A stretch of 49,893 bases of DNA from Candidatus Poribacteria bacterium (GTDB lineage Bacteria > Poribacteria > WGA-4E > WGA-3G), in NCBI GenBank assembly GCA_009839975.1, contig VXOP01000382.1, positions 1,383 through 51,275 of the forward strand. Reading direction: 5' to 3'. The translations under genes were made by a program, and so were the position numbers. The notes beneath the pieces were generated by a model. The model saw nothing but the letters and a program-made list of their open reading frames with translations, did not search any database and had not been told where the DNA came from. Below, piece by piece: positions 1 through 49,893 of the stretch (the first letter of the stretch is position 1; the number at the start of each line of letters is the position of its first letter).

Positions 1-603
1 AGCGTGGCGTTCAGTCCGGATGGAAACACCCTCGCCAGTGGGAGTGGGGATACCGTCTGTTTGTGGGACGCAAGTACAGGTAAACAGCTCTACAAACTCA
101 CTGGACATGAACATGTCAACAGCGTGGCGTTCAGTCCGGATGGTGCTACCCTCGCCAGTGGGGGACAGGACAGAACCATCCGTTTGTGGGACGTAAACAC
201 AGGTAAGCATGTCCGCACACTTACCGGACATACGAATGTAATCGACAGTGTAACGTTCAATCTGTTTGGTCCAAATGGCAGTCTTCTTGTCAGTGTGGGA
301 GGGATTTACACCCGTGTGTGGGACGCAAATACAGGTAAACAGCTTCGAACACTCGCCGGATATAGAGGCACTGGGCGCACGAGTTTTGTCTATAGCGTAG
401 CGATCAGTCCAGATGGAAACACCATTGCCAGTGGGCATGATATTGGCACCATCCGTTTGTGGGATGCAAACACAGGAGAACATCTCCGCACACTCAACGG
501 ACATACGGGGTATGTCGGAAGTTTAGCGTTTAGTCCGGATGGACGCACCCTTGCTAGTGGAAGTGGGGACGGCACCGTTCTATTATGGGATATGGAGCCA
601 TAA
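1..603 (+). CDS. WD40 repeat protein, 5' end outside the window
   Basis: The reading frame is open from base 1 and ends at a TAA, so this is the C-terminal part of a longer gene whose start lies to the left. About five WD40 blades are visible, each with an AFSPDG-type strand, a LASGS strand and an (L)WD ending, followed by TGKxLxTLxGH. WD40 propellers are protein-binding scaffolds; nothing here indicates a partner or an enzymatic domain, and the chain ends right after the last LLWD. The blades are close to identical at DNA level (bases 1-23 recur at 121-143), which points to recent blade duplication. It is one of the few plus-strand genes and converges on the minus-strand genes to its right. 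Confidence 0.85.
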   Translation, partial: SVAFSPDGNTLASGSGDTVCLWDASTGKQLYKLTGHEHVNSVAFSPDGATLASGGQDRTIRLWDVNTGKHVRTLTGHTNVIDSVTFNLFGPNGSLLVSVGGIYTRVWDANTGKQLRTLAGYRGTGRTSFVYSVAISPDGNTIASGHDIGTIRLWDANTGEHLRTLNGHTGYVGSLAFSPDGRTLASGSGDGTVLLWDMEP

Positions 604-661
604 AACCCTTTGACACTCATCTAAGAAAACGTGGTGGAAAGTTCTATAGATATACTGAAAG

Positions 662-1061
662 CTAAGACAGAATTTGAACGACCTCTCCAATTTCAACACT
701 ACGATTAATTGCCTCCAAAACACGTATATTCTGATAAGCATCCTCAAGGCTTGAGTGTGGTAAGGTTCCTGCCTGTAAGGATTGTGCCCAATGTTGCAAC
801 TCTTCCAGATAACCGTGTCTACCTACCGCCGCAACAGCATACAGATCTTCATTCTTGAACATCTCATTGTAATCTGTATAGTGGCGAAGTGCACCAAATT
901 TTCGCGCGTTTGATCTCGCCTTTGTATAATAATAGGTGTCGGGGACGAAAATGGCTCCATGCCTAGTGATTGTCAGGCTGCGGTCTGCACAATCCTATAT
1001 TCCTGGCTATCACTTTCTCTAACCTGCGGGAGGAGTTCGCCTGATTCGTCAACATAGTCTG
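662..1061 (-). pseudogene. Frameshifted gene remnant, C-terminus resembles Gfo/Idh/MocA oxidoreductases
   Basis: A minus-strand frame is open from about 994 down to the stop at 662. It reads ADRSLTITRHGAIFVPDTYY, then HGYLEELQHWAQSLQAG, then ALEAIN-like text (here VLEAINRSVEIGEVVQI). The closing part resembles the C-terminal strand-helix region of Gfo/Idh/MocA sugar dehydrogenases. Just upstream, a second frame (about 1061-977) reads LIPDYVDESGELLPQVRES and then QEYRIVQTA before a stop. The two frames join near 980-990 as RIVQTA/ADRSL, so one indel appears to break a single coding stretch. Nothing further upstream is present, because the Uma2 gene begins there. The remnant is about 130 codons, against about 350 in the intact family. 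The family assignment is tentative; the frameshift is seen directly. Confidence 0.45.
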
Positions 1062-1064
1062 GGA

Positions 1065-1658
1065 TTAGTTATCAGGAAATGTGACGCGATCATAAATTTC
1101 ATGCAAGGGCAGTTCACATTGGACTGAAATAAGGGATAAGCGTTCTTCAATGTTTTGAAAATCGGTGAGAATCCAATTGTTCTCTTGACGGTTGAACCGT
1201 TCAATGCAAATCTTGTCTTGTGCAACAAGGATGTATTCCTGTAAAGATGGTAGCTCTCGGTAGTGCCTAAATTTTTCACCACGATCATAAACCTCTGTTG
1301 ATGGTGACAAGACTTCTACCAGAAGAATTGGATTGAGGAGTATATCAAAGACATCATCTTCAAAACGGGGTTCTTCACAAACGACAACGACATCGGGGTA
1401 AAAATAGGATGAAGTGCTGGGGGTGCTGACCCGCATTTCGTTTGCGTAAGTTTCGCACCCTCTCCCCTTTAAATTGATATGGAGCATGGCGGATATATTC
1501 ATGGTAATTAGATTATGTGCTCGACTTGCACCGGACATTGCGATTATTTTCCCTTTAACGTACTCATTTCTGACTGTTTCTGCGTCAGGTATTGCCTTGC
1601 GTTCCAAAATAATATATTCTTCAGGTGTGAGGATTGTTTGTGCTGCAGAGGTTGCCAT
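1065..1658 (-). CDS. Uma2 family (DUF820) putative PD-(D/E)XK endonuclease
   Basis: The 197-aa product has the usual Uma2 length and layout: an N-terminal LTPEEYIILE helix, the ERKAIPDAETVRNEYVKGKI segment with GKIIAMSGAS, then YFYPDVVVVCEEP and ILLVEVLSPSTEVYDRGEKF. In this family Asp of PDV and the E..S.S of VEVLSPST form the PD-(D/E)XK-like metal site. The biological role of Uma2 proteins is not known; they occur in many copies in Cyanobacteria and related genomes and are often linked to mobile DNA. The ATG at 1658 is preceded by AGGTGAACTT, an acceptable ribosome binding site. It sits just 3' of pafA on the same strand, and nothing suggests a role in the proteasome pathway. Confidence 0.85.
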   Translation of the reverse strand: MATSAAQTILTPEEYIILERKAIPDAETVRNEYVKGKIIAMSGASRAHNLITMNISAMLHINLKGRGCETYANEMRVSTPSTSSYFYPDVVVVCEEPRFEDDVFDILLNPILLVEVLSPSTEVYDRGEKFRHYRELPSLQEYILVAQDKICIERFNRQENNWILTDFQNIEERLSLISVQCELPLHEIYDRVTFPDN

Positions 1659-1677
1659 AAGTTCACCTGCTGTAAAA

Positions 1678-3039
1678 TTAAATTGAATAGATCATTCTGC
1701 TGGCTTCTTCAAATTCCGGTTTGAGTGGATCGGTTGACAGATATAACTTCTGATAAGGTTCATATAGTTGGATATAACTCCAATTGACTCCACATAACAC
1801 TTTGCCGTTATTGACAAGTTTGATAAATCTACCACGGAACTTTGCGCGGGTGTTCTCAGGAGGTGAATGCATCGCCTTGCGGATGTGTGAGTCGTCCAAT
1901 ATCCTTTCTATCAAACCGCGTTTTTCAGCTTTATAGAAAACGCCTAAATCCTGACGGATATTATGGTATTCTAAATCTATTCGTTTAACCTCAGCAGAAT
2001 CCCACTTTAATGATCGGTGCTTTACATACGTCTCAATACACTTTCTTTTGATGACCCAATCTAATTCACGGTCAAGTTGCATCGGATCCTGTTCCAATTG
2101 TGTCATCACATATTCCCAACGTTTCATCACCTCATCCGTTGTTGGGTCAGATTCAGCCTGTTCAAGATATCTTTTAGCACATTCAAAGTATCGCCATTGA
2201 AGTTCTATTGCTGATAATCGCTTACCATTATCAAGCTCAATCAGTCTTTTACAGTTTATATCTTCAGAAATTTCATGAATGGCTTGTACCGAATTTCGTA
2301 GAGCAAAATGTTCATTAATGAAGTGATCTTCAATCATCCGAAGAATGATTCCGGTTATGCCAACCTTTAGAAGTGTTGAGTATTCCGACATATTAGAATC
2401 CCCTACGATGACGTGCAATCGTCTATATTTTTCTCTATCAGCATGGGGTTCATCCCGGGTGTTGATGATTCCGCGTGCGGTTGTTGTTGCTATTGAGATT
2501 TCTTCTCGGATATGTTGGGCGCGTTGTGATATTTCGTAGAAACCTTGGTCACTTCGTTTTACTTTTCCTGCGCCCGTGTATATTTGTCGGGTGACAAAAA
2601 AGGGGATGAGTTGTGATGCAAGTTGCCGAAAACTGACCTTTTCCCGTTCCATTAGATAGTTTTCATGACAACCGTAAGTATTGCCGACTGTATCTAGGTT
2701 GTTTTTGAATATAGAGATTTTTCCTCTAAAACCGTCCGCTTTCATCCTGCGTTCAGCAGTTGTTGCGAGTCGAGTTACGATTCGTTCTCCTGCTTTATCA
2801 TGTGCGACCAGATCGATCACATCATCACATTCAGGGGTAGCATATTCTGGATGACATCCGATATCTTGATAGAATCGTGCGCCGTTTTCCAAGAAAACAT
2901 CTGGATACATCCGTCCAGAGATGATTTCACGGAACAAGTACATCACAACATTCTGGACAGTGAGTTTCTTACCTCTGTTTTTATCCGGTGTGCAGATGAT
3001 GCCGTATTCCGTTTCCAACCCATAAATTCTACGATGCAT
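1678..3039 (-). CDS. pafA: Pup-protein ligase PafA
   Basis: The 453-aa product is a carboxylate-amine ligase related to glutamine synthetase that joins deamidated Pup, through its C-terminal glutamate, to lysines of target proteins using ATP. The start MHRRIYGLETEYG carries the conserved metal-binding Glu9. The catalytic loop NGARFYQDIGCHPEYATPE (Asp59 as likely base) is intact, and NTRDEPHAD and HVIVGDSNMSE follow. The length matches actinobacterial PafA (about 452). It lacks the extra N-terminal loop found in the paralogue at 4877-6364, which separates the ligase from the deamidase. The ATG overlaps the last codons of prcA by 11 bp and has no clear ribosome binding site, so translational coupling is likely. 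It is the last gene of the proteasome operon. Confidence 0.93.
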   Translation of the reverse strand: MHRRIYGLETEYGIICTPDKNRGKKLTVQNVVMYLFREIISGRMYPDVFLENGARFYQDIGCHPEYATPECDDVIDLVAHDKAGERIVTRLATTAERRMKADGFRGKISIFKNNLDTVGNTYGCHENYLMEREKVSFRQLASQLIPFFVTRQIYTGAGKVKRSDQGFYEISQRAQHIREEISIATTTARGIINTRDEPHADREKYRRLHVIVGDSNMSEYSTLLKVGITGIILRMIEDHFINEHFALRNSVQAIHEISEDINCKRLIELDNGKRLSAIELQWRYFECAKRYLEQAESDPTTDEVMKRWEYVMTQLEQDPMQLDRELDWVIKRKCIETYVKHRSLKWDSAEVKRIDLEYHNIRQDLGVFYKAEKRGLIERILDDSHIRKAMHSPPENTRAKFRGRFIKLVNNGKVLCGVNWSYIQLYEPYQKLYLSTDPLKPEFEEASRMIYSI

Positions 3040-3739
3040 GGCTCAAAATCTCAGTTATTTCTTCAATAGAAAACCTGCGAAATTTCCGTCTACCAGCAGT
3101 GACATCCAGGCACGCAACTTCTATCGTTTGTGGGGTAATCTGATACGGTTCGGACTCTTCGGATTCTACTTTTTCAAAGGTTTGAGACGCAAGTTGCAAG
3201 GCAGCGGACAACTCTAAATCGGAGGAATAATCTTCTCGAAGAATTTCTACAATGGCTTCTGCTCTGCCCCCAATGACTGCGAAGTTCTCCTCCTCACGGT
3301 ATGTCCCATCAAAATCTATGTAATATATCTGGTTCCCTACTGATGGATCCGCATCTATTTCACAGACAAGTAGTTCGATCTCAAGAGGCTTTGCATCCCA
3401 TGTTTGTGATATGGAACCGATATACTGTGAATAGAGATTCGTCAACCACTTACCAGTAACATCTTCTCGAAAATATGTGTAGCCTTTAATCTCTGATTCG
3501 CGAATTCCTGCTACACGTAATGCCTCATATTCAGCAATACGACCTGTTGATGCAAGTGCTATCTTGTCATATATCTCAGATATTTTATAGGTAGTTCTAC
3601 GCGGGTTCTCCGCTACCATCAAGAGTCCGTTTTTATATGCTAAGACAACTACCTCTTTTGCTTGTTCAATACCGCGTCGGACAAAATCTCTCTTATCTTC
3701 CCATATCTGTTCAGGAGAAACATAATAAGGTGTTGACAT
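3029..3739 (-). CDS. prcA: Proteasome subunit alpha PrcA
   Basis: The 236-aa product is the non-catalytic alpha subunit of the bacterial 20S proteasome; its rings form the gate to which Mpa/ARC docks. The N-terminus (YYVSPEQIWEDKRDFVRRGI) is the gate and H0-helix segment, followed by AKEVVVLAYKNGLLMVAENP and KIALASTGRIAEYEALR. There is no processing site and no N-terminal threonine nucleophile, as expected. PrcB lies 45 bp upstream and pafA overlaps the 3' end. Its length and order (prcB, prcA, pafA) match the actinobacterial arrangement. Confidence 0.93.
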   Translation of the reverse strand: MSTPYYVSPEQIWEDKRDFVRRGIEQAKEVVVLAYKNGLLMVAENPRRTTYKISEIYDKIALASTGRIAEYEALRVAGIRESEIKGYTYFREDVTGKWLTNLYSQYIGSISQTWDAKPLEIELLVCEIDADPSVGNQIYYIDFDGTYREEENFAVIGGRAEAIVEILREDYSSDLELSAALQLASQTFEKVESEESEPYQITPQTIEVACLDVTAGRRKFRRFSIEEITEILSHAS

Positions 3740-3784
3740 TAAAACTCCATATCGGTTTTAGGTAAATCTACGCAATTGATAGAT

Positions 3785-4576
3785 CTACGTTTGTTCCAAA
3801 CGGGAAATCAGCTCCCGGAACAACTCAGCTACGGTGTTATCCGGGAGAGCGGCTACACCTTCATCTGTAATAGTTGTTAATGTTGGAAAGATATTCCTGA
3901 TAAGGTCTGGACCAGCAGTGGCGATATCCTCATCTGCCGCATCCCATAATGCTTCGGCGACAGCATTCAAGGCTGTTATTTCTGACATCTGTGGACGATA
4001 CAACTTCTTCAAAGTTGCGCGGGCATCTTTACCGCCAGAACCGATAGCATAATAGGTGTCTTCCTCATATCTTCCACCCAATGCATCGTACTTGAAAATC
4101 CTACCCTTTCCAATTTTCTTATCGTATCCAGCAAAAATCGGCAGCACGATTAATCCCTGCATAGCCAATCCTATGTTTGAGCGAACAAGTGTTGACAGGT
4201 AGTTGGCTTGTCCGTCCAAACTTAGGGACATACCCTCAATCTTTTCATAGTATTCCACTTGAACTTGAAAGAGTTTTGCTGTTTCAATACAGGGACCCGC
4301 AACACCAGCGACAGCAATAGCAGAATGCTGATCAATTTTATACACTTTTTGGATACGTCGTTCCCCGACTTGGTAACCTTCTGTTGCTTGTCTATCACCT
4401 GCGATGATAACACCATTATCGTAGACGAGTGCAAGAACAGTCGTACCTTCCAGATAATTGTGCGGAAGGTTATCATTTATACCGTTCAGTTGTGTCCAGT
4501 CACCTAAGTGATCGGGGTGTCGGTTCTTCAAAACTTGCAAAAAATCGTTCGTTCCATATTCATGGAGTTTGAGCAA
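3785..4576 (-). CDS. prcB: Proteasome subunit beta PrcB (Ntn hydrolase, TTG start)
   Basis: The 263-aa product is the catalytic beta subunit of the 20S proteasome. A propeptide of about 44 residues ends at LEG, and cleavage before Thr45 (G/TTVLALVY) would free the N-terminal threonine nucleophile. Downstream are GVIIAGDRQATEG with the conserved Asp, and the Lys of the IQKVYKID segment (the Lys33 equivalent), then AVAGVAG and YAIGSGG. The start is TTG, because the only nearby ATG is out of frame. The ribosome binding site GAGGAGG lies inside the last codons of pup, and the TTG is two bases beyond the pup stop, so prcB translation should depend on pup translation. Confidence 0.93.
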   Translation of the reverse strand: MLKLHEYGTNDFLQVLKNRHPDHLGDWTQLNGINDNLPHNYLEGTTVLALVYDNGVIIAGDRQATEGYQVGERRIQKVYKIDQHSAIAVAGVAGPCIETAKLFQVQVEYYEKIEGMSLSLDGQANYLSTLVRSNIGLAMQGLIVLPIFAGYDKKIGKGRIFKYDALGGRYEEDTYYAIGSGGKDARATLKKLYRPQMSEITALNAVAEALWDAADEDIATAGPDLIRNIFPTLTTITDEGVAALPDNTVAELFRELISRLEQT

Positions 4577-4578
4577 TC

Positions 4579-4776
4579 CTACTGCCCTCCTCGCTGGATA
4601 TAATTTTCGACGAATTCCTCTGAGTCTTCCTCCAGAATCTCATCAATTTCGTCGAGTAGCGCATCGAGGTCTTCTGTCAACTCGTCAACATTTTCATTGA
4701 GTTCAGGATTTGGATAAATCTCCTCATTTTCTTTGATGGAGTTATCTTTGTATTCTTGCTGTTTTTCGCTTGGCAT
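4579..4776 (-). CDS. pup: Prokaryotic ubiquitin-like protein Pup, GGQ-ending
   Basis: This 65-aa, very acidic and probably disordered protein ends EEFVENYIQRGGQ, the C-terminal signature of Pup (Mycobacterium ends FVRAYVQKGGQ by memory). Because the last residue is Gln, not Glu, it must be deamidated by Dop before PafA can attach it. The central part (DELTEDLDALLDEIDEILEE) is the coiled-coil segment that binds the Mpa/ARC N-terminal coiled coils. Only three lysines are present, all in the first 15 residues. The ATG has a GGAG ribosome binding site. It lies between dop and prcB, as in Actinobacteria. Confidence 0.95.
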   Translation of the reverse strand: MPSEKQQEYKDNSIKENEEIYPNPELNENVDELTEDLDALLDEIDEILEEDSEEFVENYIQRGGQ

Positions 4777-4803
4777 GTCGTACTCCTTATTCGGATTTAG
4801 GGT

Positions 4804-4842
4804 TACGGAATTCCGTATACCAATGTAGCCTTATTTAACCAA
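4804..4842 (-). promoter_or_regulatory. Possible pup promoter overlapped by a 14-bp palindrome
   Basis: On the minus strand, TTGGTT (4837-4842) and TATACG (4814-4819) are separated by 17 bp, a fair sigma70-type match 28-66 bp upstream of the pup start. The perfect palindrome TACGGAATTCCGTA (4804-4817) overlaps the -10 element and could be an operator. This rests on pattern matching only. Confidence 0.3.
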
Positions 4843-4876
4843 CTATAATCAACAGGGTTTACATTATTAAACAAAA

Positions 4877-6364
4877 TCATTTACAGTCGTCGCGAATTTG
4901 GTTCACGAGTTCATCAACTGTGCAAGTGTTGAGCATTTCACCGACTATCTCTTGTGTTCCAAAGTGGGGTCGTTCCATCATAATCTTTTCAAATCCTGAA
5001 GGTCCGTTGAAAATAATAGAATTCCAACTTACGCTATGGATGTGACTTGGAAATCTACGTAAACAGGTTCCTCGAAAATAGGCACGTGTGTCTAATGGTG
5101 GATGTTGAATTGCATGTACGACCTCCTCATGGGTTAAGATACGTTCTACATGTCCATTCTTTTGTAGTCGTAAGTACAATCCCTTATCTGGTCTTAGATC
5201 GTGATATTGCAGATCGAGCATTCTAACTTGAGGGTCTGTCCATTTAAATCCGTGGCGTGCAATATACGCATCAATGAGTTTTTTCTTGATAATCCAATCC
5301 AAGTGTCTTCCTAAAGACATCGGTTCCTTTTGTAGCCTATTTAGCACAAAATCCCACTTCTGCATTACATCATCAACAATCGGTGTCCTTTCATCTTTTG
5401 ACAGATGTTTTTGTGCAAGATTAAGATATGCACGTTGAATTTCAATTGCCGTCAAGTTACGTCCATCTTTTAGTTCAATTTTCTGATTGCACATCAAATC
5501 TCTTGATATTGACTTGATTGCTGCGACAGGTTCATTTAATGCGAACTGATCACGAACAACACGTTTCTCAATTAATTGTAAGACTATTGCCGTGATACCG
5601 ACTTTCAGATAGATTGTGAACTCGGACATGTTAGAATCACCGACGATCACATGCAAGCGTCTATAACGAGTTGAATCAGCGTGTGGTTCATCTCTCGTAT
5701 TAATTATGGGGCGTTCCACCATTGTGCTCAGTCCGACCTCTTTTTCAAAAAAGTCTGCCCGTTGAGAGATCTGAAAATCCGCTTCGTCTGTTCCGTTTTC
5801 AGCACCTACCTTACCGCTACCGGTTATGATTTGACGCGTCACAATGAATGGTGTTAAGCCGCCAACTATGTCCGAGAAATCTGTTTTACGCGACATCAAA
5901 TAGTTTTCATGTGAGCCGTAACTATGTCCCTTATAGTCAGTATTGTTTTTATAGATGATAATTTCTTGATTATCCAGTAGCAACTGTTCAGCGGCAAGTC
6001 TACTTAGATCTAAAATCAACTCTCCTGCTTTTTCATATTTAACAAGGTCTCTTGCATTTGAGCATTCAGGTGTACAGTATTCAGGGTGTGCATGGTCTAC
6101 ATAATAACGACCCCCGTTTACCAGTATATCATTTATGACACTGTATGTATCCTCTTCAACGATCGGTTTTTGAGTTTCATCAATGAAACCGCGAGCGTCC
6201 ATTAGCGGACTTTCTTGTGCATAATCCCATGAAATAGTCGGCATATTGCGACTTCTATATGCATTAACAACTAAGGTTGAAGCTGCAATTGGGTCTTGTT
6301 CTCTTGCGTTTTTTACCGAAATACCAAATTCTGTTTCTGTGCCGATTATCGTTGGTGTAGACAT
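4877..6364 (-). CDS. dop: Pup deamidase/depupylase Dop
   Basis: The 495-aa paralogue of PafA converts the C-terminal Gln of Pup to Glu and removes Pup from substrates. The frame is open up to 6442, but the product should start at the ATG at 6364 (MSTPTIIGTETEFGISV). The extra upstream codons run into a miniature repeat element and carry no conserved sequence. Dop-specific traits are the 40-residue insertion with SWDYAQESPLMDARGF soon after the first strand, and the catalytic loop NGGRYYVDHAHPEYCTPE (Asp90). NTRDEPHAD and HVIVGDSNMSE are shared with PafA. It is the second gene of the operon, separated from mpa by 186 bp that contain the repeat. Confidence 0.92.
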   Translation of the reverse strand: MSTPTIIGTETEFGISVKNAREQDPIAASTLVVNAYRSRNMPTISWDYAQESPLMDARGFIDETQKPIVEEDTYSVINDILVNGGRYYVDHAHPEYCTPECSNARDLVKYEKAGELILDLSRLAAEQLLLDNQEIIIYKNNTDYKGHSYGSHENYLMSRKTDFSDIVGGLTPFIVTRQIITGSGKVGAENGTDEADFQISQRADFFEKEVGLSTMVERPIINTRDEPHADSTRYRRLHVIVGDSNMSEFTIYLKVGITAIVLQLIEKRVVRDQFALNEPVAAIKSISRDLMCNQKIELKDGRNLTAIEIQRAYLNLAQKHLSKDERTPIVDDVMQKWDFVLNRLQKEPMSLGRHLDWIIKKKLIDAYIARHGFKWTDPQVRMLDLQYHDLRPDKGLYLRLQKNGHVERILTHEEVVHAIQHPPLDTRAYFRGTCLRRFPSHIHSVSWNSIIFNGPSGFEKIMMERPHFGTQEIVGEMLNTCTVDELVNQIRDDCK

Positions 6365-6406
6365 ATTATTTTTCGGAGTGCAATACTGACGTAAAGTTAC
6401 TGTATG

Positions 6407-6519
6407 TATAGTGGATTTCAGAAATAATGAAACACTCCACAACGGGCGAGGAGACCTCGTCCCTACGCGGGGTGGTCTACAAACGCTGAAATGTCTCTTT
6501 AATTAATGACCTAACTATA
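6407..6519. repeat. Miniature inverted-repeat element, copy 1 (113 bp)
   Basis: The element starts TATAGTGGATTTCAG and ends (read from the other strand) TATAGTTAGGTCATTAA, an imperfect terminal inverted repeat. It carries a hairpin core, GGGCGAGGAGACCTCGTCC. A second, clearly homologous copy lies at 46056-46178 with the same ends, the same core and the same GAAATGTCTC segment. It is non-coding and sits between mpa and dop. The TATA ends would fit TA target duplication by an IS630/mariner-type transposase, but no such gene is present here. Confidence 0.65.
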
Positions 6520-6550
6520 ATCTCACTCATTTCAGTATAATAATGATACT

Positions 6551-8347
6551 TTATAGATACGATCCGCCTTTGCTAACTCTCACCTCAGGTTTCTTACGTG
6601 CTTCAGGTTGATTGATGAGTGCGCGAATATTGACAATCTTTTCACCTTTTCTCCCGGAAATCTTTGCCCAATCATCAGGATTAGTGGTGTTAGGTAGATC
6701 CTCATTTTCTCTGTATTCTTCTCGGATAGCAATCTTCAGATCATTGGGAGAGATACCTTTCTCTTTTCCCTCAGAACTGATGAGTCGTTTAATAGCCATT
6801 TTCTTTGCCCGTGAAACGATGTTTCTAATCATTGCCCCACTGACAAAGTCTTTGAAGAAGAGCGTTTCACGTTCACCGCGTGTATACGTTACCTCAATAA
6901 ATCTGTTTCCCTCAGACGTGGCATACATTTCCTCAACCGCTTCATTGATAAGGTGTTCTACAACCTTATTCGTATCTTCGTCAAATTGTTCAGTAATGTT
7001 CTTGGCAAAAGGGAGGTCAGGTGTCAAATAAATAGCAAATATGTCCTTGGCACCATCAATATTAGGACGATCAATCTTTATTTTTATGTCAAGTCTGCCG
7101 GGTCTCAAAACTGCCGGATCAAGTAAATCTTGTCGATTACTTGCCCCGATGACAATCACGTCGCGCAGGTTATCTACACCATCAATCTCTGCCAGGAATT
7201 GTGGTACCAGTGTAGACTCCATATCAGATGAAATACCCATACCACGCGAACGGAACAGAGAATCCATTTCATCAAAGAAAATGACGACTGGATATCCTTC
7301 TCTTGACTTATCCCGTGCTTTTTGAAAAACTTCCCTTATTTTTCGTTCTGTTTCCCCGACATACTTATTGAGAAGTTCAGGTCCTTTAATGTTAATAAAA
7401 TATCCTCTGATGTCTTCTCTACCATACTTCTTCCGTATCCGCTCAGCGAGACAGTTCGCTACGGCACGGGCAATTAATGTTTTCCCACATCCTGGCGGTC
7501 CATAGAGTAGTACACCTTTAGGGGGTGTTAAATCAAACTCTTTATATTCATCAGGATAGAGATATGGCATCTCAATTGCATCTCGTATCGCCTCAATCTG
7601 AGAATCTAACCCACCTATGTCTGCGTAACTTATATCGGGTACTTCTTCAAGCAGCAAGTCATCAAGTTCGCGCTTTGGCAGTTTCTCAAGTAGCATACCG
7701 CTGCTATGGTTTAGAAGGACAGGGTCTCCTGTTTTTAAGGTCTCATCTTTCAAGGCAGAAGAAATCCGTACGACCTGTTCTTCATCTGTCCGCAGGCTAA
7801 CAATTGCGCGTCCCAATTCAAGTATCTCCTTAATTTTTACGACATCGCCGTGTTTTTCAGGTGGTTTGACAGCTATGACATTTAAACCACTATTAACAAT
7901 TACTTCTTGCCCAACATCTATTTGATCAACTACGATTGCTGGGTCGAGATTGACTCGCCATTTCTTGCCGCCAATGTCAACATCAATTGTATTGTCATCA
8001 TTTTTACCGAGAAAAATACCATAGTTGTTCGGCGGTGCACTCAGCTGTTTAACCTTCTCTTTCAATAATTCAAGTTTTTCTCTTGCTTCTTGAAGGGTTC
8101 CTGTAAGTTTCCGATTGCGTCTGTGTGCTTGCATTAATTCGCGAGTCATTTCGTATAAACGCGCGTCAACATCTTCTTCGGGTGAAGACCTGAGCTGTCT
8201 TCTCAGATCAGACACCTCGTTCTCAAGCATCTCTATCTGCCAATTGAGCTCACGAACCATTTGTGGGTAATCAACTTTATCTGTAGCAGTATCTTCCATA
8301 TCGGAACTTTTCAATAATTCGGATGGAGTGTTTCTTTTAGTTGCCAT
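6551..8347 (-). CDS. mpa: Proteasome-associated AAA ATPase ARC/Mpa
   Basis: The 598-aa hexameric unfoldase recognises pupylated proteins and feeds them into the proteasome. N-terminal coiled coils (about 28-105) would bind Pup, followed by the OB-fold interdomain (about 107-220). The AAA module has Walker A GPPGCGKT (283-290), pore loop KYVGE (about 328-332), Walker B VVIFFDEMD (354-362) and PGRLD after the sensor. The C-terminus is GGSYL, with the penultimate tyrosine that inserts into the PrcA ring (GQYL in Actinobacteria). It is the first gene of the operon, 205 bp downstream of recA and with its own promoter-like sequence. Confidence 0.93.
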   Translation of the reverse strand: MATKRNTPSELLKSSDMEDTATDKVDYPQMVRELNWQIEMLENEVSDLRRQLRSSPEEDVDARLYEMTRELMQAHRRNRKLTGTLQEAREKLELLKEKVKQLSAPPNNYGIFLGKNDDNTIDVDIGGKKWRVNLDPAIVVDQIDVGQEVIVNSGLNVIAVKPPEKHGDVVKIKEILELGRAIVSLRTDEEQVVRISSALKDETLKTGDPVLLNHSSGMLLEKLPKRELDDLLLEEVPDISYADIGGLDSQIEAIRDAIEMPYLYPDEYKEFDLTPPKGVLLYGPPGCGKTLIARAVANCLAERIRKKYGREDIRGYFINIKGPELLNKYVGETERKIREVFQKARDKSREGYPVVIFFDEMDSLFRSRGMGISSDMESTLVPQFLAEIDGVDNLRDVIVIGASNRQDLLDPAVLRPGRLDIKIKIDRPNIDGAKDIFAIYLTPDLPFAKNITEQFDEDTNKVVEHLINEAVEEMYATSEGNRFIEVTYTRGERETLFFKDFVSGAMIRNIVSRAKKMAIKRLISSEGKEKGISPNDLKIAIREEYRENEDLPNTTNPDDWAKISGRKGEKIVNIRALINQPEARKKPEVRVSKGGSYL

Positions 8348-8416
8348 ACAAAATTTCTCACTTTCTATTGAAAAGGTTTATGAAATAGTCATTTTATACC
8401 GGCCTGAGTGCATACA

Positions 8417-8445
8417 AGTATATCATGTTGCGGCTTTTACTTCAA
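8417..8445 (-). promoter_or_regulatory. Putative sigma70-type promoter of the proteasome operon
   Basis: On the minus strand, TTGAAG (8440-8445) and TATACT (8417-8422) are separated by exactly 17 bp. They lie about 70 bp upstream of the mpa ATG, in the only non-coding space before the operon. Confidence 0.5.
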
Positions 8446-8456
8446 GAGAACTAACC

Positions 8457-8553
8457 GAGGGTGTGTAAAATTTTTGTAGAGACCCTTTCAGTGTAACGCG
8501 GTTAAAAAATTGTGTAACGCGGTTAAAATGTAACCAAAACTTTACACACTCTC
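8457..8553. repeat. Inverted-repeat element at the recA 3' end with internal direct repeats
   Basis: Two 18-bp arms, 8457-8474 (GAGGGTGTGTAAAATTTT) and 8536-8553 (AAAACTTTACACACTCTC), are inverted copies with 16 of 18 positions matching. Between them, GTGTAACGCGGTTAAAA occurs twice with a 21-bp period (8491 and 8512). The right arm overlaps the recA stop codon. A closely related arm recurs at 32921-32944. It could be a miniature element, or act as a terminator between recA and mpa. Confidence 0.5.
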
Positions 8554-9682
8554 AAGAAGATGTATCCTCAAATTCAGTATCTACTTCTTCTTTTGTCTCG
8601 CCTTCTTCAGTAACACCATCAAATGAATCTGACTGAGCGATTGTACTTAAATTCTCACGAATCTTCTGCTCCAGTTCGGCAGTAATATTGGAATTCTGCT
8701 CTAAGTAGGTTTTGACATTGTTTCGTCCCTGTCCAATTCTCTCATTGTTGTATGAGAACCATGAACCTCTTTTCTGAATATAACCTGCATCAACGGCGAT
8801 GTCCAGCAGGTTGCCTTCTTTTGAGATGCCTTTACCGAATGTTATATCAAACTCAGCTTCTCTGAAAGGGGGAGCGACCTTATTCTTTACGACCTTTACA
8901 AGTACTCTATTTCCGAGCACATCTTGTCCTTCTTTTATCTGTGTTGACCTTCTAATTTCCAACCTAACGGATGCATGAAATTTCAAGGCGAGTCCACCCG
9001 GTGTTGTGTCTGGATTTCCAAACATGATACCTATTTTCTGTCGTATCTGGTTTGTAAAAATTACACATGTCTTGGACTTGTTTGTAACACCAGATAATTT
9101 ACGTAGTGCTTTTGACATCAACCGTGGTAATAATCCGACATGTGCATCACCCATCTCACCTTCAATTTCAGCTTGTGGTGTGAGCGCAGCGACTGAATCA
9201 ATTATAACCACATCAATTGCGCCGCTTCGGATAAGCGTTTCAACGATCTCCAATGCTTGTTCACCTGCATCGGGTTGAGAAATCAATAAGTTCTCAAGAT
9301 TCACGCCTATATTTCGTGCATAAGTAGTGTCCAGGGCGTGTTCTACATCAATAAATGCAGCGATTCCACCCCTTTTCTGTGCTTCAGCAACGATGTGTAA
9401 TGCTAACGTTGTCTTCCCTGTTCCTTCATGTCCAAAGACTTCAACGATTCTACCGCGTGGAACACCCCCAACACCTAATGCCAAATCAAGTGCAAGTGCG
9501 CCAGTAGGTATAACCTCCACTGGAACAACTTCGTCACCTGTTAGACGCATGATGGCACCTTTTCCATAGGCACGTTCAACTTGAGAAATAGCTTGGTCTA
9601 CAGCTTTTCTCTTCTCTGCTGCATTTTTCTGTTCTTCAGCACTTAATTCATTTTCCACATTCGTTCTATCATCTTTCGCCAT
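8552..9682 (-). CDS. recA: Recombinase RecA (full-length copy)
   Basis: The 376-aa DNA strand-exchange ATPase also serves as co-protease for LexA-type repressors. Visible motifs: the N-terminal oligomerisation helix ([20 protein letters not shown]), Walker A GHEGTGKT (84-91), [12 protein letters not shown] (Walker B), loop L1 region [10 protein letters not shown], loop L2 region [10 protein letters not shown] with GNPDTTPGG, and [14 protein letters not shown]. The Walker A departs from the usual GPESSGKT. The C-terminal tail is acidic, as in other RecA proteins. The ATG has a GGAGT ribosome binding site. It is the last gene of the lolA-pgsA-thpR-recA group; a tandem duplication placed a second, broken 5' part at 10904-11278. 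Confidence 0.95.
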
Positions 9683-9688
9683 ATTACT

Positions 9689-10264
9689 TTACTCCTTACC
9701 CAAATGAAATCTACTCATCGGCGTATATACTGCTCCAGTTGGGCGCAATTCGCTTTTGACAAGTGTAATCTCATCTACTGCCATAGATGTATTCTGTATC
9801 GTCTGATATTCCTCAAACAGATCAACGTTTCCTCTCAAGTCTTTCTGTTGTCTCAGTCTTGCCAATGTTACATGTGGATGAAATCGTTCATCACTCTTAA
9901 CATCACAGTGCAACAGGGCGTTGTTAATGTATTTACTTAAATCTGTCGTTATGTTTCCCCCTTGCTTTAATCCTATCCATAATACGCGTGGACGTGACAA
10001 ATTCGGAAATGTGCCAATTCCACCAAATTCCAGATAAAAAGGTTTCTGTTTTATTGCGACTTTGTCTATAGCATTACAGACATCAGAAATACTATTTTTC
10101 TTTACGTCCCCAAGGAACTTCAATGTCAAATGGAAGTTTCCGGTTTTTGTCCAAGATGCTTTTCCAATTTCTGTTCTCAATTCATTCTGAATCTTCTCAA
10201 AAACCCTTTGAACGCGGACTGGAATCTCAATAGCAACAAAGCACCTGATGTAAACAGTTTTCAT
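9689..10264 (-). CDS. thpR: RNA 2',3'-cyclic phosphodiesterase ThpR (copy next to intact recA)
   Basis: The 191-aa product belongs to the 2H phosphoesterase superfamily, which opens RNA 2',3'-cyclic phosphates. Both signature motifs are present: FHLTLKFLG near residue 43 and HPHVTLARL near residue 128, supplying the two catalytic His-x-Thr pairs. FVAIEIPVRVQ at the N-terminus is typical. Length is normal (about 180-190). It is identical to 11285-11860 because of the tandem duplication. It sits 6 bp upstream of recA, an arrangement also known in other phyla. Confidence 0.9.
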   Translation of the reverse strand: MKTVYIRCFVAIEIPVRVQRVFEKIQNELRTEIGKASWTKTGNFHLTLKFLGDVKKNSISDVCNAIDKVAIKQKPFYLEFGGIGTFPNLSRPRVLWIGLKQGGNITTDLSKYINNALLHCDVKSDERFHPHVTLARLRQQKDLRGNVDLFEEYQTIQNTSMAVDEITLVKSELRPTGAVYTPMSRFHLGKE

Positions 10265-10287
10265 TCCATTTATCCAACAAAACTAAC

Positions 10288-10881
10288 CTATGTTTTAGCA
10301 GAAAATACTTTACGGTTTCCGTATAAAAATTCAATTCCAGATGCGACAGTTAAAACAACCGGTAGAAGCATCATAAAAAAAATCGGACCATACTGTTGTA
10401 TAACAAACTCTGTGTCTATAAAGAATATTAGTAGAACTAAACTGATAGTAATAATAGTCAGTTGTGTTGCCGTCTTATATTTCCCCCATTTGTTTGCAGA
10501 TATAACATCTCCATTCTTAGCAACGACAAAAATACGGACTGTCGTTACGACGAACTCACGTCCGAGTATAACCACTACCATCCATATAGGAATAAGTCTG
10601 ACATTATTTACTAAAAGTTCATGTTGAAATAGACAGAAACTAATCAGTGCTGTTGCTACTAATACCTTATCAACAATAGAGTCCATGAAACTACCGAATT
10701 CTGTTATACCCTCTTTTCGTGCGATTTTTCCATCTAATAGGTCAGTTATAGCTGCTAGGCCGAAACAGACTGCTGAAGGAAGCATCATTTTCGCACGAAA
10801 GAAGAAGAAAAAAGGGACAGTTAGCAATAAACGCGTAAAAGTCAGAAGATTAGCCAAACGAAAATATTGATGAGAACTCAT
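10288..10881 (-). CDS. pgsA: CDP-alcohol phosphatidyltransferase, PgsA type (left copy)
   Basis: The 197-aa inner-membrane enzyme most likely makes phosphatidylglycerol-phosphate from CDP-diacylglycerol and glycerol-3-phosphate. The family motif DG(x2)AR(x8)G(x3)D(x3)D is complete in DGKIARKEGITEFGSFMDSI-VD (about residues 49-71). The start NLLTFTRLLLTVPFFFF and several hydrophobic helices fit PgsA. In this copy the region 5' of the ATG is the duplicated tail of lolA and then truncated recA, not intact lolA. It is identical to 11884-12477. Confidence 0.88.
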   Translation of the reverse strand: MSSHQYFRLANLLTFTRLLLTVPFFFFFRAKMMLPSAVCFGLAAITDLLDGKIARKEGITEFGSFMDSIVDKVLVATALISFCLFQHELLVNNVRLIPIWMVVVILGREFVVTTVRIFVVAKNGDVISANKWGKYKTATQLTIITISLVLLIFFIDTEFVIQQYGPIFFMMLLPVVLTVASGIEFLYGNRKVFSAKT

Positions 10882-10903
10882 AAATGCCTATTTTTCCGAA
10901 AAA

Positions 10904-11278
10904 TCAATCACCTCTGCATCCTGTGTCCAGGGCGTGTTCTACATCAATAAATGCAGCGATTCCACCCCTTTTCTGTGCTTCAGCAACGATGTGTAATGCT
11001 AACGTTGTCTTCCCTGTTCCTTCATGTCCAAAGACTTCAACGATTCTACCGCGTGGAACACCCCCAACACCTAATGCCAAATCAAGTGCAAGTGCGCCAG
11101 TAGGTATAACCTCCACTGGAACAACTTCGTCACCTGTTAGACGCATGATGGCACCTTTTCCATAGGCACGTTCAACTTGAGAAATAGCTTGGTCTACAGC
11201 TTTTCTCTTCTCTGCTGCATTTTTCTGTTCTTCAGCACTTAATTCATTTTCCACATTCGTTCTATCATCTTTCGCCAT
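10904..11278 (-). pseudogene. recA: Truncated recA (first 119 codons) created by tandem duplication
   Basis: The first 119 codons are identical to the intact recA. After HALDT the frame crosses the duplication junction at 10922/10923, reads GCRGD out of frame through the lolA tail, and stops at 10904. The fragment keeps the N-terminal helix and Walker A but lacks Walker B, both DNA-binding loops and the C-terminal domain, so it cannot be an active recombinase. If translated, it would be a 124-aa RecA N-terminal fragment with its own normal start and ribosome binding site. It could poison RecA filaments; that is speculation. Confidence 0.9.
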
Positions 11279-11284
11279 ATTACT

Positions 11285-11860
11285 TTACTCCTTACCCAAA
11301 TGAAATCTACTCATCGGCGTATATACTGCTCCAGTTGGGCGCAATTCGCTTTTGACAAGTGTAATCTCATCTACTGCCATAGATGTATTCTGTATCGTCT
11401 GATATTCCTCAAACAGATCAACGTTTCCTCTCAAGTCTTTCTGTTGTCTCAGTCTTGCCAATGTTACATGTGGATGAAATCGTTCATCACTCTTAACATC
11501 ACAGTGCAACAGGGCGTTGTTAATGTATTTACTTAAATCTGTCGTTATGTTTCCCCCTTGCTTTAATCCTATCCATAATACGCGTGGACGTGACAAATTC
11601 GGAAATGTGCCAATTCCACCAAATTCCAGATAAAAAGGTTTCTGTTTTATTGCGACTTTGTCTATAGCATTACAGACATCAGAAATACTATTTTTCTTTA
11701 CGTCCCCAAGGAACTTCAATGTCAAATGGAAGTTTCCGGTTTTTGTCCAAGATGCTTTTCCAATTTCTGTTCTCAATTCATTCTGAATCTTCTCAAAAAC
11801 CCTTTGAACGCGGACTGGAATCTCAATAGCAACAAAGCACCTGATGTAAACAGTTTTCAT
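11285..11860 (-). CDS. thpR: RNA 2',3'-cyclic phosphodiesterase ThpR (right copy)
   Basis: The product is the same 191-aa protein as at 9689-10264, with both HxTx motifs intact. It lies between the pgsA copy that follows lolA and the truncated recA, so it keeps the ancestral upstream context (lolA-pgsA-thpR) but has lost a functional recA downstream. Both copies look fully functional from sequence; if the duplication is real, gene dosage is doubled. Confidence 0.88.
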   Translation of the reverse strand: MKTVYIRCFVAIEIPVRVQRVFEKIQNELRTEIGKASWTKTGNFHLTLKFLGDVKKNSISDVCNAIDKVAIKQKPFYLEFGGIGTFPNLSRPRVLWIGLKQGGNITTDLSKYINNALLHCDVKSDERFHPHVTLARLRQQKDLRGNVDLFEEYQTIQNTSMAVDEITLVKSELRPTGAVYTPMSRFHLGKE

Positions 11861-11883
11861 TCCATTTATCCAACAAAACTAAC

Positions 11884-12477
11884 CTATGTTTTAGCAGAAA
11901 ATACTTTACGGTTTCCGTATAAAAATTCAATTCCAGATGCGACAGTTAAAACAACCGGTAGAAGCATCATAAAAAAAATCGGACCATACTGTTGTATAAC
12001 AAACTCTGTGTCTATAAAGAATATTAGTAGAACTAAACTGATAGTAATAATAGTCAGTTGTGTTGCCGTCTTATATTTCCCCCATTTGTTTGCAGATATA
12101 ACATCTCCATTCTTAGCAACGACAAAAATACGGACTGTCGTTACGACGAACTCACGTCCGAGTATAACCACTACCATCCATATAGGAATAAGTCTGACAT
12201 TATTTACTAAAAGTTCATGTTGAAATAGACAGAAACTAATCAGTGCTGTTGCTACTAATACCTTATCAACAATAGAGTCCATGAAACTACCGAATTCTGT
12301 TATACCCTCTTTTCGTGCGATTTTTCCATCTAATAGGTCAGTTATAGCTGCTAGGCCGAAACAGACTGCTGAAGGAAGCATCATTTTCGCACGAAAGAAG
12401 AAGAAAAAAGGGACAGTTAGCAATAAACGCGTAAAAGTCAGAAGATTAGCCAAACGAAAATATTGATGAGAACTCAT
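11884..12477 (-). CDS. pgsA: CDP-alcohol phosphatidyltransferase, PgsA type (right copy)
   Basis: The 197-aa product is identical to that of 10288-10881, with the complete CDP-alcohol phosphotransferase motif. This copy retains the original neighbour: the lolA stop is 6 bp upstream of its ATG, so lolA and pgsA are probably co-transcribed. Both proteins serve envelope biogenesis (lipoprotein transport and phospholipid synthesis), which makes the pairing sensible. Confidence 0.88.
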   Translation of the reverse strand: MSSHQYFRLANLLTFTRLLLTVPFFFFFRAKMMLPSAVCFGLAAITDLLDGKIARKEGITEFGSFMDSIVDKVLVATALISFCLFQHELLVNNVRLIPIWMVVVILGREFVVTTVRIFVVAKNGDVISANKWGKYKTATQLTIITISLVLLIFFIDTEFVIQQYGPIFFMMLLPVVLTVASGIEFLYGNRKVFSAKT

Positions 12478-12483
12478 AAATGC

Positions 12484-13206
12484 CTATTTTTCCGAAAAAT
12501 CAATCACCTCTGCATCCTCTGGTACGTTGAACTTAAATACATCTGAAGACAATTCTTGGTCTCGTTTTATCTTAGAGAGTGATGTGATCACGCTTCGACG
12601 ACTCTTATCCGGGAACTCTATTACATACCCAAACTGGACAGGTAGCCAGTCCTTCTCTTGAACCCAAATCTCAAGTGTCTCTTTTTCTGTGTTTTCATCA
12701 GATGTTTTATTATTTGTTCTATTTAGCAGATGCGGTTTAGGTGTCAGTCTTATCTGAAATACTCCTTTTGCATTTGCAGCCTCATCTGGCACCAACTCCA
12801 TATCCCAATTCTCCGATACATCTTCAAGAGATGCCCCGATACCAGGTAGAATCTCACGACGTTCAGAAGTATCCCATTTTCTTTTATTTACTTGTTTGTA
12901 TAAAGGTACATAAGACCATGCGTAAGAACCATCTAAAACGATAACTTTTACAATCTGTTTGGGATTCTTTGGTGAGACAAATTCCTTTCGCAGCAGATTT
13001 GGCTTGCCGAATGTAAAGTGTCCAGTTGTCACATTTTTGCGTGTCTTATAGAGTGTGGTCTCCTGAAATTCTGCACTGAAGTTTTTTGACTTATTGTAAG
13101 CAGTTTTGAAATTTTCAAAAATCTCGTCCACTGTAAAACTGTGTCCATTGACAACAATTACAACGCTTAGACAAAATAAAATTAGCAAATACCGCAGATG
13201 TTTCAC
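12484..13206 (-). CDS. lolA: Outer-membrane lipoprotein carrier protein LolA
   Basis: The 240-aa product is a periplasmic chaperone that moves lipoproteins from the inner to the outer membrane. It has a Sec signal peptide (YLLILFCLSVVIVVNG), then FSAEFQETTLYKTRKNVTTG with the FGKPNLLRKEFVSPKNPKQI segment characteristic of LolA, and DGSYAWSYVPLYKQV. The start is GTG at 13206 with a good AGGAG ribosome binding site eight bases upstream. Its presence implies a diderm cell with outer-membrane lipoproteins. The last 12 codons or so are duplicated at 10887-10922 as part of the tandem repeat. Confidence 0.87.
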   Translation of the reverse strand: MKHLRYLLILFCLSVVIVVNGHSFTVDEIFENFKTAYNKSKNFSAEFQETTLYKTRKNVTTGHFTFGKPNLLRKEFVSPKNPKQIVKVIVLDGSYAWSYVPLYKQVNKRKWDTSERREILPGIGASLEDVSENWDMELVPDEAANAKGVFQIRLTPKPHLLNRTNNKTSDENTEKETLEIWVQEKDWLPVQFGYVIEFPDKSRRSVITSLSKIKRDQELSSDVFKFNVPEDAEVIDFSEK

Positions 13207-13280
13207 TCTGAATCTCCTATGATGTCAAATGAGGAACACTATTTGTTAGGCAAATAGTATATCACAACCAATTGTGCCTG

Positions 13281-13703
13281 TCAATCATATTTTTCTGCTT
13301 TCTCGTTTTGCATAACTTCAGAAAACTCGGCATCTGAGACGAGTAATCGTGTCCAATCCGTTAGTTCTACTTCAAGATCAATTGCATCATCTAATGCATA
13401 ATAGACAAGTCTTTCTAAAGTCTCGGCAAGGTGCGTATTCCGAAAAAGTGCTTGGAACCATATACTGAAGGATTTTATCGCATCCGCTGATTCTGAGAAT
13501 ACCCATAAAATCACTCTACAGAAATCCAGTCCTTCGTCAACCGATTGCTGTGAAATCCACACACCCTCTGGAAACCCACGAAACAGGGGTAATAGGTCTG
13601 CTATGACAACAACCCTATCATGGTCAAGGTATGAAATCTCTGGTGATATGTCAAATTGGATAGCGTATTTATGCGTAAGGAGTTCAGTATCATCTTTTTT
13701 CAA
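13281..13703 (-). CDS. Hypothetical protein, 140 aa
   Basis: I do not recognise a family. The product is soluble-looking and acidic at the C-terminus, without signal peptide or membrane segment. Visible segments include DHDRVVVIADLLPLFRGFPE and LVYYALDDAIDLEVELTDWT. The only usable start is TTG at 13703, since an in-frame TAG lies nine bases before it and no ATG occurs early; AGGAAA is upstream at a rather long distance. It sits between the DUF6785-like membrane gene and lolA on the same strand, with short gaps, so co-transcription is possible. Confidence 0.6.
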   Translation of the reverse strand: MKKDDTELLTHKYAIQFDISPEISYLDHDRVVVIADLLPLFRGFPEGVWISQQSVDEGLDFCRVILWVFSESADAIKSFSIWFQALFRNTHLAETLERLVYYALDDAIDLEVELTDWTRLLVSDAEFSEVMQNEKAEKYD

Positions 13704-13741
13704 TATAAACTATTTCCTGTATATAACAATACTAATCAAGA

Positions 13742-15673
13742 TTAAAGTGAATGTCCTGCCCCCGATGATGGCATGTATAGATTCAACGCAAAACTGATTA
13801 GACTCAAAACACTTCTCGGAATAAAGTCCCCTAATACCAAACCGAGAAAGAAAGGAATTGCTTTACGATAGGTATGCCATCCAGAGAACCGTAGGATCAT
13901 GAGTTTGAGAAACCAACTTACCATCACAGGAAACCAGAAATAGATCAGTCCACCCCACGAAGCACCCGAGAGAACATAACCTGATGGATGCAAAGTCCAC
14001 CATAGTAGACGAGTCCGCAGAAAATGCAACAGGAAGACAAAACCGAACCCTCCACTCATAAAGGCGATAGAACCCACATTCGCTTCTCTTGGATGTTGCA
14101 ACCAACTTTGAAGCGGATTGAAACTCTCCCAACCAAAGTGACCTACATGTCCTTGACACCTTGCAAGGACACCGTAGTGATATGCAACTTGTAGATATGT
14201 CCAAAATGTAGCAACTGCACCGACACCGATAGCAAGAGCCATGCTCATAACCAATGTCTTACCAGGGATACGTGCTTGATCTCCAATCCGCAAGGATTCT
14301 ATCTGGTTTGGCATCGGATGTGAACGATTACAACGGTTAAAAGCGTATAGAAAAGTCATGACAGTTAGGTTCGGAGCACCCAAAACTCGCGTACCGATGG
14401 TATTGACCATGATCTGACGTGGATTGATACCGATGACCTCATGGTACGGTGGACCTAACTCTGCACGCACCCGACCAATTGCTAAGGCAAACGCGATGAA
14501 GAGTAGATAGAAAACTGTGATGACCCATAGCGACATTCCAGCGAAATAGCAGAACCCAAATACACCACCAACACTAAGAACGGATAGAATTGCTGTTGTC
14601 CGATATGTCAAAGGTTCATTTGCATCATCACCTCGCTCAAGACCTATAGCATGTCTGAGAAACCTTATTATATGTCTTCGTCCCATCCAAAGCGTTAGTG
14701 CTGCGATCCCGATCCATGCACCGGATGCGCGGTCATTGAGTCCAAGTCTACTGATATTGGTTACCCCAACAGCACTTGCTATCACCCGTTCTGCCCGCGT
14801 AAGCCAGAAGAAAAACCATGTTGAGAACGATAGATCCAGCGGCATAAAATACGTCAATCCGACAATCGCAAGGTTGAAGGACATTGAAACATATCCCACA
14901 GCACTCCAAGGTCGTTCCGTTATGTGTCTGTCAAGTCTGTAACTTGATGGAAATGCGGGTATCACAGGAAACAGGTCATGTAAACCTGCTAATACACGTA
15001 ACAGCGCAGCAATACCGAAACCAATCCAGAGTGAACGTAATTTGAAAAAACTACGGTTCGTTGTCATCTGTAGGGGTAATTGGGTTAATGGGAAGCTTAA
15101 TTTTTCGCGTTCCATCCACTGCTTGCGAAGTAGCAGCCCCAGGCAGAGTAAAGATCCGTATAGGATAAAGATAAAACCGGACCAAATCAGAATCGGTTTT
15201 ATCCATACGGTTAGATGTTCTGACAGATAGAAACTGGATTCACCTTCATAATAGCCTGCCAACCATTCTGGATCATGCACTGTCATCCAATCGGGAATAT
15301 GGTGTAGAAAGAGTTGTGCCCATTCGTTTTCAGCACTTTCGAACCAGAACGGATGCGCCAATGTTCCCATCAGAATTGCCATCATTGCATGACCTGAGAT
15401 CGTAGAGACCATCGTCACCATGATGTAGATCAATAGCAATTCAGCACGCGTAAAGGCAGCACGCGGTGATATTCTCCTTAAGACGAAGTTCAGCGCGAGA
15501 AGGACGACTAATGTAAAAACAGCGTTGGAAAAAGGAGAGACAAGTGTATAGACTGCGTACCAAAGTTCACTTGCGATACCGACCCAGTACGCATTCACGA
15601 TGACAAGGACTAAACCTACTAGTATCGCTTTCTTGGAGATTACCTCATTGGACGTTGCGGGTGGTGGATGCAT
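13742..15673 (-). CDS. DUF6785-like multi-pass membrane protein
   Basis: The 643-aa polytopic inner-membrane protein has roughly a dozen hydrophobic helices, beginning with ILVGLVLVIVNAYWVGIASE and TLVVLLALNFVL. The text FTRAELLLIYIMVTMVSTIS, the LLLRKQWMEREKLSFPLTQLP loop, and GRVRAELGPPYHE match the DUF6785/DUF6784 type common in Planctomycetes and Poribacteria, as I recall it. Its overall architecture is reminiscent of oligopeptide transporter-like proteins. The function is unknown; no catalytic motif is visible. The ATG at 15673 has only a weak ribosome binding site. It follows the S41 protease gene with a gap of about 40 bp. Confidence 0.7.
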   Translation of the reverse strand: MHPPPATSNEVISKKAILVGLVLVIVNAYWVGIASELWYAVYTLVSPFSNAVFTLVVLLALNFVLRRISPRAAFTRAELLLIYIMVTMVSTISGHAMMAILMGTLAHPFWFESAENEWAQLFLHHIPDWMTVHDPEWLAGYYEGESSFYLSEHLTVWIKPILIWSGFIFILYGSLLCLGLLLRKQWMEREKLSFPLTQLPLQMTTNRSFFKLRSLWIGFGIAALLRVLAGLHDLFPVIPAFPSSYRLDRHITERPWSAVGYVSMSFNLAIVGLTYFMPLDLSFSTWFFFWLTRAERVIASAVGVTNISRLGLNDRASGAWIGIAALTLWMGRRHIIRFLRHAIGLERGDDANEPLTYRTTAILSVLSVGGVFGFCYFAGMSLWVITVFYLLFIAFALAIGRVRAELGPPYHEVIGINPRQIMVNTIGTRVLGAPNLTVMTFLYAFNRCNRSHPMPNQIESLRIGDQARIPGKTLVMSMALAIGVGAVATFWTYLQVAYHYGVLARCQGHVGHFGWESFNPLQSWLQHPREANVGSIAFMSGGFGFVFLLHFLRTRLLWWTLHPSGYVLSGASWGGLIYFWFPVMVSWFLKLMILRFSGWHTYRKAIPFFLGLVLGDFIPRSVLSLISFALNLYMPSSGAGHSL

Positions 15674-15710
15674 TAATAAAGCTAGCCTTACGAACCTGCA
15701 TTAGGAGCAA

Positions 15711-17249
15711 CTATCCCGAAATGTCTGTCAATGATTGCAGCTCTGTTCCTAAATGATCCATTATATCATCAAGTGTTTTATACAACTGAAGTGTATCTCC
15801 GACCTTGTCAGACGTGATGATACGAATTGCTTCCTGTAGTTGCGTGTCGTGTCTCAAATTTACGATCTGTTCAATGCCGACATTGCGATTAAATAGCTGT
15901 TCTGCCCGATACGTTAGCCATCGCAAACTCACACGGAAGCCATCAGCGGCAAGTTCCTGTCTAAATTGGGGTAACGTTGCTTCAAGCCGAGTAAAATCCT
16001 TTGGTAATTCGCTAGTGCGTTTAGTTTCATCTTCAATCCAGTCAGTTACATAATCTTCAATGGCATTTTTTTCTGCAACAAGACGTTGCATGACCTGTTC
16101 GATTCTATCAGGTGGTTCAGTGGATATAGGTATGTGTGGGGAAATGCCAGATTTGTCTATAGATGTTCCGTTTGGGGTATAGTAGGATGAAATCGTAAGG
16201 GAGACTGCACCGATTCCCCTTATAGGATATCGTTTCTGAACGACCCCTTTCCCGTAGGTTTTCTCACCGATGAGGATCCCTCTACCGGTATCTTTAATTG
16301 CACCTGCAACGATTTCGGAAGCACTTGCACTATATTCATCTACGAGGATAACAAGGGGAATATCTGTATCACATAAAACATCTGAATGCGCGGGATATTG
16401 TTCGTTAAAGGAATTGTTTCTACCTTTAGTTGAGACGATGACTCCATTGTCAATAAAAGCGTCCGCAATATGGTAAGCAGCATCAAGTAAGCCACCGTGA
16501 TTGTTTCTCAGATCAAGGATGAGTGCCTGCATTCCTGCATTATTGTGTGATGCCAGTGCCTTGTTGAACTCTTCTTCTGTGCCGCCTGCGCGATCGGTGC
16601 CGATAAACTTTGATATTCTGATATAACCGATACCATCATCCAACATCGTAGAGGTAACGCTCGGTATAGAAATCTTAGCACGTTTCAACCGAATATCAAA
16701 GGGTTCAAGATATTTGCGTTGCACCGTAATTGTCACATCAGTATTCACGCGACCGCGTAGCAGATCCACGACATCGTCAAGTGTCATACCTGTTCTTTCA
16801 CCGAGATATATCTGCTTACCATTGACTCTTGTGATATAGTCACCTGCTTGAAGTTGTGCAGATTCGGCTGGTGTTCCCGGCATCGGTTTGGAGATTTTGA
16901 CAAAACCGCGATGATCTGGATAGATACTCACACCGAGTCCACCGAATTGTGCGTTGTATAGGTTCTCCACAGAACGTTTATGGTCACGTTGAGACAGGAG
17001 GAATGTGTAAGGGTCATCAAGAGCGAGTAATGCCCCTTTAATTGCGCCGTGGTACATTGCATTTTTGTCTACAGGCTTATAATAATTGTCTTCAGCGGTT
17101 CTGATGGCATCATCAAGTGCTTTATTCAAAGCCTTAAGGCTTATATGGGCATTGTCACTTGTCGCAAATCTTTCATTTGAATTAATAATTAGCAACGGGA
17201 GACCTATAGCGATAATTAGAACGATGATTGATAAAGTAAATCTTTTCAT
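15711..17249 (-). CDS. S41 family C-terminal processing peptidase (CtpA/Prc-like)
   Basis: The 512-aa exported serine protease has an N-terminal signal anchor (LSIIVLIIAIGLPLLII), a PDZ domain (about 100-180; GGLGVSIYPD, PAESAQLQAGDYITRVNG) and the S41 catalytic domain (about 195-390). The Ser/Lys dyad is Ser309 in EYSASASEIVAG and Lys334 in GEKTYGKGVVQ, at the 25-residue spacing known from E. coli Prc. DLRNNHGGLLDAA and SSYYTPNGTSIDKSGISPH are further family signatures. These proteases trim or degrade envelope proteins at free C-termini. A C-terminal extension of about 120 residues (390-512) is helical and has no recognised function. Confidence 0.9.
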   Translation of the reverse strand: MKRFTLSIIVLIIAIGLPLLIINSNERFATSDNAHISLKALNKALDDAIRTAEDNYYKPVDKNAMYHGAIKGALLALDDPYTFLLSQRDHKRSVENLYNAQFGGLGVSIYPDHRGFVKISKPMPGTPAESAQLQAGDYITRVNGKQIYLGERTGMTLDDVVDLLRGRVNTDVTITVQRKYLEPFDIRLKRAKISIPSVTSTMLDDGIGYIRISKFIGTDRAGGTEEEFNKALASHNNAGMQALILDLRNNHGGLLDAAYHIADAFIDNGVIVSTKGRNNSFNEQYPAHSDVLCDTDIPLVILVDEYSASASEIVAGAIKDTGRGILIGEKTYGKGVVQKRYPIRGIGAVSLTISSYYTPNGTSIDKSGISPHIPISTEPPDRIEQVMQRLVAEKNAIEDYVTDWIEDETKRTSELPKDFTRLEATLPQFRQELAADGFRVSLRWLTYRAEQLFNRNVGIEQIVNLRHDTQLQEAIRIITSDKVGDTLQLYKTLDDIMDHLGTELQSLTDISG

Positions 17250-17348
17250 GTGAGTACCCCAATGCAGATAAATTGTATTTTACTTCGGTATCTGTTTATT
17301 TTCTCTCATTAATTCTATCACGAATCCTATATTCATGCAACGGTAATT

Positions 17349-18437
17349 TTAAGGTTTCCACAAGGTTGCTTCAATAAATCTTTCGCCATCAGGCTCTTCA
17401 TTGAAATAGTATACAGTTATCACAGTCCCATCTGATCTTTGAACAGTCCTCGGATACCCTATATCGTGATCGCCGCCGTTTTCTCGTAGGACAATCTCAT
17501 CAGACCATGTTTCTCCGGCATCGCTACTGAGCTTTGCACAGATACGGTACGGTGCATCCCTGAATCCATAAGTAAGACATATTCTACCATCTATGAGTTG
17601 TGTTAACGTAGGTGGATTTCCGCCTCTGCCCGTATTTTCTACCGCACGATTTATGAACTGCCAAGTTTTCCCGTTGTCATTAGATGTGTAGAGATCAATC
17701 CAATTTTTGAGTTCTTCCCAGTCTTTTCCCCTTTTCTTGCTCATGCCACGGCACCTCACTGCGACTAAAACATCACTTTCAGAGAGTCTTACACTTGCTG
17801 GTATTATTGCAAACCCATCAGGTTCGGGGCCAATCTGAGAATGCAGGGAGAAGGATTTTGCCCCATCCTCTGTCCGTGCACAGAATATCAAACCCTCATT
17901 GCCGTTTGCTTTTGAAGCAGTAAGAAACAGCAAACATTCTTCAGAATTCGAGACGAGATAGTCTGTTCGTGCAGCAATACCTGTATAACCAAACATCGGT
18001 AGTTCATACGGACCATCCCAACTATTACAGCGGTCTGTTGATGTATAAAACCATGAATGTGCACCAGCACTAAGACCGGTTCTGCTGCACATCATAGCGA
18101 AATCAGGATGTTCAAGATTCACGCTCTGCGGTGCTTTGAAAGCAGTTTCACCTTGTAGTCTGTGTTTTCCAGCCACATGTTCATCCGCAGATAAAGTGCC
18201 TAACCCCGGTAGTTCACAAGGTGTTTCCGCTATTTCCCATGTCTCACCCCCATCTACACTTCTCGCTTGCATGGCGGTAAAAGGTTTATCGCGATCTCTC
18301 CGATGAAATCCGGCATCTGATTTGTGGTACCCTACAGTAAAACCCACAACTATTTCGTTTTCCCATGACCATATACCGTAGTTTGCGGGCCATCCTGCGA
18401 AACGTCCCGGTTCACGATAGATTGTTATGTGTTGCAT
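17349..18437 (-). CDS. Sialidase-like BNR/Asp-box protein
   Basis: The 362-aa product is a predicted six-bladed propeller of the sialidase/neuraminidase superfold. Asp-box motifs (SxDxGxTW-like) are visible as SVDGGETWE, SNDNGKTWQF and SSDAGETWSDE, with degenerate copies TSTDRCNSWDG and RTEDGAKSFSL. There is no signal peptide, so it is cytoplasmic or exported by another route. Whether it cleaves sialic acid or another glycan is unknown; the arginine triad cannot be assigned with confidence. The ATG has a strong AAGGAGA ribosome binding site. The 195 bp upstream hold only a GGGGTGTGTAAAG motif resembling the repeat arm at 8457. Confidence 0.75.
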   Translation of the reverse strand: MQHITIYREPGRFAGWPANYGIWSWENEIVVGFTVGYHKSDAGFHRRDRDKPFTAMQARSVDGGETWEIAETPCELPGLGTLSADEHVAGKHRLQGETAFKAPQSVNLEHPDFAMMCSRTGLSAGAHSWFYTSTDRCNSWDGPYELPMFGYTGIAARTDYLVSNSEECLLFLTASKANGNEGLIFCARTEDGAKSFSLHSQIGPEPDGFAIIPASVRLSESDVLVAVRCRGMSKKRGKDWEELKNWIDLYTSNDNGKTWQFINRAVENTGRGGNPPTLTQLIDGRICLTYGFRDAPYRICAKLSSDAGETWSDEIVLRENGGDHDIGYPRTVQRSDGTVITVYYFNEEPDGERFIEATLWKP

Positions 18438-18632
18438 CTCGTCTCCTTTGGAAATAGATTATGTTTCATTATACCAAATTAGAGTGATTTATCATGTTTT
18501 ATAGGGGTGTGTAAAGTGAAAGGAAGTTGCGATCTTTTGCATCCATTGCAGGTTATCAATAATCTGAATAAATGCACAGTCTGTTTGAATAAGCGGTGTA
18601 CTTTTTTAATATCCTTAAAAGCCATCACTTTC

Positions 18633-19835
18633 CTATAAGGATTCTGCTGCAAAGATTGTCAGGCATAATTCTTCGTTATGGAGTTCATAGAGAGGTGTTT
18701 TTCCACTCAATTCTTCGCTTTCGTTCAGAATGATGCCGACACCTTCACCACGTCCATCTAAAAAGTGTCTTCGCTTCACTTGATTTTCTACAACTTCATC
18801 TAAAGTAATTTCCGACAGTAGACGTGCTAAGAGTTCATTACGGGTTGCTTGACTATAGGGTAGTTTTTCTATTGTTACAGTATTTGCTAATGCACCTGGG
18901 GAATATAGTTCAAGACGATCAGCAAACATGAACAGACGTATTTTTGACTCGCCTTTAGAATAATCTCTGTGAACGACTGCGTTAACAATTGCTTCAAATA
19001 TTGCACGCATACTATATTGGGGTTGGTCTATCCTTCCAACTTCCTTACGTGCTGATACCTTATTGTGTTTTTGAACAAATTGGTATGCATCTATAATTTG
19101 TTGATCAAGTGGTCCTCTAAAATCTTTGGCATCAATCTGGTAATTGGCATCTTTTACTTTACTGCTATAATAGACAGCTTGAATAAAACTGTTGTAGAGA
19201 TAATCATCGGGTGTGTCGTGGCACATCAATACACCGGCAACAGAAGCACGAATCTCCCGACCTTCTTGAACGAGTAAAGTTCTTTTCAGGAGTAGGTCTT
19301 CTATATCTTCTTCAGATACATCTTCTTTGATGAATCGTCGATAGTGCGATTCTCTTAATGTGCCTTTATGGGTGTTTGGAACTAATTGTTCATCAAATCT
19401 GATAATTCTGGCTTGAGAACGTCTTTGCATTAACCGTGCCAACTGGTCGGGCGGCAATTCTATCTTACTACTTCCTCTTCGGGTAAAATATCCATTAGGA
19501 GATCTGTGAACAAAAAGACTTCTCGGCACCTCTGTTTTTAATATGTTTTTATCATCAATCCGCAATTTTTCTGTGAAAAAGTCAACAGCGGGTTTAATGC
19601 TATCTGTGCATATTTCAACAACCATTTTTTCTACTCTATCCAATTCCTGTTGTTCGAGTCCGACGATCTCTTTGTTGTCATCAATACCGATCAGTATTGT
19701 TCCTCCTTGGGCATTTGCAAACGCAGCTATCTCGTCTGCCAAACTGTCTCTGTGTGGCATCACTCTTTTGAACTCAATTGTTGTGTCTTCACCAAGTATA
19801 ATTTTCTCTATAAGTTCAGTTACACTATGAAACAT
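18633..19835 (-). CDS. AlbA_2 (Schlafen-type) domain plus ATPase protein
   Basis: The 400-aa product starts with an AlbA_2/divergent AAA-4 domain (TTIEFKRVMPHRDSLADEIA, FANAQGGTILIGIDDNKEIVG, YFTRRGSSKIELPPDQLARL) and continues into a HATPase-like C-terminal part (MRAIFEAIVNAVVHRDYSKG, LFMFADRLELYSPGAL, ATRNELLARLL). Such proteins were long annotated as RecG-like or transcriptional regulators. Related AlbA_2 domains occur in Schlafen nucleases and in several phage-defence operons. It starts two bases after the trlF stop, with GGAGAT inside the last trlF codons, so the two genes are tightly coupled. It is the last gene of the five-gene island operon. Confidence 0.85.
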   Translation of the reverse strand: MFHSVTELIEKIILGEDTTIEFKRVMPHRDSLADEIAAFANAQGGTILIGIDDNKEIVGLEQQELDRVEKMVVEICTDSIKPAVDFFTEKLRIDDKNILKTEVPRSLFVHRSPNGYFTRRGSSKIELPPDQLARLMQRRSQARIIRFDEQLVPNTHKGTLRESHYRRFIKEDVSEEDIEDLLLKRTLLVQEGREIRASVAGVLMCHDTPDDYLYNSFIQAVYYSSKVKDANYQIDAKDFRGPLDQQIIDAYQFVQKHNKVSARKEVGRIDQPQYSMRAIFEAIVNAVVHRDYSKGESKIRLFMFADRLELYSPGALANTVTIEKLPYSQATRNELLARLLSEITLDEVVENQVKRRHFLDGRGEGVGIILNESEELSGKTPLYELHNEELCLTIFAAESL

Positions 19836-19837
19836 AA

Positions 19838-22474
19838 CTAATCTCCGAGATGAATACGCTTAAAACGCTGTTCAAATGCCTGTTCTCCACCTTCAAGAGT
19901 ATTACATATTGCGTCCCGGACTTTCTTTTCCTGTATATTGGAAGCTAGTCTTACCCGAGTTTCAGTACGCACGACATGAAGTGGAAAAACTATTTCTGCA
20001 TTGCCGTTAATCACAATGTTGGCATTGTGGGTCACAACGATGACCTGACGCTTGCTTTTCGTATTTCGTAACTGTTTGACGATCAAGTCGTAAATTAACT
20101 CGTTATCCAAATCGTCTTCGGGTTGATCTAATAGAAGTGGCTCATCACCGTAGGAGAGAATAAATGCCAATAGAGCAGCTGCTTTTTCTCCAGGTGATCC
20201 CAGTTTAATCGATTTGCGATTGGGACCATAGGTGATTTCCAGTTCATCTCCAGGTAACCACAACATTAAATCGATCAAAGATTCTGGTATCAACGACTGC
20301 AAATGATTAGCGAACCATTTTTGTTCAGCCTTTCTATCCCCATTACGAATTGCTATGATTGTTTCCTTAAGCTGATAAATCTTTTCGTTGTCCTCATGTT
20401 CATAGATTTCTTTTAAATTCTCAAAATCTCTATCAAAACGATTAGGACATTGCAATATACGTCGAATCTCTTTCTCAATATTGTCCCAAGTCTCTCCATA
20501 AGGCAAGATTTCTATATTAACGAATTGATTGCCTTGTAAAATAGAGGTTAAAAATTCTTGACGTTTTTCTGAGAGCATTTTTCTATTCTCTTTGATTTGC
20601 TCAAACACCTCTTGTTTTTCATCCTCTAACTTATGCAAACGCGACTTGAGATCATTAATTGAATCTAATTCTCTTTGTACGTTCTTTTGTTGTGTCAGTA
20701 GCAAAGGATATTTATCTGGATCTATACCTTGTTGTTCAAGTTCGGAACGCAATTGCTCATACTGTGCCATATCTGTCTTGAGTAATTGCATCCAATCTGC
20801 AGTATTTTTCTCAATTTGCCACTCAGTAATAACAGAACTCGCCTCTTGAGCCAATTTGCTGAATCGGTCATCAATAGATTGCCACTTTTTGTTTGTTGTT
20901 TCTATAGCCATCAAAATATCCGTGTGTTCGCTAAAATGCTGTGAATTAAAATCCGCTGGAGCAATAGTTCCCTGTGTCTCCAAAAGACGATCGCGCATAT
21001 CTTCCCATTTACGCACTAAACGTTCAAGTTCGTTTAACTGTTGCTGCCGATTACGGTAATTTTGCAGCACGTCTTTATGTCCCGATTTTTCGATCTGCTC
21101 AATCTGTCTTGTGAGATCATTCAACTCCCCACGCAACCTTCTTTCCTCAGCAATTTTATCATTCAACTCTCGTCTATTAATCTCAATATGTTTGTAACGA
21201 TTTTCCAAGTCTCTTTTCTGTGTTTTAATCCTCACAGCATCAACTTGCGGTGCTTCATCAATAATCTCAATCAGCGCACTTGGCTTCTTAGATAATTCAA
21301 AAATCTGCTTTTGACTATAAATACGAACTGGAAAAAGTGATCTAATCTCTCCATCACAAGATTTCCAAGTTCCATCATCTTTTTCCTCTTCTATAGAGGG
21401 ATAATCTGGATCTGGATTGTTGGACCAATTCAAGCGATATCGCACTTCATCTTTGCGATAGATTAAAAATATCTTACTTTCTTCAATCAGCAGGTTAGCA
21501 TTTCCTACTTCAAAGTACCTGCTACTATCGGATTTTAATGTATCTGGAAGATCTTTATCCCTCCGTAGAACCAAGCGCATGAATTCCAACAATGTTGACT
21601 TGCCAGTACCTCGTCCACCAATGATTGCATTGAAAAATGGACTGAATCGACAAGTCAGTGGTTTAGAACGTCCAATGTGCTTAGCATTGCAAACTTCCAA
21701 TTCATCTAAATAGAACTTTACACGTCGGTTCGGGTCAGAGTTTATGTCACGATTTACGGAAGCAGTGCCGTCTATCAGCGCAAGTTTTAGTCCTTCTATA
21801 GATGGTTTAGCCATTTTGATCCAAGTAAATGTACCAAAGTTTTCTTTCTTGAAATCGTGTACATCAGACCCAATGACTTCAGTCCATTGTAATTTTTCGT
21901 CAATATATAATTGGGGTTTTTGATAATTGCTATCACATAACTCCATTGCGTAAATATTTTGATTTTGCAATATCTGTTGCAATGATAATCCATTATCTTC
22001 AAACAATCCACTTTTTCCGTCAACATGTGCAGGAATAGGTATACCGCCATGTTCTGTAATTACATCAATGACATCGGTAAGACTTTTCTTTGTCACACCA
22101 TCGGTCTTTCCTTTTGTGCCATGATATTCAACTGCTCCGAGCAATCCATCAATATGTCCCTTGTCCTTATCGCTTCCAAAGATTGCTAATACATGGACAT
22201 TTCCACTTACTGAGATTTCTACACCTGGAAAGAGATATAGGGTCTTATACCAATCTGGAGGGTTATTCTTCAGTTCATTCAAAACGCTTTTTAATTCATC
22301 AATCCAGCCGCCACTGTTATGGTCGGTAATCGCAACACACTCAATTCCCTTATCCATAAATGCTTTCAACCATGATTCATGCGTTATATCTTCGTCTTTG
22401 TAATCCGAGGCAGGGGTGTGTGTATGAAAATCAAATTTCCACCACCGAGCTCCCGGAAATTGCAACTCATTCAT
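19838..22474 (-). CDS. TrlF-type PHP phosphoesterase fused to SMC-like ATPase
   Basis: The 878-aa product combines a PHP metal-phosphoesterase domain and an ABC/SMC-type ATPase. PHP ligands are visible: FHTHTP (His17, His19), ITDHNSGG (Asp51, His52), GVEISV (Glu86), PIPAHVDGKSG (His150) and GSDVHDF (Asp204, His206). The ATPase has Walker A GGRGTGKST (286-294), a long coiled coil (about 400-680) and Walker B/D-loop region EPLLLDQPEDDLDNELIYD with the VVTHNANIVI switch near 820. PHP plus SMC proteins of this type (TrlF) are thought to act on nucleic acids and are frequent in defence islands. The gene is 51 bp from the upstream TIR gene and 2 bp from the AlbA_2 gene. Confidence 0.85.
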   Translation of the reverse strand: MNELQFPGARWWKFDFHTHTPASDYKDEDITHESWLKAFMDKGIECVAITDHNSGGWIDELKSVLNELKNNPPDWYKTLYLFPGVEISVSGNVHVLAIFGSDKDKGHIDGLLGAVEYHGTKGKTDGVTKKSLTDVIDVITEHGGIPIPAHVDGKSGLFEDNGLSLQQILQNQNIYAMELCDSNYQKPQLYIDEKLQWTEVIGSDVHDFKKENFGTFTWIKMAKPSIEGLKLALIDGTASVNRDINSDPNRRVKFYLDELEVCNAKHIGRSKPLTCRFSPFFNAIIGGRGTGKSTLLEFMRLVLRRDKDLPDTLKSDSSRYFEVGNANLLIEESKIFLIYRKDEVRYRLNWSNNPDPDYPSIEEEKDDGTWKSCDGEIRSLFPVRIYSQKQIFELSKKPSALIEIIDEAPQVDAVRIKTQKRDLENRYKHIEINRRELNDKIAEERRLRGELNDLTRQIEQIEKSGHKDVLQNYRNRQQQLNELERLVRKWEDMRDRLLETQGTIAPADFNSQHFSEHTDILMAIETTNKKWQSIDDRFSKLAQEASSVITEWQIEKNTADWMQLLKTDMAQYEQLRSELEQQGIDPDKYPLLLTQQKNVQRELDSINDLKSRLHKLEDEKQEVFEQIKENRKMLSEKRQEFLTSILQGNQFVNIEILPYGETWDNIEKEIRRILQCPNRFDRDFENLKEIYEHEDNEKIYQLKETIIAIRNGDRKAEQKWFANHLQSLIPESLIDLMLWLPGDELEITYGPNRKSIKLGSPGEKAAALLAFILSYGDEPLLLDQPEDDLDNELIYDLIVKQLRNTKSKRQVIVVTHNANIVINGNAEIVFPLHVVRTETRVRLASNIQEKKVRDAICNTLEGGEQAFEQRFKRIHLGD

Positions 22475-22525
22475 AACAGATCACTCCTAATTCTGTGAAT
22501 TTGTGTTTCCCAAATCTATTATACC

Positions 22526-23152
22526 TCAATACAGAGGTGTTGGTTTCAAAAGTCGACTATTCTTCTCATAGATGTCTTGGATGCCGTGGTTGTCTTGGAT
22601 GCTTTTTGCCTCGTAGAGCGGGACACCTTGGTGTTTTTTCTGCAAGATGTCAGCAACACTATGTGCCCACTTCTCAACTTCTTCAGAAGTAGTAAGGGGT
22701 ATCCCAAGTGAGACGAAAGCAGGAACCTTACTGATATCTACTTCATGGATCAGATGTGCTATCAGAGGGTGTGGCTGATCCAAAGGCGGAGTTTCTTTAA
22801 AGGGTTGCGCATATCGTTGTCGTCCTCGGGCACCGCCAATTTCATAAGGTATCCAAGGTGATGTAAACGTTCCTGGTCCGATGATACCTAATAAAGCAGA
22901 AGATGCATCCAATCCCCGTTCAATACACAAAGCAGTTTTGATGTCATCATTTTGGGCTTGTGCGTGCTGCATACATTTATCGTCTTCATCTAACCAATAA
23001 TCAAGTCTGTCTACTTCCTTTAGTATTTCCACACATTTTCGTGCCATGAGTTTGTCACATATTGTGCGTCTGTAGGAAATGAACACAATTGATTCTGTGT
23101 CTGGTTCAAAACTGCGGACAGGACCAACTTCAAAAAAGTTCTTTATAGACAT
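22526..23152 (-). CDS. TIR-domain protein (second TIR gene)
   Basis: The 208-aa product is a bacterial TIR-like protein. SIVFISYRRT (about 21-30) is the betaA strand and box-1, DRLDYWLDEDD (48-58) the BB-region, and SSALLGIIGPGTFTSPWIPYEI (84-105) includes Trp100 and Glu104, placed like the catalytic glutamate of NAD-cleaving TIRs. The rest, ending at IYEKNSRLLKPTPLY, has no recognised domain. TIR enzymes in prokaryotic immunity cleave NAD+ or make cyclic ADP-ribose-type signals. It lies downstream of a ThsB-like TIR gene and upstream of trlF on the same strand. The ATG has an AAGGAAAG ribosome binding site. NADase activity is inference. Confidence 0.75.
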   Translation of the reverse strand: MSIKNFFEVGPVRSFEPDTESIVFISYRRTICDKLMARKCVEILKEVDRLDYWLDEDDKCMQHAQAQNDDIKTALCIERGLDASSALLGIIGPGTFTSPWIPYEIGGARGRQRYAQPFKETPPLDQPHPLIAHLIHEVDISKVPAFVSLGIPLTTSEEVEKWAHSVADILQKKHQGVPLYEAKSIQDNHGIQDIYEKNSRLLKPTPLY

Positions 23153-23266
23153 TGTCTTTCCTTTTCATCTGTCAAACGTTAATAGGGGACAATTACTTTC
23201 TAAGTTTTATATAAAATGAACAACGTCAATCTATACCATTTTATATTGCTAAAGAATTGATCTCCA

Positions 23267-23743
23267 TTATTCTATATCTTCTAAGTTGGTTAGATCTTCT
23301 ACGTCAGCAAGATCGGCAAGAGCTCGTGAGTATTTGCGTAATTCCACCTGAAGCAACTTAAGTTCTTCACGAAAAGCGTTGCATTCTGCCTCTTTCTCAA
23401 AATCACCGGCAATACTTTTTGGATGCCACTTGGCAGTAAATGGACGAACCACTTGGTTAAGAACTACGACTGCAATTTTCGTAAACTCAATGCAGTTTTG
23501 TCCTTGTTCTTTAAGGATTCTTCTCGTAGTTTTAAACAGCGAATAAATACTATCTAACGCTGTTTTCTCATCACCAGATTCGGTGGGCAATGCCTGTGTG
23601 GTAATTCTTGTAAGTAACTCAATATACAGTTTCCAAGCAGCTTCTCTGTCCCCTGGTTTGGGAGACCACTCTGCCTGTAAAATGCTTGCATTAATTTTCA
23701 GACTATCCAATCCCCATTGTTTCAACCAATTTTTTAAATTCAT
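23267..23743 (-). CDS. Small protein coupled to ThsB-like TIR gene, 158 aa
   Basis: I cannot name the family. The product is soluble, mainly helical and ends in an acidic tail (DLADVEDLTNLEDIE). Segments that look conserved are GDREAAWKLYIELLTRITTQ, GDEKTALDSIYSLFKTTRRI and CIEFTKIAVVVLNQVVRPFT followed by AKWHPKS. No catalytic motif or membrane segment is visible. The ATG overlaps the stop of the TIR gene (ATGA) and has AAAGGTGG upstream, so the two are translationally coupled. That coupling suggests a partner or sensor subunit for the TIR protein. Confidence 0.75.
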   Translation of the reverse strand: MNLKNWLKQWGLDSLKINASILQAEWSPKPGDREAAWKLYIELLTRITTQALPTESGDEKTALDSIYSLFKTTRRILKEQGQNCIEFTKIAVVVLNQVVRPFTAKWHPKSIAGDFEKEAECNAFREELKLLQVELRKYSRALADLADVEDLTNLEDIE

Positions 23744-24300
23744 TTAGACCACCTTTCGCCCGAACGGTTATTTTTAAACGAATCACGAGAATTGACGGGC
23801 AGTATCTCTGTGCTTCGCCTTCGTTGAAAAGCGTCATGTATCCAAGACTGAACGGTACGTGGATTTTCGCTCCAATTGTAAATTTTAGCATATCCACACT
23901 CAATATTATCGTGGAGTCTTGGAGGTATTGTGTGTATGTAATAGTTGTTAGGATAATCGGGTGGTCGCGGATATGTCGGCAATAAAATCCCTAAGAGACC
24001 AGAACGAGAACTGGCTTTTGTCTGCCGTATACTGGAGCCAATTTCCCAATCGACATATTTTCGTTGCCACGTATGGGCACCGATGAGAACAACTGTCACT
24101 GTGGAATCTTGCAGATAGTTCTCCCTTATGATTTGAAAAACCCGATCTGTTGAGAGTCTGGTATCATCAATGTCTCCTATTTCAACGGATTCTGAAACCA
24201 TGATATCATGGATGTCTGAAAACATGCGTTCAAACCAGTCCCGATAATATTGGTCTTCATCATGGTAATAGCTAACAAAAACTCGATGTCTGTTGTTCAT
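23740..24300 (-). CDS. ThsB-like TIR (DUF1863) protein
   Basis: The 186-aa product is a TIR-like protein of the DUF1863/Thoeris ThsB type. It starts HRVFVSYYHDEDQYYRDWFE, continues with TRLSTDRVFQIIRENYLQDS and VTVVLIGAHTWQRKYVDWEI, then GLLGILLPTYP. Glu86 in DWEI is the probable catalytic glutamate. In Thoeris, ThsB senses infection and makes a cyclic ADP-ribose signal for the effector ThsA. No ThsA-like SIR2 or SLOG protein is seen here. I chose the ATG at 24300 because AGGAGG lies six bases upstream; the longer frame from 24333 has no such site. It is the first gene of the five-gene unit. Confidence 0.82.
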   Translation of the reverse strand: MNNRHRVFVSYYHDEDQYYRDWFERMFSDIHDIMVSESVEIGDIDDTRLSTDRVFQIIRENYLQDSTVTVVLIGAHTWQRKYVDWEIGSSIRQTKASSRSGLLGILLPTYPRPPDYPNNYYIHTIPPRLHDNIECGYAKIYNWSENPRTVQSWIHDAFQRRRSTEILPVNSRDSFKNNRSGERWSK

Positions 24301-24352
24301 TAGACGCCTCCTTTGTTGTTTATGTTTAAACACTTTAGTCTCTTAATATACA

Positions 24353-24560
24353 TTATCCATCCGCTATTTCAGCAGGCATATTGTCAATAATCCGCGCCGA
24401 TCCCACACTCATATAAACAATACGTTTAATTGCTGCAACCAAACCACGAGGGCAACAAACCAACCGTTCGGATCGTTGACAATACCGTTGTCCTTGTCTG
24501 TTTTTTATAGTCCCAAACAATTAACTATCCCAGAGCGGTGGACATCTTCTGGGACAATCG
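24353..24560 (-). pseudogene. Decayed 3' end of a type ISP-like restriction enzyme gene, tail A
   Basis: The minus strand encodes TDKDNGIVNDPNGWF, then after a frame change AAIKRIVYMSVGSARIIDNM and PAEIADG before a TAA at 24353-24355. This matches the end of the intact enzyme at 27956 (TDKDSGIVNDPNGWF … AIKRIVYVSVESARIIDGLP). Homology seems to continue to about 24560 with more decay. It is a scar of a former restriction gene, lying between the TIR operon and the 316-aa gene. Confidence 0.8.
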
Positions 24561-24575
24561 AATTTAAATGTGTCA

Positions 24576-25511
24576 TCATATCTCGTAGCGATAGGTCATT
24601 TGTTTTTTCAGATGCCAAAAGAGTGCCCTCACACCGTCAACAGTGGTTTCAGCTTCCATGAGTTCGGGTAGGCTGTTTACTGTGAACTCAGGGTCATCCA
24701 TTGGTGTCGTGATATAGTGCATAACTTGTATGGGTGTCCAATATATGAAATCGCAGTAAATCTTATGTTCTATTTCATCAGAAAACCAACCACTTTGTCG
24801 CATTTCTACCAATTCAGCAAAATTACTCTGTATACCGAATTGCATCAGTGAGATGACGTGTAATTGTTGATTGCCATTGCGCGTTTGATCATATTGTGTT
24901 TGGTATTCGTAAACTTGATCAAGGAGTTCTTTGGCTTTTTGGTTCCAAGGGTGTTTATTGAGTAATAAACTAACAGGTTTACAAGTATACCAAAGACCTT
25001 CTAACGTTTGTTTTATATTGACGTGGTCGGGGGGTTGATTTTGAAAAAGTGATAATTGGTGGCTGTCGCTATCGTTCTGGATCGATATTAACAATTCTTG
25101 CCAGTGTTCACAATGTCTTGCAATGTTCTCCAATACTTTATCTTTGACTGATTCTTTCATTTCATGCACATCATAGTAATTTCCCCAGTCGCTACAGAAA
25201 TCATTGAAATCCATTAATGCAAAATGTAATATTTCAGATATCTCGTATCGTTTTTTCATCCATTCTAAGTGTGAAGACGGTTTGGGTAGATGTGTGAGTA
25301 TATGATATAGCATCACAAGGTTGCCTGTCTTTATTCCGTAATATCTCTCTTCTTTCTCTTCATTTTCAAGTTCGGTAAATGCTTCTTTTATTGTTTTGTT
25401 ACGCGATAATTTGTATGGATATAGCGTGAGAAGCGCATTTAGACGTTCTATCGGTTCGCGCAGTGCATCAAGTTCATTCTTAAGTTCTTTTTTCCATTCT
25501 TCTGGTGTCAT
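24576..25511 (-). CDS. Hypothetical island protein with QLSLF motif, 311-316 aa
   Basis: I do not recognise a family. The product is soluble and mostly helical, with many tryptophans and tyrosines. MTPEEWKKELKNELDALREP opens the chain. A polar linker near the middle holds SHQLSLFQNQPP; QLSLF (152-156) matches the consensus of sliding-clamp-binding peptides. I prefer the ATG at 25511, which has AAGGAAG five bases upstream; an in-frame ATG at 25526 is possible. The gene is bracketed by two decayed ends of restriction genes (24353-24560 and 25544-25645), so it was probably part of a restriction or defence cassette. No operon partner overlaps it. Confidence 0.7.
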   Translation of the reverse strand: MTPEEWKKELKNELDALREPIERLNALLTLYPYKLSRNKTIKEAFTELENEEKEERYYGIKTGNLVMLYHILTHLPKPSSHLEWMKKRYEISEILHFALMDFNDFCSDWGNYYDVHEMKESVKDKVLENIARHCEHWQELLISIQNDSDSHQLSLFQNQPPDHVNIKQTLEGLWYTCKPVSLLLNKHPWNQKAKELLDQVYEYQTQYDQTRNGNQQLHVISLMQFGIQSNFAELVEMRQSGWFSDEIEHKIYCDFIYWTPIQVMHYITTPMDDPEFTVNSLPELMEAETTVDGVRALFWHLKKQMTYRYEI

Positions 25512-25543
25512 ATCAACTTCCTTCATTATCTCTGTACCTATTC

Positions 25544-25645
25544 TTAGGTTCCAGTTGCCATTATCTCAGCAGAAAGGTTGTCTATTATACACGTAGATTC
25601 CACACTCACATAAACAATACGCTTAATAGCCGCAGTTATACACAA
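25544..25645 (-). pseudogene. Decayed 3' end of a type ISP-like restriction enzyme gene, tail B
   Basis: In one frame the minus strand reads TAAIKRIVYVSVESTCIIDN, then LSAEIMATGT and a TAA at 25544-25546. The intact enzyme ends TAIKRIVYVSVESARIIDGL, then PAEITSD. Homology stops abruptly near 25645, beyond which the sequence is unrelated. The scar lies between the DUF2779 gene and the 316-aa gene. Confidence 0.8.
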
Positions 25646-25715
25646 GAACTGTGTAAGATTGATTTTCAGCTATCCATATACATTCTGGTTTATCGCTATA
25701 AGTAATACTCTTTGA

Positions 25716-27200
25716 TTACAATCCACACAAAACTTTATGAATTTCAAGCATTGCTAGTGTATCCAGCTTGCAATATTCTTTTAGGTGTTCAATCATATCG
25801 CTTTGTTTACTTTCACTTGTTGTATTAATCATTAGATCCCAGAGAGCTTGTGCTTCCAGACCATCGTGTACAACATCCAGATTTTTGAATGACAACGAAG
25901 GCACTAAAACAGGGAGCACATCCTTGAGAGAATTGGAACCGCAAAAATCAGGATGCATATAATGGTTTTTAAATATGTCTAACTGATCCCAAAGCCTATT
26001 AATGATTGATTCAAGTTCAGAAGAGTATTCAGGAAAAGAGACAGTAAGTTCATTAAGTCTCAACCGTTCAAAAGTGGCATTAAAAACTACTACAGAACCA
26101 GAAGGTGAAATATGGTTAAACAAAGATTCTAACAGAGGTCTCCTTGGATCGGATGTATCGGTATGTAGATATTCGTAATGTGTAGCAGATCCATCCGATT
26201 TCAATACGTGGCAACTATACTGAAACGGAAAGTGTTGGCAAGGACGTACCTCCTCAAACCTTGGGATCGGCGGATTATCCGTTTCGAAATCAAAGAAGTG
26301 AACTGGATACTCTAAATCGGATAAAAGACGTTGCACTGCCGGAATATCAATTACTGGTTGTTCATCTATAACGCTATTGACGTAAGTCCGTTGTTTTTCA
26401 CTCAGGGCAAAATCGTCTGGGACATCCTCAAGACTAAAGATACCTCTTTCTATCAACTCGCCCTTTTTATTCCAACGAAGTCCTGGAATAGTAAAAATGG
26501 ATTTTTGGGGAACATCCATCCAACAATACGTCTCCTTAAAAGGACAAGTATAAGGCTTTTTACACTGATCTCCAATCAAAACCTGTGGTTCATCGTTGCC
26601 ATTGATTATGGTTTTGAATGTTTCGACATTGCTAGGAACATCGCCCATCAACTGATTGACCTGTTCCGTTGCATCCTCAATAATAAACAAATTACCCAAA
26701 TCTGGATAAACACACTCTTTACTATCTATGAGCATCAATTTTGTTTTGGAGATAGATAACCCGTGTCCAGCTAAGACGTACTTTTGGATAGCTAAGTCAT
26801 GTAAGTATTCTACCTTTACTATTCTTGAGTCCTTAACTGTTTGATTGACTGTTGATGCTTTTACTTCAATAATGTTCCACGAGTTTGAATCTTTTTGGAT
26901 AATATCACATCTGACCAGAACATCATTGAAAATGAAAGAAGCTTCGAAAATACAGGAATCGCCACGTTCTATTGCTTCTGCTGTTTGTTCTACAGAAACC
27001 AACGGGTCTATAGCATCAATCAGTACTCCATTAGTAAAGTGGTCACGAGCTAAAATCCCCACTTCTTTACTCTGATCAAATTTTCGTTTTTGCGATATAG
27101 AAGTATCTGCAGCCCTATTTGGGTGTTTCACTTCATTCCATAGGCGTTTATGACATTGTAGACCACTCAAGTACTTTGATTTCGTAAGATAATTTGCCAT
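25716..27200 (-). CDS. DUF2779 protein: Cas4-like Fe-S nuclease plus DEDD exonuclease
   Basis: The 494-aa product has two apparent nuclease modules. The N-terminal one resembles Cas4/AddB: LSGLQCHKRLW (Cys16), VRCDI (Asp99), IIEVKAS (Glu112, Lys114) and three more cysteines at 213, 219 and 226 (CKKPYTCPFKETYC), which with Cys16 could hold a 4Fe-4S cluster. The C-terminal DUF2779 part looks like a DnaQ-type exonuclease: HFFDFETD (Asp304, Glu306), VVFNATFERLRL, WDQLDIF (Asp408) and EYCKLDTLAM (Asp480). The role of DUF2779 proteins is not established to my knowledge; the two modules suggest DNA or RNA end processing. The ATG has GAAGGAG. A miniature element lies 27 bp upstream, so its promoter may be element-derived. 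Confidence 0.82.
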   Translation of the reverse strand: MANYLTKSKYLSGLQCHKRLWNEVKHPNRAADTSISQKRKFDQSKEVGILARDHFTNGVLIDAIDPLVSVEQTAEAIERGDSCIFEASFIFNDVLVRCDIIQKDSNSWNIIEVKASTVNQTVKDSRIVKVEYLHDLAIQKYVLAGHGLSISKTKLMLIDSKECVYPDLGNLFIIEDATEQVNQLMGDVPSNVETFKTIINGNDEPQVLIGDQCKKPYTCPFKETYCWMDVPQKSIFTIPGLRWNKKGELIERGIFSLEDVPDDFALSEKQRTYVNSVIDEQPVIDIPAVQRLLSDLEYPVHFFDFETDNPPIPRFEEVRPCQHFPFQYSCHVLKSDGSATHYEYLHTDTSDPRRPLLESLFNHISPSGSVVVFNATFERLRLNELTVSFPEYSSELESIINRLWDQLDIFKNHYMHPDFCGSNSLKDVLPVLVPSLSFKNLDVVHDGLEAQALWDLMINTTSESKQSDMIEHLKEYCKLDTLAMLEIHKVLCGL

Positions 27201-27227
27201 TGTTATTCTCCTTCATTATTTTGCACA

Positions 27228-27433
27228 ATAAGTCGTTTTGGAATTGAGAAATTTGACATTTACTGTCAAAAGGGCATCGCTTCCTTATCTGGTAAGCATT
27301 TAGAACAATGAACATAGCGTCCTTAAAAAAATAAAGAATATCCTTGTTGTGAGAATCAGATTAGGCAATACCACTTATGTTTACTGGGTTAATACCGCTA
27401 TTTAGATATTTTCTCAAGTCCAAAACGACTTAT
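27228..27433. mobile_element. Putative MITE, 206 bp with 24-bp terminal inverted repeats
   Basis: The left end begins ATAAGTCGTTTTGGAATTG, and the right end, read on the other strand, ATAAGTCGTTTTGGACTTG. The arms 27228-27251 and 27410-27433 match at 23 of 24 positions. The interior (158 bp) is non-coding and holds a perfect hairpin TTGACA-tttac-TGTCAA just inside the left arm. TA lies at both tips, compatible with TA-targeting transposition. No transposase is present. Confidence 0.6.
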
Positions 27434-27480
27434 ACCGTTAAAGTTTAATACGTTATGATGTATTTTTGCAAATCTTTAAT

Positions 27481-27540
27481 GAAGTTTACATTACCAAAGA
27501 ATTCATCAAAAACAGGATGTTTTATGATCTGCTGTGCCTA
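27481..27540 (-). pseudogene. Internal fragment of a type ISP-like restriction gene
   Basis: The minus strand reads AQQIIKHPVFDEFFGNVNF, which parallels AQHIITRPVFEALFDNYDF of the intact enzyme (around residue 765). The DNA also aligns with about 30460-30420. Flanks on both sides are not homologous, and a stop follows, so this is debris of a divergent homologue. Confidence 0.6.
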
Positions 27541-27679
27541 CGTACTAATTGTGTTTTGGCGCGTTAAAGCATCGTGAAGTATACCTCTCAACGTTGTGTG
27601 GAAAGAAATAAATGTGAAGTGCAACGTTATCAGGATGCAGTAGCAAGTTTGTGATGTTGTTAACAATTCTGTTGTAGAC

Positions 27680-27920
27680 TCATTCCATGATGTTTGAAGT
27701 TATCCACCTCATATAATCTCTTTCTGTAGAAACTTCCCGCCAATTATCTTCGATTGTGTATCCATCAGTTAGAATGATTGGGTTGAAACGCCGATCTACA
27801 ATCCCTATTGTAATTTATTATTTTATTGATTATCTCAATGCTGTCCCGTGAAGGACTCACAAGGAACACAATCCGCATCGGACGTATGTCTATGTAAATG
27901 GAATATGGATTAGTAAACAT
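27680..27920 (-). pseudogene. Frameshifted remnant of an unidentified gene
   Basis: From an ATG at 27920, one frame reads SIYIDIRPMRIVFLVSPSRD and SIEIINKIINYN. A second frame then gives GIVDRRFNPIILTDGYTIED and NWREVSTERDYMRWITSN, ending at a TGA at 27680. The join lies around 27800. The text looks like real protein interrupted by an indel. I cannot name the family. It probably belongs to an earlier content of the island. Confidence 0.45.
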
Positions 27921-27955
27921 AATGTTAGTTGAGTTTCTCCAACAGATGTACCGTT

Positions 27956-30900
27956 TTAATCTGAAGTTATCTCAGCAGGCAGACCATCAATAATCCGAGC
28001 AGATTCCACACTCACATAAACAATACGCTTTATTGCCGTAACCAAATCACGCGGATCAGCAAACCAACCGTTTGGGTCATTAACAATGCCACTATCTTTG
28101 TCTGTTTTGATATAATACCTGTCAATGAACCACTCCAGCGGTGTTCTACCATTGACAACATATCCCGATGAGTCTTTCGGAATATTTGTTATGCGGACAT
28201 TATCATTGATGGCAAAGATTCTTTTCTGATCATCAATAAACTTCATTGATCTTTCAGTTAGCAGGAAAAGGTTCGGGTCAGCATGTTCAATATCAGTTGG
28301 TGGTGATTTCATATTGGGATACTCAACGCTAAGTGGGTGTTGTTCACACGTCTCATAGTTGAGGTGGAGTTCTGCTAATTTATATCCTGCTTCAGCGAAA
28401 GCAGTGAAGTCTGGTGCATAAGGGATACGCGGGAGCATCTTTGATAAGTCGTTTGCAAACTGTTCTCGGTAACTGGGGGCATGGAGAATGCCGTAGACAT
28501 AATAAAAGATGTCGTCTTTGGTGATTGTATCATCACTGTAATGTTCTTGGAATGCCTTTAGTGCTGTGTCTGAGATGTTGTCAATACGATCAGGTGAGTC
28601 GTCAACATCAAGAAGGGTTTCTGATGCGTCTTGCTTATCCGATGATTTTGGATATTGCCACCGTGGGAAGCATTGAGCTCCTGCTTCATTGAAATTGAGA
28701 TCTGGCATTGTATCAGTCATTAGAACAGAATATTGATTTTTCCAACTTTTGCCGGGAACACAAATCACACGGTTTTCGTCAGAAATGTCAAAGAAAATTT
28801 GTCCCATGTTTTCTTGTGCAAAGGCATAATCAGCATAGCAATTAATACCAATAAATGGACGATACATGACCTTTCGGATGTAGTCTTCTTTGAATTCAAC
28901 CAATTTCTTGCGTTCCAGTTTCTTCTTGAGATCTGCACCCCACTTAATATGTGAGTTGTGCAGTAGAGTTACTTCATCCACAGTAAGTTCAGGATTTTCA
29001 TCAAGTTCAGCAATTGCATTGAGGTAGTCTTGTGTCATCCGTTTCGCGTTTTCAGCACAAACATCGTATGAGAAATTGTAGATGTAAACATCCCTACCTG
29101 TTCCGTATCCTCGCGAATACAACCCAAAAATGGCATCATCTTTCTTTCTTGATTTTGCATCCTTCGTACCAAGTGGATAAAACTGACTAAATGCTTCACT
29201 GCGTTGCCCGATCCAATCGTAATGTGTATCAGGTGTAATGGTGTTCCAATCACTGAATCCTGTGATTGACTCTGCCTCATGTAGTGCCTCTAATTTTTCC
29301 TCGCGTGTAAGATAGTCGCCGATGTCACGGTATTGAATTTTACAACCCTTGTATGTCGCGTTTGGATTTTTGACAAGGATTGAAATAGCAACGGGTGCTC
29401 GCGAACCACTACCAAATATTTTGCCTCCTTCTTGACGTGATCGATCTCCTTGGGTGCGCTGATTTCCTCGGAGATGAAGAACGTGGATTGAACTAAACTC
29501 CTCTGCTAAACATGCACGGACTCCTGAATCGGTGTTTCCATCAATCCATGAACCGCTGGTAACAAAGGCAATGATACCCTTTTCACCAATTCTGTCGGAT
29601 GCCCATCGAATCGCCATCTTATAGGTATCGTATAGACTATTCTTATTGTTACCTTGTGAGTACTCAGCATAAGTTCCCTTTATACGTTCTTCAAGTTCAG
29701 GGTAAGGTACGTTTTGATTGTTGTCTGCGGCACTCCTCTGTCCCATTGACCAAGGTGGATTACCAACAATGACTTGGATTGGCAGTTTCTGTTGACGTTC
29801 GGCGCGTTTGTTATTATCTGGCAGCCATTCTTTTGGGAAAAGGGTTGTAACGTCTTTTTTGTTAAGATTGAAGGTGTCGGTTAGGACGATGCCGTTGAAA
29901 GGTTCGTAAGTGCTGTCTTCTCCGCGTCTACCACGGAATGTCTCTTCTATGTTGACGGTGGCGATGTAGTATGCCAACAGGACGATCTCGTTTGCATGGA
30001 GTTCTTCTCGGTATTTGCGTTCAAGGTCGGCATCTTGGATAATATTGGACTGCAGCAGACGTGTGAGAAATATACCGGTACCGGTGAATGGATCCAACAC
30101 ATGCACACCTTCATCGCTAAGACTGCGTCCGAATTCGTCTTGCAATACCTCGTTGGCACTATGGAGTATGAAATCAACTACCTCAATTGGTGTGTAGACA
30201 ATACCGAGACGTTCTACCTCCTTTTTCAAGGCAGTCACGAAAAACTTCTCGTAGAGTTCCAATAGGACGCGTTGACGTGCTTCGCTATTGTCAAGTCCCT
30301 GTGCACGCATTCGGACGCTTTCATAAAACCCTTCCAGATCACGCGTTTCGTTTTCCAGTCCGAATTCGCTAAAATCGTTTTGGAGTTTGTTTAGTGCGTT
30401 TGCTACTGGGTTTCCGGATGCGAAATCGTAGTTATCAAAGAGTGCTTCAAAGACAGGGCGTGTAATAATGTGTTGTGCCATCATATCAATAGCACTCTCA
30501 CGGGTGATTGAGTCGTTGATTGTTCCCATTAACTCGTTGTGGAAATCGTCAAACCACTCTTGTAGTGCGCTGTTTTCAGGATTTTCCAGTAGGTTTTCTA
30601 TCCGTCCGACGAGTCTTTTGAATATATCTGCGACATCTTTTGCCCAACTTTCCCAGTATTTTCTATCACCGCATTTCTCCACTATTTTAGCGTAGATGGC
30701 ATCGGCTGGAATACCGAAAGGCAGCAGTAACTGATCAGGATCTACTGTTCCTTCTCCATATTCACCATCGCCATTTTCATCTTCAAAGATAATAATTTCA
30801 GTCGGTTCGTTGTTAAGGTCAATTTTATTGATTTCGGCATTAAGCCTGTCATCGTGGGAACGGAGTGCGCGGAGGACACCCCACACGGTAGCGAATCTTT

Positions 30901-32782
30901 CGTTATCGTTGAGTGCGTCAACAGGGTCAACACCTGGCGGAATTGCAACAGGCAAAACGATATAACCGTATTCCTTATCGGGTGCCTTACGCATCACGCG
31001 ACCAACTGCCTGCACAATGTCAACGTGTGAGTTGCGCGGTGACATGAACAGCACAGCATCAAGTGCGGGGACATCAATACCTTCGGAGAGGCAGCGTGCA
31101 TTGGATAGGATACGACAAACATCATCTGTATCGCCTTTTAGCCATTCAATTAGTCTTTTTCTATCAAGAGCATTCTTTGTTCCATCAACATGTGCAGTTT
31201 CGCATTTGAAATTGGCTGGACGACTTTCTTCTGGTGTCTCTTCTATAGCACTCTCAATAATGCCATTCCAATGTTTCTCAAGGTTTTGTGATGACCTAAT
31301 GGTGTTTGTGAATGCGATGGCGCGTGTGAGCGGTTTGATTGTGTCGTCATCTGGTGATTTTCTTTCGGGATTCTGCAATGCACGCCAACAGCCGACAATT
31401 TTTGCTGCATCGCTGATGTTTACTTCACTGCCACCATTGCTGAGATAGTTGTGTAGCGTACCCTGCACACGTTGTTCTGACATTGCGAGCACAACGACTT
31501 TGTAATCGGAGAGGAGTTCTTGTGTTACTGCTTTTGAAAATGGGAGTCTGTGAAATTCAGGTCCATAAGTGTTCGGATCGTCCATAGAGAACACGTCAAT
31601 ATCGTGTTTTGCTGCTTTTGTTTTCGCGCCTTGCGTATAGAGGCGAGGTGTTGCTGTCATATAGAGTCGTTTTTTGGCGCGTATACGTTCGGTATCGTGG
31701 ACGAGAACGAAAGGTGAGGTTTTGTCGTCAGGTTTGTCAATACCGGTAGTTCTGTGTCCTTCATCGCACAGAATTAAATCAAACTCAGGTGCTCCTGCCT
31801 CTTGTGCTTCTGCGACTTTCGGAAGTGATTGATAGGTGCAGAATACGACACGCATGCTGTCTTCATCGTCAGTACTGTTAGATCGCTGTAGTGCTTCGGA
31901 GATAACAATTTCATCGGTGGTAACAGGGAATTCCAATTCCATGAGTGTAACGTCTTCATTCGCTTTTCCTGCCTTTGTATCGGAGCATATACCGATGTAG
32001 CGATGTGGAATTGCTTGTTGTTCTGCCCATTCACGCATTGCTTGTGCAAAGAGTCCGATGGATGGGACAAGATATAACACCCGACCCCCGATACCCGCGA
32101 TGTCCTCTGCGATTCGGAGTGCGGTGAAGGTTTTGCCTGTGCCGCATGCCATGATGAGTTTACCACGGTCAGAATCTTTGAATCCGTTGATAACATCATC
32201 AAATGCCTCTTTTTGATGATCCCGTAGGCTGAACGTTTCCAGTTGATAGTTAAGTTGGTCTGGTTCTTGGGAGCTGAGGTTGGGCCACTGGACAGGTCGG
32301 CTTGCGAGGTCTGCAGCACTAATCCGTTGGCATGGGGGTTCTAATCCATCAATGGCTTTTTTTAGGTTGGTAGTCCAACTTTTACCGGTATCTACAAATA
32401 TTCGTGCGGTGAAAGGTTGCCGATTGGATTCTGAGATGAACGTATCAATATCGGATTTTGAGATCCGTTTGTCTTCTGCATAGCATTTGCACTGGATAGC
32501 ACAAATACCGTTATTACGTTCTATTGCGACGAGGTCTATACCGCGATCTACACGGTCAAATCCGGGTTGGTTTTCTGCCCATTCTCCCCATAGATATACT
32601 TCTGAGAATCGTTTTCTATAGAAAGGGTCTTCAAGTAGATATGCTCTTATCAATCGTTCAAAGAGTCTGCCTTTACCGAATTGTGTGTTTACGTTTTGTC
32701 GGATGTAGTTGAGTGCATCGTAGAATCCATTATCTGACTCTTCGTTTGTAATAAATAAAGGGATCTGTATTGCATCCGCCAT
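27956..32782 (-). CDS. Single-chain restriction-modification enzyme, type ISP-like
   Basis: The 1,608-aa product joins nuclease, translocase, methyltransferase and target recognition in one chain, as in type ISP enzymes such as LlaGI/LlaBIII. An Mrr-like PD-(D/E)XK domain is near the N-terminus (GIDLVAIE Asp83, IQCKCY Gln97/Lys99). An SF2 helicase follows: motif I MACGTGKTF (211-219), DEGHR, MTATPRLY and QAVGRVMR. The adenine N6-methyltransferase has DPFTGTGIF (about 897) and VGNPPWSMG (about 1003-1011). The last 450 residues should be the target recognition domain. All motifs look intact, so the enzyme should both modify and cut. It is the only intact restriction gene in the island; decayed relatives lie downstream. 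Confidence 0.88.
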   Translation of the reverse strand: MADAIQIPLFITNEESDNGFYDALNYIRQNVNTQFGKGRLFERLIRAYLLEDPFYRKRFSEVYLWGEWAENQPGFDRVDRGIDLVAIERNNGICAIQCKCYAEDKRISKSDIDTFISESNRQPFTARIFVDTGKSWTTNLKKAIDGLEPPCQRISAADLASRPVQWPNLSSQEPDQLNYQLETFSLRDHQKEAFDDVINGFKDSDRGKLIMACGTGKTFTALRIAEDIAGIGGRVLYLVPSIGLFAQAMREWAEQQAIPHRYIGICSDTKAGKANEDVTLMELEFPVTTDEIVISEALQRSNSTDDEDSMRVVFCTYQSLPKVAEAQEAGAPEFDLILCDEGHRTTGIDKPDDKTSPFVLVHDTERIRAKKRLYMTATPRLYTQGAKTKAAKHDIDVFSMDDPNTYGPEFHRLPFSKAVTQELLSDYKVVVLAMSEQRVQGTLHNYLSNGGSEVNISDAAKIVGCWRALQNPERKSPDDDTIKPLTRAIAFTNTIRSSQNLEKHWNGIIESAIEETPEESRPANFKCETAHVDGTKNALDRKRLIEWLKGDTDDVCRILSNARCLSEGIDVPALDAVLFMSPRNSHVDIVQAVGRVMRKAPDKEYGYIVLPVAIPPGVDPVDALNDNERFATVWGVLRALRSHDDRLNAEINKIDLNNEPTEIIIFEDENGDGEYGEGTVDPDQLLLPFGIPADAIYAKIVEKCGDRKYWESWAKDVADIFKRLVGRIENLLENPENSALQEWFDDFHNELMGTINDSITRESAIDMMAQHIITRPVFEALFDNYDFASGNPVANALNKLQNDFSEFGLENETRDLEGFYESVRMRAQGLDNSEARQRVLLELYEKFFVTALKKEVERLGIVYTPIEVVDFILHSANEVLQDEFGRSLSDEGVHVLDPFTGTGIFLTRLLQSNIIQDADLERKYREELHANEIVLLAYYIATVNIEETFRGRRGEDSTYEPFNGIVLTDTFNLNKKDVTTLFPKEWLPDNNKRAERQQKLPIQVIVGNPPWSMGQRSAADNNQNVPYPELEERIKGTYAEYSQGNNKNSLYDTYKMAIRWASDRIGEKGIIAFVTSGSWIDGNTDSGVRACLAEEFSSIHVLHLRGNQRTQGDRSRQEGGKIFGSGSRAPVAISILVKNPNATYKGCKIQYRDIGDYLTREEKLEALHEAESITGFSDWNTITPDTHYDWIGQRSEAFSQFYPLGTKDAKSRKKDDAIFGLYSRGYGTGRDVYIYNFSYDVCAENAKRMTQDYLNAIAELDENPELTVDEVTLLHNSHIKWGADLKKKLERKKLVEFKEDYIRKVMYRPFIGINCYADYAFAQENMGQIFFDISDENRVICVPGKSWKNQYSVLMTDTMPDLNFNEAGAQCFPRWQYPKSSDKQDASETLLDVDDSPDRIDNISDTALKAFQEHYSDDTITKDDIFYYVYGILHAPSYREQFANDLSKMLPRIPYAPDFTAFAEAGYKLAELHLNYETCEQHPLSVEYPNMKSPPTDIEHADPNLFLLTERSMKFIDDQKRIFAINDNVRITNIPKDSSGYVVNGRTPLEWFIDRYYIKTDKDSGIVNDPNGWFADPRDLVTAIKRIVYVSVESARIIDGLPAEITSD

Positions 32783-32920
32783 AACTATTCTTTTTGTGTT
32801 TATACTGCATTGTCGCGCGATCTTTGTATGTAGTTTATTGGGGGTATGGTTGCCTTGTGAATTTCTGATTTTTTCTCATATTATATCTTATCTTAAGCTG
32901 CAGCGAGTGTCAACGTATTT

Positions 32921-32944
32921 GAGGGGGTGTAAAGTTTTGGTTAC
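32921..32944. repeat. Solo copy of the recA-end repeat arm
   Basis: The sequence GAGGGGGTGTAAAGTTTT followed by GGTTAC matches the complement of 8531-8553 (GAGAGTGTGTAAAGTTTT, GGTTA) with two mismatches. It is a dispersed motif, here without a visible second arm. Confidence 0.45.
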
Positions 32945-33921
32945 TTGACTATTATCCTGTTTATCTGTCCATTTGAACCACCGACAATTATATCACTGTT
33001 CGTGGGATGCACACTCATGGCATAAATCCAGCCATCAATAGCAGGATGCACAGTAACAACCTCAACCGTATCCGGATTTATGATATAGACATGTCCATCG
33101 TTACTGGCTGCAGCAACCATGGAACCATTGTTCAACCACGCCACGTTGAGCAGTGCTGCTTTGACTCTGGCAAACTTCACCATGCGTCCGATACTCGGTT
33201 GCCAAAAACGTACAGTCTGATCGTCACTGACTGAAGCAACCATCGGTAACCCAGAATTGTTGGGACGTAGCGCAAGATCATGCACGCGCATCGTGTGGTT
33301 GTTGAGACTTCTCAGTAACTCGCCAGTTGTTGCATTCCAAACACGGATGTTCTGGTCTATACCTGTACTGACCAGTGTATTGCTATCGTTTAGGAAACAG
33401 AGCGAAGACACACCTTTGGAATGACCTTTAAATACTTGTATCTGTGTCCCTTTCTGTATGTCAAATATGATGATCTGTCTGTCTAAACTGCCTGATGCAA
33501 TTGACGAGGAATCCTGCCAGGATAAGGCAGTAACCGAATCACGATGTCCTTTGAGAACTCGGAGCGATGTGCCTTTTGACCATGATAGTATTTCAACTGT
33601 GCCTTCTACCGAAGGATTACCTCCACCGACAGCCAACAGTTTCCCATCAGGAGAGAATGCGAGATCGTGTATGTTGTGCGCTTTTACCTTTATTGTTCGT
33701 TGAAGTGTGAGCGTCGGATAGTCGTAGATATGCAATCCTGCTTGTGAAGATGCTATGATGGATTTCCCATCCTTTGTTAGTTCAAGAGCAGTTATTGGCG
33801 GCATTATAGAGGGGTGATGCACATCTTCAGAGAATACAGACGGGGTTAAACAGAGGAGAGATATGATAATAAGAATCAGCAGTCTCTGACGTATGGGACT
33901 AATGGTTGGTAACAAATTCAT
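32941..33921 (-). CDS. Exported WD40 repeat protein
   Basis: The 326-aa product carries a signal peptide (LLILIIISLLCLTPSVFSED) and about seven WD40 blades: LAFSPDGKLLAVGG, VTALSWQDSSSIASGSLDRQ, VSSLCFLNDSNTLVSTG, LRPNNSGLPMVASVSDDQ and further ones. It should form one periplasmic propeller. The ATG lies inside the 3' end of the DUF1549/DUF1553 gene (23-bp overlap), so the two are co-translated. In Planctomycetes-type genomes WD40 proteins are commonly coupled to DUF1549/1553 and DUF1501 proteins; the joint function is unknown. The stop codon lies within a repeat motif (32921-32944) also found at recA. Confidence 0.88.
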   Translation of the reverse strand: MNLLPTISPIRQRLLILIIISLLCLTPSVFSEDVHHPSIMPPITALELTKDGKSIIASSQAGLHIYDYPTLTLQRTIKVKAHNIHDLAFSPDGKLLAVGGGNPSVEGTVEILSWSKGTSLRVLKGHRDSVTALSWQDSSSIASGSLDRQIIIFDIQKGTQIQVFKGHSKGVSSLCFLNDSNTLVSTGIDQNIRVWNATTGELLRSLNNHTMRVHDLALRPNNSGLPMVASVSDDQTVRFWQPSIGRMVKFARVKAALLNVAWLNNGSMVAAASNDGHVYIINPDTVEVVTVHPAIDGWIYAMSVHPTNSDIIVGGSNGQINRIIVK

Positions 33922-36100
33922 TGCAGGTTAACAGGCTCCACACCATATCCTCAAGAATGGCGCGTTGTGCATTGGCAGATACGTCAACATCTATGTGTTG
34001 CTGCCAGAAGGTTTGTTCTTTATGCGTGGGATGTCGACTTAATGCCGCGAGATAGAATTCTCTAACGATCTCCATCGGTAGTGTACCGCTTGTTATCAAT
34101 TTGTCTAAGCGACTACCGGGTACACCGATTCGTGCGTTGAGAAGGTCTCCGTTAAAGAGGTGAAGTTTCCGCTGCAGTCCATCTGCTGCACTTATTGATG
34201 TTTCGCATGATGTCTGCCGCGAACATCTACCGAGTATATCAAGCGCATCGGAACGGGTATTCGGGTCAATTAAAGCCACAGCACGTGTGCCTTCAGGTTC
34301 AGCACCATAGGTGTCTGGTACACCAAGCACATCAGAGATAGCATCCGCTAACACCTCTGGTGCAAGTGGTTTTTTTAAGGCATGGGAATAGAAGCGGTCA
34401 TCAATCCTATTCTGTGGTATGGCGTTTGCGCTGCGTGCATAAGCATTGCTTAGCGCGATCTGTCGGAGTGTGTGACGTAGGTCGTAACCGTTTGTAATAA
34501 AGTCATCTGCTAATGCTGTTAATAGATTGGGATGCGTTGCAGGATTGGTTGACCGGAAGTCGTCAACAGGTTCTACTAATCCACGTCCCATCATGGCTTT
34601 CCACAGTCTATTGACGATGGCTTTGGCAAAATATGGATTCTCTTTATCTGTCAACCAATCTGCCAATTCTCTGCGACCATCAACGACATCAACTGATAAG
34701 AACCGCTCCCCCGGGATACGCAATTGTGCCTTCTCGCGTGTAACAGGATGGATTACCGTGCCAGTCGGTTTCAACCTGACAATCTGTTCATTCTCTATTT
34801 TTGCAAATATCGCTGCCAATCCGTGATAATCATCTTGTGTCCATCTGTCAAGCGGATGATTGTGGCAATTTGCACAGCGTAACCGAGCTCCCATAAACAG
34901 TTCACTCATCAGTTCAGCTTGTTCACGCGGCCCCTCAACGGTGCGATAGAAGTTCGCTGCACCGACTTGATGCGAATCACCTGTGGCAAGAATAACCGAA
35001 CGTGCAATGTGGTCATAACCAACACCATCGCGCAGCTGCTGAGAAAGCCATTGATGATATGCATACGCACCTTGTGGGTTTCTATCACGTGAACGCACGC
35101 GAAACAACTTCGCTAACTGCAATGTCCAATATACATTGAATTCTTCGGATGCAAGGAGTGTATCAACCAATGTTTCACGTTTCTTCGTATCCGTCTTGGT
35201 AAGGAATGCATTCACATTTTCTGGTGTCGGTAGCCTCCCTGTTAGGTCAAGCGTTACTCTACGGAGGAAGGTGTCATCATCAGCAGTTGCGGAGACGGGT
35301 AATCGGAGTGTAGAAAGAAGTTTTTGTATCTCACTGTCAATGATTGCATCAGTCTTCTCAACTGCGTTGTTTGTATTGCCGCTTTTATCTATTGTTTCGT
35401 TCAATGGCGCGATGAATTCAATCGGTATAACCTCTGTGAGATAACGTGCTATGATGATATGCCGACCGCGACGATTCAGTTTTGCTATAGCTGCTGCTGG
35501 ATTGATTTTGATGGCGGATGTGTCTTCTGGTGTAAAGACTGTCCATCGGGTAACATCTTCTGTTGTTCCATCTGAGAAATGTGCTGATGCCTTGAGATGA
35601 ATAGTCTGCTTGAGATTAGAAATGATCTGTTTTTTTGGCGTGATGTCAACGTATTTTAGATGGCGTTTTGTCTCATAGCGCGCACCTTGCCGAATCCAAT
35701 CGTGGAGCAATTGAACGGCTTCGTCCCCATGCGCTGAATCTTCTTTGAGTACTCGACCACCCCCGTGACGGGTCTGTGCTGTTGGTTTTAGGATGACGAG
35801 GCTTTTCTCTGGGTGTATCAGGTTGACACGACGTCCAGCAATTTGACGCACGATAGCTGCGTAGTCTGCTTGCGGATTACCACCAAACAGTGACAACTTG
35901 AACTCCCCTCTACCAGCAGCTGAACCGTGGCATGCCCCCGCATTGCAACCGAACTTGGTAAAGATAGGAATCAGATCATTTTCGAAGCTAATACGTTCAT
36001 CAGAGTCTGATACGTTCTCATTCTGTGCTGCTAACGTATTTGAAAAGACAACTACATTAAGAAATACCAGAAATAGTATTACGGGTGATATATGTTTCAT
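33899..36100 (-). CDS. DUF1549/DUF1553 planctomycete-type cytochrome protein
   Basis: This 733-aa exported protein has a signal peptide (ISPVILFLVFLNVVVFSN), an N-terminal PSCyt1-like region with KFGCNAGACHGSAAGRGEF, a DUF1549 domain (about 240-440; DDTFLRRVTLDLTGRLPTPE, RCANCHNHPLDRWTQDDY with a CxxCH haem motif) and a C-terminal DUF1553 domain (AKAIVNRLWKAMMGRGLVEP, HPNLLTALADDFITNGYDLR). Such proteins are thought to bind haem and act in polysaccharide or redox chemistry at the cell envelope; none is well characterised. I start at the ATG at 36100, from which the signal peptide begins; GTG at 36115 is an alternative. It lies between DUF1501 and WD40 genes in one apparent operon. Confidence 0.88.
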   Translation of the reverse strand: MKHISPVILFLVFLNVVVFSNTLAAQNENVSDSDERISFENDLIPIFTKFGCNAGACHGSAAGRGEFKLSLFGGNPQADYAAIVRQIAGRRVNLIHPEKSLVILKPTAQTRHGGGRVLKEDSAHGDEAVQLLHDWIRQGARYETKRHLKYVDITPKKQIISNLKQTIHLKASAHFSDGTTEDVTRWTVFTPEDTSAIKINPAAAIAKLNRRGRHIIIARYLTEVIPIEFIAPLNETIDKSGNTNNAVEKTDAIIDSEIQKLLSTLRLPVSATADDDTFLRRVTLDLTGRLPTPENVNAFLTKTDTKKRETLVDTLLASEEFNVYWTLQLAKLFRVRSRDRNPQGAYAYHQWLSQQLRDGVGYDHIARSVILATGDSHQVGAANFYRTVEGPREQAELMSELFMGARLRCANCHNHPLDRWTQDDYHGLAAIFAKIENEQIVRLKPTGTVIHPVTREKAQLRIPGERFLSVDVVDGRRELADWLTDKENPYFAKAIVNRLWKAMMGRGLVEPVDDFRSTNPATHPNLLTALADDFITNGYDLRHTLRQIALSNAYARSANAIPQNRIDDRFYSHALKKPLAPEVLADAISDVLGVPDTYGAEPEGTRAVALIDPNTRSDALDILGRCSRQTSCETSISAADGLQRKLHLFNGDLLNARIGVPGSRLDKLITSGTLPMEIVREFYLAALSRHPTHKEQTFWQQHIDVDVSANAQRAILEDMVWSLLTCNEFVTNH

Positions 36101-36133
36101 ATTTTGACGGCACACGGAGTGTGCCTACTACTT

Positions 36134-37510
36134 TTAAGACCAAACATCAATTACCTTAGCACCATCGGGTGCAACACGGACAGGTCTACCATCATTCGTA
36201 TGAAGTTCTAATGCAGGATTGATTCCGAGTAACGTATAGATTGTTGCGGCAAGATCCGATGGTGTAACAGGATGTTCCTTTGGGAATTCTCCGAGCGAAT
36301 CACTACTGCCAATAATTTGCCCTCCTTGAACACCACCGCCTGCTAACATCACACTGAACACGTTGGGCCAATGATCACGTCCGCCTTGTGCATTGATTTT
36401 CGGTGTGCGACCAAATTCACCCATGACCACTACGAGTGTTTCATCTAACAGACTTCTATCGGTAAGGTCTTGGATTAAGGCACTCAATGCCCGATCAAGA
36501 GACGGTAAATGCGCGTTTTGGTCAGTCGGATACCGCTCCTTTAATTGGAATATATCTTGATGTGTATCCCAACCTGTATGGTTGACGGTCACAAATGGGA
36601 CTCCACGTTCAACCAACCTTCGGGCCAATAGGCAGCTCATACCGATTCCATTTACACCACCTATTCCATAACGACTTCGGACATTATGGGGTTCATCTGC
36701 AAGTGAGAATGCACCTTTAGCTTCGGGTGATGTAATGAGATTATAGGCGCGTTCCAATTCTGGATCTGAAACGTCTTCTATACCAGCGTCTTTGGCACTG
36801 CTGAATTCGTTGAGTGCGTTGACGAATTGTCTACGTCGGGATAAACGAGGTATATCAATGCCTTGATAGAAGTCCAGATCGCGCACCTTAAAACCGCTAT
36901 TAATTTTTTCGTTTTCTTTGCCTGAACTTCCACCAACAGAAAATGGACGCGTAGCACTCGGCAAGTAACCGTTTGCGGATACCTGTCCTGTGAAGTTCGG
37001 AATAGCGATGTTCGTAGGCAAAGCAGTCTGTGTACTACCTTGAGATGCTTCACTCCGTTGTGATTTGACATAAGCAACCGTTGCTCCGTAAGTAGGATAC
37101 GTCAGTGCGGGTGTCGGTTTATATCCTGTCATAAGATACTGTGTTCCGAGGTCATGTTCACCGAGGGGTGATGTCATTGAACGGATAATCGCTATCTTAT
37201 CCATTATCTGTGCAACCCGTTCCATACATTCGCTTATATGGATACCTGTAATGTTCGTGGGAATTGTATTCAGAGGTCCGCGAACTTCTTGCGGTGCGTC
37301 AGGTTTTGGGTCAAACGTTTCGAGATGACTCGGACCCCCATCCAACCAGATGAGGATGCATGATTTTGCTTTTGCTGTCAACGTGTTTTTGGCTGCGAGG
37401 GTATTTTGCAGGTGAAAAAAGTCAGCTAAACCAAATCCCAGTGCCGTTAACCCACCTACGCGAATAAAGTCTCGCCGACTCATGCCATCACATCGTTTTA
37501 CTAAGTTCAT
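36134..37510 (-). CDS. DUF1501 protein with Tat signal
   Basis: The 458-aa product belongs to DUF1501, a branch of the alkaline phosphatase/sulfatase superfamily. A twin-arginine signal (SRRDFIRVGGLTALGFGLA, residues 11-29) predicts folded export. Typical segments are CILIWLDGGPSHLETFDPKP, RSMTSPLGEHDLGTQYLMTG, VNHTGWDTHQD, VVVMGEFGRTPKINAQGGRD and HWPNVFSVMLAGGGVQGG. The substrate is unknown. The ATG has GGAGAAACA. It follows the redoxin-like gene by 35 bp and precedes the DUF1549/DUF1553 gene, the pairing seen throughout Planctomycetes. Confidence 0.9.
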   Translation of the reverse strand: MNLVKRCDGMSRRDFIRVGGLTALGFGLADFFHLQNTLAAKNTLTAKAKSCILIWLDGGPSHLETFDPKPDAPQEVRGPLNTIPTNITGIHISECMERVAQIMDKIAIIRSMTSPLGEHDLGTQYLMTGYKPTPALTYPTYGATVAYVKSQRSEASQGSTQTALPTNIAIPNFTGQVSANGYLPSATRPFSVGGSSGKENEKINSGFKVRDLDFYQGIDIPRLSRRRQFVNALNEFSSAKDAGIEDVSDPELERAYNLITSPEAKGAFSLADEPHNVRSRYGIGGVNGIGMSCLLARRLVERGVPFVTVNHTGWDTHQDIFQLKERYPTDQNAHLPSLDRALSALIQDLTDRSLLDETLVVVMGEFGRTPKINAQGGRDHWPNVFSVMLAGGGVQGGQIIGSSDSLGEFPKEHPVTPSDLAATIYTLLGINPALELHTNDGRPVRVAPDGAKVIDVWS

Positions 37511-37545
37511 TGTTTCTCCTCAAATCACATCTGCTTTGCTGGGTT

Positions 37546-39555
37546 TTATTTATCATCACGATTCATTTGTTCACTATCGCTTTCCATACGCTTATTTTCT
37601 GCCTCTTGAATTCCGAATCCGATTTTATCAATACCTGTCTCTTTTGCTATATCCATTACCTTGACAATCTGTTCATGAGACACATCTCGTTCAGCCTGGA
37701 TAAGCAACATAGATTTATGTTCTTCAGGCAAGTTACGAAGGAACGTAGGCAATTTATCAAACTGTACAACGGTTCCATTTAATAACATTCTACCAATTTT
37801 TTCACCCTCAGCAGGATTCTTAATTTGGATAATCGGGTTTTTTGGGTTCAACCATTCTTGTACCGTAGCAGGTTTCTGACCAATCAACTCAGCAACACCA
37901 CCAAGTACATACGGATCTGGCGAGAGCATCGGTTGTGCTAAAGCGAAGTTATGAAGCACCTTTCCATCTTTCACCGTCAGGATAGTTTGTGCAACGTTTC
38001 TATTTAATCCGTAATTTCCGGGTTCTTCACGTCCATCGGGTGAAACGCCGAGTAGAATATTGTCTGGGATATGCGGGACAATCCTGCTTGCTTGTTGTGT
38101 TAGCGTATCCGGTGAATCTCCTAAGAATAGGACGTGGACGCTAATCTGCTGTTTAGACTTGCTATTGATTTGCGCAATTAATCGTGTAAAGCCAACTAAT
38201 CCGCGTAGTCCGAGTGGTTTTTCATCCTGAAAGATCAGAACGAGTGGTTTCTTGTCTGCTTTTGCGATGAAGTCAATAGTTTTTCCTTTAGCATCTCCAT
38301 TAATGGCAATTGCTTTTAGGGAGGGGAGTTTTTCTTTCGGCTGCGGACCAGAGAAGATAGTTTTCTCCCGATTTTGCTTGAACTCATCAGGGTTCTTGAC
38401 TTCAACCTTTCTTCGTTGTTGTCGGTTTGCCATGGCGCGCCGTGTAGCTAACGTTTCCGCATTGTTATCCTTAAGAAGTGCTTCACCTTCCTGCCAAGTG
38501 ATACCTAATTTTTTGAGTCGTTCAGCAGCTGCATTTTTAGATATTTTTTCATTGCTAACAGCTTCCCGAATGGCTTTATAACTTTCCGCAATATATCTCT
38601 TTTTTAACGCGTCCAACTTCTCATTTAAGTCAGTCACCTTTTCTTGATACTTTTGCAGTTCCTCTTTTTTCTTTATTTCACGTTGTTTATTCAACAGATT
38701 TTCCAATGCCGTAGGTTCAACATCAAGTGCTTCTGCCACACCACCGAGTACATGCGGGTCGGTATAAAACGAGGCTTGCGTAAAAGCGAAATTATGGAGC
38801 ACCTTACCATCCTTAGCGATCAATACGGTCTGTGATACATTGCGATTAAGTCCATAGCTGCCAGGACCTTCACGTCCATCTGGCGACTTAGCGACCTTTA
38901 TGTTGTCTGACACCAGGTCCCCAAGGAATTGGTCAGACCAGTCAGGTAGTCTGTCATCATCACCTAAGAAGTATACAATTCCTATTTGTAGTTCTTGATT
39001 TGCAATTTCAGATTCATCTACAATCGTATCTCGTTTCAGAAACTGGTTAATTTTGGAAAGCACCTCTACATTCACATCCATCCCTTTTATACATGCGATA
39101 TTATTATCTTGCAAGAAAAGGATGAGTGGTTTTCCACCTACTCCTGCTGTGATGTCAAATGCCTTATCTTTATGCAGTCTGTCTTTTCTTTCATATAGAT
39201 GCGTAACCATTAGCGGTGGGAGTTTTTCACCGGGTTGCGGTCCAGAATAGATCCTATTCTCTTGGGATTTATAGAAATCAGATGGATTGAGAACGCTAAT
39301 AGCGTTTTCGTCTTTGTACTCTTTCTTTTTCTTTCCATCATCTTTTTCTGGCATCATCTTTTTCTGGTCAGCCCTTGTTTGTAACCCCTTCAGTTTGGTT
39401 TCGTCCATCTCTTTATCAGCCTCTTGAGGCGTTTGAGAGAATAGATAGGATTGGACGTTATTCAACTGTGTCAATTGTGCGGCTGAATACATAGATGTAC
39501 ATATTAGAAGTAGGATCGCTATACATAGTAATGAAAGTGATATTTGCTTCGTCAT
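37546..39555 (-). CDS. Exported tandem redoxin-like protein with ExbD/TolR-like C-terminus
   Basis: The 669-aa exported protein (signal LLCIAILLLICTSMYSAAQ) has two homologous modules. Each begins GPQPxEKLP, passes through a KPL(I/V)L(F/I)FQD strand and ends VSPDGREGPGSYGLNRNVSQ (or EPGNYGLNRNVAQ) and DGKVLHNFA. They resemble TlpA/AhpC-type thioredoxin folds but have no CxxC, so they are probably not redox-active. A coiled segment separates them. The last 100 residues include MLLIQAERDVSHEQIVKVMD and IAKETGIDKIGFGI, which resembles the periplasmic domain of ExbD/TolR. No transmembrane helix precedes that domain. It is the first gene of the DUF1501 cluster. The ATG has AAGGAG. Confidence 0.7.
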   Translation of the reverse strand: MTKQISLSLLCIAILLLICTSMYSAAQLTQLNNVQSYLFSQTPQEADKEMDETKLKGLQTRADQKKMMPEKDDGKKKKEYKDENAISVLNPSDFYKSQENRIYSGPQPGEKLPPLMVTHLYERKDRLHKDKAFDITAGVGGKPLILFLQDNNIACIKGMDVNVEVLSKINQFLKRDTIVDESEIANQELQIGIVYFLGDDDRLPDWSDQFLGDLVSDNIKVAKSPDGREGPGSYGLNRNVSQTVLIAKDGKVLHNFAFTQASFYTDPHVLGGVAEALDVEPTALENLLNKQREIKKKEELQKYQEKVTDLNEKLDALKKRYIAESYKAIREAVSNEKISKNAAAERLKKLGITWQEGEALLKDNNAETLATRRAMANRQQRRKVEVKNPDEFKQNREKTIFSGPQPKEKLPSLKAIAINGDAKGKTIDFIAKADKKPLVLIFQDEKPLGLRGLVGFTRLIAQINSKSKQQISVHVLFLGDSPDTLTQQASRIVPHIPDNILLGVSPDGREEPGNYGLNRNVAQTILTVKDGKVLHNFALAQPMLSPDPYVLGGVAELIGQKPATVQEWLNPKNPIIQIKNPAEGEKIGRMLLNGTVVQFDKLPTFLRNLPEEHKSMLLIQAERDVSHEQIVKVMDIAKETGIDKIGFGIQEAENKRMESDSEQMNRDDK

Positions 39556-39721
39556 CTGTATCTCCTTAAGGTTCTTTGTTTTGGATATTCCTTCTATTTC
39601 TGTGGGTCACTAATTCCTTTATACACAACTGAGTTCTTTATAATTTCAGTAGTAAGTTTACCAGTCGGTTGTCAATTTGTCAAGAGGATGTGTGTATGTA
39701 AAGTTATTGCCACCCTTTCTG

Positions 39722-41665
39722 TTAGAATTTCCCGAAAACTCGGACAAACATTTCCATATAGTTCTGATCGTTTATATCTCCGACTGCGCGTTGGTCTATG
39801 TAGCGTGTACCGATATGTAAGAAGAGTTGCTTCCGATATGCAAAGAAGCTCTTTTCCATTTCAGCTAAAAGAGCCTGACGGACAAAATCGCTATCGTCCT
39901 TTAAAAGATCATTGTACAGAAGAATTTGCCCTCCGCCAGTGAGTTTTATCGTTTTCGTGAACTGATACACAATCTTGAGAATAAATGTGGGTGTCATATC
40001 TCGCACATGTGCTTGTTCTATTTGTCGCAAGCGTATGTGTCGAATAATGTCTGTATCGTCGATTCTTCCGCGTAGTGTTAGGTATTCAAGTTGATCCTCT
40101 GCCATTCTAAACCCGTTGCGGATAGTATATTTGAGCATAGGACTAATTTCAAGTGATTTTGAAGGTCTTAATCGATAAAGTGTTTTAAAAATTCCTACTT
40201 CGTAGTGTTCATTGTCGTTGTCGAAGTCAATGTCGTATTGTAACTTTGCGCGTGCTGTAGTGACCATACGATTAATGCCATGATATTCCCAAGTAAGTTT
40301 AGCAGTGTTAATTATGTCATTCTGCATTAAGAGGGGATCAAGCCTGCGTTTTTCTATTTCAGCACCTCCATCAACATAGAAGAATTGTAGATTTTTAGCA
40401 TAAATCATCTCTTGGATATCAGATCGTGCTTGATAGAGACCCATTTCTTGGTGACTGAGAAATCCACTAAAATACCAAGTTTCATCTGGGATACTATCCT
40501 TCACCCATTTAATTTCATTCTCAAATATGAATGAGGAAGCGCGCGGTAATGCCTTTTTGTATACGATGTTTGCAAAGGCTTTCTGTGATGTTGGAAAATT
40601 TCTAAATTTTAGATTTTTCTCTAATTGTACACCGAGTTCTAAGTCAATAACGCTTTTTGTTTGTCTCATCTTACTGTTCATGAAGAGGCGTATTCCCTGC
40701 AAACCGACATCAAATTCATAATTTGGTTCATGATCGTTTTCCTCCTCATCTCGTATACCGTTATTATTTCGGTCTACCTCATCAAGAAAATCCTCGTCAA
40801 CATCAAACAACAAAATATCATCTTCATAGTCAAAAATTCCGTTGTTGTTCTTATCAAGGTCCCCAGGTATAATTAGCGATGGTGGATCGAGAAAGGAGTT
40901 GTCAGAGTATCTGTCTTGATCATCATTGTCTCCGACAGAACGTGATGCATCAAATTGCGGTCCGACGCGATAAGCCTCAGCTTGAAAGAGTGTATCTCCT
41001 ACTGTTCTAAATGCTTTGAACACAGTTGTTGCAGCGTCATAACGCGATTTTAGATCTTTCCGTAGTGCGTTTTTTGGTGTAATTGCTATCTCAGCTTTCA
41101 CGCCATTATTTGCGAAATTTGTCTCCATATCAACCGACCATACCGGTGCTTGACGGAAATACCAAGATAAACCGAGTTGCGTTTTACCCAATTTCGTTAC
41201 CTCTCTTAATCCTATGCCTGATCCATCTATCATTCTCTCTTGACTGTTTAGCGGGTTGAGTGTGCCAGGAACCATCAGGATTGTCCAGTCAGTACGATTT
41301 GAACGCACCTCCCATCGGATTCCGTTCAAATCAATCTGATCAAATGTAAACTGCGTAAAAGTTGTTGGCACTTCACCAAGACTTAGGATATTTTTTACAT
41401 CGCCAGCTGTTTCCTCAATTATCAAGACACTATGAAACCCACGACGAAAAAGACGGTCAAAATCAAAATTATCTTTGCGGACTCTTTCTTCCTCAGTATC
41501 AGCAAGGAAGTTTCTTCTATTAGTGAAATCGTACTCAACTCGACCCGATAAAAACAACTTTCCGAAAAGACTGTAGGCATCTTCGGCTCGTGAGTCACCA
41601 GAAACAGAGAAGAGTAAGATAAGAAAGTAGAAGATTAAACACTTTAGGCTGTTAGGTGTGTCCAT
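39722..41665 (-). CDS. Probable outer-membrane beta-barrel protein
   Basis: The 647-aa product has a signal peptide (CLIFYFLILLFSVSGDSRAE) and long alternating amphipathic stretches, and ends in EMFVRVFGKF with a C-terminal phenylalanine, as in barrel proteins recognised by BamA. Tandem calcium-loop-like segments DLDKNNNGIFDYEDD and DEVDRNNNGIRDEEEND (about residues 270-310) resemble thrombospondin-3 or EF-hand loops. I cannot name the family or a substrate. The 165 bp to the next gene contain no clear promoter. The start ATG has a weak ribosome binding site. Confidence 0.6.
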   Translation of the reverse strand: MDTPNSLKCLIFYFLILLFSVSGDSRAEDAYSLFGKLFLSGRVEYDFTNRRNFLADTEEERVRKDNFDFDRLFRRGFHSVLIIEETAGDVKNILSLGEVPTTFTQFTFDQIDLNGIRWEVRSNRTDWTILMVPGTLNPLNSQERMIDGSGIGLREVTKLGKTQLGLSWYFRQAPVWSVDMETNFANNGVKAEIAITPKNALRKDLKSRYDAATTVFKAFRTVGDTLFQAEAYRVGPQFDASRSVGDNDDQDRYSDNSFLDPPSLIIPGDLDKNNNGIFDYEDDILLFDVDEDFLDEVDRNNNGIRDEEENDHEPNYEFDVGLQGIRLFMNSKMRQTKSVIDLELGVQLEKNLKFRNFPTSQKAFANIVYKKALPRASSFIFENEIKWVKDSIPDETWYFSGFLSHQEMGLYQARSDIQEMIYAKNLQFFYVDGGAEIEKRRLDPLLMQNDIINTAKLTWEYHGINRMVTTARAKLQYDIDFDNDNEHYEVGIFKTLYRLRPSKSLEISPMLKYTIRNGFRMAEDQLEYLTLRGRIDDTDIIRHIRLRQIEQAHVRDMTPTFILKIVYQFTKTIKLTGGGQILLYNDLLKDDSDFVRQALLAEMEKSFFAYRKQLFLHIGTRYIDQRAVGDINDQNYMEMFVRVFGKF

Positions 41666-41755
41666 ATTACGATGATGTTTGGTGGAGTGTATCTGTTTTT
41701 TTGGAGAAAGTGAAGTCTGTAAATATCTGTAGTGTAAACTGTCAGTTTGCGTTCT

Positions 41756-41784
41756 TGTAGCACAATCTAACAGATTATGCTACA
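41756..41784. terminator. Hairpin downstream of the 1,401-aa propeller gene
   Basis: GTAGCACAATCT (41757-41768) and AGATTATGCTAC (41772-41783) form a 12-bp stem with one mismatch and a three-base loop; an outer T-A pair extends it. It starts 17 bp past the propeller gene stop. There is no T-tract, so it is either a weak terminator or a repeat end. Confidence 0.35.
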
Positions 41785-41800
41785 TAGGTAGCAACTTGGG

Positions 41801-44800
41801 TTATCTTAAAATATCTTCAGGTCCGTAAGCCTCTGTGAAGGTTGTCCAGATATTCGCTTGTTTATCAAAACGACTCAAACCACGATAGGTACCAAACCAT
41901 ACATATTGACTTCCAACAGCCATTGAGAGTATGCCATTATGTGCTAAACCATCATCACGCGTGTATGTTTTCCAACTCTTTGTGGTCTGATCAAATCGAC
42001 TGATCCCAGCGTTGTAGGTTCCAATCCACACATCTGTCCCATCTACACCGATTGTAGTGACTTTATTGCTGACAAGTCCATCCTGTGTTGTATAGGTACG
42101 CCAGTCTTCAGTTTTCTCATTATAGAAGGAAACACCCCTGTCACTGCCAAACCATATATGTTCACCATCAACAGCGATACAACTAATCTCATCGCTTGCA
42201 AGACCGTCTGCTGAAGTAATTGTTTTCCAAATATCTCGTCCGATGTTATATTTGCTTACACCTCTCCGTGTTCCTACCCATACATTCTTCTTGCTTGCAG
42301 TCATACACCAGATTTCGTCAGCGACCAATGATTCAGCGAATTCCTTTGACACGGCAGAGGGTTGAATTTCTGCCCCAGAGGTATAGGCGATCCAAGCATT
42401 TAGATCATCTGCTGTTCGTGGATATTTACCTATTCCAGAATTTGTGCCGACCCAAATGTTAAATCCATCTGTGCAGACACTGGTTACATTATTTGCAGGT
42501 AAACCGTGTTCAGTTTTGTATTGATCCCAACGTGATGCGATCTTATCAAATCGGTTTGCGCCATCTCGTGTGCCAACCCAGACATATTGTTCATCAACGA
42601 CAATTGAACTTACGGCATTATCAGAAAGCATACCGCGTGATTTCGGACGGTGTCGGTGCCAGTGTCCATCGTGAGTGGCTATCTCTTCAGACCCGCCAGT
42701 CTGTCTATAGTTTTTCCATGTTCCTAAATCCTTATCATAACGAGACATACCGTTGTCTGTACCTACCCAAACATAACGTTCATCTGTGTCTATTGTTCGA
42801 ACAGTGCGGCCCGAAAGCGTTGGTAAAGGAATAAAAGGTGTCCAGGATTCACTATTCTTGTCATATCGTGATAGTCCGCGTATTGTGCCGACCCATACAT
42901 AATCTTTATCAACGGCGAGACCGTATTCGCCAACGTGGTTGTGAAGTAAACCTTTCACATCTTTAAAGACTGTCCATGTTCCAGAAGCGAAATGAAATCT
43001 ACGTAGTCCATCATTCGGTGCAGCTAACCATAGATAATCATCGTCTGCTGCCATTTCAAGTGTTCCTCTATCAGATGTGATTGTTGTCCACTCCTTGTTG
43101 CGTTTGTCGTATCGTGTGATAGCATTGTCCCAGGGTCGGTACTGTATCCACACATCATGCTCTGTTACGATGATACGTTTAATGGTCTTAGCAGCCAGCA
43201 CATCATTCGTAGAAAAAGTAGACCATTCCTTAGTTTTCTTATCGTATCGCGATAATGGACGATTGCTGTCTCTATCATACTCAGATCGTGCTACCCACAC
43301 GTATTGATCGTCAACGGTTATCCACTCTGCGCCTCTTCCCGCTAAACCGTCTCTTGGTGTAAATTCCCTCCATTCCTCAGTATCTTCGTTGTAGCGTGTG
43401 AGAGAATGGCCAGTGCTGAACCACACTTCTGGTCCGTCCACAGCAAGACTTTTCAATCTTTCATGTTCTTCTCTTCTGTCAGGTTGTGTGACAATTTTCC
43501 ACGTCTGTGTTGCCTTATCATAACGGTTCAACTCCATACCTGACATGGCTACTATCCATACCCTCTTATCACTCACAGCGATTTTGTTCAGGTCATCGGA
43601 AGAAAGTCCATCTTTCATAGTAAAGTGTTGCCAAGTATCTTTCATTTTATCATAACGCAACACGCCATAATCTGTAGTGAACCAAACAGCGTCATTATCA
43701 ATGAAAGTCCAACGTAATGTTGTCATCGTCCTTTGTCGTGTAGAGTTGAATATATCTAATCTGGTAAAACGTTGCCAGGTCTTTGTGGGACGATGTAATC
43801 TTAGAATACCTCCGTTACGGGAGGAAGCCCAATTTGAGAACCAGATATAATCACCATCAAATTTTATTTGGGATATACGTGTTTCAAGTAAAGGTTCACG
43901 AACCGGGCGTGATTGGTGCAGGGTTTCTGTTGCAGTGTTCAGGTTTCTTTCAACGAGACCTGTTGAGGTTGCTAACCAAACCGTAGCATCCTTTGTGCAG
44001 ACAATGTCGCGAATGTTATGTTTCTCTTTTGTCTGACTCCATTTACCAGTTGCTATCGTATAACTTCCCCATCCTTGTGGAGAACCTATCAATAGATCAC
44101 CATCATGGTATGCAATTGCTTTGATATTTGGTATATCAGAGGCTTCTTCAGGCTGATTCTCTAACGAGATGGGTATCCATTTCTGTTGCGTAAAATCATA
44201 TTTTGCCAGACCTTTCTGTGTTCCTGCCCACAGTATGTTTTCGGCTGAGAACAGTACATTTACATAAGGTGTTATTAGTCCTTCATTGACCTGTAACATC
44301 TGCTTATTTTCAGGAGCATATCGCCAAATACCGCTCACACCACAAAACCAGACATATTTGTCATGGATAAGGACAGATAGTATATGAGGATTCTTTGGGT
44401 TATCTGGTAATGCAAGTTGCGTCCATTCTTTAGTATTAGCATCATATACAGCAGGTCCCAAATTCGTTCCCATCCATATCTTGTCTGTATCTCTGATGGA
44501 ATCTGTACTGTTATTGGACTTACTTACAGCAGTTATAAACGCTTCACCTTGAGATGGAAAGTGAAAAGACCATTGTCCACCCATGTCTGTGCACGAACCG
44601 AGACCGCGAGCGGTACCTATCCATATCCGTGCATATTTTTCTGTGATCTTGGTCGTTTCCGCTAAATCAGTTCTTTTTTTGGAAACATGGACTGACATAA
44701 CGTACGGTGTCGGTAAACCATTTTGTTTAGAGATGACTTCCCACGTTTTCGTTTCTGGTGTATAAATTGATATACCAGATACTGTTGCGGTCCATAGATT

Positions 44801-46006
44801 TCCATCATCGTCAAGTGTAATATCTCGTATATCGTTATCTGCAAGAAAGTCGGCTTGCTTGTAATTTGTCCATTCTCCAGTTACTTTATCGAAACGGCTT
44901 ACACCATCCTCTTTACTTGCAAGCCACACATCATTACCTTGTGTTGTAATCCAACTTACATTATCACTGCAAAGTCCGTCTGCTTTTGTGTAATGAACCC
45001 ATGTGTTGACAGGTTTGATATAACGGTGGACACCCGCATTAGCCGTACCGAACCAGACCTGAAATCCATCAGTACGAATTGATGTGATGAAGTTACTTTT
45101 TAGCAGATCGGTTTTTGTGAAAGTCTTGATGAACGTTTGGTCAACTTGATTGTATTGGCTCACCCCTCTGTGTTGTGTCCCGAACCAAACACTATCCTCA
45201 TCTACGGCGATTGTTGCGATTTCATTGTCAATTAAACCGTCTGATTTTGTATAGTTGTTCCAGGAATCCGTATCACGATGATATCGACTTACACCCCCTT
45301 TGCTGAATCTTGGGTCATCATCCCATCCGTGCGGGTCAGGATTTATCTCCTTATCTGTCCCAACCCATACATACTCTGGCTCAACAGCGAGTGAGGTGAT
45401 CACACGACTGACTAAACCGTCTTTTCTGGTGCGGACTGCCCAACTGTCAATAGTCTTATCATATCGGTTTAGTCCGTTTGATGTACCGAACCAAACATAG
45501 TTACCATCAATAGCGATTGAGGATACTTGATCACTTGCAAGTCCGTCTATGCTGCGGAAGGACGTAAAAGATTCCGTTTCAGTGTCAAACCGACTTACGC
45601 CTTCCTGTGTAGCAAACCAGACCGATTGACCATCTATCGCTACAGCGTTGACTGCATCGTTTGCCAGTCCGTTTTCCATCGTATAGTGAACCCATCTATT
45701 CTCGTTACGTTTCCATCGAGACACCCCTTTTGCTGTTGCAATCCATACGTTGTCAGTATCTGCTGCGATACAGTTGACTTCGTTGCTAATAAGGGTGCGT
45801 TTCGCTTGCCACGTTTTTTTCGTTTTTTTTCTCTGCTGAGAATCTCGGAAGGGAATGTCTGATTCCGGATCGGTAATACCCAACGGACTACAGCCCAAAA
45901 TCAGTAAGCATAAGGTCAGCATCAGGAGACATACTATGACTGCAGCGTATAAGAATCCGCTCTTAAGACCTAAAATGGGAGGCGTGTTTTCGTCTTGTGT
46001 ATACAT
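41801..46006 (-). CDS. Giant lipoprotein with about 29 Reg_prop propeller repeats
   Basis: The 1,401-aa product has an N-terminal membrane segment (AAVIVCLLMLTLCLLILGC) ending in a lipobox-like ILGC, so Cys39 or nearby is probably lipidated. The rest is repeats of the two-component-regulator propeller type. I counted 29 VWFGT/VWVGT-like strands, each followed by G(V/L)SRYDK, W..YT..DGL and an (I)xxIAVDG strand. That fits four seven-bladed propellers plus one blade. Unlike hybrid sensor kinases with such repeats, it has no Y_Y_Y domain, second membrane helix or kinase; it ends right after the last blade. It should be a surface or periplasmic binding scaffold. No partner gene overlaps it. Confidence 0.82.
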   Translation of the reverse strand: MYTQDENTPPILGLKSGFLYAAVIVCLLMLTLCLLILGCSPLGITDPESDIPFRDSQQRKKTKKTWQAKRTLISNEVNCIAADTDNVWIATAKGVSRWKRNENRWVHYTMENGLANDAVNAVAIDGQSVWFATQEGVSRFDTETESFTSFRSIDGLASDQVSSIAIDGNYVWFGTSNGLNRYDKTIDSWAVRTRKDGLVSRVITSLAVEPEYVWVGTDKEINPDPHGWDDDPRFSKGGVSRYHRDTDSWNNYTKSDGLIDNEIATIAVDEDSVWFGTQHRGVSQYNQVDQTFIKTFTKTDLLKSNFITSIRTDGFQVWFGTANAGVHRYIKPVNTWVHYTKADGLCSDNVSWITTQGNDVWLASKEDGVSRFDKVTGEWTNYKQADFLADNDIRDITLDDDGNLWTATVSGISIYTPETKTWEVISKQNGLPTPYVMSVHVSKKRTDLAETTKITEKYARIWIGTARGLGSCTDMGGQWSFHFPSQGEAFITAVSKSNNSTDSIRDTDKIWMGTNLGPAVYDANTKEWTQLALPDNPKNPHILSVLIHDKYVWFCGVSGIWRYAPENKQMLQVNEGLITPYVNVLFSAENILWAGTQKGLAKYDFTQQKWIPISLENQPEEASDIPNIKAIAYHDGDLLIGSPQGWGSYTIATGKWSQTKEKHNIRDIVCTKDATVWLATSTGLVERNLNTATETLHQSRPVREPLLETRISQIKFDGDYIWFSNWASSRNGGILRLHRPTKTWQRFTRLDIFNSTRQRTMTTLRWTFIDNDAVWFTTDYGVLRYDKMKDTWQHFTMKDGLSSDDLNKIAVSDKRVWIVAMSGMELNRYDKATQTWKIVTQPDRREEHERLKSLAVDGPEVWFSTGHSLTRYNEDTEEWREFTPRDGLAGRGAEWITVDDQYVWVARSEYDRDSNRPLSRYDKKTKEWSTFSTNDVLAAKTIKRIIVTEHDVWIQYRPWDNAITRYDKRNKEWTTITSDRGTLEMAADDDYLWLAAPNDGLRRFHFASGTWTVFKDVKGLLHNHVGEYGLAVDKDYVWVGTIRGLSRYDKNSESWTPFIPLPTLSGRTVRTIDTDERYVWVGTDNGMSRYDKDLGTWKNYRQTGGSEEIATHDGHWHRHRPKSRGMLSDNAVSSIVVDEQYVWVGTRDGANRFDKIASRWDQYKTEHGLPANNVTSVCTDGFNIWVGTNSGIGKYPRTADDLNAWIAYTSGAEIQPSAVSKEFAESLVADEIWCMTASKKNVWVGTRRGVSKYNIGRDIWKTITSADGLASDEISCIAVDGEHIWFGSDRGVSFYNEKTEDWRTYTTQDGLVSNKVTTIGVDGTDVWIGTYNAGISRFDQTTKSWKTYTRDDGLAHNGILSMAVGSQYVWFGTYRGLSRFDKQANIWTTFTEAYGPEDILR

Positions 46007-46055
46007 CGGTGAACAGTCTGCATTCTATCTGAATATTGAATGGGTTAACAATGAT

Positions 46056-46178
46056 TATAGTGGACTTCAGAATTAATGATACACTCCATAACGGGCGAGG
46101 TGACCTCGCCCCTATGGGGGTGGACTTCGTCATCGGTGTATGGGATGAAATGTCTCATTACTTATTAACTTTACTATA
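46056..46178. repeat. Miniature inverted-repeat element, copy 2 (123 bp)
   Basis: It starts TATAGTGGACTTCAGAATTA and ends, on the other strand, TATAGTAAAGTTAATAAG. The core GGGCGAGGTGACCTCGCCC has 9-bp arms around one base. It is homologous to 6407-6519. It fills the space between hflC and the propeller gene. Confidence 0.65.
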
Positions 46179-46191
46179 CATCCTCCGAACA

Positions 46192-47151
46192 TTACCTTCT
46201 GATGACCTGACTTTCTTTGAGGTATTTATAGAGTTCACTATCGGTTGACAGAATCAGTTTTGTACTTGCATTATTGGTTTTGCGGTATGTTTCCAGGGTT
46301 TGGAGAAAAGCGAAGAACTCTGGGTCTTTCCCGTGCGCTTCAGCGTAAATCTGAATAGCTTGTGCATCAGCAGCACCTCTAATCTGTTCTGCTTCTTTAT
46401 ATGCCTCTGATTGAATCCGTTCTAATTCTTTCTTTTTTTGCCCCATAATATCTGCGGCTTCCCCCTCGCCTTCGGATTTATACTTTTCAGAGATGCGTTG
46501 TCTTTCAGAGATCATACGGGTAAAGACTTTCTCACGTACCTCTTCTACATAGTTTATCCGTTTAATTTGAACATCCACGAGTTCAATTCCGAATCTGGGA
46601 AGAGCTTTTTGTGCTTTAGCAAGTATCTCTTGCGTTATCTTTTCTCTCCCCATACTAATTTCTTCTAACTTTTCTGTGGATTGTCCTGCCTCTTCTTCAA
46701 GGGTTTCCGGTTTTCGTTCTAAGACCATGTTAGAGTTTCTTACAGCTTCAATTAACAATTGTGCTGTTACTAAATCACGCGCAGCGGAATCGATAATATC
46801 GTCAAGACGAGATTGTGCAAGCACTTCTGTACCGAGTGCTTGATAGAACTTGAGTGCATCTACAATCCGCCAACGTGCTGTGGTATCAAGCCATATAAAT
46901 CGTTTGTCTTTTGTTGGGATCTGATTTGGAGAACCGTCCCATTCAAGGATACGTTTCTCAAAACTGTGTACCTGTTGAATAAAAGGGGTTTTGATTTTTA
47001 GACCGGCATCAACAATGGGTTCTCCAACGGGTCGTCCAAACTCAGTAATAACGACCTGTTCACCCTCTTCCACAATATAAAACATACCAGAAGACATTAC
47101 TACGATCAAGAGGATAACGACAATTATGGGTATCAGTATACTTAACTTCAT
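46192..47151 (-). CDS. hflC: HflC, SPFH/band-7 membrane protein
   Basis: The 319-aa product has an N-terminal membrane anchor (LIPIIVVILLIVVMSSGMFY), then the SPFH domain: VEEGEQVVITEFGRPVGEP, KRILEWDGSPNQIPTKDKRF, WRIVDALKFYQALG and FGIELVDVQIKRINYVEEVR. The C-terminal helix (EGEAADIMGQKKKELERIQ, GAADAQAIQIYAEA) is typical. HflC and HflK form a cage around FtsH and limit its protease activity. It follows hflK by 15 bp. The ATG has GGAGAAATAG. Confidence 0.9.
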   Translation of the reverse strand: MKLSILIPIIVVILLIVVMSSGMFYIVEEGEQVVITEFGRPVGEPIVDAGLKIKTPFIQQVHSFEKRILEWDGSPNQIPTKDKRFIWLDTTARWRIVDALKFYQALGTEVLAQSRLDDIIDSAARDLVTAQLLIEAVRNSNMVLERKPETLEEEAGQSTEKLEEISMGREKITQEILAKAQKALPRFGIELVDVQIKRINYVEEVREKVFTRMISERQRISEKYKSEGEGEAADIMGQKKKELERIQSEAYKEAEQIRGAADAQAIQIYAEAHGKDPEFFAFLQTLETYRKTNNASTKLILSTDSELYKYLKESQVIRR

Positions 47152-47166
47152 CCTATTTCTCCTTAT

Positions 47167-48114
47167 TTATTCCTTGAGTTGCAAAATCGGTATGGGTGTA
47201 TTAGTGTTAGAATCAATTACATAGATCTCTTTTATCTTCGGTAAGATCTCTTGCATTGTTTCAAGATAGAGTCTTTGCCGTGTTACCTCTTTTGCCTTTT
47301 GATATTCTGCACGAATTGAATTGAACTTATCAGCATCCCCTTGTGCTTCATTGACACGTTTTAGTGCATATCCTTGTGCTTCAGAAATTTGCTGAGAAGC
47401 TAACCCTTTAGATTTTGGGATGGATTGGTTGTAATCGCGCCATGCTTCGTTGATGAGTCTATCTTTTTCCTGCTTCGCTTCGTTCACTGCGTTGTAGGAA
47501 GGTTTCACCTTATCTGGTGGATTTACATCCTGTAGTGTGACTGTCGCAACATCCAACCCTGTTTCGTACAGATCCAGCAGTGTCTGTAGATGTTGTTCTA
47601 CCTCAGTGGCGATTTCAATCCTGCCAACTGTGAGAACTTCCGTTACAGTACGGTCTCCGATAACCCGACTCATGACAGCTTCCGATAGATCGCGTAATGC
47701 AAACTTTGGATTTCTAACTGAAAACAGGTACTGTTCTGGGTCTTTGATTTTGTACTGAACGACCCATTCAACATCAGCGATGCTCAGATCTGCTGTGAGT
47801 AGCAGCGATTCAGTGCTAAAATCGCGGGGATCATATTCAGTGCGTATTCCAGCTTTCAAAGTTCGAAACCCAAATTCTTCTTTGAAGACTTTTCTAACCT
47901 GAACTTTCTTTGCTTTTTCAATGCCAAATGGCAATTTAAAGTGAAGTCCAGGCTCGGTTTTTCGGACAGATTTTCCGAACAAAAGTACAACAGCGATTTC
48001 GTCTGCTTCCACCGTATAGAAACTTGTTGATAGACTTATCAAGACGACAATGCCAAGTACAATTATCAGAATGCGTTTCGGTGTAATAAGTCTTAAAAAA
48101 TCTGTTAAATCCAC
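47167..48114 (-). CDS. hflK: HflK, SPFH/band-7 membrane protein (GTG start)
   Basis: The 315-aa partner of HflC has an N-terminal anchor (ILIIVLGIVVLISLSTSFYT) and an SPFH domain (VLLFGKSVRKTEPGLHFKLP, LTADLSIADVEWVVQYKIKD, GLDVATVTLQDVNPPDKVKP), then the coiled region SEAQGYALKRVNEAQGDADK. It is shorter than E. coli HflK because it lacks the glycine-rich N-terminal extension. The frame requires GTG at 48114; the ATG overlapping it by two bases is out of frame. GAAAGGAG lies upstream. It is in one unit with hflC. Confidence 0.88.
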   Translation of the reverse strand: MDLTDFLRLITPKRILIIVLGIVVLISLSTSFYTVEADEIAVVLLFGKSVRKTEPGLHFKLPFGIEKAKKVQVRKVFKEEFGFRTLKAGIRTEYDPRDFSTESLLLTADLSIADVEWVVQYKIKDPEQYLFSVRNPKFALRDLSEAVMSRVIGDRTVTEVLTVGRIEIATEVEQHLQTLLDLYETGLDVATVTLQDVNPPDKVKPSYNAVNEAKQEKDRLINEAWRDYNQSIPKSKGLASQQISEAQGYALKRVNEAQGDADKFNSIRAEYQKAKEVTRQRLYLETMQEILPKIKEIYVIDSNTNTPIPILQLKE

Positions 48115-48142
48115 ATTTTTCTCCTTTCATTTTCTATGCAAT

Positions 48143-49126
48143 TTATATCTCATATTTCACTAATTTTCGTGCTGCATCTACAATCTGTTCCGTATCAGGA
48201 ATAACGAATTTTTCCATCACGGGTGCGAATGGAACAGGGACGGGTGCAGCAGCCACGCGTTCAATGGGTGCATCAAGGTAATCAAACACCTCTCGGACAA
48301 CAAGTGCAGCGATTTCAGCACCGAAACCTGCTCTACCGACTGCCTCATGTGCAATCAGTAATCGGTTCGTTTTCTTGACTGACTCGAAAATGGTATCTTT
48401 GTCAAGTGGCATGAGCGTTCTTGGGTCGACAATTTCAGCGGAGATTCCTTCTTCTGAAAGTTCCTCAGCTGCTTCAAGTGCTTTTAAGACCATACGCGAT
48501 GTTGCCAAAATCGTAATATCGTCACCCTCTCTCTTTACTTCCGCTTCACCCAAAGGAATTGTATATTCATCATCTGGGATTTCGCCTTCTTCAGTATAGA
48601 GCAGTTTGTGTTCAATGAACATAATAGGGTTGTCGTTTCGGATTGCAGTTTTTAGCAGTCCTTTTGCATCATAGGGTGTGGACGGCATGACAACAAGTAG
48701 ACCCGGAATATGCACGAACCATGCCTCAAGACTTTGTGCATGCTGTGCAGCGGATGAACGTCCGGCACCACCTTGTGTGCGGATGACAAGAGGAACATCT
48801 AACTGTCCACCGACCATATAACGGATTTTTGCTACTTGGTTGACAATTTGATCCATTCCAACTGCAGTGAAGTCAATATACATCAGTTCTGCAACGGGAC
48901 GCATGCCTGTAACTGCTGCACCCAGTGCAGTGCCAATTATCGCAGATTCAGAGATGGGAGTATTTCGGATACGTTCTTTTCCAAACTGCTTATATAGACC
49001 GTCCGTAACCTTGTATGCGCCGCCATATTCAGCGATGTCTTCCCCCATAAGGAAGACGGTTTCGTCCCGTTCCATCTCTTCTATCAGTGCCTCTTTAAGA
49101 GCATCACGATAGGTTATTGTTTTCAT
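48143..49126 (-). CDS. pdhB: Pyruvate/2-oxoacid dehydrogenase E1 component, beta subunit
   Basis: The 327-aa beta subunit belongs to a thiamine-diphosphate-dependent E1 enzyme. Family segments: FLMGEDIAEYGGAYKVTDGL, NTPISESAIIGTALGAAVTG, GGQLDVPLVIRTQGGAG, HAQSLEAWFVHIPGLLVVMP and DPRTLMPLDKDTI. With an alpha subunit it decarboxylates pyruvate (or a branched 2-oxoacid or acetoin) and passes the acyl group to E2. The alpha and E2 genes are not in this window. Substrate cannot be read from sequence, so the symbol is provisional. It lies 28 bp upstream of hflK. Confidence 0.88.
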   Translation of the reverse strand: MKTITYRDALKEALIEEMERDETVFLMGEDIAEYGGAYKVTDGLYKQFGKERIRNTPISESAIIGTALGAAVTGMRPVAELMYIDFTAVGMDQIVNQVAKIRYMVGGQLDVPLVIRTQGGAGRSSAAQHAQSLEAWFVHIPGLLVVMPSTPYDAKGLLKTAIRNDNPIMFIEHKLLYTEEGEIPDDEYTIPLGEAEVKREGDDITILATSRMVLKALEAAEELSEEGISAEIVDPRTLMPLDKDTIFESVKKTNRLLIAHEAVGRAGFGAEIAALVVREVFDYLDAPIERVAAAPVPVPFAPVMEKFVIPDTEQIVDAARKLVKYEI

Positions 49127-49186
49127 TTACATTTTATTCCTTTCAATCATTGCTTCTCTTGTGAACTTCCTTCAAATACACATTAC

Positions 49187-49893
49187 CTATACTGATGAGG
49201 GATGTGCTTGCAAAACAGGAATGACGTAACTCCGTATGGTTATATCGTCAACAGTTTCTGTTTCTACAATAGGTTCTGGTTTCTCACGATGATCAAACAC
49301 GATATAATAGCCTTGCTCTGTTCCCTCTAATTTCGCGTACGTTGCGAGTTGTTTTTTACCTGAAGCATAACGTGATTTACCTTCCCATATTTTTGTTTCT
49401 ACGATATATTTCCTCTGATTGTGAATAAGGAGAAGGTCCATCCTACCTCGACCTGTCTGTACCTCAAGATACATACTTCCACCTACATTTCGGATGAAGT
49501 GTTCAAGGTAGGCATAAAGCAGAAGTTGACCAACATATTCCTGTGGTGTGTCCGGAACTTGCAGAATACGAAAGCCGACACGAGCAATAAAATCTCGAAA
49601 GTTATCAAGAACTGCTTCTATATCAATATCTCCAGTTGGTGTAAGGTAATCCAAGCTACATTCATCTTTCTCTTCCGAGAAATACTCGTTCTCCAATCCA
49701 TTTATTGCTGGTTTGAATGCTTGTATGATTCTATGTTTATAAATTGGATTTACTATCTCACACATTCCATCAACACCCCTTGCAATGACACCAAATGTTG
49801 CAAGTTCATTGACAATTGGATCATTCAAATTAAATCGGTGTCCTTTCTCATAGGAAGTGATTTGCATAAGTTTGCTTTCATATCTTCGGTCTC
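49187..49893 (-). CDS. AAA-ATPase-like protein, C-terminal PD-(D/E)XK part, runs off the window
   Basis: The frame is open to the window edge, so the start is not visible. The seen part matches the end of AAA_ATPase_like proteins with the PD-(D/E)XK domain (PF08011-type): NDPIVNELATFGVIARGVDG followed by EIVNPIYKHRIIQ, then a helical region and the nuclease core with TGRGRMDLLLIHNQRKYIVE and TKIWEGKS (Asp of MDLL, Glu and Lys of VETKIW). The Walker motifs would lie to the right of the window. Such proteins are common, of unknown role, and often mobile. The ATG at 49867 is internal rather than the true start. Confidence 0.75.
   Translation of the reverse strand, partial: DRRYESKLMQITSYEKGHRFNLNDPIVNELATFGVIARGVDGMCEIVNPIYKHRIIQAFKPAINGLENEYFSEEKDECSLDYLTPTGDIDIEAVLDNFRDFIARVGFRILQVPDTPQEYVGQLLLYAYLEHFIRNVGGSMYLEVQTGRGRMDLLLIHNQRKYIVETKIWEGKSRYASGKKQLATYAKLEGTEQGYYIVFDHREKPEPIVETETVDDITIRSYVIPVLQAHPSSV

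What the first reader, a model, noticed from the sequence alone, without database searches (positions are those of the whole stretch)
24353..27958. Three 3' ends of type ISP-like restriction genes in a row
The last codons of the intact enzyme (stop at 27956) recur as decayed copies ending at 25544 and 24353, all on the same strand, each retaining a stop codon. They sit downstream of the DUF2779 gene and of the 316-aa gene. The sequences differ from each other, so they are not recent copies of the local gene but the ends of distinct homologues. The conserved 3' end may be a recombination site at which successive defence cassettes replaced one another.
Basis: seen in the sequence. Interest (0 to 1): 0.7.

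Follow-up and report, generated by a model that had tools for sequence, protein, structure and literature searches.

The report
Restriction-gene tails marking defence-module swaps
In sponge-symbiont bacteria (Poribacteria) the last 65-230 bases of one large restriction-enzyme gene survive many times over as scars between unrelated defence genes, which shows that this gene end is a recurrent joint where defence modules have been swapped, and keeps a readable record of earlier defences.

Summary
Downstream of the intact type ISP gene (stop at 27956) lie two same-strand remnants of ISP 3' ends: 25544-25648 (81% DNA identity to the local gene) and 24353-~24560 (78%). They score 74 and 152 against a shuffled maximum of 34. 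Both are closer to ISP alleles of other genomes (88% and 87%) than to the local gene. A further ISP fragment (coupler domain) and a truncated partner gene lie between the intact gene and DUF2779.

The arrangement is not local. I count 22 orphan ISP tails in 14 of 18 genomes of the genus, against 1 orphan N-terminus and no orphan methyltransferase-motif piece. The tails are switch points. Tail 3 joins a 316-aa-gene+tail unit (as in G013) to a tail+TIR module (as in G074 and G003). Elsewhere the same module follows an intact ISP in one genome and an orphan tail in another. One tail+protease block is 94-98% identical across genera whose purL is only about 74-78% identical.

No evidence supports a dedicated site: junction points vary, synonymous sites are not conserved, and the genome holds one tyrosine recombinase. 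Best reading: scars of sequential module displacement by homology-assisted recombination at the ISP 3' end, a new variant of a known kind.

The parts
27956..32782 (-). Intact type ISP restriction-modification gene, 1608 aa: Mrr nuclease, helicase, ISP coupler, N6-methyltransferase, ISP C-terminal specificity domain
   Evidence: Pfam PF13156, PF04851, PF22240, PF02384/PF07669, PF18135 and PADLOC REase_MTase_IIG
27740..27921 (-). 5' fragment (61 codons, 94% aa identity) of a 914-aa partner gene (F60) that follows an ISP in G003 (L054) and an orphan tail in G011 (L127)
27360..27680 (-). Decayed ISP coupler-domain fragment (aa ~720-787, weaker extension to ~845), possibly the start of a second, half-length ISP gene
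   Evidence: tblastn 43-44% aa identity, E 2e-9; own-genome hit E 1.1e-4
25716..27200 (-). DUF2779 gene, 494 aa, lying between the coupler fragment and tail 2
   Evidence: PF11074 E 8.5e-42
25544..25648 (-). Tail 2: orphan ISP 3' end (aa ~1580-1605 plus stop), 88% DNA identity to the G005 ISP, 81% to the local one
24576..25526 (-). 316-aa gene, function unknown; its one close homologue (G013, 66% aa) also ends in an orphan ISP tail
24353..24560 (-). Tail 3: orphan ISP 3' end (aa ~1559-1608, one frameshift), 87% DNA identity to the G003 ISP, 78% to the local one
23740..24333 (-). ThsB-like TIR gene starting just after tail 3; in G074 and G003 the close homologue follows an intact ISP or another orphan tail
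   Evidence: PF08937 E 1.9e-19
23267..23743 (-). 158-aa gene of the TIR module (F27)
   Evidence: same order in L055 and L126
22526..23152 (-). Second TIR-like gene of the module (F28)
   Evidence: PF13676 E 1.5e-4, below its gathering score; conserved order in L055, L126
19838..22474 (-). PHP/SMC-like gene matching PADLOC Ppl; in three related genomes (L146, L134, L177) the Ppl module follows an orphan tail
18633..19835 (-). Schlafen AlbA_2 gene; in G003 and G008 its homologue ends in an orphan ISP tail, here no tail was detected after it

Best explanation
The three ISP ends are a layered scar array. The type ISP gene and the defence module behind it occur as linked pairs in different Poribacteria (ISP-TIR, ISP-protease, ISP-F60 and others; shown by comparison). 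When new DNA enters such a locus, one end is joined by homology in or near the ISP 3' end or a shared flank, and the other end is joined with little homology. The older ISP loses its body while its last 65-230 bp stay attached to the older downstream module (inferred). Repetition gives ISP-new module-old tail-old module. In the window, from newest to oldest: intact ISP with a truncated F60 partner; remains of a second ISP with DUF2779; tail 2 with the 316-aa gene; tail 3 with the TIR module. Once present, the tails act as patches of shared homology through which modules can be exchanged further, including between genera (shown as mosaic breakpoints; the enzymology is inferred to be ordinary homologous recombination with illegitimate ends).
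For: (1) 22 orphan tails in 14 of 18 genomes of the genus, against 1 orphan N-terminus and no orphan methyltransferase-motif piece. (2) All ten tails at ISP-bearing loci are downstream and on the same strand. (3) Switch points in the tail: w_t3 shares its left side with G013 (74% over 1.15 kb, 316-aa gene + tail) and its right side with G074 and G003 (85-90%, TIR); G026_t and G005_ISP are 94% identical from 138 bp before the stop through the protease module, with unrelated left sides; G001, G017 and G009 share left and differ right; the purL(1-57)|tail fusion occurs with several right modules. (4) The G026-G005 block is 94-98% identical across genera whose purL is 73-78% identical. (5) All three close TIR homologues follow an ISP 3' end and both close 316-aa genes precede a tail; remoter homologues do not. 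(6) Tails derive from several alleles, with third-position excess of mismatches (0.26 vs 0.10-0.11), so most divergence arose while coding. (7) Possible intermediate: G012 has ISP N-terminus, WD40 gene, ISP 3' end. (8) Single-contig genomes G010 and G080 also show tails, so assembly error is unlikely.
Against: Loci were chosen through ISP or tail hits, so finding breakpoints at tails is partly built in; only the 3'-versus-N-terminal count is free of this. I found no pair of close strains that differ by exactly one insertion. Some tails are followed by an opposite-strand gene (G006, G013) or stand without an ISP (G009, G014), which deletion alone could also give. Why so little of the 3' end is kept is not explained by recombination alone.
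Confidence: 0.6

Rival explanations
1. Erosion down to a needed regulatory region: tandem ISP-module pairs accumulated, older ISP bodies were deleted piecemeal, and only the 3' end was kept because it carries the promoter or leader of the gene just downstream.
For: Several downstream genes start only about 20-60 bp after the tail (window tail 2 and 3, L047, L138, L141), so their promoters would fall in the tail; tandem full plus half ISP exists in L134. Retained lengths have a lower limit of about 65 bp.
Against: Promoter-like matches are not in excess in the region (14 found, 15.9 expected); no block inside the tails is specially conserved; some tails are followed by an opposite-strand gene or a gap of more than 300 bp. 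It does not by itself produce the exchanged left and right partners.
Confidence: 0.2
2. Ordinary pseudogene decay: ISP genes are common, get lost often, and the tails are chance leftovers.
For: Frameshifts and stops in many tails; broken ISP copies exist (L055, L129, L130, L131).
Against: Chance leftovers should include N-terminal and middle pieces; the counts are 22 tails to 1 N-terminus to 0 methyltransferase-motif pieces in the same genomes. Independent junctions cluster in the last ~5% of a 4.8-kb gene.
Confidence: 0.12
3. Site-specific integration into the ISP 3' end by a recombinase, each element bringing a replacement 3' end, or an integron-like cassette system with the tail as recombination site.
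For: Tandem direct repeats of a gene's 3' end flanking single genes have this shape; right-hand homology starts within 0-30 bp of the stop.
Against: Left boundaries differ between independent junctions; no synonymous-site constraint in intact genes (0.44 vs 0.445); only one PF00589 protein in the genome; none of the cassette genes examined is an integrase. Serine recombinases were not searched.
Confidence: 0.07

Closest known systems
[quoted passage not shown]
   Same: Successive modules inserted at one end of a locus; older downstream genes kept, in one step with the 3' end of the displaced gene; mosaic exchange by homologous recombination; homology-facilitated illegitimate recombination proposed.
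   Different: There an effector-immunity pair explains retention; here the retained genes are independent defence genes behind a restriction enzyme, and only the enzyme's last 65-230 bp recur.
Insertion with long target duplication, linked to restriction-modification genes in Helicobacter pylori (Nobusato 2000, described in PMC1643837)
   Same: Insertions linked to restriction-modification genes and flanked by long direct repeats; here ISP tails, and also the PEP-hydrolase 3' end and purL 5' end.
   Different: There a strain pair shows the duplication directly; here the copies are different alleles, so simple duplication of the local target is not shown.
Rhs C-terminal displacement (PMC2935791)
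   Same: Displaced 3' gene ends downstream of an intact copy (abstract level; detail partly from memory).
   Different: In Rhs the conserved core is 5' and variable tips are displaced; here the conserved part that remains is the 3' end itself.
Integron cassette arrays
   Same: Single genes separated by a recurring short sequence, order from new to old (from memory).
   Different: No integron integrase found, no precise crossover, and the recurring sequence is a decayed coding end.

Membership tests
Type ISP restriction-modification enzymes (intact gene) | Single polypeptide with Mrr-type nuclease, helicase, coupler, N6-methyltransferase and ISP specificity domain | tested here: met
   Pfam hits over gathering scores in the expected order
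Sequential displacement array (T6SS-like) | Displaced 3' ends on the same strand downstream of the current intact gene | tested here: met
   10 of 10 tails at ISP-bearing loci
Sequential displacement array (T6SS-like) | Displaced parts come from different alleles found intact elsewhere | tested here: met
   Best matches are ISPs of other genomes
Sequential displacement array (T6SS-like) | Constant 5' flank serving as homologous anchor at the locus | tested here: inconclusive
   Only about 100-170 bp upstream of the ISP start is shared in some pairs; flanks beyond differ
Insertion with long target duplication | Insert flanked by direct repeats of the target end | tested here: met
   ISP tails on both sides of the 316-aa gene and of the DUF2779 stretch; F6 and purL ends likewise
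Insertion with long target duplication | Close relative with the uninterrupted target and a single copy | tested here: inconclusive
   G074 has ISP directly followed by TIR, but it is another genus and the window tails are not copies of the local ISP
Integron / attC cassette array | Integron integrase and precise crossover site | tested here: not met
   One PF00589 match in the genome, on another contig and not typed further; variable boundaries
Site-specific island in a gene 3' end | Identical crossover point and element-borne integrase | tested here: not met
   Variable boundaries; no integrase among the module genes examined; serine recombinases not searched

The most novel reading that the evidence does not exclude
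The ISP 3' end is an active, specialised exchange site for defence genes in Poribacteria: gene+tail units are excised and joined by a host or trans-acting recombinase, making an integron-like defence array built from a restriction-gene end.
Probability: 0.07. Interest if true: 0.85.

Novelty: new variant of a known kind. Interest (0 to 1): 0.5.

Why it matters
How defence islands gain and lose systems is usually seen only as presence or absence. Here each exchange left an alignable scar, so the order and source of past defences can be read from one locus, and the role of restriction-modification genes as recombination foci can be tested in an uncultured phylum. It also warns that short ORFs annotated as ISP-like or fusion proteins in these genomes are scars.

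Tried and rejected
Synonymous-site constraint in the tail as sign of a DNA site: none. A conserved block inside orphan tails: none beyond a modest dip. Promoters in the tails: no excess. Tail in viral contigs (exact degenerate pattern): none. Integrase-driven cassettes: not supported. A 24-bp inverted repeat at 27228-27251/27410-27433 looked like an element end; related strings occur in other loci but no element could be defined.

Full report
What is there. On the minus strand the window holds an intact 1608-aa type ISP gene (27956-32782) with all expected domains. Downstream, in the same direction, come a truncated 5' end of a 914-aa gene (27740-27921), a decayed ISP coupler-domain fragment (~27360-27680), DUF2779 (25716-27200), ISP tail 2 (25544-25648), a 316-aa gene (24576-25526), ISP tail 3 (24353-~24560), and then a TIR gene, two small genes, a Ppl-like gene and a Schlafen AlbA_2 gene. 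The two tails align to the ISP gene far better than shuffled sequence (74 and 152 against at most 34) or random window stretches (at most 38). Both are nearer to ISP genes of other genomes than to the local one.

Organism. An exact-pattern scan of named genomes hit only Candidatus Poribacteria MAGs, nine in all. The window's own genome and its relatives are unnamed handles G000-G082; matching contig lengths tie several of them to those records (for example G005:C132 and JAPPES010000036.1, 86829 bases).

It is widespread and biased to the 3' end. With a 41-aa tail query over 18 genomes of the genus, followed by closer inspection, I count 22 orphan tails in 14 genomes. One of them, G003_ta, is borderline at score 43. 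The same genomes hold one true orphan N-terminus (G016:C25) plus two in-situ broken ISPs, and no orphan piece of the methyltransferase motif of this subfamily. The control queries were longer (67 aa), so the bias is not a matter of sensitivity. All ten tails at loci with an ISP lie downstream on the same strand, 1.5-7.8 kb away. Two of the genomes with tails, G010 and G080, are single contigs, which speaks against assembly error.

The tails are switch points. Aligning 3 kb on each side of the tails shows homology that stops or starts inside them. Window tail 3 shares 1.15 kb to its left (316-aa gene plus tail, 74%) with G013, and its right side (TIR module, 85-90%) with an intact ISP in G074 and another orphan tail in G003. 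G026 (orphan tail) and G005 (intact ISP) are 94% identical from 138 bp before the stop through a trypsin-like protease module, with unrelated left sides. The left unit of G001, G017 and G009 is the same while the right sides differ. A fusion of purL codons 1-57 to ISP residue 1577 recurs in three genomes before different right sides. The G026-G005 block is 94-98% identical although purL of the two genera is about 74-78% identical, so it moved horizontally. The three closest TIR homologues all follow an ISP 3' end and the two close 316-aa genes both precede a tail; remoter homologues have none.

What the tail is not. Fourfold-degenerate sites in the last 30 codons of intact ISPs are average (0.44 against 0.445 overall; 0.80 against 0.62 +/- 0.13 in the three closest, within range). 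Mismatches in orphan tails fall mostly on third positions (0.26 against 0.10-0.11), as expected if divergence arose in coding ancestors. Retained length varies from about 65 to 230 bp among independent junctions. The genome has one PF00589 protein. I therefore see no evidence for a dedicated recombination site.

Mechanism. The best-supported reading is repeated displacement: ISP-module pairs enter a locus, the older ISP loses its body, and its 3' end stays with the older module. Mosaic breakpoints and horizontal transfer are shown; the order of events, the joining chemistry and the cause of retention are inferred. G012, where a WD40 gene sits between an ISP N-terminus and an ISP 3' end, and the window's coupler fragment-DUF2779-tail 2, look like intermediates. 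Other gene ends at a PEP-hydrolase-purL hotspot are duplicated around inserts too (F6 3' end, purL 5' end), so the process is not confined to ISP. A rival is that the tails are kept because they carry the next gene's promoter; promoter scans give no support but cannot exclude it.

Relation to known work. Kirchberger and colleagues describe the same layout for T6SS effector-immunity arrays and propose homology-facilitated illegitimate recombination (PMC5361080). Insertion with long target duplication was described for restriction-modification genes in H. pylori (Nobusato 2000, summarised in PMC1643837). Rhs genes show displaced C-terminal ends (PMC2935791). The present case adds a restriction gene's 3' end as recurrent joint between defence modules across a bacterial family; I found no earlier report in the searches made, which cover only part of the literature.

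Limits. Genomes are mostly fragmented MAGs of different species, so no strain-level before-and-after pair was available. Loci were picked by ISP or tail hits, so breakpoints at tails are partly expected by selection; the 3' bias is the unbiased part. The genome-wide control for other large genes was not done.

Noticed in passing
window 9327-12521: Tandem duplication of 1599 bp at 99.94% identity (period 1596), covering two genes; recent or an assembly effect.
   Followed up: partly
window 27228-27251 and 27410-27433: 24-bp inverted repeat, 96% complementary, around the leftover before DUF2779; similar strings (CAAGTCCAAAACGACTTAT) occur in other Poribacterial loci.
   Followed up: partly
L138, L139, L140, L146, L147, L149, L057, L126, L141, L142: Conserved hotspot between a PEP-hydrolase/sulfatase cluster and purL-purQ that holds different defence genes in each genome.
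   Followed up: partly
L138:9298-9444, L057:5152-5262: The 3' end of the PEP-hydrolase gene is duplicated behind an inserted WD40/LRR gene.
   Followed up: partly
L047:9209-9379, L058:6616-6860, L149:9669-9839 and 11174-11344: First 57 codons of purL duplicated and fused to the ISP tail in three genomes.
   Followed up: partly
L057:5412-8099, L134:7803-10427: Half-length ISP genes (coupler, methyltransferase, specificity; 874-895 aa) next to tails or a full ISP.
   Followed up: no
L055:8098-9561: 487-aa caspase-like plus FGE-sulfatase gene between an internally deleted ISP and a decayed tail.
   Followed up: no
L143:10433-10918: A 161-aa gene lies between two orphan tails in G032, next to short repeated CCCCGCTGGGGCTT strings; from its first residues it resembles an IS200-like transposase (from memory, not searched).
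   Followed up: no

What the first reader, a model, noticed from the sequence alone, without database searches (positions are those of the whole stretch)
27228..27433. 206-bp MITE-like element 27 bp before a nuclease gene
Arms of 24 bp match at 23 positions, with a hairpin inside and no coding capacity. Its position directly ahead of the DUF2779 start means it likely supplies or disrupts that gene's promoter.
Basis: seen in the sequence. Interest (0 to 1): 0.5.

Follow-up and report, generated by a model that had tools for sequence, protein, structure and literature searches.

The report
Decayed IS1595-type MITE beside a nuclease gene
A short, gene-less piece of jumping DNA, a dependent relative of a known kind of bacterial insertion sequence, landed just ahead of a probable nuclease gene in an uncultured bacterium (Candidatus Poribacteria); it is ordinary, and nothing shows that it controls the gene.

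Summary
In detail: 24-bp arms, 23 paired, at 27228-27433, the only such pair in the window and absent from 20 random windows. Relatives move the true ends to 27224-27437 (214 bp). It is a MITE of the IS1595 family in a (by inference) Candidatus Poribacteria MAG. Its end pattern occurs in 51 of 58 genomes of the family. In the loci I fetched, such ends bound 1.14-kb insertion sequences with an IS1595 transposase (PF12762 + PF12760) and other MITEs, four of them internal deletions of such an IS. 8 of 21 end pairs have a perfect 8-bp target duplication. The window MITE is single-copy in its genome, but full-length relatives (89%, 76%) sit at other loci in two sister species. This copy looks old: mutated tips, no target duplication. 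The promoter idea is not supported: no promoter-like match on the gene's strand inside the element, and no end pair upstream of any of 14 other DUF2779 genes. No clean empty site was found, and no matching helper in its own genome. New member of a known kind; low interest.

The parts
27224..27437 (.). Full MITE, 214 bp, IS1595-type ends (CACAATAAGTCG... / CGGTATAAGTCG... read inwards)
27224..27251 (+). Left terminal inverted repeat with altered 5-base tip CACAA (consensus CGGAA or CGCAA)
27410..27437 (-). Right terminal inverted repeat with tip CGGTA (consensus CGGAA)
27252..27270 (.). Short hairpin TTTGACA-TTTAC-TGTCAAA just inside the left arm; present with small changes in the G032, G043, G037 and G033 copies
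27262..27399 (.). Interior; among the 158 loci held it matches only sister MITEs, no insertion sequence
25716..27200 (-). Neighbouring gene: DUF2779 protein (PF11074), 494 aa, intact; not part of the element
27201..27223 (-). Gap between MITE and DUF2779 start, holding a ribosome-binding-like AGGAG
   Evidence: read from the sequence
27726..27923 (-). Remnant of the 5' part of a gene that is open in G031, G043 and G014; upstream flank of the MITE

Best explanation
The element is a non-autonomous miniature transposon (MITE) whose ends belong to an IS1595-family insertion sequence of Poribacteria. Mechanism: an IS1595-type transposase made elsewhere binds ends of the type CGSAATWAGTCGTTTTGGACTTG, moves the element and makes an 8-bp target duplication (the duplication is seen in relatives; movement by that transposase is inferred from family knowledge). 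This copy entered the AT-rich spacer between a decaying gene and the DUF2779 gene in a stretch of defence genes. Its tips have since changed and no target duplication is left, so it is probably immobile. If the spacer is transcribed, the arms form a long RNA stem ending 23-27 nt before the start codon; an effect on expression is possible but only inferred.
For: Arms beyond chance. End pattern (up to 3 mismatches) in 56 of 84 phylum genomes, 51 of 58 in the family; my sum of the table is 226 hits against 4 for the reversed control pattern. Ends bound four 1.14-kb elements, three in G045 and one in G034; the intact G045 ORF matches DDE_Tnp_IS1595 (2.8e-29) and Zn_ribbon_IS1595 (1.1e-9). 8 of 21 end pairs have a perfect 8-bp target duplication and none a perfect repeat of 6, 7, 9 or 10. 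Sister copies in G032 (89%, full length) and G043 (76%), genomes with no DUF2779 match at E 1e-20. The window's right end matches the G045 element's end in 34 of 38 bases. MITEs of G045, G036, G030 and G047 are internal deletions of such an IS.
Against: No target duplication at this copy (4 of 8 bases), nor a perfect one at its two full-length sisters. Single copy in its own genome. The two IS1595 transposases of its own genome lie beside another end subtype (CGCAATAAGTAGTTT..; one end seen for each), so the helper is not identified. Of the four 1.14-kb elements only one has an unbroken transposase ORF. The interior matches no insertion sequence. 13 of the 21 end pairs lack a perfect duplication. 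No clean empty site.
Confidence: 0.92

Rival explanations
1. The MITE supplies or disrupts the promoter of the DUF2779 gene, like Correia elements in Neisseria.
For: Position 23-27 bases before the start codon. Precedents for promoters in MITEs are described in a review (PMC10969869, passages).
Against: Promoter-like sites not above chance and none on the gene's strand within the element. The same MITE in G032 lies between the 3' end of a methylase gene and the start of a DUF2971 gene, with its opposite end facing that gene. None of 14 other DUF2779 loci has an end pair. The large ORFs on both sides are on the minus strand, so read-through from upstream is possible.
Confidence: 0.12
2. The 214 bp act as an RNA leader: transcribed with DUF2779, the stem formed by the arms is cut by a double-strand RNase or shields the ribosome-binding site.
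For: RNA fold of the gene's strand -60.8 kcal/mol, z -6.6, none of 200 shuffles as good. RNase III cutting at MITE arms is reported in Neisseria (PMC10969869, passages).
Against: Any inverted-repeat transposon gives such a fold; no element at the 14 other DUF2779 loci; no Rfam family (one sub-threshold match, outside the element).
Confidence: 0.1
3. A conserved intergenic regulatory or RNA element, not a transposon.
For: The interior is shared by three copies, 89% and 74% identical to the window's.
Against: The copies lie at different loci and face the next gene with either end; their ends equal those of insertion sequences.
Confidence: 0.03
4. One end of a larger composite unit that moved the neighbouring defence genes.
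For: In G045 an IS and a MITE of this end type enclose two genes and share an outer 8-bp repeat TTTTCTTT.
Against: No further end in the window at up to 3 mismatches of 22 specified bases, nor elsewhere in the genome.
Confidence: 0.03

Closest known systems
IS1595 family insertion sequences (DDE_Tnp_IS1595 transposase)
   Same: Relatives with the same ends carry a PF12762 + PF12760 transposase and in 8 of 21 end pairs an 8-bp target duplication, as described for the family (PMC8101967, passages).
   Different: The window element has no transposase, altered tips and no target duplication.
MITEs of bacteria and archaea in general (PMC10969869, passages; PMC3852290, passages)
   Same: Short, no ORF, arms like those of an insertion sequence, presumably moved in trans.
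   Different: Only one copy in its own genome; helper there not identified; interior is not a deletion product of an IS seen here, unlike the G045, G036, G030 and G047 MITEs.
Correia elements of Neisseria (PMC10969869, passages)
   Same: Small inverted-repeat element lying just ahead of a gene.
   Different: No promoter-like site toward the gene was found here.

Membership tests
MITE | Short element with terminal inverted repeats and no ORF | tested here: met
   (no ORF of 80 aa or more)
MITE | Copies at different loci | tested here: met
   One copy in its own genome; one full-length homolog each in G032 and G043 at other loci
MITE | Ends match an insertion sequence | tested here: met
   Right end 34 of 38 bases with the G045 IS; left end 29 of 38 with it, up to 31 with the G030 element
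MITE | Target duplication at this copy | tested here: not met
   TTATTTTG / TTAAAGTT, 4 of 8; I read this as decay
MITE | Empty site in a relative | tested here: inconclusive
   G041 homology stops 5 bases past the gene start; the other flank matches only parts, mainly a pseudogene remnant
IS1595 family (as non-autonomous member) | Partner IS with DDE_Tnp_IS1595 and zinc ribbon | tested here: met
   for one G045 element; two other G045 copies and the G034 element have broken ORFs
IS1595 family (as non-autonomous member) | 8-bp target duplications in elements with the same ends | tested here: met
   8 of 21 pairs
IS1595 family (as non-autonomous member) | Movement by that transposase | not testable with these tools
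   needs a transposition assay
Promoter-carrying MITE (Correia type) | Outward promoter toward the gene | tested here: inconclusive
   None by sigma-70 consensus; other promoter types are not covered by the scan

The most novel reading that the evidence does not exclude
In Poribacteria, IS1595-type MITEs and insertion sequences with interchangeable ends form composite units that move genes between islands (G045 shows an IS-genes-MITE unit with a shared outer 8-bp repeat), and the window's MITE is a leftover of such traffic in a defence island, now serving as a structured leader for the DUF2779 nuclease gene.
Probability: 0.05. Interest if true: 0.45.

Novelty: new member of a known kind. Interest (0 to 1): 0.17.

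Why it matters
It adds a MITE lineage, with insertion-sequence relatives and an end consensus, to a phylum for which three paper searches listed nothing on MITEs by title or abstract start; the one paper holding both 'Poribacteria' and 'miniature inverted' mentions them separately (PMC9097414, passages). Practically it explains a conspicuous inverted repeat and warns against reading it as a promoter or regulatory RNA. It would matter more only if the element proved to control the nuclease gene.

Tried and rejected
Helper in the own genome: two IS1595 transposases found, beside another end subtype, with only one end seen for each; a MAG of 454 contigs, 95% complete, may lack the right one. Empty site: tried through the DUF2779 homologs, the right flank (parts of it match in 4 other genomes) and the flanks of the G032 and G043 copies; genes are shared but spacers are not, so no base-exact empty site. 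G037 has the G032 methylase gene's 3' end without this MITE but with other end-like sequences there. Rfam: one sub-threshold snoRNA match outside the element. Viral contigs (exact end pattern), phages and plasmids: no match. Metagenome contigs were not searched. Literature: searches (15 of 17 papers listed; 1 of 1; 8 of 9) show nothing on Poribacteria MITEs in titles or abstract starts; two of these papers were checked by passages and did not describe any; the others were not opened. (IS1595 and MITE) listed no Poribacteria paper by title.

Limits of the counts: hits beyond the listing limit were not examined; 20 places were chosen for fetching. Of the 21 end pairs some are probably chance or mismatched pairs (for instance L079 11484-12188, L008, L118); I kept them in the denominator. 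At the 14 other DUF2779 loci at least 1.19 kb upstream was seen; L089 and L092 hold single weak matches to the end pattern (3 and 2 mismatches), no pair.

Full report
Setting. The window is contig C364 (1383-51275) of a 4.78-Mb MAG, 454 contigs, 95.4% complete. An exact end pattern in public genomes hit two contigs titled Candidatus Poribacteria, whose lengths equal those of contigs C139 and C103 of G036, a member of the window's genus; so the window is from Candidatus Poribacteria by inference.

Observation. The arms are 27228-27251 and 27410-27433, 23 of 24 paired. No other pair of 21 or more of 24 with a span of 60-430 bp exists in the window, and none arose in 20 random windows. The element has no ORF of 80 aa or more and folds better than all 200 shuffles, as any inverted-repeat element would.

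Boundaries. Elements with the same arms show five further conserved bases outside them, CGGAA or CGCAA. In the window these read CACAA on the left and CGGTA on the right, so the element is 27224-27437, 214 bp, the same length as the G032 copy.

Family. The end pattern with up to 3 mismatches occurs in 56 of 84 genomes of the phylum: 15 of 18 in the genus, 36 of 38 in the sister genus g3, 0 of 2 in g2, and 5 of 26 outside the family, these last being single 3-mismatch hits near the control level (the sums, 226 real against 4 reversed-control hits, are mine). Not every hit was listed, and I fetched 20 places. Pairs of ends bound four 1.14-kb elements, three in G045 and one in G034, and short elements of 164-589 bp. 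One G045 element has an unbroken ORF, which matches DDE_Tnp_IS1595 and Zn_ribbon_IS1595; the other three are broken. 8 of 21 end pairs are flanked by an identical 8-mer, and none by an identical 6-, 7-, 9- or 10-mer counted from the same ends. IS1595 members usually have 8-bp duplications, and most groups a zinc-finger domain (PMC8101967, passages); an AT-rich 8-bp target is reported for a relative (PMC7835479, passages). In the genus, 15 of 18 genomes have a PF12762 match, 13 over the cut-off.

Kinds of MITE. MITEs in G045, G036, G030 and G047 match the G045 insertion sequence in two or more separate stretches, that is, as internal deletions. The window MITE matches it only at the ends; its interior matches nothing among the 158 loci held except sister copies: G032 (89%), G043 (74% over the interior, 76% over all), and short pieces in G037 and G033, which share one place by their flanks.

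Mobility. G032 has its copy between a DNA methylase/HNH gene and a DUF2971 gene, G043 between two other genes downstream of an integrase-like ORF ('integrase-like' is my reading of the translation). Neither genome has a DUF2779 match at E 1e-20. So the lineage has moved. No perfect target duplication remains at the window copy (4 of 8), G032 or G043, and no clean empty site was found. In the own genome no other end is found at up to 3 mismatches, and its two IS1595 transposases lie beside a different end subtype.

Relation to DUF2779. The gene is intact and belongs to a family presumed to hold 3'-5' exonucleases (PMC3985635, passages). It occurs in 15 of 84 genomes; none of the 14 other loci has an end pair, with at least 1.19 kb upstream seen in each. 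G041, the nearest (74% protein identity), shares DNA only to 5 bases past the gene start. The scan for promoters gave 3 sites, 3.8 expected, none inside the element on the gene's strand. The upstream spacer holds a remnant (27726-27923) of a gene that is open in G031, G043 and G014. The simplest history is a decayed gene, into whose spacer a MITE fell, ahead of a gene that keeps its own ribosome-binding site.

Verdict.

Noticed in passing
window 27726-27923 (-): Truncated remnant of a gene whose frame is open over 560 codons, to the locus edge, in G031:C187, G043:C7 and G014:C61, starting MFT(N/H/R)PYSIYIDKRP; no Pfam match for the G031 frame at E 0.01.
   Followed up: partly
L037 (G045) 2096-5933: Insertion sequence, two genes (one with PD40 propeller repeats) and a MITE, with the same outer 8-mer TTTTCTTT on both sides: looks like a composite transposon made of an IS and a MITE. 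Random 8-mer pairs in this locus match at a rate of 2.75e-5; the inner flanks do not match each other.
   Followed up: partly
window 9327-12477: Two genes (191 aa and 197 aa) occur twice, identical, with 1596-bp spacing; a recent tandem duplication or an assembly artefact.
   Followed up: no
window 18633-32782: Defence-like stretch: type ISP restriction-modification enzyme, DUF2779, ThsB-like TIR protein, a second TIR match below Pfam's cut-off, Ppl-like protein, AlbA_2/Schlafen protein.
   Followed up: partly
window 1678-8347: By my reading of the translations (no search made), a Pup-proteasome cluster with two PafA-like ligases, proteasome subunits and an ARC/Mpa-like ATPase.
   Followed up: no
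L140 (G037:C62): End-like sequences downstream of the same methylase gene that has the MITE in G032, hinting at a repeated insertion spot.
   Followed up: no
G033: L116 892-2966 and L136 837-3101: Longer elements (2.1-2.3 kb) with this end type and perfect 8-bp duplications; L116 holds a transposase ORF plus another ORF.
   Followed up: no
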